A DNA stretch of 38,347 bases from Acidobacteriaceae bacterium (lineage in GTDB: Bacteria; Acidobacteriota; Terriglobia; Terriglobales; Acidobacteriaceae). Below are positions 1 to 38,347 of the stretch, one piece after another (the stretch's first letter is position 1; every line of letters begins with the position of its first letter). Under the pieces are notes generated by a model, which searched no databases, was not told where the DNA came from, and saw nothing but the letters and a program-made list of their open reading frames with translations. The translations under genes were made by a program, and so were the position numbers. Location: the NCBI GenBank assembly GCA_025360645.1, contig JANYBT010000069.1:1-38347 (forward strand), in the 5' to 3' direction.

Positions 1-587
1 CCGCTGAAATGCTGACCGTTAACGAAAATCTGCTGGCCGCCTTGGGGGTTCTCAGTGGCGGCGTGACTCCAGCCCACCAGTTTCTGAGTTCCAGGGGAGA
101 GCAATTCGAAGGTCGTGAAGTTCCGGTTCAGGATGGGAAGATCTTCCACATACCTGGAGTTGAACTGCACCGCGACGTCTGCGCGGTCGGTCTTGAGCTG
201 CGGGGCTTCGGCGGTAACTTCTACGGTTTCACTCGCGCCACCGACTTGGAATTTCAAGTCGACGTGGGCGCCGCTGTCTGCGGAAACGATGATGTCTTTC
301 GTTTCAGTGGTCTTGAAACCAGGTCCGGCGACGCGCACCGTGTAGGTGTCGGGAACCAAGTGAGTAACGGAGTAGTTTCCACTGTCGTTGCTGGTGGTCT
401 CATCCGTGGTGCCTTTGGTTTGATTGACGACGGTTACTTTCGCTCCCGCCACTGCCGCACCCTGAGGATCCGTCACCGTACCCAGAATGCTGCCATAAAC
501 TGCCTGCCCGAACGCTGCCGTCGGGATCAAGCTTGTAAGGCAAAAACATAACGCTAGTACCGCTGCGCCGACCAAACGCCTTGTCAT
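1..587 (-). CDS. Oar-like TonB-dependent receptor with carboxypeptidase-regulatory N-terminal domain (5' part only)
   Basis: This is the first 195 codons of a large outer-membrane receptor; the rest lies beyond the left edge. An ATG at 587-585 is preceded by a GAGG ribosome-binding site. Residues 1-28 form a Sec signal peptide ending TAAFGQ. Residues about 29-115 match a carboxypeptidase-regulatory (CarboxypepD_reg) beta-sandwich, with GTVTDPQGAAVAGAKVTV and then SGNYSV and PDTYTVRV. A VEVTAEAP stretch leads into the TonB plug, where DLPILNRNFTTFELLSPG is typical of acidobacterial Oar-like receptors. Family members take up oligosaccharides or other large ligands with TonB energy. The ligand cannot be told from this fragment. 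The family call is firm from the domain order; the barrel is not visible. Confidence 0.85.
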   Translation of the reverse strand, partial: MTRRLVGAAVLALCFCLTSLIPTAAFGQAVYGSILGTVTDPQGAAVAGAKVTVVNQTKGTTDETTSNDSGNYSVTHLVPDTYTVRVAGPGFKTTETKDIIVSADSGAHVDLKFQVGGASETVEVTAEAPQLKTDRADVAVQFNSRYVEDLPILNRNFTTFELLSPGTQKLVGWSHAATENPQGGQQIFVNGQHFS

Positions 588-836
588 TTTTCCTCGCCTC
601 CGCATAGGCAAATATCCCGCTCCAGAACCGGGCCTGGTCGCAGAACTTCTCCCAATATTTCAATGCTTCAGTTGTACTGTCTGGAACTAGGCTGCTGCAA
701 AACCCCACATTTGTGTCCGTTCGAAAGTTTATAGCAGGAACTTGAATTGTCAAGTGGATTCATGCAGACTAGACAACTTTTTTTGGGGGAGCGGAGCTTT
801 GGTCAAAAAATGTGCCGAAAATCTACCCTGCATCTG

Positions 837-2618
837 CTAGTGCGACGACTTCAGGCGGGCATCCAGCTGTTCAGCCCGGCGCAACTCCGCCTCGGCTTCG
901 GCCTGTGCACCCTTCTGCGCCAAGGTCCGTCCAAGCTGGTAATGTGCCGGCGCATACGTCGGCGACTGTTGGATCGCGGAACGGAACTGCGCGATCGCGC
1001 CATCCAGATCGCCTGCTTTCATCAGCCGGATGCCGGAGTGGGTACTGAACGTGGCAGCTTGCAACGCGGTCTTCTCTTTGCTGATCGCCTGTCCGGCAGC
1101 GGCTTCTTTCCCGGCGCCGTCTGCGTCGCCCAACTGCCGCAGTACCGCCGCCAACGTGGTGTGCGCCCCGGCAAAATCCGGTTGCAGTCGAATCGCTTCC
1201 GTCAGTTCAGCAGCGGCTGCGGGAAAGCGGCCTTGCTGTTTGAGCACTGTGCCCAGCGTGTAATGAGCCTCCGCATAGTCGGGATTGGACTGGATGGCGG
1301 CGCGCAGTTGTTCCACGGCTTTCGAAAATGCTCCCATTTGCCAGAATGTGACACCCAGCGTGTAGCGCACATCAGCCTGCTGCGGATCCAGTTCGGCCGC
1401 CTTTTGCAACTCCGGGACAGCCTCCGCCAACTGGTCTTTCAGCTTGAGGGCAAGACCCAGGTTGTAGTGCAGCGTCGCTGTGCCGGGGGACGTCTTCAAT
1501 GCTCCGCGAAACTCGGCGACGGCAGCATCGAAATCAGCCTTCTGCAAATACGCCACACCCAGGTTTTCACGGTAGCTGGTGTCCTCAGGACGCAAGCGGG
1601 CTGCGACTTGGAATTCCGCCACCGACGGTTCCGCTTCGCCGGACTGCATCAGAGCCAGTCCGAGGTTGTTGTGGGCGTCTGGGTCGTCAGGCTTCAGTTT
1701 CACCGCCTTACGAAATGCGTCCACCGCCCCGCTGGTATTTTCCGTACGCTGTAGCGCTAATCCAAGTTGAGTTTGAGCGTCGGCGAATTCAGGCTGCAAG
1801 CTGGTCGCGGCCTGCAACTCTGTAATGGCCTCCTCGGGGCGGCTCAGGTCATGGAGCACGCGCGCCAGGTAGTAATGGGTCGGGGCAGACTGCGGCGCAA
1901 GTTCGACAGCCCTCCGCAACAGCGTTTGCGCTTCATCGAGCGAGTGCTGCTGCCAGCGAATCACCCCAAGATGAAGTTTCGCGGAGGCCAGACCCGGCTG
2001 CAAACGAAGCGCTTCCACGAATTCTGAGGTGGCCTCTTCCGGCTGGCCATTCTGCGCCAACTCTGCGCCCAGATCGTCATGAATGTCTGCGCGCTTCGGA
2101 TTGATGGCGAGAGCGCGCCGCAACTCTGCAATCGACTGCGTACGATCGCCCTGCAGACTGAGCACACGCCCGAGCGTGTGATGAGCATCCGCATCGGTCG
2201 GGAACTGTCGCGTGGCTTCGCGCGCCTCAGTCTCGGCGCCCGCCATGTCACCGTTCTGCAAAAGCGCGTTGGCCAGGTTCACTTGCGCTTGCAGGAACGC
2301 CGCTTTCAGTTTGAGGGCGGTGCGGAATTCTGCGATGGCTTCATCAGCGTGTCCTTGCGTCAACCGCACCCATCCCAGCGAGTTGTGCGGCTCGGGAACC
2401 CCGGGCGCGAGCCGAATGGCATGTTCAAAAGCCGCACCGGCCGCTTCAATATCTCCCTGGCGAAGCGCCTCCAACCCCTGCTGGTAAACCGATTGGATTT
2501 GTTCCGCCTGTGTGTTCCTGGTTGCTTGCTTCTGGGCACACGCAGGCGCTGTCATCACGCACCCAGCGAAGGCGAGAACCAGGCTGCACAGCCAACCCGA
2601 AATAGAGGAGTTTCGCAC
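837..2618 (-). CDS. Exported tetratricopeptide-repeat protein
   Basis: This 593-residue protein is almost entirely TPR repeats after a signal peptide. The start is a GTG at 2618 with a weak AAGAGA upstream. Residues 1-29 form an export signal ending PACAQ; a cysteine inside the hydrophobic core (FAGC) makes a lipoprotein conceivable, but the lipobox is poor. From about residue 35 to the end I count roughly 16 repeats of 34 residues with the usual W/L-G-Y-A-P spacing, for example AHNNLGLALMQSGEAEPSVAEF and HYTLGTVLKQQGRFPAAAAEL. TPR solenoids are protein-binding scaffolds; no catalytic domain is present. The gene is divergent from the CRTAC1-type gene at 2734, a frequent partnership in Acidobacteriota, so periplasmic protein binding is a reasonable inference. 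The partner is unknown. Confidence 0.85.
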   Translation of the reverse strand: MRNSSISGWLCSLVLAFAGCVMTAPACAQKQATRNTQAEQIQSVYQQGLEALRQGDIEAAGAAFEHAIRLAPGVPEPHNSLGWVRLTQGHADEAIAEFRTALKLKAAFLQAQVNLANALLQNGDMAGAETEAREATRQFPTDADAHHTLGRVLSLQGDRTQSIAELRRALAINPKRADIHDDLGAELAQNGQPEEATSEFVEALRLQPGLASAKLHLGVIRWQQHSLDEAQTLLRRAVELAPQSAPTHYYLARVLHDLSRPEEAITELQAATSLQPEFADAQTQLGLALQRTENTSGAVDAFRKAVKLKPDDPDAHNNLGLALMQSGEAEPSVAEFQVAARLRPEDTSYRENLGVAYLQKADFDAAVAEFRGALKTSPGTATLHYNLGLALKLKDQLAEAVPELQKAAELDPQQADVRYTLGVTFWQMGAFSKAVEQLRAAIQSNPDYAEAHYTLGTVLKQQGRFPAAAAELTEAIRLQPDFAGAHTTLAAVLRQLGDADGAGKEAAAGQAISKEKTALQAATFSTHSGIRLMKAGDLDGAIAQFRSAIQQSPTYAPAHYQLGRTLAQKGAQAEAEAELRRAEQLDARLKSSH

Positions 2619-2733
2619 CCAGAATCTCTTGTCGTTCCGCGGGAATTAATTTCACCCCAGGAATCTGAGGTCATACTACTACGCCCGCTGACCTTGACCC
2701 CGCACCGCCGGCACCCTACGATGAACCTGGGTC

Positions 2734-4494
2734 ATGCGTTCTTCTCTTCGCTGCATTTTTCTTTCGTTGCACGCCAGCTTCCGGTCTGCCCCCGCGCTGC
2801 TCTTGCTGCTGTCGGCTTCGCTTGCCGCACAGTCGCACACTCCTCCTGCCGCAGCTGCGCCTCCGCTCGCCAACTTCATAGATGTCGCTGCAAAAGCCGG
2901 TCTCACCATGACGAATGTGTTCGGCGGCAAAGACACCAAGAAATACATTATCGAAACCACCGGAACCGGCATCGCAATTTTCGACTACGACAACGACGGC
3001 TGGCCTGATATTCTAATCGTGAATGGCACCACTCTCGAGGGCTTTCCCGCCAACCAGGCACCCACCAGCCACCTCTATCACAACAACCACAACGGGACTT
3101 TCACCGATGTAACCGCGCATTCGGGGCTGACGGCGACCGGCTGGGGACAAGGGGTCTGCGTCGGCGACTACGACAACGACGGATGGGAAGACGTTTACAT
3201 CACCTATTACGGCAAGAACCGCCTCTATCACAACCAGGGCGGTGTGTTCACTGAAGTTGCGGACAAGGCCGGCGTGGCGGGAACTGGCAAAGCCTGGGGC
3301 ACCGGATGCGCGTTCGTGGACTACGATCGCGACGGCAAGCTGGACTTGATGGTCGCCAACTACGTGGACTTCGATTTGTCCACTGCTCCGGCCCCCGGGG
3401 AGAGGCCCTCGTGTATTTGGAAGGGCGTGCCGGTAATGTGCGGGCCGCGTGGCTTGCCGGGAGCCAAGAACATTCTCTATCACAATCGCGGCGACGGCAC
3501 CTTTGAGGACGTTACCGTCAAAGCCCACATTGATCAGACCAACGGGCACTACGCCTTCAGCGTCTCCACTCTCGATTTTGACGACGATGGATGGCCCGAC
3601 ATTTATGTGGCCTGCGACAGCACTCCCAGCATTCTGTATCACAACAACCACGACGGCACCTTCACCGATGAAGCGGTCACTTCCGGCTCGGCGTTCAACG
3701 AGGATGGGCGCGAGCAAGCCGGCATGGGCTCCACCATTGCCGATTTCAATGGCGACGGCCGACTCGATATTTTCAAAACCAATTTTTCCGACGACACGTC
3801 CACGCTCTACCGTAATAACGGTGACGGCACCTTCGATGATGTGACCACCGCGGCGGGACTGGGCCTATACACGAAATACCTTGGATGGGGAACCATGGCC
3901 CTGGATTTCGATAACGACGGTTGGCCCGACCTGCTGCTGGTCAATGGTCACGTTTATCCGGAAGTGGACAAGCAGCACCTCGGCAGCAACTATGAGGAGC
4001 CTCGCATTCTCTATCACAACGACGGCAATGGGACGTTCCGCGACATTTCGTCGACTGCCGGCCCAGGCATCACTGCCACCGCATCCTCGCGCGGGCTTGC
4101 CGTCGGTGACCTATGGAATGACGGGCGCATGTCAGCAGTCATCAGCAACATGAACGCAGTCCCCAGCCTGCTGGTCAATCAGGTTCACTCGCCCAATCGC
4201 TGGATTGCGATCCGGACCGTGGGCGTCAAGTCCAACCGGGATGGCATCGGAGCCCGCATCAGCGTGAAGGCGGGTGCGCGAACCCTGCTCGATGAAGTCC
4301 GCAGCGGCTCGAGCTACATTTCCAACAACGACATGCGGGTCCACTTTGGCCTGGGCAGCGTGGGCAAAGTGGAGTTTGTGCAGATTCGCTGGCCCAGCGG
4401 ACTGCTCGAGCGCTGGCAAAATGTCCCGGTCGATTCGATTCAGACTATGAAAGAAGGCTCGGGCGTGGAAGTGAACGCCGCCGTGAAGAAATGA
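2734..4494 (+). CDS. CRTAC1 family protein (FG-GAP/VCBS repeats plus ASPIC/UnbV domain), Sec-exported
   Basis: This 586-residue protein has a Sec signal peptide (residues 1-32, leucine-rich core, ending SLAAQ). It then carries at least six FG-GAP/VCBS blades, each with a calcium-binding D-x-D-x-D-G loop such as FDYDNDGWPDI (from about residue 83), DYDNDGWEDVY, DYDRDGKLDLM and DFNGDGRLDIF. Residues about 485-560 match the ASPIC/UnbV domain, with VGVKSNRDGIGARI, a DEVRSGSSYISNND segment and VHFGLG...IRWPSG. Such proteins are predicted extracellular beta-propellers of unknown biochemical role, related to human cartilage acidic protein 1. The Shine-Dalgarno is weak and the ATG at 2734 is chosen because it gives a complete signal peptide. 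It is paralogous to, and convergent with, the next gene. Confidence 0.88.
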   Translation: MRSSLRCIFLSLHASFRSAPALLLLLSASLAAQSHTPPAAAAPPLANFIDVAAKAGLTMTNVFGGKDTKKYIIETTGTGIAIFDYDNDGWPDILIVNGTTLEGFPANQAPTSHLYHNNHNGTFTDVTAHSGLTATGWGQGVCVGDYDNDGWEDVYITYYGKNRLYHNQGGVFTEVADKAGVAGTGKAWGTGCAFVDYDRDGKLDLMVANYVDFDLSTAPAPGERPSCIWKGVPVMCGPRGLPGAKNILYHNRGDGTFEDVTVKAHIDQTNGHYAFSVSTLDFDDDGWPDIYVACDSTPSILYHNNHDGTFTDEAVTSGSAFNEDGREQAGMGSTIADFNGDGRLDIFKTNFSDDTSTLYRNNGDGTFDDVTTAAGLGLYTKYLGWGTMALDFDNDGWPDLLLVNGHVYPEVDKQHLGSNYEEPRILYHNDGNGTFRDISSTAGPGITATASSRGLAVGDLWNDGRMSAVISNMNAVPSLLVNQVHSPNRWIAIRTVGVKSNRDGIGARISVKAGARTLLDEVRSGSSYISNNDMRVHFGLGSVGKVEFVQIRWPSGLLERWQNVPVDSIQTMKEGSGVEVNAAVKK

Positions 4495-4496
4495 GC

Positions 4497-6356
4497 TCAA
4501 CGCTTCGCGGCTTTTGGAAATTGCACGGTGCGGACAATTCCCTCCCCTTCTTTCACGAAGATCTGCTGGTTGGGCTTTACGTCTTTCAGCGTATCCACCT
4601 GGCCGCTGGGCCAGCGGATCTCGATCAACTCGATCTTCTCCGCTTTTCCAATCCCAAAATGTACGCGCAAGTCATTCTGTGACAAATAGCCCCCACCGCT
4701 TCGCACTTCATCAATCTGCTGATGGGGCTTAGCTTCTCCCGCCACCCGAGTCACGCACTTGAGCCGCGCCCCAATGCCGCTGCGGTTTGACTTGGTTCCG
4801 ATGGTCCGAATCTTAATCCAGTTGTGGTCAAGTCGGGAGTCGCATCGGATCAGTTGCGGATAATCGTTCATCGTGTTGACCACAAAGTCGATGTCGCCAT
4901 CGTTATCAAAATCGCCAAACGCGCAACCGCGAGCCGCGACAGGATCCGAAATTCCTGGTCCCGCCGCCATCGAAATGTCTTCGAACTTCCCGTTGTGCAG
5001 GTTCTGGTACAGCAGCTTTCTCTGCGCGTACCCGGCTTCTGTCTTCAATTGCTCCACTTCCGGATATACGTGGCCGTTGCAGATCACAATGTCGGGCCAG
5101 CCATCGTTGTCCATATCGAAGAAACCGCACCCCCAGCCCAGGAATTGGGTGTGCGCCCCCAGCCCTGCCAGAAAAGTTGTGTCGTCAAAATTGCCGCCGC
5201 CGAGGTTGCGATAAAGAGACGGCGTGTCCCCCGCGAAATTGGTCTTCACGATATCGAGGTTGCCGTCCAGGTCGTAATCGGCAGCGGCGACGCCCATGCC
5301 GGCCTGCGGTTTCCCGTCGGCGCTCAGTGCGCAACCGGCCTCCATCGCAATGTCCACAAACTTCCCATTCTTCTTGTTCTGGTACAGCGCGCTCGCCGTG
5401 GAGTCGTTGGCCACATAGATGTCCGGCCAGCCGTCGTTGTCGAAGTCCGCCGTCAGCACTCCCAAGCCATACGTTCCGTTCGCCGTTAGAATTCCAGCGC
5501 TCTCGGAAACGTCGCTAAACGTGCCATCGCCATTGTTGTGGTAGAGAATATTTTTTCCGCCATTCAGCCCGGGAGGCCCGCACGCCACCATCACTCCCTT
5601 GTACAGGCACGGCCCCGATTCCGGCACCGGGGCGGTGGCCAGATCGAGATCAATGTAGTTGGCCACAAAAAGATCGAGGCGCCCATCGCGGTCGTAGTCC
5701 ACGAAGGCGCAACCCGTGTTCCAGCGGTTCACCTTGCCCGCAACCCCGGCCTTCACGCTGACATCGGCGAAGGTTCCATCGCCGTTGTTATGGTAGAGAA
5801 CATTCTTCCCGAAGTAGGTGACGAACAGGTCGTCCCATCCATCGTTGTCGTAGTCGCCCACGCAAACCGCTTGTCCCCATCCCGAGTGCGCCAGCCCGGC
5901 CTTCAACGTCACATCCGTAAATGTGCCATCGCGATTGTTCTTGAACAAACGGGAGATGGGTTCCTGCCCCACCGGAAAGCCTTCCAGCCGCGTTCCGTTG
6001 ACCAGAAAAATATCCAGCCAGCCATCGTTGTCATAGTCGTAGAAGGCCACCCCGCAACCAGTGGTCTCCAGCAGGTATTTGTTTTTGTGTTCGCCGCCGA
6101 AAATGGTTTTCGTGTTTAGGCCAGACTCTTTGGCTACGTTAATAAAGCTAACGCCGGGATCAGTCGCGGCCTTGGGCGGGGCGGCGTTCGGCGGAGCGCC
6201 TTTTTCTGCCGCTGCCGGATTCCCTCCCCACCGCAGCGGACGAGCCGCCGCCAGCACGCTTTCCAGCGACAACACCAGTGCCGAGCGGCTCAGCGAGTGC
6301 AAGAATGAACGACGCGACGAAAACAAGAGGTTGGCACCTTGCCCACTGGGGCTCAT
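4497..6356 (-). CDS. CRTAC1 family protein (FG-GAP/VCBS repeats plus ASPIC/UnbV domain), Tat-type signal
   Basis: This 619-residue protein is a paralogue of the product of the gene at 2734. It has the same order of FG-GAP blades (FYDYDNDGWLDIFLVNG, DYDNDGWDDLF, DYDRDGRLDLF, DFDNDGWPDIY, DMDNDGWPDIV) and an ASPIC/UnbV C-terminus (TIGTKSNRSGIGARL, DEVRSGGGYLSQNDLRVHFG, IRWPSGQ). Unlike its neighbour, the N-terminus has a twin-arginine motif, SRRSFLHSL, before a hydrophobic segment, which predicts folded export by Tat. Calcium loading in the cytoplasm or cofactor binding could explain this, but that is inference. The ATG at 6356 follows an AAGGG-like site. Its stop codon lies 2 bp from the stop of the convergent gene. 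Confidence 0.87.
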   Translation of the reverse strand: MSPSGQGANLLFSSRRSFLHSLSRSALVLSLESVLAAARPLRWGGNPAAAEKGAPPNAAPPKAATDPGVSFINVAKESGLNTKTIFGGEHKNKYLLETTGCGVAFYDYDNDGWLDIFLVNGTRLEGFPVGQEPISRLFKNNRDGTFTDVTLKAGLAHSGWGQAVCVGDYDNDGWDDLFVTYFGKNVLYHNNGDGTFADVSVKAGVAGKVNRWNTGCAFVDYDRDGRLDLFVANYIDLDLATAPVPESGPCLYKGVMVACGPPGLNGGKNILYHNNGDGTFSDVSESAGILTANGTYGLGVLTADFDNDGWPDIYVANDSTASALYQNKKNGKFVDIAMEAGCALSADGKPQAGMGVAAADYDLDGNLDIVKTNFAGDTPSLYRNLGGGNFDDTTFLAGLGAHTQFLGWGCGFFDMDNDGWPDIVICNGHVYPEVEQLKTEAGYAQRKLLYQNLHNGKFEDISMAAGPGISDPVAARGCAFGDFDNDGDIDFVVNTMNDYPQLIRCDSRLDHNWIKIRTIGTKSNRSGIGARLKCVTRVAGEAKPHQQIDEVRSGGGYLSQNDLRVHFGIGKAEKIELIEIRWPSGQVDTLKDVKPNQQIFVKEGEGIVRTVQFPKAAKR

Positions 6357-6383
6357 GCTAAAATTCGCCCTTCAATGTTTATA

Positions 6384-6414
6384 GAGTGTGCTTTCGGGCT
6401 TTGCAAGCACACTC
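6384..6414. promoter_or_regulatory. Perfect 10-bp inverted repeat ahead of the glycosidase gene
   Basis: GAGTGTGCTT at 6384-6393 is repeated in inverted form as AAGCACACTC at 6405-6414, with an 11-base spacer. It lies in the 72-bp divergent region between the CRTAC1-type gene (start 6356) and the glycosidase (start 6429). It could be an operator for a dimeric regulator or a hairpin in the 5' leader of the glycosidase, which shows no clear Shine-Dalgarno. No T-run follows, so a terminator is unlikely. Confidence 0.5.
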
Positions 6415-6428
6415 GACGGCCGCCATTC

Positions 6429-9038
6429 ATGAAATTTTTATTCCGCTTCCCCTCTCGTCCGCAGCACGCGCGAAATCTGTTTTCGCTTCTTCTGGCAGCC
6501 GTTGTTTTGTGCGCCATAACGACAGCGCAGACTCCGACCAGACCCTCGGAACTTTCCCCTCTGGAACTTTCGCGCCCAGTTCGCGCCTGGGAGTTTTTGC
6601 CGCTCACCGGCACCCGGGCCGCCTTGTTCGGCAGCGAGTCCGGACAAATGGAAGCGTGGGTCTATCCGCTGAAAATCCTGCGCGGCTTTCATCTCAGCTT
6701 TCTCACCGAAGGGCGCGTGATCCCCGCGGAAAATCTTGCCCGCACCCTGACCGTGCGCCCGGAGTCGGCCACCATCCTCTACACCGGCGACACCTTTGCT
6801 ATCCGCGAAACCCTCTTCGTTCCCATCCATGAGCCGGGAGCTCTCATCCTCATCGATGTGCAATCGGCCCACCCTCTGGAAATCGAGGTCGGATTTACTT
6901 CCGACTTCCAACTGGAATGGCCCGCCGCTCTCGGTGGCACCTATGTGGAATGGGACGCTACCCAGCGCGCATTTGTTTTCGGCGAGGAACAGAAAAAGTA
7001 CGCGGCTCTGGTGGGGTCTCCTTCCGCCACCGATCCTCAGCTGGCCTATCAAGACAACTACTCCAGTACCGATCAGCACAGCCTCCGCCTCGGCCTCACT
7101 GAACATGGCAGCGAGACCAAAGTCGTTGTGATCGCCGCCTCCACCCAGGGTCGCGAAGATGCACGCCACACCTACGAGCATCTTGCTTCCGCCAGTGCCG
7201 AACTGCTTCGCCAATCCGCCGAGTACTACCGGAACTACTTGGCCCAGACGGTCAGTCTCGATCTGCCCGACCGCCAACTGCAACAGGCCTACGACTGGTC
7301 GCGAGTGAGCGTCATCCAGGGACTAGTAAACAATCCGCTCCTCGGAGAAGGGTTGGTCGCCGGCTACCGCACTTCGGGCACAAGCCAGCGCCCCGGGTAT
7401 GCGTGGTTCTTCGGTCGCGATTCGTTCTGGACCTCTTTTGCATTGAACTCCGTGGGCGACTTCGCGACCAGCCGCAAAGCCATTGCGTTCGTCAGCCAAT
7501 ATCAGCGCGAAGATGGCAAGATCCCGCACGAAATTTCGCAGAGCGCCAGTCTGGTGGACTGGTTCAAGAGATATCCCTACCCCTACGTTTCCGCTGACGC
7601 CACGCCTTTGTTCATCATCGCGATGAATGACTACGTCGCGCAGAGCGGTGACGTGGACTTCGCCCGGCAGCAATGGCCTCGGCTGTGGAAGGCGTACCAG
7701 TTCCTGCGCTCGACCTACGACGCCAATAATTTCCCTAGGAACTTTGGCGTCGGCCATGGCTGGGTGGAGGGTGGGCCACTGCTTCCGGTCAAGACCGAAA
7801 TCTACCAGAGCGGAACTGGCTTGGAAGCGCTCCGGGCTCTTTCCAATCTGGCGCACCTGCTTGGGAAAAGCGACGAGAGCCAGAAACTCTCCGCCGCCTT
7901 TGAGCAACAAAAGCCGCGATTCAACCAGGTGTTCTGGTCCCCGGAAAATAAAACCTTTGCCTTCGCACTGGACCAGGACGATCACCGCGTGAATGAACCC
8001 AGCGTCCTAACCACCGTACCCATGTGGTATGGCATCACCGATGCCGACAAGTCGAACGCGATGATCACGCAGTTGGCGCAGGCCGAACACCAGACCGATT
8101 GGGGCATGCGCATCCTCTCCTCCCGCTCAGCGAAATACGGTGGCGGCGGCTATCACTATGGGTCGGTGTGGCCACTGTTTACCGGCTGGGCCGCGGTCGG
8201 CGAATACCGCTACCATCGGGCCCATCCGGCATTCTCCAATCTGCGAGCCAATGCACTGCTGGCCCTCGACGGATCGCTCGGACACGTCACCGAAGTTCTT
8301 TCCGGCGACTACTACACTTCCCTCTCCACCAGTTCACCGCACCAGATCTGGTCCGCCGCCATGGTGGTCAGCCCCATCTTGCGCGGAATGCTCGGGCTGC
8401 AAGCTGACGCCCAGGCCAAGCGCCTGATCTTTGCCCCCCATGTTCCGGCGGACTGGACCGCATTCTCCGTGGGCAACGTACGAGTGGCTGGGGCGGTCGT
8501 CGATTTGCGCTACCTCAAGAATCTGGACGGCATCACGCTCGAAGCCAGGCAAAGTGGCGCGGGCGATTGTACGGTTGAGTTCTCGCCCGCCGTGAGTCTG
8601 CGCGCAGAGGTCGCAAGAGTGGAATTGAACGGTCGTCCTCTTCCCTTCCATGTGGAGAAAAGTCTAAACGACCAACACGTGACCGTGCTCTTCCCGGTCG
8701 GCAGCGGGCTCAACACTCTGCACATCCAGTTGAAAAATGAATTCGGGCTGGTGTACACAAACCAATTGCCTGCATTGGGCGCCGCCAGCCACGGTCTGCG
8801 AATCCTTGGCGAGTCATGGAATAATGCCCGCACTCAATTAACCGTTGAGGTGCAAGGCGTTCCCGGTGAGCATTATGAACTGGGCCTGTGGAATCCCGGT
8901 CAGATTGCATCCGTGGAGGGCGCCGAGCTGGTCAGGACCTCAGCCGAACAGGGCGTCCTCCATTTGGCTTTCCCCTCCGCTGCCGCAACGTCCTACACGA
9001 AAATGCAAGTGGTACTACACTTCAAGAGCAAACCATAG
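6429..9038 (+). CDS. Exported six-hairpin glycoside hydrolase, amylo-alpha-1,6-glucosidase-like
   Basis: I start this gene at the ATG at 6429 (869 residues) rather than the longer reading at 6339, because the signal peptide (KFLFRFPSR, hydrophobic core, TTAQ) begins there and the longer form would overlap the divergent gene. Residues about 45-270 are a beta-rich N-terminal domain. Residues about 290-680 look like an (alpha/alpha)6 barrel, with YDWSRVSVIQGL, the WFFGRDSFWT motif (W326, D331), QREDGKIPHEIS and YHYGSVWPLFTGW. The GRD motif recalls the C-terminal domain of glycogen debranching enzymes and GH15/GH63-type glucosidases. The C-terminal 170 residues are beta-sandwich-like. It probably acts in the periplasm on alpha-glucans; the exact linkage is not readable. 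The GH13 gene follows after 67 bp, suggesting one transcript. Confidence 0.72.
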   Translation: MKFLFRFPSRPQHARNLFSLLLAAVVLCAITTAQTPTRPSELSPLELSRPVRAWEFLPLTGTRAALFGSESGQMEAWVYPLKILRGFHLSFLTEGRVIPAENLARTLTVRPESATILYTGDTFAIRETLFVPIHEPGALILIDVQSAHPLEIEVGFTSDFQLEWPAALGGTYVEWDATQRAFVFGEEQKKYAALVGSPSATDPQLAYQDNYSSTDQHSLRLGLTEHGSETKVVVIAASTQGREDARHTYEHLASASAELLRQSAEYYRNYLAQTVSLDLPDRQLQQAYDWSRVSVIQGLVNNPLLGEGLVAGYRTSGTSQRPGYAWFFGRDSFWTSFALNSVGDFATSRKAIAFVSQYQREDGKIPHEISQSASLVDWFKRYPYPYVSADATPLFIIAMNDYVAQSGDVDFARQQWPRLWKAYQFLRSTYDANNFPRNFGVGHGWVEGGPLLPVKTEIYQSGTGLEALRALSNLAHLLGKSDESQKLSAAFEQQKPRFNQVFWSPENKTFAFALDQDDHRVNEPSVLTTVPMWYGITDADKSNAMITQLAQAEHQTDWGMRILSSRSAKYGGGGYHYGSVWPLFTGWAAVGEYRYHRAHPAFSNLRANALLALDGSLGHVTEVLSGDYYTSLSTSSPHQIWSAAMVVSPILRGMLGLQADAQAKRLIFAPHVPADWTAFSVGNVRVAGAVVDLRYLKNLDGITLEARQSGAGDCTVEFSPAVSLRAEVARVELNGRPLPFHVEKSLNDQHVTVLFPVGSGLNTLHIQLKNEFGLVYTNQLPALGAASHGLRILGESWNNARTQLTVEVQGVPGEHYELGLWNPGQIASVEGAELVRTSAEQGVLHLAFPSAAATSYTKMQVVLHFKSKP

Positions 9039-9090
9039 AGGGCAATGCGGAACCGTCGTCAGTCCGCAATTTTCACTTTTGGAAATCGGA

Positions 9091-9095
9091 AGGAG
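9091..9095 (+). promoter_or_regulatory. Ribosome-binding site of the GH13 gene
   Basis: AGGAG lies 10 bases before the ATG at 9106 and 7 bases before an in-frame GTG at 9103. It rules out the much longer in-frame extension upstream, which would overlap the preceding glycosidase. Confidence 0.7.
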
Positions 9096-9105
9096 AACCC
9101 CGGTG

Positions 9106-10803
9106 ATGAACAGAAAACTCGCAGCTTTCACCTCTTTGATGTTGTCTCTCATCTTCCTGCAAACCGTCAGCGCCCAGAACAAGGCCGTCGACGCCGAGGG
9201 CCATCCCTGGTGGAAGCACGCGGTATTTTACGAAATCTATCCTCGCAGTTTTGCCGACAGCAACAACAACGGAATCGGCGATCTCAAGGGCATCACGTCC
9301 AAAATGGACTACTTGCAAGGCCTCGGCGTCGATGCCATCTGGATCTCGCCCATGTACCCGTCGCCCCAGGTGGACTTCGGCTATGACGTTTCCGATTACG
9401 AAAACGTGGACCCCATGTACGGCACCCTGCAGGATTTCGATGCGCTGATGAAGGAAGGCAAGCACCACAACGTCAGGGTCATTCTTGACTACGTGATCAA
9501 CCACAGCTCCGACCAGCACAAATGGTTTTTGGATTCGGCGTCCTCGAAGACGTCCGCTCATCGCGACTGGTACATCTGGCGCGATGGCAAAGGCACCGGC
9601 CAACCGCCCAACAACTGGGTCTCCACCTTCGGCGGTCCGGCCTGGAAGTTCGACCCCAAAACCGGTCAGTACTATTACCACTACTTCTACGCCGAACAGC
9701 CCGACCTCAACTGGCGTAACCCGGCGGTTGAGAAAGCCATGTTCGACGTGACTCGCTGGTGGTACAAGCGCGGGGTTTCCGGATTCCGGCTCGACGCGGT
9801 GGACACCATGTTCGAACGGGAGGACCTTCGCGACAATCCCGTGCTTCCTGGAACCAATCAGTTCGGCGACCCCAACACCGACGAGAAGTACAACCATAAA
9901 CTTCCCGAAATGCACGACGCATTACGCCGTCTCCGCTCCGTCGCCGACGAAAGTAATGCGGTCTTGATCGGAGAAACCTGGACCAGCAATATCGCGGAAT
10001 TGAAGGAGTATTACGGCGCACACAACGATGAGTTGCAGATGCCGATGGATTTCATGTTTGCCCGCGTCGACAAGCTGTCGCCCCCGGAGTTCCGCAAGCA
10101 GATCGCGGCCGCGGAAAGCACCGGAGGATGGCCCGTCTACGTCATTAGCAACCACGACATGGTGCGCTCCTACAATCGCTTCGGCGACGGCAAGCATAAT
10201 GATGACATTGCCAAGCTGATGGCCGCCCTCTACCTGACCCTGCGCGGAACCCCCATCATGTATTACGGCGAGGAACTGGGGATGGAGAACAACGACCCCA
10301 AGCGCAAGGAAGACGTGAAGGATCCCATCGGTCAGCGGGGTTGGCCCAAGGAAATCGGCCGTGACGGCGAACGCACTCCCATGCAGTGGAACGATTCTCC
10401 CAACGCCGGGTTCAGCATTAACAAGCCGTGGCTGCCGGTGCCGGCCAGCTATCAAACCCACAACGTCGCCACCGAGTCCAGCGACCCCAACTCGATCCTG
10501 AACTTCTACAAGCAGGTGCTGAAATTACGCCACACCGATCGCGCGCTCGTCGAGGGGAACTACGTGGCGCTCAACCCGGATGATCCCAATGTGATGGCTT
10601 ACCTGCGCAGCTACAAGGATGATGCAGCGTTGATCGTCCTGAACATGTCGTCGTCTCCACAAAAGGTGACCATCGACTTGTCCCAGCAAGGCATGCCAGC
10701 AGCCAACCTGAAGAGTTTGTTGGCTACTCCGCAAGCCACCGCAGCCGGACAGGTGGTTACCCTGCCGCCATTCGGGGTGTTCATCGGAGAGGCGAAAAAA
10801 TAA
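9106..10803 (+). CDS. Exported GH13 alpha-glucosidase
   Basis: This 565-residue enzyme of the alpha-amylase superfamily has a Sec signal peptide (residues 1-24, TVSAQ). The GH13 regions are intact: region I DYVINHSS (about 128-135), region V QPDLN (198-202), region II GFRLD with nucleophile D230, region III IGETW with acid/base E290, and region IV ISNHD with D351. The start YEIYPRSFADSNNNGIGDL and the RTPMQW segment place it with oligo-1,6-glucosidases, alpha-glucosidases and trehalose- or sucrose-active relatives rather than endo-amylases. It hydrolyses short alpha-glucosides, probably in the periplasm; linkage specificity is not resolved. It probably shares a transcript with the glycosidase upstream and is separated from the convergent transporter gene by a hairpin at 10812-10840. 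Confidence 0.9.
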   Translation: MNRKLAAFTSLMLSLIFLQTVSAQNKAVDAEGHPWWKHAVFYEIYPRSFADSNNNGIGDLKGITSKMDYLQGLGVDAIWISPMYPSPQVDFGYDVSDYENVDPMYGTLQDFDALMKEGKHHNVRVILDYVINHSSDQHKWFLDSASSKTSAHRDWYIWRDGKGTGQPPNNWVSTFGGPAWKFDPKTGQYYYHYFYAEQPDLNWRNPAVEKAMFDVTRWWYKRGVSGFRLDAVDTMFEREDLRDNPVLPGTNQFGDPNTDEKYNHKLPEMHDALRRLRSVADESNAVLIGETWTSNIAELKEYYGAHNDELQMPMDFMFARVDKLSPPEFRKQIAAAESTGGWPVYVISNHDMVRSYNRFGDGKHNDDIAKLMAALYLTLRGTPIMYYGEELGMENNDPKRKEDVKDPIGQRGWPKEIGRDGERTPMQWNDSPNAGFSINKPWLPVPASYQTHNVATESSDPNSILNFYKQVLKLRHTDRALVEGNYVALNPDDPNVMAYLRSYKDDAALIVLNMSSSPQKVTIDLSQQGMPAANLKSLLATPQATAAGQVVTLPPFGVFIGEAKK

Positions 10804-10811
10804 AAACCGAT

Positions 10812-10840
10812 TGCGCGTGCGGCCTCGCGCCGCACGCGCA
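10812..10840 (-). terminator. Strong hairpin terminator between convergent genes
   Basis: TGCGCGTGCGGC (10812-10823) and GCCGCACGCGCA (10829-10840) form a perfect 12-bp stem with a 5-base loop. Read on the minus strand it is followed, after a few bases, by a T-rich run, so it best fits termination of the MFS gene. As a stem alone it may also stop transcripts from the GH13 gene. Confidence 0.75.
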
Positions 10841-10844
10841 CTGC

Positions 10845-12176
10845 TCATGCCAGGTGAAGTTTCTTCTGCATGTCTTCCAGCGAAATTCCCTTGGTTTCCG
10901 GATAGATGAACAACACCACGAAGAATTGCAACACCATCATGCTGGCAAAAAACACAAACGGAATGGATCGCGACCATGCCGCTAATGCCGGGAAAATTCC
11001 CGAGATCAGCGCATTCATCACCCAGTGCGTCAGGCTGCCCAGGCTCTGACCCTTGGCGCGCACCCGATTGGGAAACACTTCGCTGATGTATACCCAAATC
11101 ACCGCGCCTTGCGAGAACGCGAAGAATGCAATGTACGCCATCAAAAGGAACAGCAGCAGTTCAAAGTGCTTTCCGGTTGAGAAAATAAACGCCACGCCCC
11201 CCAGGCACGCCGCCGTCCCCACCGAGCCAATCAACAGCAGCTTCTTCCGGCCCACTTTGTCGATCACCGACATCGCCAGCATGGTAAACACCAGGTTGGT
11301 CAAACCAACGTACACCGCCTGCAGATCGCTGGAAACTTTGTTGAAGCCGGCATGGGCAAAAATATCGTTCAGGTAGTACAGGATCGCGTTGATTCCGGCG
11401 AGCTGGTTAAATGCCCCAATGCTGACCGCGAGAAAAATGGGGAACATGTACTTCATTGAAAAAAGAGGCTCGTCGGCATGGCCGTGGTCGGCATCAATCG
11501 ACGCCACGATGTCCTGCAAGTCGTTTTCGTAGTTCTCATCGCCCGTCAGTCGCAGCACCTCTCTGGCTTCCGCCACCCGGCGCTTCTTCACCAGCCAACG
11601 CGGGCTGCGGGGAATCGTGAACAGCATCAGGAAAAAAAGCGCTGCGGGAATCGCGGAGATTCCTAGCTTCCACCTCCACTCGTGGTCAATGCCAAAGTGC
11701 TGCAGGCCCACCAGATAATTGCTGAGGTACGCCAGCAAAATACCCGCCACCACGTTGAATTGGAAAAAGCCGACCATCCGGCCGCGCCATTTGGCGGGCG
11801 CGATTTCTGCGATGTACATCGGACCCAGCACCGACGACCCTCCAATCCCCAGTCCACCCAGAAAGCGGAACACCACCAGCGCATTCCAATCCCAGGCAAA
11901 CGCACAACCCACCGCGGAGATAAAGTACAGCACCGCCATCACCCGCAGGCTGTCGCGCCGTCCCCATTTGTCGCCCGGAATGCCAGCCAGCATCGCACCC
12001 ATGATGGTGCCCCAGAGCGCGGCCGCGACCGTCCATCCCAACAGGCCGGGGGTTAGGTGGTACACCTGGCTCAAGTTGCTGGTTGTCCCCGCAATCACCG
12101 CAGTGTCGAAACCAAAAAGCAAGCCGCCCAAGGCCGCAACCACTGTGCTTTTCAGTAGAAACATATTAAGTTTCAT
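10845..12176 (-). CDS. Sugar-porter family MFS transporter
   Basis: This 443-residue inner-membrane protein with about 12 transmembrane helices belongs to the sugar porter family. Its signatures include GGLLFGFDTAVIAG in helix 1, GDKWGRR (68-74) in the loop after helix 2, RFLGGLGIGGSSVLGPMYIAEIAPAKWRGR after helix 4 (shown here as one segment of residues about 108-137), PRSPRWL in the central loop, NAILYYLNDIF in helix 7 and PETKG near the C-terminus. Family members are mainly sugar-proton symporters for monosaccharides or small oligosaccharides. The gene is divergent from the regulator at 12394, which is followed by GH32, so fructose, sucrose or glucose are plausible substrates by context. 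GGGGA lies 9 bases before the ATG at 12176. Confidence 0.9.
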   Translation of the reverse strand: MKLNMFLLKSTVVAALGGLLFGFDTAVIAGTTSNLSQVYHLTPGLLGWTVAAALWGTIMGAMLAGIPGDKWGRRDSLRVMAVLYFISAVGCAFAWDWNALVVFRFLGGLGIGGSSVLGPMYIAEIAPAKWRGRMVGFFQFNVVAGILLAYLSNYLVGLQHFGIDHEWRWKLGISAIPAALFFLMLFTIPRSPRWLVKKRRVAEAREVLRLTGDENYENDLQDIVASIDADHGHADEPLFSMKYMFPIFLAVSIGAFNQLAGINAILYYLNDIFAHAGFNKVSSDLQAVYVGLTNLVFTMLAMSVIDKVGRKKLLLIGSVGTAACLGGVAFIFSTGKHFELLLFLLMAYIAFFAFSQGAVIWVYISEVFPNRVRAKGQSLGSLTHWVMNALISGIFPALAAWSRSIPFVFFASMMVLQFFVVLFIYPETKGISLEDMQKKLHLA

Positions 12177-12205
12177 ATTGAGTGGTCCCCACGATGCCTA
12201 TTAGG

Positions 12206-12233
12206 TATATACTGCTGGAGCCGTTTTGTGAAG
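12206..12233 (-). promoter_or_regulatory. Possible promoter of the MFS gene
   Basis: On the minus strand a CTTCAC element (12233-12228) and a TATATA element (12211-12206) are separated by 16 bases and lie about 30-57 bases before the MFS start. The -35 match is poor, so this is tentative. The palindrome at 12234-12246 directly abuts the -35 element. Confidence 0.3.
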
Positions 12234-12246
12234 GTGGACAGTCCAC
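12234..12246. promoter_or_regulatory. Palindrome GTGGAC-A-GTCCAC, candidate operator for the MFS gene
   Basis: A perfect 6-bp inverted repeat with a single central base lies 58 bp upstream of the MFS start, next to its tentative promoter. Its size and symmetry suit a dimeric DNA-binding regulator. It differs in sequence from the palindrome at 12339-12360, so the two need not bind the same protein. Confidence 0.4.
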
Positions 12247-12338
12247 TTCTATCGACTTGCCATAAATATTATTGGACCTTCCGCAAGGGGCAGACGCAGT
12301 CGAGGGTATTGATAGCGCATGGGGTCCCTCGATTGAGT

Positions 12339-12360
12339 TCAAGTTGTCATGACAGCTTGA
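12339..12360. promoter_or_regulatory. 22-bp palindrome, candidate operator of the GntR-LacI regulator
   Basis: A TGTCATGACA core (12345-12354) is flanked by TCAAG and CTTGA arms (12339-12343 and 12356-12360). Ten of eleven base pairs match; only 12344/12355 is mismatched. It lies 33 bp upstream of the regulator start in the region shared with the divergent MFS gene. This position and symmetry fit an autoregulatory operator of a GntR-type winged-helix dimer. Confidence 0.55.
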
Positions 12361-12382
12361 CCCACTTGCAGCAGTGATAAAT

Positions 12383-12388
12383 GGGGAG
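12383..12388 (+). promoter_or_regulatory. Ribosome-binding site of the regulator gene
   Basis: GGGGAG is 5 bases before the TTG at 12394 but overlaps the in-frame GTG at 12388. This favours the TTG as the start. Confidence 0.5.
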
Positions 12389-12393
12389 TGAAC

Positions 12394-13512
12394 TTGAGCA
12401 ACAACGTCAAGCCGAAGTACCAGAAGATCGTCTATGAGTTGCAAAAGTCCATCGCCTCCGGTGAGCACAAAGAGGGCGAGCGGCTGCCCAGCGAAGCCGA
12501 TCTGGTGGAGAGTTACTCCACCTCCCGGCTCACCGTGCAGCGCGCCCTGAAGGAGTTGCAACACCTCGGTCTCATCGAACGCCGTGCCGGGTCGGGCACC
12601 TTTGTGCGCCGTATGGACCACACCAAGGGCCACTCCTTCGGACTGCTCATTCCTGGTTTGGGCGAGACCGAAATCTTCGAACCAATCTGCCAGGCCATGG
12701 CCTGCGCCGGTCGTGTCGGAGGCCATGCTCTGCTCTGGGGAGACACTACTCAAACCACCGGCAACAGAGAACAGCAGACCAAAGAACTCTGCGAATATTA
12801 CATTTCCCAAGCCGTGTCTGGCATCTTCTTCGCTCCCGTCGAATTGATGCCCAACAGCGACGAAATCAATCGCTGGGTCATCAACGCCCTGGAAAAGGCC
12901 CGCATCCCCGTGGTCTTGCTCGATCGTTGCTTTTCTCCTTACCCCCAGCGCAGCCGTTACGACCTGGTGGGCATAGACAATCGTCGCGCCGGATTCATTG
13001 TGACCGATCACTTGCTGCGCCACGGCTGCGAGCGTTTGGTTTTTCTCGCCGTGCCCTATTCCGCTCCCACTGTGGACGCCAGAATCGCCGGTTTCCGCGA
13101 AGCCCTCGAAACCTTTAGCATCTCTGCGGGCAAAGATTGGATCCATATCGGCGAACCCGATGATGCCGTAGCCGTCCGCAAGACCCTCGACACCATCCGA
13201 CCCGACGGTTTTATTTGCGCCAATGACATGACCGCCGCCCGCCTGATGCGAACCCTCGAACAACTCGAAGTGCCCGTCCCCGACCAAATACGAATCGCGG
13301 GTTTTGACGACGTAAAGTATGCGGGCCTGCTGGGCGTGCCTTTGACTACAGTGCACCAACCGTGCCGCGAAATCGGAGAGGTCGCCCTCTCCACCATGCT
13401 TGATCGCATGGCTCACCCCTCTCTTCCCGCGCGCGATGTTTTGCTTTCCTGCAGCCTCGTCGCTCGACGCTCCTGTGGCAGCCACACCTGCCATAAATTC
13501 GAGACATCATGA
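12394..13512 (+). CDS. Transcriptional regulator: GntR-type winged helix fused to LacI-type sugar-binding domain
   Basis: This 372-residue regulator begins at a TTG at 12394 (a GTG at 12388 is the alternative). Residues about 5-75 are a GntR winged helix-turn-helix, with KYQKIVYELQKSIASGE, then LPSEADLVESYSTSRLTVQRAL and a wing ending RRAGSGTFV. Residues about 80-350 are a LacI/periplasmic-binding-protein effector domain, with GIFFAPVE, VVLLDR, VGIDNRRAGFIVTDHLL, DGFICANDMTAARLM, IRIAGFDDV and LTTVHQP. The same architecture is known in Bacillus AraR, which releases DNA when it binds its sugar. By context it should sense a sugar linked to GH32 or the MFS porter, perhaps fructose or sucrose. 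Its stop overlaps the GH32 start (ATGA), so the two are translationally coupled. Confidence 0.88.
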   Translation: MSNNVKPKYQKIVYELQKSIASGEHKEGERLPSEADLVESYSTSRLTVQRALKELQHLGLIERRAGSGTFVRRMDHTKGHSFGLLIPGLGETEIFEPICQAMACAGRVGGHALLWGDTTQTTGNREQQTKELCEYYISQAVSGIFFAPVELMPNSDEINRWVINALEKARIPVVLLDRCFSPYPQRSRYDLVGIDNRRAGFIVTDHLLRHGCERLVFLAVPYSAPTVDARIAGFREALETFSISAGKDWIHIGEPDDAVAVRKTLDTIRPDGFICANDMTAARLMRTLEQLEVPVPDQIRIAGFDDVKYAGLLGVPLTTVHQPCREIGEVALSTMLDRMAHPSLPARDVLLSCSLVARRSCGSHTCHKFETS

Positions 13513-15053
13513 ATTCAATTTCACGCCGTTCTTTTCTGCTCGGTGTTGGCGCGGCCGCTTCTGCCGGCCTGCTCGTCTCTCGAAGCCCGCTGCTGGCCGC
13601 CGCCGAACCAGCCGGTCTCGCTTCCCGTCTCGCCGCTGACCCCCTGCGTCCGCAATTCCACCTGCTTCCCGCCGCCAACTGGATGAACGACCCCAACGGC
13701 CCCATTTTTCTCAACGGCGTGTATCACATGTTTTTCCAGTACAACCCCAACGCTTCGGTGTGGGGCGACATGCATTGGGCGCACGCCACCAGCGCTGACA
13801 TGGTCCATTGGAAGCACCAACTAATAGCCATCGCGCCCACTCCCGGCGGCTACGATCAAGACGGCGTTTTCAGTGGCTGCATCGTGATGGATGGCTTGCT
13901 GCCGACCGCCATCTACACTGGCGTCCGCACCACCGCCAACCAAGCGGATGCCACGTTGCTCGATGGCGTCCACGTTTTTCAGGAAACTCAGGGACTCGCG
14001 ATTTCTCGTGACAACCTGCAAACCTGGCAGAAAACTGCCGCCCCCATCATCGAGCGGCCTCCCGCTGGCATGGCCATCACCGGATTTCGCGACCCCTGCG
14101 TGTGGCGAGAGGGCAACAACTGGATGTTAGCTCTGGGCTCCGGCGTCCCCAAAAAAGGCGGCGCAATTTTGCTCTATCGCTCCCCTGACTTGCACCACTG
14201 GACTTATTTGCATCCCCTGTTGGAAGGCGCCTCCAAGGGTAGCGACGCCATCAATCCAGTCGATGCCGGCGACATGTGGGAATGCCCGGACTTCTTTCCC
14301 CTCGGCGATCGCCACGTCCTGCTGATTTCGACCATGGGCAAGGTGTTCTGGAAATCGGGCAAGTACGCAGCCGGCCGCTTCACCTCCGAGCGGGAAGGTA
14401 TGGTGGATTTCGGTTCGTATTACGCGGCCCGGACCATGCTCGACCGCAACCGCAACCGCATCCTATGGGGCTGGATTCCCGAAACGCGTCCTGAAGCTGA
14501 ACACCGCGCTGCCGGCTGGGCGTGCGCCATGAGCCTGCCCCGAGTGCTCACCCTCAGCCCCGAGGGCGACCTCCGGATGGAAGTCGCTGGCGAGGTGGAT
14601 GCCCTGCGCGGAAGTCACACCCGCCTCGACTCGGCCATGAGCGCGGTGGCCCGGCAAAAAACTTTGGCCGCGCTGCGCATCCGCGATCTCTCCGCCGAAC
14701 TCCAATTGGAATTCATGCCCGAGCCTGGCCGCGAGTTTGCTTTCGAGCTACGCGGCGAAAATGACGAACCCTTCGCCTCGATGGCTTACAACCCCGCCAA
14801 CTCAGGCCGCGAGCTGCGCATCAACAAGACTTTCGCCGCGCTTCCCGTCGCCGCCGGAAAGCCGGTGCATCTGCGCTTGTTCCTCGACGGTTCGGTTCTC
14901 GAGTTGTTCGCCAACTCGCAATCCTCAATCACTGAGCGTGTCTACACAGTGCCCAAATCCGCGCTCAAGATTTTGTTGCCAAACCCGGCCCACCTGAAAT
15001 CCCTGGACTGCTGGCAGATTCGGCCCATCTCCAAAGATCGTCTGACCACTTGA
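13509..15053 (+). CDS. Tat-exported GH32 beta-fructosidase (levanase/invertase family)
   Basis: This 514-residue glycoside hydrolase family 32 enzyme carries a twin-arginine signal, SRRSFLLG, with a hydrophobic segment up to LLAAA (residues 5-32). The active-site signatures are complete: WMNDPNG with nucleophile D61, the transition-state stabiliser motif RDP (194-196) and the acid/base motif EC (258-259). FSGC and a C-terminal beta-sandwich ending in DGSVLELFAN also match the family. GH32 enzymes release fructose from sucrose, inulin or levan; the fine specificity is not readable. The ATG overlaps the regulator stop by 4 bp. The next gene begins 13 bp after the stop, so a three-gene operon is likely. 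Confidence 0.92.
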   Translation: MNSISRRSFLLGVGAAASAGLLVSRSPLLAAAEPAGLASRLAADPLRPQFHLLPAANWMNDPNGPIFLNGVYHMFFQYNPNASVWGDMHWAHATSADMVHWKHQLIAIAPTPGGYDQDGVFSGCIVMDGLLPTAIYTGVRTTANQADATLLDGVHVFQETQGLAISRDNLQTWQKTAAPIIERPPAGMAITGFRDPCVWREGNNWMLALGSGVPKKGGAILLYRSPDLHHWTYLHPLLEGASKGSDAINPVDAGDMWECPDFFPLGDRHVLLISTMGKVFWKSGKYAAGRFTSEREGMVDFGSYYAARTMLDRNRNRILWGWIPETRPEAEHRAAGWACAMSLPRVLTLSPEGDLRMEVAGEVDALRGSHTRLDSAMSAVARQKTLAALRIRDLSAELQLEFMPEPGREFAFELRGENDEPFASMAYNPANSGRELRINKTFAALPVAAGKPVHLRLFLDGSVLELFANSQSSITERVYTVPKSALKILLPNPAHLKSLDCWQIRPISKDRLTT

Positions 15054-15066
15054 CCTCCGCATCCCG

Positions 15067-16062
15067 ATGCGACATCTCGCGATCAAACTAAGCTTCGCTC
15101 TGCTCCTACTGGTGGTGATTGCGCTCACCCTCTGGGGTGCCGCAGCGTTGTATTTTGACCTTCCATCCACCGCCTGGCAACTGCCGTCTGCGGTTGCCTA
15201 TGTGCTGCTCGCGATGGGAATTCTGCTGCGGCCGAAAGCGACTGTCACTGGACTCACTCTGTGGACTATCCCGTTTCTCTGCGTGCTGGTCTGGTGGCTC
15301 TCACTCAAGCCTTCCAACTACCGATCCTGGCAACCCGACGTCGCCGAGGTCGCATCGGCCGAGATCCAGGGGGACGCGGTGACCATCCACAATCTCCGCA
15401 ATTGCGACTACCGGACCGAAGCGGACTACACTCCGCGCTGGGAGAACCGCACCGTCCATCTCTCTAAGCTTCGCAACCTGGATCTGTTCATCACCTATTG
15501 GGGCTCGCCCTGGATTGCGCATCCTATCGTCAGTTTTGATTTCGGCGACGAGGGCCACGTCGCCATTTCCATCGAAACTCGCAAGGAAATCGGCGAGACC
15601 TATTCTGCACTGCGCGGCTTCTTCCGCGCCTATGAGTTGATCTACATCCTGAGCGACGAGCGCGACGTGGTTCGCCTGCGCACCAACTATCGCCTGCACG
15701 AGGAAGTCTACATCTACCGCACTCGCGCTTCAGCGGAAATCTCTCGCACCATCTTTCTGGATTATTTACGGCGGACCAACCACTTGCGCGAACATCCTGA
15801 GTGGTACAACGCATTGACCAACAATTGCACCAACAACATCAGCGCCACCGCAGCCGACGCCGAAGGGCGCGCGCATCCCGTAGATTGGCGCATCCTGCTC
15901 AACGGCAAAGCCGACAAAATGCTCTACCAACAGGGAGACCTCGCCGGGGACCTTCCCTTCCCCGAACTCAAGCGCCAGGCTCACATCAATTCCGTTGCCC
16001 ACACCGCCAACCAAGCTCCCGACTTCTCCCAGATCATTCGCCGGAGCCGCGCCGGGTTCTGA
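15067..16062 (+). CDS. DUF4105 (Lnb N-terminal-like) membrane protein
   Basis: This 331-residue protein has three likely transmembrane segments at the N-terminus (about 7-30, 36-54 and 58-80), followed by a soluble domain presumed periplasmic. The soluble part matches DUF4105: HNLRNCDYRTEADYTPRWE, LFITYWGSPWIAHPIVSFDF, then GHVAISIETRKE and a late NNCTNNI. The conserved His and Cys are reminiscent of a cysteine-hydrolase (NlpC/P60-like) site, but no activity is established that I can cite. Such proteins are often annotated as related to the N-terminus of secreted lacto-N-biosidase. It begins 13 bp after GH32 and probably rides on that transcript. No clear Shine-Dalgarno is seen. Confidence 0.8.
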   Translation: MRHLAIKLSFALLLLVVIALTLWGAAALYFDLPSTAWQLPSAVAYVLLAMGILLRPKATVTGLTLWTIPFLCVLVWWLSLKPSNYRSWQPDVAEVASAEIQGDAVTIHNLRNCDYRTEADYTPRWENRTVHLSKLRNLDLFITYWGSPWIAHPIVSFDFGDEGHVAISIETRKEIGETYSALRGFFRAYELIYILSDERDVVRLRTNYRLHEEVYIYRTRASAEISRTIFLDYLRRTNHLREHPEWYNALTNNCTNNISATAADAEGRAHPVDWRILLNGKADKMLYQQGDLAGDLPFPELKRQAHINSVAHTANQAPDFSQIIRRSRAGF

Positions 16063-16070
16063 TCCTACGA

Positions 16071-17093
16071 CTATGGAGCAGCAGGCTGTGCTGGCGGAGT
16101 AGCCTGCGGTGGATTCGCGGGCTGCAGCGGCGCCATCAGCAAGTCCTTACGCGGAAACGGCATCAGCAGCTCAAAGGGAAAGCTCACCAGAAATGCATAC
16201 CCTTTCAGGTTCGTCACTGCCAGTTCGTTCAGGGGCTCGCAGATGTAATGACCCGGAGGCACGCCCGGCAAGTCTGGCGAATAGACGTTGATCTCCGCGC
16301 GCACCGGCTGCAGCCGGCTGAATCGCCATGCAATGTGGTAATGCATGTACATCAGGTTCCCCACGAATTGCGTGACTTGCGGCTGAGCTAGCAGGAATTT
16401 CCATTTGTCCAGCTCCATATCGTGGGGCGGCTCCTGCACCGCTCCCACCGGCGTGAACGTCGCGTCTAAAATCGGGCTGCCGCTGAACAGCGAACGAATC
16501 GAATACGATGTCTCCGTGGTCGTCATCCGGCTCAGTCGCTTCTGATAGCCAACCAGCCACCCCAGAACCGTGGGATAGATGCGGTTCAAATACAAGCGTG
16601 GAAGATACGCGAATGGCCCCGTGTATCCCGACTCTTGCCCTGCCAACTGCACCCGGGGAATGTTCACTGCGAATTCCTGGTAGTTGACCCCCGGCCACGG
16701 ACACCACCCGGGACGCAAGTTTTCCGTCAGTCCAAAAACGTAAGCCACCGCATGATTGCCTTCATGGTTGATCATCGATGGCTGCAATTCAATTTCCGGC
16801 GGCAAACATTTTCGGACCCATTCCGCCGGCGCATACGCCACCACGATCGCCACCAGGTATTGTCCGCACGGGTCCCCCAGGCAGGGCTTCACCGTGATGT
16901 CGAATTGCGACTCGGGCAGAGGCCAGGAATCGTGACGATAGCTTTGCCAGCTATGGAACCAGTCCACTCTCCGGTCCCGTCCCGTGACCACGTCGAACAC
17001 GTGAGCGAAGAAGCCCAGCACCGCGGAAATCACCGAAATCACCCAGTGATACCAGCGTTGATCCAGCAGCCACTTCAGAAACCTGCACTTCAT
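16071..17093 (-). CDS. Acetoacetate-decarboxylase-superfamily-like protein with N-terminal hydrophobic anchor
   Basis: I start this 340-residue protein at the ATG at 17093, which overlaps the kinase stop by 4 bp; longer readings would lie inside the kinase gene. Residues about 15-36 (WYHWVISVISAVLGFFAHVF) are hydrophobic and may anchor it or insert into the membrane. The rest resembles the acetoacetate decarboxylase superfamily: YQEFAVNIP (138-146) fits the family Y-x-E strand, and GYQKRLSRM has a lysine (K185) where the family has its Schiff-base lysine in G-F-P-K-K. The C-terminus is a proline- and alanine-rich tail. Members may decarboxylate or condense or dehydrate keto substrates. The substrate is unknown; the family call rests on short motifs only. 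Confidence 0.5.
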   Translation of the reverse strand: MKCRFLKWLLDQRWYHWVISVISAVLGFFAHVFDVVTGRDRRVDWFHSWQSYRHDSWPLPESQFDITVKPCLGDPCGQYLVAIVVAYAPAEWVRKCLPPEIELQPSMINHEGNHAVAYVFGLTENLRPGWCPWPGVNYQEFAVNIPRVQLAGQESGYTGPFAYLPRLYLNRIYPTVLGWLVGYQKRLSRMTTTETSYSIRSLFSGSPILDATFTPVGAVQEPPHDMELDKWKFLLAQPQVTQFVGNLMYMHYHIAWRFSRLQPVRAEINVYSPDLPGVPPGHYICEPLNELAVTNLKGYAFLVSFPFELLMPFPRKDLLMAPLQPANPPQATPPAQPAAP

Positions 17094-20000
17094 CGCTTTC
17101 CCTCCGGGTTTGACAACGGAAATCCCCCCACATGCATATGCGCCATGCGCTGCGGATTCTTGATCTTTTGCCGCGCCATCCATTCCTCCGCTTCGCGCAC
17201 CATTTCCTCGCCGCGCGAATTGTTCATCAGTTCCCCGGCCAGGCGGCGGGCAGACATGGCATAGCTCACCATATCTGCGTCCTGAAACATGCGGCTGGCA
17301 GTGTCGAACTCATGCACCGCGCCGCCGCAGTCCCCGCGCTGCACCGCCAACCCCGCGAAAATGCTTTTCGCAAACGCCTTGCCCATCGCGGCTGATTCCC
17401 CGCCCAGGCTCTTGGCATCGTTTTCAGCCACCCGAAGACAGGCTTCCTTCCGTTGAGCGTTATCACTGCCGGCCGCCACCGCCAGATGGGTGCGGGCGCG
17501 AATGTCCTTCCACAAAATGCGCAGAGTGGGGACCCGATGCAGATGATTGGCCTTAAACTCTCTCCACTGCTCCGCCAGGTAGTCCAGGCTCTGGTCGGCG
17601 GTGCCCTCGTACAGGTTCGCGTACATGGTCGAGTGTGTGGCCATAGCGTGTTGCAGATGATAGCCGCCCTGGCTCCAGTGAGTAACCGCGTCCTCGGCCG
17701 ATTGCCGCGCCGCTTGCGGCCGGTCCATCGCCAGTTCCACCATGGGTCGGCAGAAAGCTTCCAGGTTGGTGAAGGTGTATAAATCGCCAAGTTCCTGCGC
17801 GTCCCCCATCAGCGGGGCGGTGCGGCGAATCAATTCCGCGAACTCACCCACATGTTGCAGCGAGTAAAGGTAAAGAGTTCGAGCCGTGCCTAGTTCGTAG
17901 CGGACGCCGGTGCATTCCGCGCTGTAGATGGCTTCCGCTTCCAGAAAACGGCGGCCCGCCGTGCGCCAGTCGGCGGAAATGTACGCCACCGCGCCCTCTG
18001 CCAACGTCATGTTCGCGATCAGGCTTCGGTCGGGAAACCGTGCCGCCATGTTCCTCCCCGCCTGGATCAGCTGCAGTGCGTGTTCCCGGCCGCGTTGTCG
18101 TCCCTCCAGTGAAACCAGGTTGTGCGCGGCCAGGAAGATTGCGCGGATCATGCGGACAGGCTCTCCCGCTCGCAACGCCAGCCACAAGCCCAGCAGGCTG
18201 AAATACATTCCCGCGAATAAGTCCACCATATTGAAGGGTGCCGCCACCGACCAGGCCGCATCAATCCGGTTGAGTTCCTTCCTGGAAATTTCAGCCTCGG
18301 GCCTTTCCCTTACTTTGAGGCCCTGCAGAACCAGCCGCATGCGGATCCACAGCAACGACAGCAAAATTGCGTTGCGGCTCTCTGGCATCCGCAACCCCAC
18401 CCTCGACAAGACCCGGCGAAAAATCTCCTTCCCCTCGTCCACTTTGCCGCTCGAGCAGTAGTGAAACGCCGCCTGGCGCTCCATCTCCAGGCCTTGCTCT
18501 CCGGGCAGCCGAGCCGCCACAAACTCAAATTCGGTGGCGGCCTCCACGCCACGGCCCGCGTTGGCCAGCGCATTGGCGAGTTTGGCGTGCAGTTCCGGAG
18601 TCTGGCTCTCTTCCCTTCCCGCCAGTCGAATCGCCTTGCGGAACAACTGGGTGGCGCGGTCAAACGCCAAAGTGCTCTGCGCCCTTTCTCCCGCCAAGTC
18701 GAAGTAATGGCCGGCCTTGCCAGACAATCCCGCAGCCTCGCAATGCACTCCCAAAGTTTCCGCATCGCCACGCCCGGACGATTCCAGCGTGGTGGCCAAT
18801 GACAGATGAAGGCGCGTCGTCGTTTCCGCCGAAAGATGATGCACCACGGTTTCGCGTACGCGATCGTGATAAGTCTCCAACTCGTCCAGTTCGCCGCCGC
18901 CCGTGCTCCGCACCATGCGGCCGTTCCGCAGCACCGCCAGCGGAGCGTGTGTCCGGGAATGGAATCCGGCGGCGGTGTAGGCATCCAGCTGCGCCAGAGG
19001 TCTGCCTGAAATGGCAATCGTTTCCAGCAAGCGCCTCGCATCTTCGGACATTTCCTCCACCCGCTTCCAAATCACCGCGTCTAAATCGAACCTGCCTCCC
19101 TCCCGCTCCACGCCCTCGTCTGCCTCGCCGATGGAGTGGGCAAGTTCTTGAATGAAAAATGGATTGCCGCTAGCTTCGGCAGCGGCACGGGCGGCTTGCT
19201 TCGCCGAACCCGGGCTGCCCGTGCCCAGTATCTTTTCCGCCAGCCGCTGCCCCTCGGCTGCTTGCAAAGGTCCTAGCGTAATGTCCAGAGTCTCCGTTTG
19301 ATGTTCCGCGAGTCCATCCGCCAACATGCGCAAACACGCGCTGCCGCCTTCATACTCCGAGCGAAAGGTGAAGATGAACAGCAAAGGCGGGGGATCGGGC
19401 GCCGCCATCAGTTCCAGCAACAACGCTGCGCTGTCCGCATCTCCCCATTGCAAGTCGTCAATCAGCAGCGCCACTGGTCGGACCGCACACAGCCTCTGAA
19501 ACAGATCCCGCAGCGCCTGAAAAGCCCGGCGCCTCAGTTCCCGTGGTTCGATCGCCGCAATCGCGATGGGCTTCGCATCTTTTCCGTCCACCGCGCGCAG
19601 CAGCACTGGGAATACATGCGTGAGTGGCGCCACATCGTGGGGGAGCAGCCGGGCACACTCGGATTCCGGAATGCGCTTCAGATAACGGCTTAAGGCATCG
19701 ATGGCCGAGTCCATGGCTTTGTAAGGCACCGACTCCTGTTCATAGCATCGGCCTCGCAAAAACAAAACGTCGCGCACTTGCGGCTGCTCGGTGAAGTAGC
19801 GCACCAGCGAGCTCTTTCCGATTCCTGAAACTCCTCGCACCATGGCCACCGCCGGCCGACCTCGGCGCGAATAATTCAGCGCTTGCTCCAGTGTCGCCAG
19901 CTCCGCGTCACGACCCACAAAGATGGCCGCTTCCGCGTCACGCAACGCTTTTTTGGACGGACGTCTGGGTTCGACGTCCGTTCCCTCCCCTTGCAGCCGC

Positions 20001-20938
20001 TTCAGAATCTCGTCGCCAGGCGGCCGCGCTCCCGGTTCCACTTGCAGCAGTTCGAGGCAGAGCTTATCCAGATCTTCGGGAACTTTCTGCGCCAGGTTCC
20101 GCGGCGGAAACGGAGTCCCATGCATCTTGCGGCGAAACATTTCCGAATGACTGCCGGTGAACGGGATTTGTCCGGTCAGCGCTTCGTACAACATCACGCC
20201 CACGGAATACCAGTCGCTGGCTGCGGAGAGCGCCTCGCCTCGCGTCTGCTCCGGCGACATGTACACCGCCGTGCCTGCGGTCCGGTCGGCTGCCGAGTCG
20301 CGGTTGATTTCCGCCACTTCCGCCGCCAGCCCGAAATCCAATACCACGGCCCGCCCATCGGTCGTCACCATCACGTTGGAAGGCTTGATGTCGCGATGCA
20401 GCTTGCCGGCCGCGTGCAGCGCTAACAATCCCGAAACCACCTGGCACAGGACGGACCGGATTCGAGCCGGATCGCTGGGCATGGGCCGGGCGGGAGCGAC
20501 TGCGGTCGCATCGGCGTCCACCGCCGCACCTTCGAGTGCTGGATTCGCTACCGTGGCGCGTTCTACCGTGGGGGCGGAACTCGTCAGCGTCGCCGCTTCC
20601 CGCGACACCGATGAAGAATCCAGAACGGAGTGCAGAAAATCCACCCCGTCAATGAAGTCCATGGTGTAGAACCATTGGCCTTCCTCTGCGAACAACTCAT
20701 ACAGGAGCACCAGATTGGGGTGGATGATGTTGGCGACCGAGCGGAATTCCTGCTTGAACAGATAAATCGCCGCCGGGTCCAGTTTCGGCAGTACTTTCAG
20801 CGCAACCCGAATGTCGCGCTCCCGGTCGTGGGCCTCATACACTACGCCCATGCCGCCAACCCCGACCCGCCTCACCATCTGAAAGCGTTGCGTTCCCTGG
20901 AAGGCCAAAGCGTTCGAAGGTTCGCGCGGGCCAGTCAT
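17090..20938 (-). CDS. Ser/Thr protein kinase fused to AAA-type ATPase and TPR-like region
   Basis: This 1282-residue signalling protein has three parts. Residues about 18-315 are an intact Hanks-type kinase: GVGGMG glycine loop (26-31), VALK (K48), HRDIKPSN (181-188), DFG (201-203) and the activation segment end YMSPEQ. Residues about 338-640 are a STAND/AAA-like ATPase with Walker A GVSGIGKS (369-376) and Walker B LLIDDLQWGD (491-500). Residues about 690-1270 are helical, TPR-like repeats. The layout recalls PknK-type and multidomain kinases of Acidobacteriota and Myxococcota. An Ala/Ser/Thr-rich insert at about 105-158 splits the kinase lobes. No transmembrane segment is obvious. The gene starts 6 bp after the FAD gene and overlaps the next by 4 bp, so it probably acts on or with the operon's enzymes. 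Confidence 0.9.
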   Translation of the reverse strand: MTGPREPSNALAFQGTQRFQMVRRVGVGGMGVVYEAHDRERDIRVALKVLPKLDPAAIYLFKQEFRSVANIIHPNLVLLYELFAEEGQWFYTMDFIDGVDFLHSVLDSSSVSREAATLTSSAPTVERATVANPALEGAAVDADATAVAPARPMPSDPARIRSVLCQVVSGLLALHAAGKLHRDIKPSNVMVTTDGRAVVLDFGLAAEVAEINRDSAADRTAGTAVYMSPEQTRGEALSAASDWYSVGVMLYEALTGQIPFTGSHSEMFRRKMHGTPFPPRNLAQKVPEDLDKLCLELLQVEPGARPPGDEILKRLQGEGTDVEPRRPSKKALRDAEAAIFVGRDAELATLEQALNYSRRGRPAVAMVRGVSGIGKSSLVRYFTEQPQVRDVLFLRGRCYEQESVPYKAMDSAIDALSRYLKRIPESECARLLPHDVAPLTHVFPVLLRAVDGKDAKPIAIAAIEPRELRRRAFQALRDLFQRLCAVRPVALLIDDLQWGDADSAALLLELMAAPDPPPLLFIFTFRSEYEGGSACLRMLADGLAEHQTETLDITLGPLQAAEGQRLAEKILGTGSPGSAKQAARAAAEASGNPFFIQELAHSIGEADEGVEREGGRFDLDAVIWKRVEEMSEDARRLLETIAISGRPLAQLDAYTAAGFHSRTHAPLAVLRNGRMVRSTGGGELDELETYHDRVRETVVHHLSAETTTRLHLSLATTLESSGRGDAETLGVHCEAAGLSGKAGHYFDLAGERAQSTLAFDRATQLFRKAIRLAGREESQTPELHAKLANALANAGRGVEAATEFEFVAARLPGEQGLEMERQAAFHYCSSGKVDEGKEIFRRVLSRVGLRMPESRNAILLSLLWIRMRLVLQGLKVRERPEAEISRKELNRIDAAWSVAAPFNMVDLFAGMYFSLLGLWLALRAGEPVRMIRAIFLAAHNLVSLEGRQRGREHALQLIQAGRNMAARFPDRSLIANMTLAEGAVAYISADWRTAGRRFLEAEAIYSAECTGVRYELGTARTLYLYSLQHVGEFAELIRRTAPLMGDAQELGDLYTFTNLEAFCRPMVELAMDRPQAARQSAEDAVTHWSQGGYHLQHAMATHSTMYANLYEGTADQSLDYLAEQWREFKANHLHRVPTLRILWKDIRARTHLAVAAGSDNAQRKEACLRVAENDAKSLGGESAAMGKAFAKSIFAGLAVQRGDCGGAVHEFDTASRMFQDADMVSYAMSARRLAGELMNNSRGEEMVREAEEWMARQKIKNPQRMAHMHVGGFPLSNPEGKR

Positions 20939-20944
20939 GATTGG

Positions 20945-23053
20945 CTAAACTGCTTCGCCGAAGTTTTCTCCAATGATCACCACTGGACGCCCCGACAATC
21001 CCGCCGCCGCCCGCAGTCCAGACATCACCGCGGCCTCAATGCATCCGGCATTCATCCCGGTCTTGGTCCAGTCGCCCGCCGCGTACAGATTGCTCAGGTC
21101 GGTGTCATCGGACCGGAAACGGTATTGCGTGCTGCCCTTCACCGAAAGCACATACCTCTCTGAGGGTTCCACGTTGGCGCGAAAATACTGGTTCTGCAAC
21201 CGCTCCTCGCCTTTGCCATCTTTCGCATCGGCCAGCAGATCATATTGAATCTGGCCGTCCTGATGGACGATTTGCGGAATCAATTCCTGCGATTGCGTCT
21301 TCAGGAACTGCACCGTGTTGTCGTAAACCGCCTGCCGCATTCGCGCCGGGAAGGAAGTGTCGGAGGGCGGCGGAATTCCGGGGTCCTTCATCCCTCCGCA
21401 CAAATAGCTGATCTGCAACGGGCTTTGGTCGTCCGGCCAACTCTCGTGCACCAGCAGATGGCTCATATCTGCCCAGGTGTCCAGCGGCTCCGCGTAAGAA
21501 GTCACCAATGCCCGGTCTTCGGTCCAATAACTCCAGCCCAGCCCTGCGATGTCGGGCAGGCACCACAACTGGCTTGCCTGCGTGGTGGTGGTCTTGACGT
21601 TGTCCACCAGCGCTTTCCATTTCGGCAGCGCCGCCACCAGTTCCGCCGCGACGATCGGAATGGACGCCAGCGACACCCCCAAAATCACATCGTCGAAATC
21701 CGTTCCCCGATGAAGTTCGACCGAACCCACGTCCTTCCACGGGCTCCAGTACGACTCCAGGTCAATCTTCTGCTTTTGCAACTCCCTGCCTTCGACGATC
21801 TGGTCGTAGTTGGGATGGCTGGGCCAGCACTTCATCCGCTTGACGGTGATGAATGGGTCGTAGTCTCCATCCTTGAGAGTCACTTGCTGCGCCAGCGTGA
21901 TCGACGCCACCGATTTTTTGTCCGGCGCCAGCCCCACGTTCGTCGCTCGGTGGAAAAATTTGAATTTCACGCCGCGCTGTTTCAGCACTTCATAAAGGGG
22001 CGCGAAAATCACATCGCCCATGCCCGACTGCATCCGCCAGTAAATGGAGCCGCTGTACATAAACAGCAGGCGAAGCGTGCCGTGCAGCATGACCGCCGCC
22101 GAGGCGGTATCGTTCTCGGCAAAGATCAGGTCATAAAGCGCTTTGATGATGGCCGAGTTCACCGTGATGTCGGTGGCGCCGTGCTTGCTCAGCCACTCGC
22201 GGAAATCGTACTGGTCGATCACTTTGATTCCGCCGGTCAGGACGCCGTCCGCCAGCATGCCCAGAATCGCACAGATGCCAAGATCCATGACGATCCAGAG
22301 ATGCCGCAGCTCGGTATCCTGGTCAATGCTCTCTTCCACCTCGCTCCAGAGCCACTTCAGGAATTGTTCGAGGATGCCGCCCACCGCGGCGTGAAGCCTG
22401 GTGTCCAGATGCATACTGTTGGCGAACGCAGCGTTGACCAGTTTCTCCGCGTCTTCCAGAATCACCGCGCCGCCAGTCAGGAACAGGCCCTCCGCGAACA
22501 CTTCCACTTCGCGGGTCAGCGTCCGCACTTCAGCCAAAAACGTTTCGTGAGTGATCTGGGTCTTGCCGGGGACTGGAGTGTCGCGCAACAAACTCCGCAA
22601 CGACCGCAGTACCATGCCAATCACTTCCCACAGCGAGGGCAAATGGCCAGCATCGCCGGGCAAGAGATCGTTCGCGGGAAATTCAATCAGCCAGGGATAC
22701 CACTTGCCATCCACGTTCTCCTCCAGCGTCATCTGGTTGGAGGGCTTCAAAGCCTCCGACCACGTCGCCATCGCTTCGGTCAGCGGACGGTTGGCTTCGG
22801 CATAACACTGGCGAATCAGGCGAAACGCATTCTGATAGAAGCCGAGCCAGAAATGCAGGCCGTGCTCCTCAATGCGGTTGCCATACTCGGGATTGCGTCC
22901 GCTGGCGCCTTTGCCTCCCGCGCGCCAGCCCATCTGATAGACGGTGACGTCATACTGGTCGCGAAACGCCGGGTCCTGGGTCAGCTCGAATACCGCGGAC
23001 ATGGCCGCCATCCCTGATCCCAGAACTGCGACCTTGCGTTTTTGCGGGCTCAT
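20945..23053 (-). CDS. FAD/NAD(P)-binding oxidoreductase, phytoene-desaturase/amine-oxidase-like (paralogue 1)
   Basis: This 702-residue flavoprotein begins with a Rossmann dinucleotide-binding fold, VAVLGSGMAAMSAVFEL (G12, G14), a YDVTVYQMGWRAGGKGASGR second strand and HGLHFWLGFYQNAF, as in carotenoid desaturases, hydroxysqualene dehydroxylases and amine oxidases. The C-terminal FAD motif NLYAAGDWTKTGMNAGCIEA closes the flavin site. A large central part (about 190-330) is not typical of the desaturases and has no known label that I can give. The reaction is unknown: it may desaturate or oxidise a hydrophobic substrate. It is clearly paralogous to the next gene upstream (23050-25254), and its ATG overlaps that gene's stop by 4 bp. 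Confidence 0.82.
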   Translation of the reverse strand: MSPQKRKVAVLGSGMAAMSAVFELTQDPAFRDQYDVTVYQMGWRAGGKGASGRNPEYGNRIEEHGLHFWLGFYQNAFRLIRQCYAEANRPLTEAMATWSEALKPSNQMTLEENVDGKWYPWLIEFPANDLLPGDAGHLPSLWEVIGMVLRSLRSLLRDTPVPGKTQITHETFLAEVRTLTREVEVFAEGLFLTGGAVILEDAEKLVNAAFANSMHLDTRLHAAVGGILEQFLKWLWSEVEESIDQDTELRHLWIVMDLGICAILGMLADGVLTGGIKVIDQYDFREWLSKHGATDITVNSAIIKALYDLIFAENDTASAAVMLHGTLRLLFMYSGSIYWRMQSGMGDVIFAPLYEVLKQRGVKFKFFHRATNVGLAPDKKSVASITLAQQVTLKDGDYDPFITVKRMKCWPSHPNYDQIVEGRELQKQKIDLESYWSPWKDVGSVELHRGTDFDDVILGVSLASIPIVAAELVAALPKWKALVDNVKTTTTQASQLWCLPDIAGLGWSYWTEDRALVTSYAEPLDTWADMSHLLVHESWPDDQSPLQISYLCGGMKDPGIPPPSDTSFPARMRQAVYDNTVQFLKTQSQELIPQIVHQDGQIQYDLLADAKDGKGEERLQNQYFRANVEPSERYVLSVKGSTQYRFRSDDTDLSNLYAAGDWTKTGMNAGCIEAAVMSGLRAAAGLSGRPVVIIGENFGEAV

Positions 23054-25254
23054 CGATCCACCTTCAGAGTGTCAACCGTCGTTTCCACCGTCTGCACCAC
23101 CACGACTTCTTTCTTGTGCGCCTTCCGCCGCCCGTCCATGTGACCGCCAATCGCGACGCTTCGTCCGGAAATCGCCCGGGCAGCCAGCAGCCCAGAGATG
23201 GCCGCCGCTTCAATGCAACCAGCATTGATTAAGCAATTGGTCCAGTCGCCGCTCAGCACCAGATTCGAGAAACCCGAGTCGCCAGGATCCAATCGGTATT
23301 GCCAACTATCCGTCACCGACAGCACATAGTGCTCCGTCGGATCTACATTGGCCCGGAAGAATTGGCCATTCAATCGAGCCGGGCCGGTGCCGCGTGCCGG
23401 GTCCACCATGTTTTCCCAGCGGAACTGCCCGTCCTTCTGCAGCAGATTCGGAAACGGAAACGCGCAGCCCGTCTGCAAAAACTCTTGCGCGTATTGCACC
23501 ACTCGCTGCGTGGCTTGGGCGGGGAAACCGTGATCGCTCGGCGGCGGCAGCGTCACATCTGGCATGGGACCGCAGAAATACGTAACGTTGTTCGGCGCCA
23601 GGTCGTTCGGCCAGTTCTCCCGAATTAACAAGTCGCTCATGTCGGCAAGCGTGTCGTACGGTTCCTGAAACGTGGTGATCATGACCGGCTCGGTCTGCGC
23701 CACCGGCTGGCCCATGCCGGTAATGTCCGGATACATCCAGAATTGAAACGCGATCGTCGGAATGGCCTGCACATGGGCCACCATGAGTTTCCAGGCCGAG
23801 TTGGCCGCAATCAATTCACCGCAGATGTAGGGCAACGCTCCAATCGGAATGCCCAGGAGCACGCGGTCGAAGTCCACTCCCTGCTGGAGTTGGTACGATT
23901 CGATGGGCTCCCAGTCCGTCCAGAACGATTCCAGATCGATGTTGCGCTTTTTCAGCTCTTCTCCCTCCACCAACTGCTCGTAGAAAGGTTCGCTCGGCCA
24001 ACTGGGAAGCCCACGCACGTCGTACAGTGGCTCATACTCCCCATTCTTGAGCGTCACCATGCGCTGCATCTCAATACTCGCGACCGCAGTCTTGTCGCTG
24101 TTCAATTCCAGATTTCCGACGCGGTGGAAGAATTGAAACTTGACTCCGCGCTTGCGCAGCACTTCGTAGAGCGGAGCAAACACCACATCACCCATGCCCG
24201 CCTGCATCTTCCAGTAGATCGAGCCGCGGTAGGTGAACAGCATGCGGATGGTGGCCCGCAGAGCGGTGCCGGCTTCGTAGGTGTAATACGTTCCCGCGAA
24301 CACCAGGCAGTAGAAGCCCTGCACCAGCGGCGAGGTCACAGTCTTTTCCGAGGCCCCATGTTTCTTGAGCCAATCCCGGAAGTCGAGATGGTTGATGACG
24401 TCGAAACCTTGGTCCAATACTCCGTCGGCGATAATTCCGCGGATCGTGGCGATGGTGAATTCGGCGAGAAGGTGAAACCGCCGCGCCTCGGTATTGCTGT
24501 CCAAATTCTCTGTAATGTGCTGGCGCAGCCACGTGATCAAGCGCTCCAGCAAACTTAGCAGCGCGGAGCGATGATGCACCGGGTCGCCATTGAAGGCTGC
24601 CATGTCGGCGGCCAGAGCCACCGCCGCATGCAGTACTTGCTCTTCCACCGACAACGTGATCAAGTGGGCGGCGGCCAAGCCATCTTCCACAACTTTGGTC
24701 AGGAAAGGGGCATGAGTTTCCATGAACCAGGCGAACTTGGTTCCGCCTTCGGCGGGAGTGAATTCCACATTGCTGGTGGAAACCAACAGGCTCAGCAGCC
24801 ATTTGAGCGCAATCCAGATGCACTCCTCCACGTCGGGCGGATCTTTGCTCTCCCCCGGCACCATGAGGTTAATCGGAAAGCTCAACTTCCAGTCGTACCA
24901 GGTGTCTTTTACGCGCTCGGAGAGAACAAAATAATTCGTCGGCTTAAAGGCCTCGTCCCAACGGCTGAGCGGCCGGTCCAGAGGGCGGTCGTTTTCTTCG
25001 TAGCAACGCCGCAGCATGCCGAAGGCGTTGTCATAAAAGCCGAACCAGATGTGCAGGCCGTGTTCCTGGATGCGGTCATAAATCTGCCGGTTGCGGCCGC
25101 TGGCGCCTTTGCCCCCCAGACGCCAACTCATCTGGTACACCGTGATGTCGTAGCGCTGCTGCCAATCGGCCTCGCTGGTCAGCTCAAATACAGCGGTTAG
25201 GGCGGAAACCCCTCCCCCGAGGACAGCAATCTTCTGCGGCTTTCCATTGCTCAT
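23050..25254 (-). CDS. FAD/NAD(P)-binding oxidoreductase, phytoene-desaturase/amine-oxidase-like (paralogue 2, operon leader)
   Basis: This 734-residue flavoprotein starts at the ATG at 25254, set by GGGAG 6 bases upstream; a longer in-frame reading from 25302 has no such site. It has IAVLGGGVSALTAVFEL for the dinucleotide, then YDITVYQMSWRLGGKGASGR and HGLHIWFGFYDNAFGML. A central GSIYWKMQAGMGDVVFAPLY segment is shared almost word for word with paralogue 1, and LSGDWTNCLINAGCIEA is at the C-terminal FAD site. It ends in a lysine-, valine- and threonine-rich tail that paralogue 1 lacks. It is the first gene of the four-gene operon. Function is unknown; hydrophobic substrate oxidation is inferred from the fold. 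Confidence 0.82.
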   Translation of the reverse strand: MSNGKPQKIAVLGGGVSALTAVFELTSEADWQQRYDITVYQMSWRLGGKGASGRNRQIYDRIQEHGLHIWFGFYDNAFGMLRRCYEENDRPLDRPLSRWDEAFKPTNYFVLSERVKDTWYDWKLSFPINLMVPGESKDPPDVEECIWIALKWLLSLLVSTSNVEFTPAEGGTKFAWFMETHAPFLTKVVEDGLAAAHLITLSVEEQVLHAAVALAADMAAFNGDPVHHRSALLSLLERLITWLRQHITENLDSNTEARRFHLLAEFTIATIRGIIADGVLDQGFDVINHLDFRDWLKKHGASEKTVTSPLVQGFYCLVFAGTYYTYEAGTALRATIRMLFTYRGSIYWKMQAGMGDVVFAPLYEVLRKRGVKFQFFHRVGNLELNSDKTAVASIEMQRMVTLKNGEYEPLYDVRGLPSWPSEPFYEQLVEGEELKKRNIDLESFWTDWEPIESYQLQQGVDFDRVLLGIPIGALPYICGELIAANSAWKLMVAHVQAIPTIAFQFWMYPDITGMGQPVAQTEPVMITTFQEPYDTLADMSDLLIRENWPNDLAPNNVTYFCGPMPDVTLPPPSDHGFPAQATQRVVQYAQEFLQTGCAFPFPNLLQKDGQFRWENMVDPARGTGPARLNGQFFRANVDPTEHYVLSVTDSWQYRLDPGDSGFSNLVLSGDWTNCLINAGCIEAAAISGLLAARAISGRSVAIGGHMDGRRKAHKKEVVVVQTVETTVDTLKVDR

Positions 25255-25262
25255 CGCCAGCT

Positions 25263-25329
25263 CCCGGCAAATTGTTGGCCCGGCCCCGGACAGCCGGGGC
25301 ATACAAGACAGAAGTGGGTCGTCCGACCC
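25263..25329 (-). promoter_or_regulatory. Structured 5' leader of the FAD-kinase operon
   Basis: Two perfect hairpins lie between a possible -10 element (TATAGT on the minus strand, 25346-25341) and the first start codon. They are GGGTCG/CGACCC (25316-25321 with 25324-25329, 2-base loop) and GCCCCGG/CCGGGGC (25283-25289 with 25294-25300, 4-base loop). The arm at 25300-25294 plus its neighbour also contains CCCGGC, which can pair with GCCGGG at the ribosome-binding site (25268-25263). The two pairings exclude each other. This could control translation, or could be chance in GC-rich DNA. Confidence 0.4.
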
Positions 25330-25695
25330 GAACGGAGGGAACTATATCAGAAAACAAAATCGGAGTCTTCGCACCAGAAATCCCCGTAACTCGTTGAAAA
25401 TGTCTGTAAGTGCTTGAAAACTATGAGGCGATATTTGAGGGGCGGTGAGACTGGCGCGGCCTGGCTCGGCTGGGTAACCGGAATCTCGACCATCGGTCTC
25501 GCGCAGAATGCCCTCCAGTAGCCACAGGAAGCTCGTGACGAGGCTATCGTACTCCGGGGCGACCCAAAGCTCATTCGCACCCTCACCCTGCCTTAGAACG
25601 CTTCCTACAGCAGAAATGCGCAAAACTTTGCACTATCACAAAATCTATACAATATCTTGTAGTTGCGTTTTGCAACAGAATCATTCATGCCAGAC
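25303..25695. other. Gene-poor stretch between the FAD operon and the thiolase gene
   Basis: I see no convincing gene here. The part nearest the FAD operon holds its leader and possible promoter. The part at about 25600-25690 is AT-rich compared with its surroundings and contains TACAA-TATC-TTGTA (25648-25661) and a weak 5-bp hairpin GTTGC/GCAAC (25662-25676) just past the thiolase stop. A minus-strand reading frame of 93 codons (25342-25623) shows no recognisable domain, and its base use does not persuade me that it is coding. The segment could be a remnant of an inserted or decayed gene. Confidence 0.4.
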
Positions 25696-26901
25696 TCACA
25701 CCCGCTCCAACACCACCGCGATTCCCTGACCCACCCCAATGCACATCGCGCAGAGAGCGTACTTCCCTTGACTGCGTTGCAGTTGGTAGGTCGCGGTGGT
25801 GACTAACCGCGCCCCACTCGCCCCAAGAGGATGGCCGATGGCGATCGCCCCGCCGTTCGGGTTCACCTGCGGAGCATCATCGGCGAGACCGAGTTGGCGA
25901 AGCACGGCCAGCGCCTGCGACGCAAAAGCTTCGTTGAGTTCAATTACATCCATGTCCCTGAGGCTGAGGTTGGCCTTGGCCAAAGCTTTCTGCATGGCGA
26001 ACACCGGCGCAATGCCCATGACCCGCGGGGCGACTCCCGCCGTGGCGGAGCACACCACGCGCGCCTTGGGCGTCAGACCGTAGCGAAGCGCGACTGCCTC
26101 GGTGGCAATCAGCAGCGCTCCCGCGCCATCGTTCACGCCGGATGCGTTGCCGGCCGTCACCGTGCCATCCGGCTTGACGATGGGGTTCAGTCTGGCCAAG
26201 GCTCCGAGCGTAGTGTCCGCGCGCGGGTGCTCATCCTGAGACACGACGACCAGTTCAGTTTTTTTCGTGGGAAGGGTGACGGGAACAATCTCGTCGGCCA
26301 GGCGACCGCTTCGCATGGCGTCCGCAGTACGCTGCTGGCTGCGAAATGCGAAAGCGTCCTGGTCTTCGCGGGAGACATGAAACTCGTCAGCCACATTCTC
26401 CGCGGTCTCTGACATGGAATCGACACCGTATTTGGCTTTCATCCGCGGATTGACGAAACGCCAGCCCAGGGTCGTGTCTTCCATTTTCATGGTGCGAGAG
26501 AACGCAGCGTCGGCTTTGCCAATGACGAAGGGCGCGCGCGACATGCTCTCCACTCCACCGGCAAGAATGAATGACGATTCCCCGCTCTTGATGGCGCGCG
26601 CGGCGGTGGCGACCGCATCCAGACTCGACCCGCACAGGCGATTGATGGTGCAGCCGGAAACTTCCTTGGGCAGACCCGCCAACAGCAACGCCATGCGTCC
26701 GACATTGCGGTTGTCTTCTCCAGATTGATTGGCGCAACCGTAAATGACGTCGTCGAGCGCACCCCAGTCCACGCCGCGGTTGCGCTCCATCAGAGCCCGG
26801 ATAGGAATCGCGGCGAGGTCGTCGGTGCGGACGCCAGACAGAACTCCTCCGTACCGCCCAAAGGGAGTGCGTATGGCATCGCAAATGAAGGCCTGCTCCA
26901 T
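25696..26901 (-). CDS. pcaF: Thiolase, 3-oxoadipyl-CoA/acetyl-CoA acyltransferase
   Basis: This 401-residue enzyme is a complete thiolase. The acylated cysteine is C90 in INRLCGSSLDA; the C-terminal motifs NEAFA, GGAIAIGHPLGASGARL and CAMCIGVGQG supply the catalytic His and second Cys. YGCANQSGEDNRNVGRMA and the length closely fit the 3-oxoadipyl-CoA thiolases PcaF and PaaJ, which split 3-oxoadipyl-CoA into succinyl-CoA and acetyl-CoA at the end of aromatic degradation. No other gene of that pathway is nearby, so a general beta-ketothiolase role in fatty acid or ketone metabolism cannot be excluded. It is cytoplasmic. It starts 7 bp after the stop of the small secreted-protein gene and is probably cotranscribed with it. 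Confidence 0.85.
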   Translation of the reverse strand: MEQAFICDAIRTPFGRYGGVLSGVRTDDLAAIPIRALMERNRGVDWGALDDVIYGCANQSGEDNRNVGRMALLLAGLPKEVSGCTINRLCGSSLDAVATAARAIKSGESSFILAGGVESMSRAPFVIGKADAAFSRTMKMEDTTLGWRFVNPRMKAKYGVDSMSETAENVADEFHVSREDQDAFAFRSQQRTADAMRSGRLADEIVPVTLPTKKTELVVVSQDEHPRADTTLGALARLNPIVKPDGTVTAGNASGVNDGAGALLIATEAVALRYGLTPKARVVCSATAGVAPRVMGIAPVFAMQKALAKANLSLRDMDVIELNEAFASQALAVLRQLGLADDAPQVNPNGGAIAIGHPLGASGARLVTTATYQLQRSQGKYALCAMCIGVGQGIAVVLERV

Positions 26902-26908
26902 GAAAACG

Positions 26909-27361
26909 CTACCGCCTTTCGCCCGTGGGCGCTATGCCAAATTGTTTTGCGATTAAGTCTAATTCGGCTTTTACTTTCCCCCAGTCAGCGCTGGTGCGCG
27001 CGTCGAGGGAGACTCGTTGGAGAAGGCTGTCAATCTGGTCTGCGCTGGCCAGGACGGTGCGCAGTTCTGTGTCAGCCTTCTTCTCTTTCTGAAAGTGTTT
27101 CAGCATGGTCTCAGTCTGTTTCTGAAAAGTTTCGACCAGGGCCTTGGCGTCCTTCTCCGCACTGGTCTTGCGGATGGTGCTCTTGCCAATCGACGACTTG
27201 AAGCTGTCGCGGAATTCTTTGGCATCTGGCTTCAGGTTCTTCATCAGGCGTCCGACATCCTGATCGCTCATCCGGCTTTGCGCCGAGCTTGCGCCCACCC
27301 AAACGGCGATGAGAGCCGCCACCATCGCCAGCGTTTCTGCCCTGCGCGCCCAATGCTTCAT
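26909..27361 (-). CDS. Small secreted helical protein of unknown function
   Basis: I do not recognise this 150-residue protein. It starts at an ATG at 27361 with a strong GGAGG 7 bases upstream. Residues 1-27 form a Sec signal peptide (RR, then a hydrophobic core, ending ASSAQ). The mature part is highly charged and predicted helical, with lysine-rich heptad-like stretches (KALVETFQKQTETMLKHFQK) that could form a coiled coil. No cysteine or catalytic motif stands out. It lies first in a likely two-gene operon with the thiolase. A periplasmic structural or binding role is possible but unsupported. Confidence 0.7.
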   Translation of the reverse strand: MKHWARRAETLAMVAALIAVWVGASSAQSRMSDQDVGRLMKNLKPDAKEFRDSFKSSIGKSTIRKTSAEKDAKALVETFQKQTETMLKHFQKEKKADTELRTVLASADQIDSLLQRVSLDARTSADWGKVKAELDLIAKQFGIAPTGERR

Positions 27362-27487
27362 CCCAAGCCTCCGAAATAGATTTTCTCTGCCGATCGTTTG
27401 GCCGACAGCGTTCCCGGTTTCCTAGAATACAGTAGCGCGTAGTCGGAAACGAAGCGGCTCTGCGGGTGCGCTTTTTTGGGCCGGGCA

Positions 27488-27515
27488 TTGCGAGTACAAT
27501 CCGGAGTGCTATTAA
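27488..27515 (+). promoter_or_regulatory. Possible sigma-70-type promoter of the sugar-binding lipoprotein gene
   Basis: TTGCGA (27488-27493) and TATTAA (27510-27515) are separated by 16 bases and lie about 42 bases before the ATG at 27557. The match to the consensus is partial. Confidence 0.35.
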
Positions 27516-27556
27516 ACTAGCTGGCAAACGCGTCGCTGGCCGCTCCGGAGGATCAT

Positions 27557-28558
27557 ATGTCGCATTCGCAAAAATTACTCACGGCGGTTTTAGTGGGCTG
27601 CGTAGTCGCGCTGACGAGTTGCGGTGCGCAGCACGACGACAACGAGAAATTTGTCCTGGTAGCGAACAATCTCCCCATTCCCTACTGGCAAGCGGCGGCG
27701 GCGGGATTCACGCAAGCCGCGGCACCGCTCAAGGTAAAAATCGAAATTGTTGGGCCCGACACCTTTGATCCCGCCGCCGAACAGCAGGCCTTTCAGCGCG
27801 CCGTGCAGCAGAAAGCGACGGGAATTCTGGTATCGGTCGCCGATCCCAAGCTTCTGCAAGACGACATCGATAAAGCGATTGCAGCGGGCATTCCCGTGAT
27901 AACAATTGACTCCGACGCCCCTGCCAGCAAGCGCCTGTTTTCCATCGGCACCAACAACTACGAGGCCGGCTTGACTGGAGCGAAACGGCTGATCGCCGAA
28001 TTGAAAGGCAAAGGCAACGTGGTGGTGTTCACCATGCCGGAACAAACCAATCTGGCGGAGCGGTTGAAGGGCTATCGCGACGGCCTCGACTCTCATTCCA
28101 TGATCAAGATCATTCAAGTGGTGGACATCAAGGGCGATCCGCGGGTGGCGTTCGACACTACGACGACGATTCTGGGCGACAAGAAACAGCACGTGGACGG
28201 CTTTGTGTGCCTGGAAGCGCTGGCCGGCAAGGAAATCGCCGCGGTCCTCAACAACAACAAAGTCACGGACCGGGTGGTAATCGCGATGGATACCGACTCC
28301 GACACGCTGGACTGGATCCAAAAAGGCGTCATCGCCGCGACCATCGCACAGAAGCCTTACACCATGGCTTTCGTTGGCATGAGAATGCTGGACGAACTCT
28401 ATCACCACAAGGTTTCACCGCTGGACTCGAACTGGAGCACGAACAGCTTCGCGCCCATCCCGGCCTATGTGGACACCGGCAGCACCCTGGTGGACAAATC
28501 GAATCTGGAGGCTTTCCAGCAGGCCAAGAAGTCCGTCGGCACAAGCGGACAAAAATAG
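27557..28558 (+). CDS. Sugar ABC-type substrate-binding lipoprotein
   Basis: This 333-residue protein is a periplasmic-binding-protein-like (Peripla_BP_4, ribose/xylose type) solute receptor. Its lipobox LTSC puts the lipidated cysteine at C22. The mature part shows the family pattern: NNLPIPYWQAAAAGF, QQKATGILVSVADP, IPVITIDSDAPASKRLFSIGTNNYEAG, then VVVFTMPEQTNLAERLKGY and VIAMDTDSDTLDWIQKG. A GGAGG ribosome-binding site lies 5 bases before the ATG. No permease or ATPase gene is adjacent in this window, so it either serves a transporter encoded elsewhere or acts as a sensor. The likely ligand class is a monosaccharide, by fold and by the glycosidase genes downstream. Confidence 0.87.
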   Translation: MSHSQKLLTAVLVGCVVALTSCGAQHDDNEKFVLVANNLPIPYWQAAAAGFTQAAAPLKVKIEIVGPDTFDPAAEQQAFQRAVQQKATGILVSVADPKLLQDDIDKAIAAGIPVITIDSDAPASKRLFSIGTNNYEAGLTGAKRLIAELKGKGNVVVFTMPEQTNLAERLKGYRDGLDSHSMIKIIQVVDIKGDPRVAFDTTTTILGDKKQHVDGFVCLEALAGKEIAAVLNNNKVTDRVVIAMDTDSDTLDWIQKGVIAATIAQKPYTMAFVGMRMLDELYHHKVSPLDSNWSTNSFAPIPAYVDTGSTLVDKSNLEAFQQAKKSVGTSGQK

Positions 28559-28681
28559 ACGTTCGCGGAGTCTCAAGCGATGGGCCGCGAGCTTTGGCAG
28601 GGCCAGGCAGGGGCACATCGCAAACGCCTCGTCAGTCTGCGACAATCTCTTGTCCTAACCCACAGCAAAACAGAAATTAAA

Positions 28682-28711
28682 ATTGAGACGCTCGCTATTG
28701 AGACGCTCACT
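28682..28711 (+). repeat. 15-bp tandem duplication ahead of the GlcG/HbpS-like gene
   Basis: ATTGAGACGCTCGCT (28682-28696) is followed at once by ATTGAGACGCTCACT (28697-28711), with one difference. The pair ends 17 bases before the start of the next gene. It may be a replication-slippage duplication or paired binding sites. Confidence 0.6.
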
Positions 28712-28728
28712 ACAGGAGAACATTCATC

Positions 28729-29121
28729 ATGACGCTCGAAGACGCCCGCCGGATTATTGCCGCAGCGGAAAAGAAAGCCAAAGAAATCGGTCAACCCATG
28801 AACATCGCAGTCGCGGATGAAGGCGGCAACCTGGTGTCGCACGTGCGCATGGACGGCGCGTGGCTGGGCAGCATCGATATCTCAATCAAGAAGGCCTACA
28901 CTTCGCGGGCCTTCGACATTGCAACCAAGGATCTGGCCACGCACTCGCAATCGGGCAACCAGTTTTTTGGGATTCATGCCTCAAACAACGGCAAGATCAT
29001 GATCTTTGCCGGGGGCATTCCGCTGAAGCGGGACGGCAAGGTGGTGGGTGCAATCGGCGTGAGCGGCGGCTCGGGCGACCAGGACCACGCAGTCGCAGAG
29101 GCTGGTGCGGCCGCATTCTAG
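28729..29121 (+). CDS. GlcG/HbpS family (DUF336) heme-binding-like protein
   Basis: This 130-residue cytoplasmic-looking protein has no signal peptide. It matches the GlcG/HbpS fold throughout, with LEDARRIIAAAEKKAKEIG, MNIAVADEGGNLVSHVRMDGA, SIDISIKKAYTSRAF and GGIPLKRDGKVVGAIGVSGG. The last motif is the signature of the family. HbpS of Streptomyces binds heme and senses redox stress; other members sit beside glycolate or propanediol genes with no defined role. AGGAG is 10 bases before the ATG. It is followed by a PLP decarboxylase gene on the same strand. Function here is not assigned. Confidence 0.85.
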   Translation: MTLEDARRIIAAAEKKAKEIGQPMNIAVADEGGNLVSHVRMDGAWLGSIDISIKKAYTSRAFDIATKDLATHSQSGNQFFGIHASNNGKIMIFAGGIPLKRDGKVVGAIGVSGGSGDQDHAVAEAGAAAF

Positions 29122-29243
29122 AGCAAAAAGCGCCCGGCGCGAATAGGAGAGCAGGCTGGCTTGCCGGCACCATTTCGGCGTGCACCATCCCGGCTTGCTC
29201 CCGCTTCTTCCGGTGCTTCACCACTCGCCCTCGGGGACCCAGC

Positions 29244-30665
29244 ATGACTCCAGAAGAATTTCGCCAGACTGGACACCAAATCGTGGATTGGATCGCGGAC
29301 TACCGCGCGAATGTGGCGCAACTTCCGGTGATGGCGCGCACCGCTCCCGGCGGGATCAAGGCCCAGCTACCCGGCCAGCCTCCGCAGACGCCAGAAACTT
29401 TCGCAGCGATTCTCCGCGATCTGGATGCCATCATTGTGCCGGGGCTTTCGCACTGGCAACACCCGGCATTTTTCGGATACTTCCCTTGCAATGGCTTGCC
29501 TGCGAGTGTGCTGGGAGACTACGTAAGCACGGGCCTCGGAGTGTTGGGGCTGTCGTGGCAGTCCAGCCCGGCGCTGACCGAACTCGAGGAAGTGGTTACC
29601 GACTGGATGAGGCAGATGGTCGGGCTATCGGACGCATGGAGCGGAGTGATTCAAGATACCGCCTCGACCAGTAGTCTGATCGCGCTGCTGTGCGCGCGGG
29701 AGCGATCGTCCAACTACAGCCTGAGCCGCGGCGGACTGCAAGACGAGCCCGCGCCGTTGGTGGTCTATGCCTCGGCGCATAGTCACAGTTCGGTAGACAA
29801 AGCCGCACTGCTGGCGGGATTTGGCCGCGACAATGTGCACGTGGTTCCGCACGGCGCGCACTATGCCATGGATGCGGGCGCGCTGGAACAACTGGTGGAA
29901 CACGATCTCGCTGCCGGACAGAAGCCCTGCGCGGTGGTGGCCACCACCGGAACCACCACTTCTACCGCGCTGGATCCGGTGGGCGAAATCGCAGCGGTGG
30001 CGAAGAAATACGGGCTCTGGCTGCATGTGGACGCGGCTATGGCTGGCTCCGCCATGGTCCTGCCGGAGTGCCGCTGGATGTGGCAAGGAATTGAAGGGGC
30101 CGACTCGCTGGTGCTAAACGCGCATAAGTGGCTGGGAGCGGCGTTCGATTGTTCTCTGTATTACGTGCGGGATTCCGAACACCTGGTGCGCGTGATGTCC
30201 ACCAATCCCAGCTATTTGCGGTCGGCAGCGGATAGTCAGGTGAAAAATTTGCGGGACTGGGGTCTGCCGCTGGGGAGGCGGTTTCGTGCGCTGAAGCTGT
30301 GGTTTTTGATTCGTGAGCAAGGGGTCGAGGGGCTGCAAACGCGCCTGCGCCGCGATCTGGCCAACGCACTATGGTTCGCCGAACAGGTTCGCGCGCAACC
30401 GGACTGGCGGGTGATGGCGCCAGTACCGTTGCAAACGGTGTGCGTTCGCCACGAACCCGCAGGACTGGAAGGCGATGCGTTAGACCGCCACACCCTGGCA
30501 TGGACGGACCGAATCAACCAGTCTGGCCGAGCCTACCTTACGCCGGCGATCCTGGACAGGAGATGGATGGTGAGGGTTTCGGTGGGCGCCGCGTCCACCG
30601 AGCGGGCGCACGTGGAGGCGCTATGGGCACTGATGCGGGAAGAGGCTGAAGGCACGCAGCGGTAG
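29244..30665 (+). CDS. Group II PLP-dependent decarboxylase (aromatic L-amino acid decarboxylase-like)
   Basis: This 473-residue enzyme starts at the ATG at 29244, with GGGGA 6 bases upstream; the longer in-frame extension would overlap the preceding gene. It has the group II decarboxylase layout: an N-terminal MTPEEFRQTGHQIVDWIADY segment, HPAFFGYFPCN, LTELEEVVTDWM, a TASTSSLIALL phosphate loop, D263 in VDAAMAG pairing with the PLP ring nitrogen, and the PLP lysine K295 in NAHKWLG. Relatives decarboxylate tryptophan, tyrosine, phenylalanine or DOPA to amines, and some oxidise phenylalanine to an aldehyde. Substrate choice cannot be read here. No amine transporter or dehydrogenase lies nearby. 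Confidence 0.88.
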   Translation: MTPEEFRQTGHQIVDWIADYRANVAQLPVMARTAPGGIKAQLPGQPPQTPETFAAILRDLDAIIVPGLSHWQHPAFFGYFPCNGLPASVLGDYVSTGLGVLGLSWQSSPALTELEEVVTDWMRQMVGLSDAWSGVIQDTASTSSLIALLCARERSSNYSLSRGGLQDEPAPLVVYASAHSHSSVDKAALLAGFGRDNVHVVPHGAHYAMDAGALEQLVEHDLAAGQKPCAVVATTGTTTSTALDPVGEIAAVAKKYGLWLHVDAAMAGSAMVLPECRWMWQGIEGADSLVLNAHKWLGAAFDCSLYYVRDSEHLVRVMSTNPSYLRSAADSQVKNLRDWGLPLGRRFRALKLWFLIREQGVEGLQTRLRRDLANALWFAEQVRAQPDWRVMAPVPLQTVCVRHEPAGLEGDALDRHTLAWTDRINQSGRAYLTPAILDRRWMVRVSVGAASTERAHVEALWALMREEAEGTQR

Positions 30666-30710
30666 AATGAGTCGGGCCGGGATTGACCGGAGGATTGGCG
30701 GAGAACTGTC

Positions 30711-30716
30711 AGGGGG
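30711..30716 (+). promoter_or_regulatory. Ribosome-binding site of the GH27 gene
   Basis: AGGGGG touches the ATG at 30717, too close to serve it, but stands 6 bases before the in-frame GTG at 30723. This favours the GTG as the start. Confidence 0.5.
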
Positions 30717-30722
30717 ATGCCA

Positions 30723-31889
30723 GTGAAGGTTTCGCGCAGCACGGTTGTTTTCGCTCTACTCTTGTCCGCGATCGTCTTCGCTGGCACCGAAACAGTTCCT
30801 CAGTCATCCCCGGCGTTAGAGCCTTTGGCGCGGACTCCACCCATGGGCTGGAACAGTTGGAACAAATTTGCCTGTGACGTCAGTGAGCGCTTGATCCGCG
30901 AAACGGCCGATGCGATGGTGAGCAGCGGCCTGCAGGCGGCGGGCTATCAGTATGTGAACATCGATGATTGCTGGCAGGTGAGCCGCGACGCAGGCGGCAC
31001 CATCGTCGCAGACTCTTCCCGCTTCCCTTCTGGAATCAGGGCCCTGGCCGACGATGTTCACCGCAAAGGGCTGAAGCTTGGCATCTACACCGATGCGGGC
31101 ACCCTGACTTGCGAAAAACGCCCGGGCAGCTTGAATCACGAGACGCAAGACATGAAGACCTACGCAGCGTGGGGAGTTGACTACGTCAAGGTGGATTGGT
31201 GTCATGCTGAAGGGCTGGATCCCGAGGTTCAATACGCGAAGTTCCGAGACGCAATCGCCGGGGCGGGCCGCCCGATCGTTTTCAGTATCTGCAATTGGGG
31301 AGTGAAAGCACCCTGGCGATGGGGCGCGGCCACCGGCAATTTGTGGCGGACGACGGGAGACATCGGCGACACCTTCGATCGCATGTCGGTGATTGGGTTC
31401 AGTCAGAATGGCTTGGAAAAGTTTTCCGGGCCCGGCCACTGGAACGATCCCGACATGCTGGAAGTGGGCAATGGCGGCATGAATCGCAATGAATACCGGA
31501 CCCACATGGGACTCTGGGCGCTGCTGGCGGCCCCGCTGCTGGCGGGCAATGACCTGCGCACTATGACCGCCGAAACCAAAGAGATTCTCACCAACCCTGA
31601 GGTCATCGCGGTGGACCAGGACAAGCGCGGTGTGCAGGGACACCGGGTGGGGCAGGAAGGCCCGCTTGAGGTCTGGGTAAGACCACTCGCGGATGGGAGC
31701 CAGGCGGTGGGTTTATTTAACCGCGGAGAAGGCGCGACCAACATCACCCTCGAGTTCAAAGCGATCGGGCTGTCGTCTCCGGTAAAGTTGCGCGATCTTT
31801 GGGAGCGCAAAGAGCTGGGAACTTTCCAGAGCTCATACACCGGGGAGGTGCCGCAGCACGGGGTGGTGCTGCTGAGGGTTTCGAAGTAG
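30723..31889 (+). CDS. Exported GH27 alpha-galactosidase
   Basis: This 388-residue enzyme (GTG start at 30723; ATG at 30717 is the alternative) has a Sec signal peptide of about 22 residues. The GH27 signatures are all present: PPMGWNSWNKF, YVNIDDCW, the nucleophile aspartate in DYVKVDWC (D158 from this start), and RTTGDI with the acid/base aspartate (about D213). WNDPDMLEVGN and LAAPLLAGNDLR follow. The C-terminal 90 residues are the usual antiparallel beta domain. Family 27 enzymes release terminal alpha-galactose from melibiose, raffinose or galactomannan by retention; a beta-L-arabinopyranosidase activity also occurs in GH27. It is probably periplasmic. The GH63-like gene follows 78 bp downstream. 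Confidence 0.92.
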   Translation: MKVSRSTVVFALLLSAIVFAGTETVPQSSPALEPLARTPPMGWNSWNKFACDVSERLIRETADAMVSSGLQAAGYQYVNIDDCWQVSRDAGGTIVADSSRFPSGIRALADDVHRKGLKLGIYTDAGTLTCEKRPGSLNHETQDMKTYAAWGVDYVKVDWCHAEGLDPEVQYAKFRDAIAGAGRPIVFSICNWGVKAPWRWGAATGNLWRTTGDIGDTFDRMSVIGFSQNGLEKFSGPGHWNDPDMLEVGNGGMNRNEYRTHMGLWALLAAPLLAGNDLRTMTAETKEILTNPEVIAVDQDKRGVQGHRVGQEGPLEVWVRPLADGSQAVGLFNRGEGATNITLEFKAIGLSSPVKLRDLWERKELGTFQSSYTGEVPQHGVVLLRVSK

Positions 31890-31956
31890 ATCTGCGAAAA
31901 AGTCTCAGCCGTTGGTGGAAGTGCAGAGCGAATACTGAACGAGATTCAGGAAGTCC

Positions 31957-31961
31957 AGGAG
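31957..31961 (+). promoter_or_regulatory. Ribosome-binding site of the GH63-like gene
   Basis: AGGAG lies 6 bases before the ATG at 31968 and only 3 before the in-frame GTG at 31965. This favours the ATG. Confidence 0.55.
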
Positions 31962-31967
31962 AAGGTG

Positions 31968-34625
31968 ATGACGCAGGAGGAGATGCGGCTGGCGGCATCG
32001 GATGCCCGCCAGGAGCACTGGAAACGGTGGGGGCCTTATGTCGCCGAGCGTGCGTGGGGGACGGTGCGCGAGGACTATAGCGCTAATGGCGACGCGTGGA
32101 ATTACCTGCCGCATGATCACGCTCGTTCGCGTGCTTACCGTTGGAATGAGGATGGCTTGGCCGGGATTTGCGACCGCCACCAGTTCCTCTGTTTTGCGCT
32201 GGCGCTGTGGAACGAGCGCGATCCGATTCTAAAGGAACGTCCGTTCGGCCTCGGCGGCACCGAGGGGAATCACGGCGAAGACGTAAAGGAATACTACTTC
32301 TACCTCGACAACACGCCCACCCATTCTTACATGAAGTACCTGTACAAGTATCCGCAGGCGGAGTTCCCCTACGTGAACTTGCTGCAGGAGAACCGCGGCC
32401 GTAACAAGTTTCAACCGGAATACGAATTACTGGATACCGGCATCTTCAACGAAGACCGTTACTTTGACGTTGGGGTGGAGTACGCCAAAGCTGAGGTCGA
32501 GGACATCCTGGTCAAGATCACGGTAAGCAATCGCGGCCCGGAGGCAGCGAGCCTGCGCCTGTTGCCGACGATTTGGTTCCGCAATACTTGGTCGTGGGGC
32601 AGGGATGCCGCTCGCCCCCAATTGCACCAGAGCAACGCTGCTCCCAATCCGGTCATTGAACTCGACCACAGCCAACTGGGCAAGCTCTGGCTGCATTGTG
32701 AAGGCTCGCCGGAGTTGCTGTTCACCGAAAACGAAACTAATAGCGAACGGTTGTTTGGAACGAAGAATCGCACGCCTTATGTGAAAGATGGGATCGACAA
32801 CTATGTGGTGAATGGGAGTCAAGCGGCAGTCAATCCGGAACACTCGGGCACCAAGGCGGCCGCGCACTACAAGTTGACAGTGGGAGCAGGCGAGACGATT
32901 GTGGTCCGGCTCCGGCTGACCAAGAGTGAAACCAAGAGTGGCACCGCTTTCGACGGCTTTGATTCCATCTTCGCTCTGCGCCAGCAGGAAGCCGATGAGT
33001 ACTACCGCACTGTCATCCCGCAAGAGTTGTCGCCGGATGCGCAGAGCGTGATGCGTCAGGGATTTGCCGGCATGTTGTGGTCGAAGCAGTTCTATCACTA
33101 CATCGTTAAAGACTGGCTGGAAGGCGACCCGGGGTATCCGCCGCCACCGGCGGAGCGGTGGGAAGGCCGCAACCACGACTGGACCCATCTTTTCAATTCC
33201 GACGTGATTTCCATGCCCGACAAGTGGGAATACCCGTGGTATGCCGCCTGGGATCTGGCGTTCCACTGCATCCCGCTGGCGCTGGTGGATTCCAACTTTG
33301 CCAAAGATCAACTGGTGCTGATGCTGCGCGAGTGGTACATGCGTCCCAACGGACAGACCCCGGCTTATGAGTGGTCGCTAGGCGACGTGAATCCTCCGGT
33401 GCACGCCTGGGCAGCCTGGCGCGTATACCAGATTGACCGGAAGCTGCACGGCAAAGGCGACCGCGAGTTCCTGCAACGCGTGTTTCACAAACTGATGTTG
33501 AATTTCACCTGGTGGGTGAACCGCAAAGACGCCGACGGAATGAACATCTTCGAGGGCGGGTTCCTGGGGCTGGACAACATTGGAGTGTTCGACCGGAGCA
33601 AGCCGTTGCCTACCGGAGGATTCATCGAGCAGTCAGACGCCACCAGTTGGATGGCGATGTACTCGCTGAATCTGCTGGCCATTGCGCTCGAGCTGGCGCG
33701 GGAAGATCCGGCCTACGAAGATGTGGCCAGCAAATTCTGGGAGCACTTTGTGTTCATCGCAAACGCCATGAGCCACCGCGGCCAGGACGGCGTGGGGTTG
33801 TGGAACGAAGAAGACGGCTTCTTCTATGACGTGCTGAAGATGCCCGACGGCTCTCAATTTCCCATCAAGCTGCGCTCCATGGTGGGATTGATTCCGCTGT
33901 TTGCGGTGGAAACTCTGGAGCCAGATTTATTGGACAAGTTGCCCGGCTTCAAGAGGCGCCTGGAGTGGTTTGTGGACAACCGCCCCGATCTGACTGGCAA
34001 TGTGGCTTGCATGCGCACTCCCGGCGTGGGGGAGCGGCGGTTGCTCTCGATTGCGACTGCAGACCAGTTGCGCAGGATCCTCAGCGTCATGCTGGATGAG
34101 AAGGAATTTCTTTCGCCTTGCGGCATCCGCGCACTCTCGCAGTATCACCGCGACCATCCCTACATTGTTTCGGTGGATGGGACGGAGCACCGGGTGGACT
34201 ACGAGCCCGCAGAATCCACGACCGGAATGTTCGGAGGGAACTCGAACTGGCGCGGGCCGGTGTGGTTCCCGCTCAACTACCTGCTGATCGAGTCGCTGCA
34301 GAAATTTCATTACTACCTGGGCGATGACTTTAAAGTTGAGTTCCCTACCGGGTCGGGCGCCACCTACAATTTGTGGGATGTAGCGGGCGAACTATCCCGC
34401 CGCATGGCCACCACTTTTTTGCGCGACGAAAACGGCCGCCGCCCGGTGTTTGGCAATGTGGAAAAATTCCAAAGCGACCCGCATTGGCGAGATTACATCC
34501 TGTTTCACGAATACTTCCACGGCGACAATGGGGCGGGACTCGGCGCCAGCCACCAAACCGGCTGGACCGGCATCGTGGTCAAGATGTTGCAGCAGAGCGG
34601 GGAGCCCGCCAAGCCACGAGGCTGA
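31968..34625 (+). CDS. GH63-like (mannosylglycerate hydrolase-type) glycosidase
   Basis: This 885-residue protein resembles the MGH1-like/GH63 glucosidase group. The N-terminal quarter has [35 protein letters not shown] and [19 protein letters not shown]. The (alpha/alpha)6 region has [55 protein letters not shown] and [16 protein letters not shown]. No signal peptide is present, unlike the other glycosidases here, so it probably acts in the cytoplasm. GH63 enzymes cut alpha-glucosides or mannosyl- and glucosylglycerate. The substrate in this organism is not clear. It shares strand and probably transcript with GH27. Confidence 0.82.
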
Positions 34626-34678
34626 GATGCGACGACCCGCGGATAAGCGGAAGCGCCTAACCGCCTGGGAGCACCGCG

Positions 34679-35914
34679 CTACAGCAGCATCCCGGCGATG
34701 GAAGCGGACATGAGGTTCGCCATGGTTCCCGCCAGCATGGCACGCAGTCCCAAGCGGGCCAGTTCTCCGCGTTTGTTGGGAGCGAGGCCGCCGATGCCGC
34801 CGATCTGAATCCCAATTGAGCTGAAATTCGCGAACCCGCACAGCGCGAAGGTCGCAATGGTGAAGGAACGCGGATCCAAGATTGCTTTTTGCGGACCGAG
34901 TAGCGAGAACGCGACCGTCTCATTCAAAACCATGCGCGTTCCCAGAAGGCTGCCGATGGCGGGGCAATCTCGCCAGGGCACGCCGATGACCCAGGCCACC
35001 GGCGCGAATAAGGTTCCAAGAATTTGTTGCAGGCTGGAGGGGAACCACCAGACGCCAAGAACATTGTGGAGTCCGGCAAGAATGCCGTTGAGCAAGGCGA
35101 TGAGGGCGAGAAACGAAATCAGCATGGCGGCGACGTTGATGGCCAGGTGCAAGCCGTCGGTGGTGCCGCGTGAGATTGCGCCCAACAGGTTCTCGTCCTT
35201 TTCCGCTTGCTCTTCTTCTTCGCTCATCACCACCCGGCCGGCGGTTCTGGGGATTTCGGTTTCTGGTACCAGCATCTTCGACATCAGGATCGTGCCGGGG
35301 GCGGTCATGATGACCGCGCTCAATAGATGCTTGGGATCGGCGCCAAACGCGATGTACGCCGCCATGATGCCGCCCGATACGTGCGCCATGCCGCTGGTCA
35401 TCACGGTCATCAGCTCTGACCGGGTCAGGTCTGAAAGAAACGGCTTAATGGTGAGCGGCGCCTCCGTCTGCCCCATAAAGATGCTGGCAGCCACGTTCAG
35501 CGACTCGGCGCCGCTGGCTCCCATGAATTTAGTCATCACCCGGGCGGCCGCTTTGATGACAATCTGCATCACGCCGAAGTGGTAGAGGACGGCAAAAAAC
35601 GCTGCGATGAAGATGATGGTCGGCAGCACCTGAAAGGCAAAGTAGAAACCCATCGGCGAGCCCTGTTTCCCCAACGACCCGAAGACAAATTCGGAGCCCG
35701 CGAAGGCATAGGACAACAGCTTGTTGACCGCTGCTCCTGCGCGCTGGAAGATCTGGCGTCCAATCTCAGACCGCAGGACAAACACCGCGAAGGTGATCTG
35801 CAGGGTCAAGCCCCAAAATACGGTCTTGCCACGGATGGCCTTGCGGTTGGTCGAGAAAACATAGGCCAGCCCGAGCATGGTGAGCAGACCGAGAATGCCG
35901 GTGAGTCGTCCCAT
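34679..35914 (-). CDS. nupC: Concentrative nucleoside transporter (CNT/NupC family)
   Basis: This 411-residue inner-membrane protein has about 8-10 transmembrane segments and the CNT pattern: VLPTIIFIAAFFAVLYHFGVM, ESLNVAASIFMGQTEAPL, LTRSELMTVMTSGMAHVSGG and FANFSSIGIQIGGIGGLAP near the end. CNT proteins import nucleosides with sodium or protons. Its ATG follows the phosphorylase stop directly (TAG then ATG), with GAGGAA inside the preceding gene as ribosome-binding site. As the last gene of a cytidine deaminase-phosphorylase-transporter operon it most likely takes up pyrimidine nucleosides. The symbol follows the family name only. Confidence 0.9.
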   Translation of the reverse strand: MGRLTGILGLLTMLGLAYVFSTNRKAIRGKTVFWGLTLQITFAVFVLRSEIGRQIFQRAGAAVNKLLSYAFAGSEFVFGSLGKQGSPMGFYFAFQVLPTIIFIAAFFAVLYHFGVMQIVIKAAARVMTKFMGASGAESLNVAASIFMGQTEAPLTIKPFLSDLTRSELMTVMTSGMAHVSGGIMAAYIAFGADPKHLLSAVIMTAPGTILMSKMLVPETEIPRTAGRVVMSEEEEQAEKDENLLGAISRGTTDGLHLAINVAAMLISFLALIALLNGILAGLHNVLGVWWFPSSLQQILGTLFAPVAWVIGVPWRDCPAIGSLLGTRMVLNETVAFSLLGPQKAILDPRSFTIATFALCGFANFSSIGIQIGGIGGLAPNKRGELARLGLRAMLAGTMANLMSASIAGMLL

Positions 35915-37228
35915 CTATTGTTCCTCTTTGTAAATCACACGATGAATTAATTTTGGTGTTGACGCTGGAGGAGTCGGCGCAATGGCGTAGCTCTCGGCCA
36001 GCAATTCACGAGCGCGGATGGCTTGCGCATCGGAGTGGCAGTGGATGGTGCAGAGGGGTTCGCCCTCAACCACCGAGTCTCCGATTTTTTTGTGCACTAC
36101 GATTCCAACTGCCGGATCAACGGCGTCCTCTTTGCGTTCGCGACCTCCGCCCAAGACCACACAAGCCGTGCCGACAGACTCGCATTGGATGGAGGCGATG
36201 TACCCGACAGCCGGGCTGGGAACTTCCACCCGATGTTCGGCGGCCGGCAACCGCGACGGATCGTCAATGGCGCGAACATCCCCGCCCTGCAGTTGCACCA
36301 TGTCCCGGAACTTCGCCAAGGCTTTACCGGAGTCCAAAAGCTCGCGGGCCAAAGTACGGCCCTGCTCAAGCGTTGCGCTAGCGCCGCCCAGGCGGAACAT
36401 CCAGGCGGCCAACTCCAGGCACAGGGTGCGCAAGTCCGCTGGGCCCGCGCCGTGCATTACATCGAGACACTCGCGGACTTCCAACGCATTGCCAACCATG
36501 CGGCCGAGCGGTTGATCCATGTTGGTGATGAGAGCCACCATCTGCTTTCCCATTTGCTCTCCGGTCTGCACCATCAGCTCGGCCAGGAAAACCGCGTCTT
36601 CCTCTTTCTTCATGAACGCCCCCGAGCCGGTCTTGACGTCGAGCACCAGCGCATCGGTGCCTTCCGCAAGCTTCTTGCTCATAATTGAGGCGCAGATCAG
36701 ATAGGGGCTCTCCACGGTGCCGGTCACATCGCGCAGGGCATAGAGCTTGCGGTCCGCGGGGGCGATGTCCGCAGTTTGGCCAATCATGGCGCAGCCACAA
36801 CTTTCCAGAACCTGACGGAACTCAGACACCGGCAGGTTGGCTCGAAATCGCGGAATGGACTCCAGCTTGTCGAGCGTGCCCCCGGTATGGCCCAAGCCGC
36901 GGCCGCTAATCATGGGAACGTACATGCCCCCAGCCGCGACCAGTGGCGCCAGCACCAGCGAAGTCTTGTCGCCCACGCCTCCAGTGGAGTGCTTATCCAC
37001 TTTCCTTCCCGGCAACGACGCAAGCTCGAGGATCTCGCCGGAATGCAACATGGAGTGGGTGAGCGCGGCGGTTTCGTCGCGGGTCATGCCGCGCAACACC
37101 ACCGCCATCAGCCACGCGGCGATTTGGTAGTCGGGGACAGAGTCGCGGGTGTAGGCATTGACTAGAAACTCTACTTCCACGGCTGAGAGGGCGCCGCCAT
37201 CGCGCTTTTTGCGAATCAGGTCAACCAT
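35915..37228 (-). CDS. pdp: Pyrimidine-nucleoside/thymidine phosphorylase
   Basis: This 437-residue enzyme starts at the ATG at 37228; longer in-frame readings would overlap the cytidine deaminase gene. It has the type 2 nucleoside phosphorylase pattern: MVDLIRKKRDGG, the phosphate-binding KHSTGGVGDKTS (79-90), the signature SGRGLGHTGGTLDKLES (108-124) and the lysine-rich MKKEEDAVFLAELM segment. It splits uridine, deoxyuridine or thymidine with phosphate into base and (deoxy)ribose 1-phosphate. Whether it is thymidine-specific (deoA) or broad (pdp) cannot be settled. The length and position beside cdd favour pdp. It sits 32 bp after cdd and directly before the transporter. Confidence 0.9.
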   Translation of the reverse strand: MVDLIRKKRDGGALSAVEVEFLVNAYTRDSVPDYQIAAWLMAVVLRGMTRDETAALTHSMLHSGEILELASLPGRKVDKHSTGGVGDKTSLVLAPLVAAGGMYVPMISGRGLGHTGGTLDKLESIPRFRANLPVSEFRQVLESCGCAMIGQTADIAPADRKLYALRDVTGTVESPYLICASIMSKKLAEGTDALVLDVKTGSGAFMKKEEDAVFLAELMVQTGEQMGKQMVALITNMDQPLGRMVGNALEVRECLDVMHGAGPADLRTLCLELAAWMFRLGGASATLEQGRTLARELLDSGKALAKFRDMVQLQGGDVRAIDDPSRLPAAEHRVEVPSPAVGYIASIQCESVGTACVVLGGGRERKEDAVDPAVGIVVHKKIGDSVVEGEPLCTIHCHSDAQAIRARELLAESYAIAPTPPASTPKLIHRVIYKEEQ

Positions 37229-37260
37229 GCGAAATGCGGGCTGAGGAGCACCGGGATGAG

Positions 37261-37713
37261 TCACTTGAGGCGAAATCCGTCTGGAAGAAGGTCGGTGATG
37301 GAAGCTTGCTGCGATCCCTTCTTGCCCTGAAAAAACACAATTGCGTCGGGCCCGAACTCGTAGATGACCTGACGGCAGGCGCCGCATGGCGAGCACGGGA
37401 CCCCCTGTTCATTGGCAACCGCGACCGCCAGGATTTCCAGCCCAGGGCCTTGCTTGGCCACCGCGGCGAAAATGGCGGTGCGTTCTGCGCAGTTGGTCAT
37501 GCCATAGGAGGCATTTTCCACGTTGCAGCCGAGGAATACATCGCCGGCAGACGTAAGGATTGCAGCCCCCACTTTGAAGTTGGAGTAAGGGGCATAGGCG
37601 TTCTTCATGGCCTGGCGCGCAGAACGCAACAGTTGCGCGCGACCGATTTTTGCAAGGTTTTTCTTCGGCACTCGTCGGACCCAAAAATAGCTGTCGATAC
37701 AATGGCAAGTCAT
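37261..37713 (-). CDS. cdd: Cytidine deaminase
   Basis: This 150-residue enzyme deaminates cytidine and deoxycytidine to uridine and deoxyuridine. The zinc site is clear: C75-A-E77, with E77 as proton shuttle, and PCGAC with C110 and C113. YAPYSNFKVGAA and GCNVENASYGMTNCAERTA are family hallmarks. The first 20 or so residues precede the usual family start, and the ribosome-binding site is weak, so a GTG at 37671 (giving 136 residues) is a possible true start. It is the first gene of the cdd-phosphorylase-transporter operon, whose products together salvage pyrimidine nucleosides. Confidence 0.92.
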   Translation of the reverse strand: MTCHCIDSYFWVRRVPKKNLAKIGRAQLLRSARQAMKNAYAPYSNFKVGAAILTSAGDVFLGCNVENASYGMTNCAERTAIFAAVAKQGPGLEILAVAVANEQGVPCSPCGACRQVIYEFGPDAIVFFQGKKGSQQASITDLLPDGFRLK

Positions 37714-37757
37714 TGTAACCCGTGGCCGCCACCAGCCGTGACCACAATTACGCCACG

Positions 37758-37785
37758 AAAAAAGGGAGCCCGTGAGCTGGCCCCC
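37758..37785 (-). terminator. Rho-independent terminator after the ASH/FG-GAP protein gene
   Basis: On the minus strand GGGGGCC (37785-37779) pairs with GGCTCCC (37770-37764), one pair being G-U, around an 8-base loop, and is followed by six T residues (37763-37758). It lies 28 bp past the stop at 37814. Confidence 0.8.
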
Positions 37786-37813
37786 AAACGCATTGTGAGT
37801 AGCCAGATCCGAG

Positions 37814-38347
37814 CTATTTTCCGGTTCCGCTCAAGCTGACCACATAGGATGCGTTTCGCGCTGCGGTTCCGATGAGCACCGTCGCGCTGCGCGCACCGAC
37901 CGCTTGCGGAGTGAAGGTAATGGTCACGCTGCAAGACTTGCCGCCCGGAACCGCGATGCCCGCGCAGTTGTTGGTCTGCGAGAAATCGCCGGGGTTGGCG
38001 CCAGTAAGCGAAATAGTGTTGATTTGCAAATCTGCCACACCGGAACTGGAGATCGTGACCACGCGCAACGCGCCGCTGGTCCCGACTTTTTGCGAACCGA
38101 AGTTGACGGGGTTGGGATCGAAGGCGATCACCGGGTTATTGCGCACGATCATGGTTCCGTAGGTGCCCGTGATGGTCGCATCCAGAGCATGGTAGCCGAT
38201 GAAATCCACCATCGCCAGTTGCAAGATACTCGGCCGAGGCATCAGGAAGTCGTTGTGGGTATAAAACGTCCCGTCCCCTTTGCCGCGCAAGACGCTGAGA
38301 TAGTCGGCAAAGCCGGCCACCACGTCGTTGTTGCCATCGCCGTCCAC
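37814..38347 (-). CDS. Secreted FG-GAP and ASH-domain protein (3' part only)
   Basis: The visible 177 residues are the C-terminus of a larger protein entering from the right edge. They begin inside an FG-GAP/VCBS blade (DGDGNNDVVAGFADYLSVL, GKGDGTFYTH). A linker leads to an immunoglobulin-like ASH/HYDIN-type domain, NFGSQKVGTSGALRVVTISS, then LTGANPGDFSQTNNCAGIAV, GGKSCSVTITFTPQAVGARSA and a final SLSGTGK. Such modules are common repeated elements in large extracellular proteins of Acidobacteriota, where they probably serve adhesion or structure. The stop is a TAG at 37816-37814 and a good terminator follows. The start of the gene is not in this window. Confidence 0.82.
   Translation of the reverse strand: MDGDGNNDVVAGFADYLSVLRGKGDGTFYTHNDFLMPRPSILQLAMVDFIGYHALDATITGTYGTMIVRNNPVIAFDPNPVNFGSQKVGTSGALRVVTISSSGVADLQINTISLTGANPGDFSQTNNCAGIAVPGGKSCSVTITFTPQAVGARSATVLIGTAARNASYVVSLSGTGK

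Follow-up and report, generated by a model that had tools for sequence, protein, structure and literature searches.

The locus studied here raises the question of why a signalling protein should be made from the same operon as a set of metabolic enzymes. It lies in a stretch of 38,347 nucleotides (the window) from a member of the Acidobacteriaceae, for which an earlier note had proposed four tightly coupled genes encoding two paralogous flavoproteins (FLAV-A and FLAV-B), a kinase-ATPase-TPR hub (KIN) and an ADC-like enzyme (ADC). The reading that we favour, at a probability of roughly 40%, is that FLAV and ADC produce or convert some hydrophobic compound, for which the co-encoded protein would act as the receptor.

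Layout and gene order of the operon

The four open reading frames were found at the places claimed, all on the minus strand, and the operon FLAV-A/FLAV-B/KIN/ADC is real, with exact junctions (Table 1). The 4-bp overlap, the 6-bp gap and the second 4-bp overlap could all be read from the sequence, and the proposed tight coupling was thus borne out. The KIN-ADC junction is a 4-bp overlap also in G246 and G340, and a 6-bp gap in G012.

Table 1. Genes, junctions and domains of the operon in the window
Feature	Position	Strand	Description
FLAV-A, first gene	23050..25254	minus	phytoene-desaturase-type FAD protein, 734 aa from ATG 25254
FLAV-B, second gene	20945..23053	minus	FLAV-A paralogue, 702 aa
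KIN, third gene	17090..20938	minus	Ser/Thr kinase, AAA_16, C-terminal region; 1282 aa
ADC-like protein, fourth gene	16071..17093	minus	340 aa from ATG 17093; hydrophobic N-terminal stretch, then ADC fold
FLAV-A/FLAV-B overlap	23050-23053	minus	ATGA (FLAV-A stop and FLAV-B start)
FLAV-B to KIN gap	20939-20944	minus	6 bp from TAG to ATG
KIN/ADC overlap	17090-17093	minus	ATGA (KIN TGA and ADC ATG)
Gap from FLAV-A to upstream pcaF-type thiolase	25255..25695	minus	441 bp
Kinase domain of KIN	19994..20899	minus	about residues 14-315; insert of ~60 residues
AAA_16 ATPase domain of KIN	19373..19921	minus	residues 340-522, Pfam
Codon of Lys aligned with the Schiff-base lysine of acetoacetate decarboxylases	16539..16541	minus	GYQK, residue 185 from Met

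The longest open reading frames start at 25302 for FLAV-A and at 17183 for ADC, and the motif GGGAG precedes the FLAV-A ATG at 25254. The promoter of the operon is likely to lie in the gap upstream of FLAV-A. A consensus scan of positions 15000-26000 yielded 4 sigma-70-like sites versus 3.2 expected in shuffled sequences, and none on the minus strand within 16071-25254; because such a scan misses other promoter types, this negative result is weak evidence.

Conservation of the gene order as a unit is not supported: it was present in 0 of 7 other acidobacterial loci. G340 has the order FLAV-KIN-ADC with a single flavoprotein, and G032 has three FLAV genes and a kinase, with no AAA_16 hub at the locus and no ADC match genome-wide. 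The note had called for a search of genomes for this arrangement: the exact order was not found in the seven loci, but the association of FLAV, ADC and signalling genes recurs across the 79 loci described below.

The flavoproteins and the ADC-like protein

FLAV-A and FLAV-B share 45% identity in an alignment, in agreement with the proposed paralogy, and are the only two FLAV copies in the genome. Pfam cut-offs and the dinucleotide-binding motif place them in the flavin amine oxidase/NAD_binding_8 superfamily (FLAV-A: NAD_binding_8, and Amino_oxidase with 22.2 bits versus a cut-off of 19.8; FLAV-B: Amino_oxidase with 39.3 bits). For the structure model of FLAV-B (pLDDT 91.5), the top fold match was rice phytoene desaturase (5mog), a plant/cyanobacterial 15-cis-phytoene desaturase, with Z 27.6 over 452 residues compared with 24.4 over 319 for the next entry. 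Foldseek gave 8.2e-17 for the rice enzyme versus 1.4e-12 for the runner-up, and the LGGK and GLH motifs align. However, the identity of FLAV to the rice enzyme is 14-16%, FLAV contains an additional helical segment (about residues 140-260), and FLAV is linked to ADC and stays far under the NCBIfam equivalog cut-offs, FLAV-B reaching 60.5 of 283 bits for HpnE, 54.7 of 622 for ZDS and 34.9 of 569.4 for PDS (TIGR02731). Oleate hydratase was also considered and rejected: OhyA (7kaw) held rank 50 of the fold list (Z 20.6), and the two flavoproteins reached 16.7 and 17.0 bits versus the MCRA (oleate hydratase) Pfam cut-off of 23.

The fourth protein matched acetoacetate decarboxylases of the PDB in a profile search (7e-6 to 3e-4). 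Its model (pLDDT 78.1; core about 80-97) gave Z 17.7-19.2 to twelve entries of the ADC superfamily, followed by a drop to 7.1, and the label "ADC-like" is upheld by both profile and fold. It shares the fold and the lysine region with this superfamily (ADC, MppR and the aldolase-dehydratase 4zbo/6eej), and the column of the putative Schiff-base lysine is conserved in at least 90% of the sequences in alignments A2 and A4. It differs in having GYQK versus GFPK, an N-terminal extension and the genetic link to FLAV. Because the window protein has no match to PF06314 (Pfam ADC) at E <= 0.1, it is classified as a divergent superfamily relative and not as an acetoacetate decarboxylase. The ADC profile was built up by iteration over the very loci under study, and a single round raised it from 16 to 70 sequences; drift is limited, though still possible, given that PF06314 matches 14 of 18 A2 members at the same threshold. 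Profile A4 detected one copy of this type in the genome. The N-terminal stretch has a hydropathy of 2.17 over 19 residues.

The linkage was surveyed in GTDB, where at least 540 loci were available and the 80 top-scoring hits, representing 79 loci, were used; plasmid loci L021-L024 were left out of the counts, and gene neighbours are approximate, as the open reading frames came from a greedy script. FLAV and ADC were fused in 50 loci, nearby in 24, and ADC was absent from 5 (34, 17 and 5 with one locus per genus label, n=56). Both fusion orders occur, with 36 ADC-FLAV and 14 FLAV-ADC rows among 90. Together, the FLAV-B fold, the ADC profile and fold, and the fusions in 50 of 79 loci support the proposed short pathway, with a substrate of lipid or terpenoid type. 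Chance neighbourhood was rejected, as FLAV, ADC and full KIN are confined to one locus of the genome and the linkage recurs elsewhere. The distribution is patchy. A mobile or phage origin was likewise rejected: none of 50,697 phage records contained a relative, but 11 plasmid records, mostly from Azospirillum, did match.

A flavoprotein and an ADC-family protein are known to act on one unsaturated lipid in the CLA system of Lactiplantibacillus plantarum, which, in the portions available of the two sources, comprises the FAD oleate hydratase CLA-HY and CLA-DC, a double-bond isomerase of the ADC family (PMC11719350, PMC9241672). In contrast to that system, FLAV is under the MCRA cut-off, and the operon of the window has neither a dehydrogenase nor an enone reductase.

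The hub and its counterparts in other lineages

The kinase motifs ALK, HRD and DFG and the Walker A motif (GVSGIGKS) of KIN are intact. AAA_16 is clear (94 bits versus a cut-off of 32.6) and nSTAND1 lies barely above its cut-off (27.9 versus 27.1 bits), in line with a STAND-type ATPase domain in KIN. The kinase and ATPase parts of the earlier description hold, whereas its TPR label was not confirmed: Pfam revealed no TPR in KIN at E <= 0.01. The C-terminal part can be aligned with relatives. TPRs do occur in some distant hubs (L036 above, L067 below the cut-off). KIN did not reach the curated cut-off for TOMM kinase/cyclase (TIGR03903; 142.2 versus 705.75 bits). The genome contains 14 matches to PF00069 in 12 open frames; apart from KIN itself, genome matches to the protein are confined to KIN residues 1-334, and the full kinase-AAA architecture is therefore single copy.

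KIN is not always tied to FLAV or ADC. Twelve unlinked KIN-type hubs (10 in G399, 2 in G340) lie in regions with no FLAV or ADC matches, and their 19 scanned neighbours were varied. In the hub tree, the five FLAV/ADC-linked KIN-type hubs of Acidobacteriota and Planctomycetota fall outside this group (support 92/100; one change); a clade of linked hubs was neither rejected (p 0.40) nor demonstrated.

Among direct neighbours of FLAV/ADC, AAA_16 was strongly enriched (27/154 slots versus 4/938 other genes, Fisher 2.5e-20; 25/109 versus 4/618 with one locus per label), and where an AAA_16 gene was present (32 loci), it lay within 1.1 kb in 30, with partners assigned by distance thresholds of our choosing. 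The link between a signalling protein and metabolic enzymes is thus recurrent. Enrichment was modest for histidine kinases (14/154 versus 36/938, p 0.01) and for GGDEF proteins (8/154 versus 11/938, p 0.0025; one per label, p 0.045). The AAA_16 proteins combine with a kinase, a nucleotide cyclase or GAF/HK; other partners are 7TMR-DISM-HK proteins (L074, L059, L068, L046, L049) or 7TMR-DISM-GGDEF diguanylate cyclases (L052, L034, L060, L079). In some loci that lack a directly adjacent signalling gene, for example L074, a histidine kinase lies one gene beyond the direct neighbour, which is weaker evidence, and for L061 an empty Pfam result was traced to a wrong frame. When partners were assigned by the chosen distance thresholds, the partner class was seen to change at least 23 times on a quick FLAV tree, in which 28 of 87 inner branches were under 80 and L030, a duplicate of G032, was left out.

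The note had suggested post-translational control of the pathway, in which the kinase would act on the flavoproteins or on ADC by phosphorylation. The intact motifs, the coupled synthesis of KIN and the kinase-AAA_16 hubs of several phyla would fit, but other lineages replace this partner by a nucleotide cyclase, a histidine kinase or a diguanylate cyclase. A partner whose place a cyclase can take is probably not there to phosphorylate the enzymes, and we consider this proposal very unlikely.

The suggested defence link, with FLAV and ADC as effectors, appears even more remote. AAA_16/STAND hubs occur in conflict systems, and the patchy distribution would agree. However, in PADLOC FLAV-A, FLAV-B and ADC were unmatched and, among the best 25 of 32 matches of KIN, almost every one fell in the generic kinase domain, so that no known anti-phage system model was matched beyond this domain. 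The phage records argue against it as well, and no defence genes were noted among the scanned neighbours.

A putative ligand and its proposed receptors

If the enzymes indeed supply a hydrophobic molecule to a receptor, FLAV and ADC would form one enzyme module at the membrane, which may oxidise or isomerise, and perhaps decarboxylate, a hydrophobic substrate of the keto or polyene type (an isoprenoid or a derivative of a fatty acid). The neighbour-encoded protein would be a receptor-transducer that binds and reads substrate or product, and its output would be lineage-specific: Ser/Thr phosphorylation here, and cAMP/cGMP, c-di-GMP or a phosphorelay elsewhere. The computations support the folds and families of FLAV and ADC, the conserved lysine, the FLAV-ADC fusion or adjacency, the AAA_16 enrichment, the differing transducers and the coupled translation of KIN and ADC. 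A hydrophobic substrate is hinted at by the ADC N-terminal stretch and by some neighbours: in Azospirillum, FLAV and ADC flank a gene for an outer membrane protein transport protein; in Pseudoalteromonas, FLAV is followed by a TonB receptor; and the Polyangium locus has a polyprenyl synthetase. Counting against this reading are the 39 of 79 loci that lack a directly adjacent signalling gene (by approximate gene calls), the unlinked KIN-type hubs, the modest HK and GGDEF enrichment and G032 with no ADC; in addition, a hydrophobic anchor is not evident in the ADC of G012 (maximum hydropathy 1.07), and the hydrophobic helices of ADC are low-confidence in the model.

The same gene linkage would be expected if the receptor sensed an outside or membrane cue and switched on FLAV and ADC for a protective or structural lipid or pigment that is no signal. 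In Qingshengfaniella, a Crp/Fnr gene overlaps the cyclase gene. However, phmmer with this Crp gave just two weak matches among other loci (L055, L076), Crp was rejected as a general partner of cyclase hubs, and neither open reading frames nor Pfam revealed a transcription factor in the operon of the window. Such local regulation is possible, if rather doubtful. It is unlikely that a hydrophobic compound from outside is taken up and degraded, with a dedicated sensor: some loci do encode TonB-type receptors or an outer membrane transport protein, and in the window the pcaF thiolase lies upstream, but catabolic genes do not recur, the thiolase is 441 bp away, and no transporter is conserved across lineages in the neighbour clusters, of which one member each was scanned.

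The enzyme relatives beside quite different signalling proteins hint that a small molecule is connected to cell signalling in a way not described so far. As a tentative generalization of the receptor reading, a widespread chemical signalling module might exist in Acidobacteriota, Planctomycetota, Cyanobacteria, Bacteroidota and Pseudomonadota, in which a FLAV-ADC synthase would produce a lipid- or isoprenoid-derived signal and the receptors (STAND kinase, STAND nucleotide cyclase, 7TMR-DISM histidine kinase or diguanylate cyclase) would have been swapped repeatedly. If true, bacteria of several phyla would share a synthase family for a hydrophobic molecule, with exchangeable receptors, and ligand candidates would be at hand for 7TMR-DISM receptors and for AAA_16/STAND kinases, groups in which, to our knowledge, few members have a known ligand. 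In CqsA/CqsS-type synthase-receptor pairs, an enzyme also adjoins a membrane histidine kinase; the enzyme families are different, and the signal role of FLAV/ADC is putative. No description of a FLAV-ADC-signalling system was found in the literature searched. The cyanobacterial partner at L033, with kinase, GAF and histidine kinase domains, matches the dual kinases cbSTKIII/HstK as described in PMC2176072, whose available part mentions no flavoprotein or ADC neighbour; KIN of the window lacks GAF and HK. Among the carriers are several named isolates (Shewanella sp. ANA-3, Janthinobacterium, Nostoc and Pseudoalteromonas), and product and receptor are therefore directly testable.

The operon and its proteins

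The window sequence bore out the four open reading frames and three junctions that the earlier note had described for the minus-strand operon at 16071-25254. The first two genes encode the phytoene-desaturase-type flavoproteins (FLAV) FLAV-A and FLAV-B, the third the Ser/Thr kinase-AAA_16 protein KIN, and the last an acetoacetate-decarboxylase superfamily protein, ADC. A promoter scan revealed no minus-strand sigma-70-like sites within the operon, which is weak evidence. In the host genome (3.8 Mb, completeness 99.89%), FLAV-A and FLAV-B were the only copies of the flavoprotein, and an ADC of this type and the full kinase-AAA architecture each occurred once.

The proposed paralogy of FLAV-A and FLAV-B was confirmed by alignment (45% identity), and both contained NAD_binding_8 and Amino_oxidase domains. 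The closest fold to the predicted FLAV-B structure (pLDDT 91.5) was rice phytoene desaturase (Z 27.6, 452 residues), which also ranked first with Foldseek, followed by renalase (Z 24.4, 319 residues); FLAV-B fell outside the HpnE, PDS and ZDS equivalogs. Pfam returned no matches for the window's ADC. The family profile matched acetoacetate decarboxylases in the PDB, a fold search with the ADC model retrieved twelve ADC-superfamily entries (Z 17.7-19.2) before falling to 7.1, and a lysine of ADC aligned with the Schiff-base lysine in the sequence comparison. A 19-residue stretch close to the ADC N-terminus (mean hydropathy 2.17) is a possible membrane anchor; the maximum in the same region of the G012 relative was 1.07, and the helices modelled there had low confidence. 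KIN contained the kinase motifs, AAA_16 and Walker A, and Pfam detected none of the TPRs previously ascribed to it.

Linkage of flavoprotein, ADC and signalling genes

The flavoprotein is patchily distributed. In a sample of 396 genomes from the phylum, six carried it (E <= 1e-30), and 4 of 61 relatives gave a match (E <= 0.001), one match being weak. A GTDB scan yielded at least 540 related stretches, the best 80 of which gave 79 loci for analysis. These span Acidobacteriota, Cyanobacteria, Bacteroidota, Planctomycetota, Verrucomicrobia, Anaerolineae and several groups of proteobacteria and myxobacteria. Matches also occurred in eleven plasmid records and in none of the phage records searched.

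Among these 79 best loci, ADC was fused to FLAV in 50, lay within 1.5 kb in 24 and was absent from five; with one locus per genus label (n=56), the numbers were 34, 17 and 5. Both fusion orders occurred among 90 tree rows (ADC-FLAV 36, FLAV-ADC 14). Because fusion has occurred repeatedly, the two proteins likely share a substrate or product.

AAA_16 genes occupied 27 of 154 slots neighbouring FLAV/ADC, whereas among the other genes they numbered 4 of 938 (Fisher 2.5e-20); when each label was represented by a single locus, the counts were 25 of 109 and 4 of 618. In 30 of the 32 loci with such a gene it lay within 1.1 kb. In scanned examples, AAA_16 proteins carried Ser/Thr kinase (L033, L031, L063, L107, L108), nucleotide cyclase (L037, L067, L036, L031) or GAF/histidine kinase parts (L033, L063). 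The nearby transducers scanned in gamma- and betaproteobacteria were 7TMR-DISM histidine kinases (L074, L059, L068, L046, L049) or 7TMR-DISM diguanylate cyclases (L052, L034, L060, L079); enrichment of these two enzyme classes near FLAV/ADC was modest. No directly adjacent signalling gene was found in 39 of the 79 loci, for which gene calls are approximate.

Gene arrangements and further features of the window and compared loci (G, genome; L, single locus; all G entries and L032 are acidobacterial)
Locus	Coordinates	Features
Window, antisense to FLAV-B	21245-23017 (+)	590-aa open frame, probably a shadow ORF of high-GC DNA
Window, beside operon	10845-16062	Sugar porter, GH32 family enzyme, Lnb_N domain protein
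G012		KIN then ADC; FLAV facing both
G246		KIN-ADC-FLAV-FLAV-FLAV; 4-bp overlaps KIN/ADC, ADC/FLAV, FLAV/FLAV
G340		FLAV-KIN-ADC; KIN/ADC overlap 4 bp
G372		FLAV-ADC, second FLAV, cyclase-AAA_16 gene
G399		ADC and FLAV divergent from kinase-AAA_16 gene
G399, L120	6041-7711	Second amine-oxidase-type flavoprotein directly after ADC
L032		FLAV divergent from kinase-AAA_16 gene; no match in ADC search
G032		Three FLAV, convergent kinase without AAA_16; no ADC in whole-genome search
L023, Azospirillum plasmid	13953-26707	FLAV, outer membrane protein transport protein, ADC, second FLAV and large kinase-AAA_16 protein together
L078	13621-16002	Fatty acid cis/trans isomerase (CTI) gene close to Dasania fusion gene
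L105, Polyangium	4735-16510	FLAV-ADC fusion amid four more ADC-like genes; polyprenyl synthetase/lipocalin-like protein, MFS transporter

In the FLAV tree, FLAV-A and FLAV-B grouped with different copies from G032, a genome of the host's family (support 92 for FLAV-A, 98 for FLAV-B); therefore, the duplication predates the split of these genera.

G012 and G246 have full-length KIN relatives at their FLAV/ADC loci (42-43% identity), as do two planctomycetes (40 and 34%). KIN-type proteins have expanded in the acidobacterial genome G399, with ten unlinked paralogues (L121-L130); G340 contained two (L131, L132). Neither FLAV nor ADC was found near these 12 genes, and their neighbours varied. In the tree of KIN-type proteins, the 12 clustered together (92/100) with five linked proteins outside, corresponding to one state change; a single clade of the five was neither rejected (p 0.40) nor demonstrated.

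Proposed role of the signalling partner

The FLAV-ADC-signalling association is real, recurrent and apparently undescribed: literature searches, in which subscription journals were mostly outside coverage, found no description of the combination. Its parts are well supported, whereas its function is inferred. On the FLAV tree, the transducer class changed at least 23 times while FLAV and ADC stayed together. The earlier proposal that the kinase phosphorylates the operon's enzymes is weakened, since such a role would be odd for a partner that is exchanged elsewhere for a cyclase or diguanylate cyclase. A common role of the transducers may instead be to read a molecule that FLAV/ADC produce or consume. 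The closest alternative, with which the observations are equally compatible, is that the sensor locally regulates the FLAV/ADC enzymes.

The L. plantarum CLA pathway offers a precedent for such an enzyme pair: a flavoprotein and an ADC-family protein share one lipid, and CLA-DC shifts a double bond beside a keto group (PMC11719350, PMC9241672). The gene set of the Polyangium locus is a possible pointer to the substrate.
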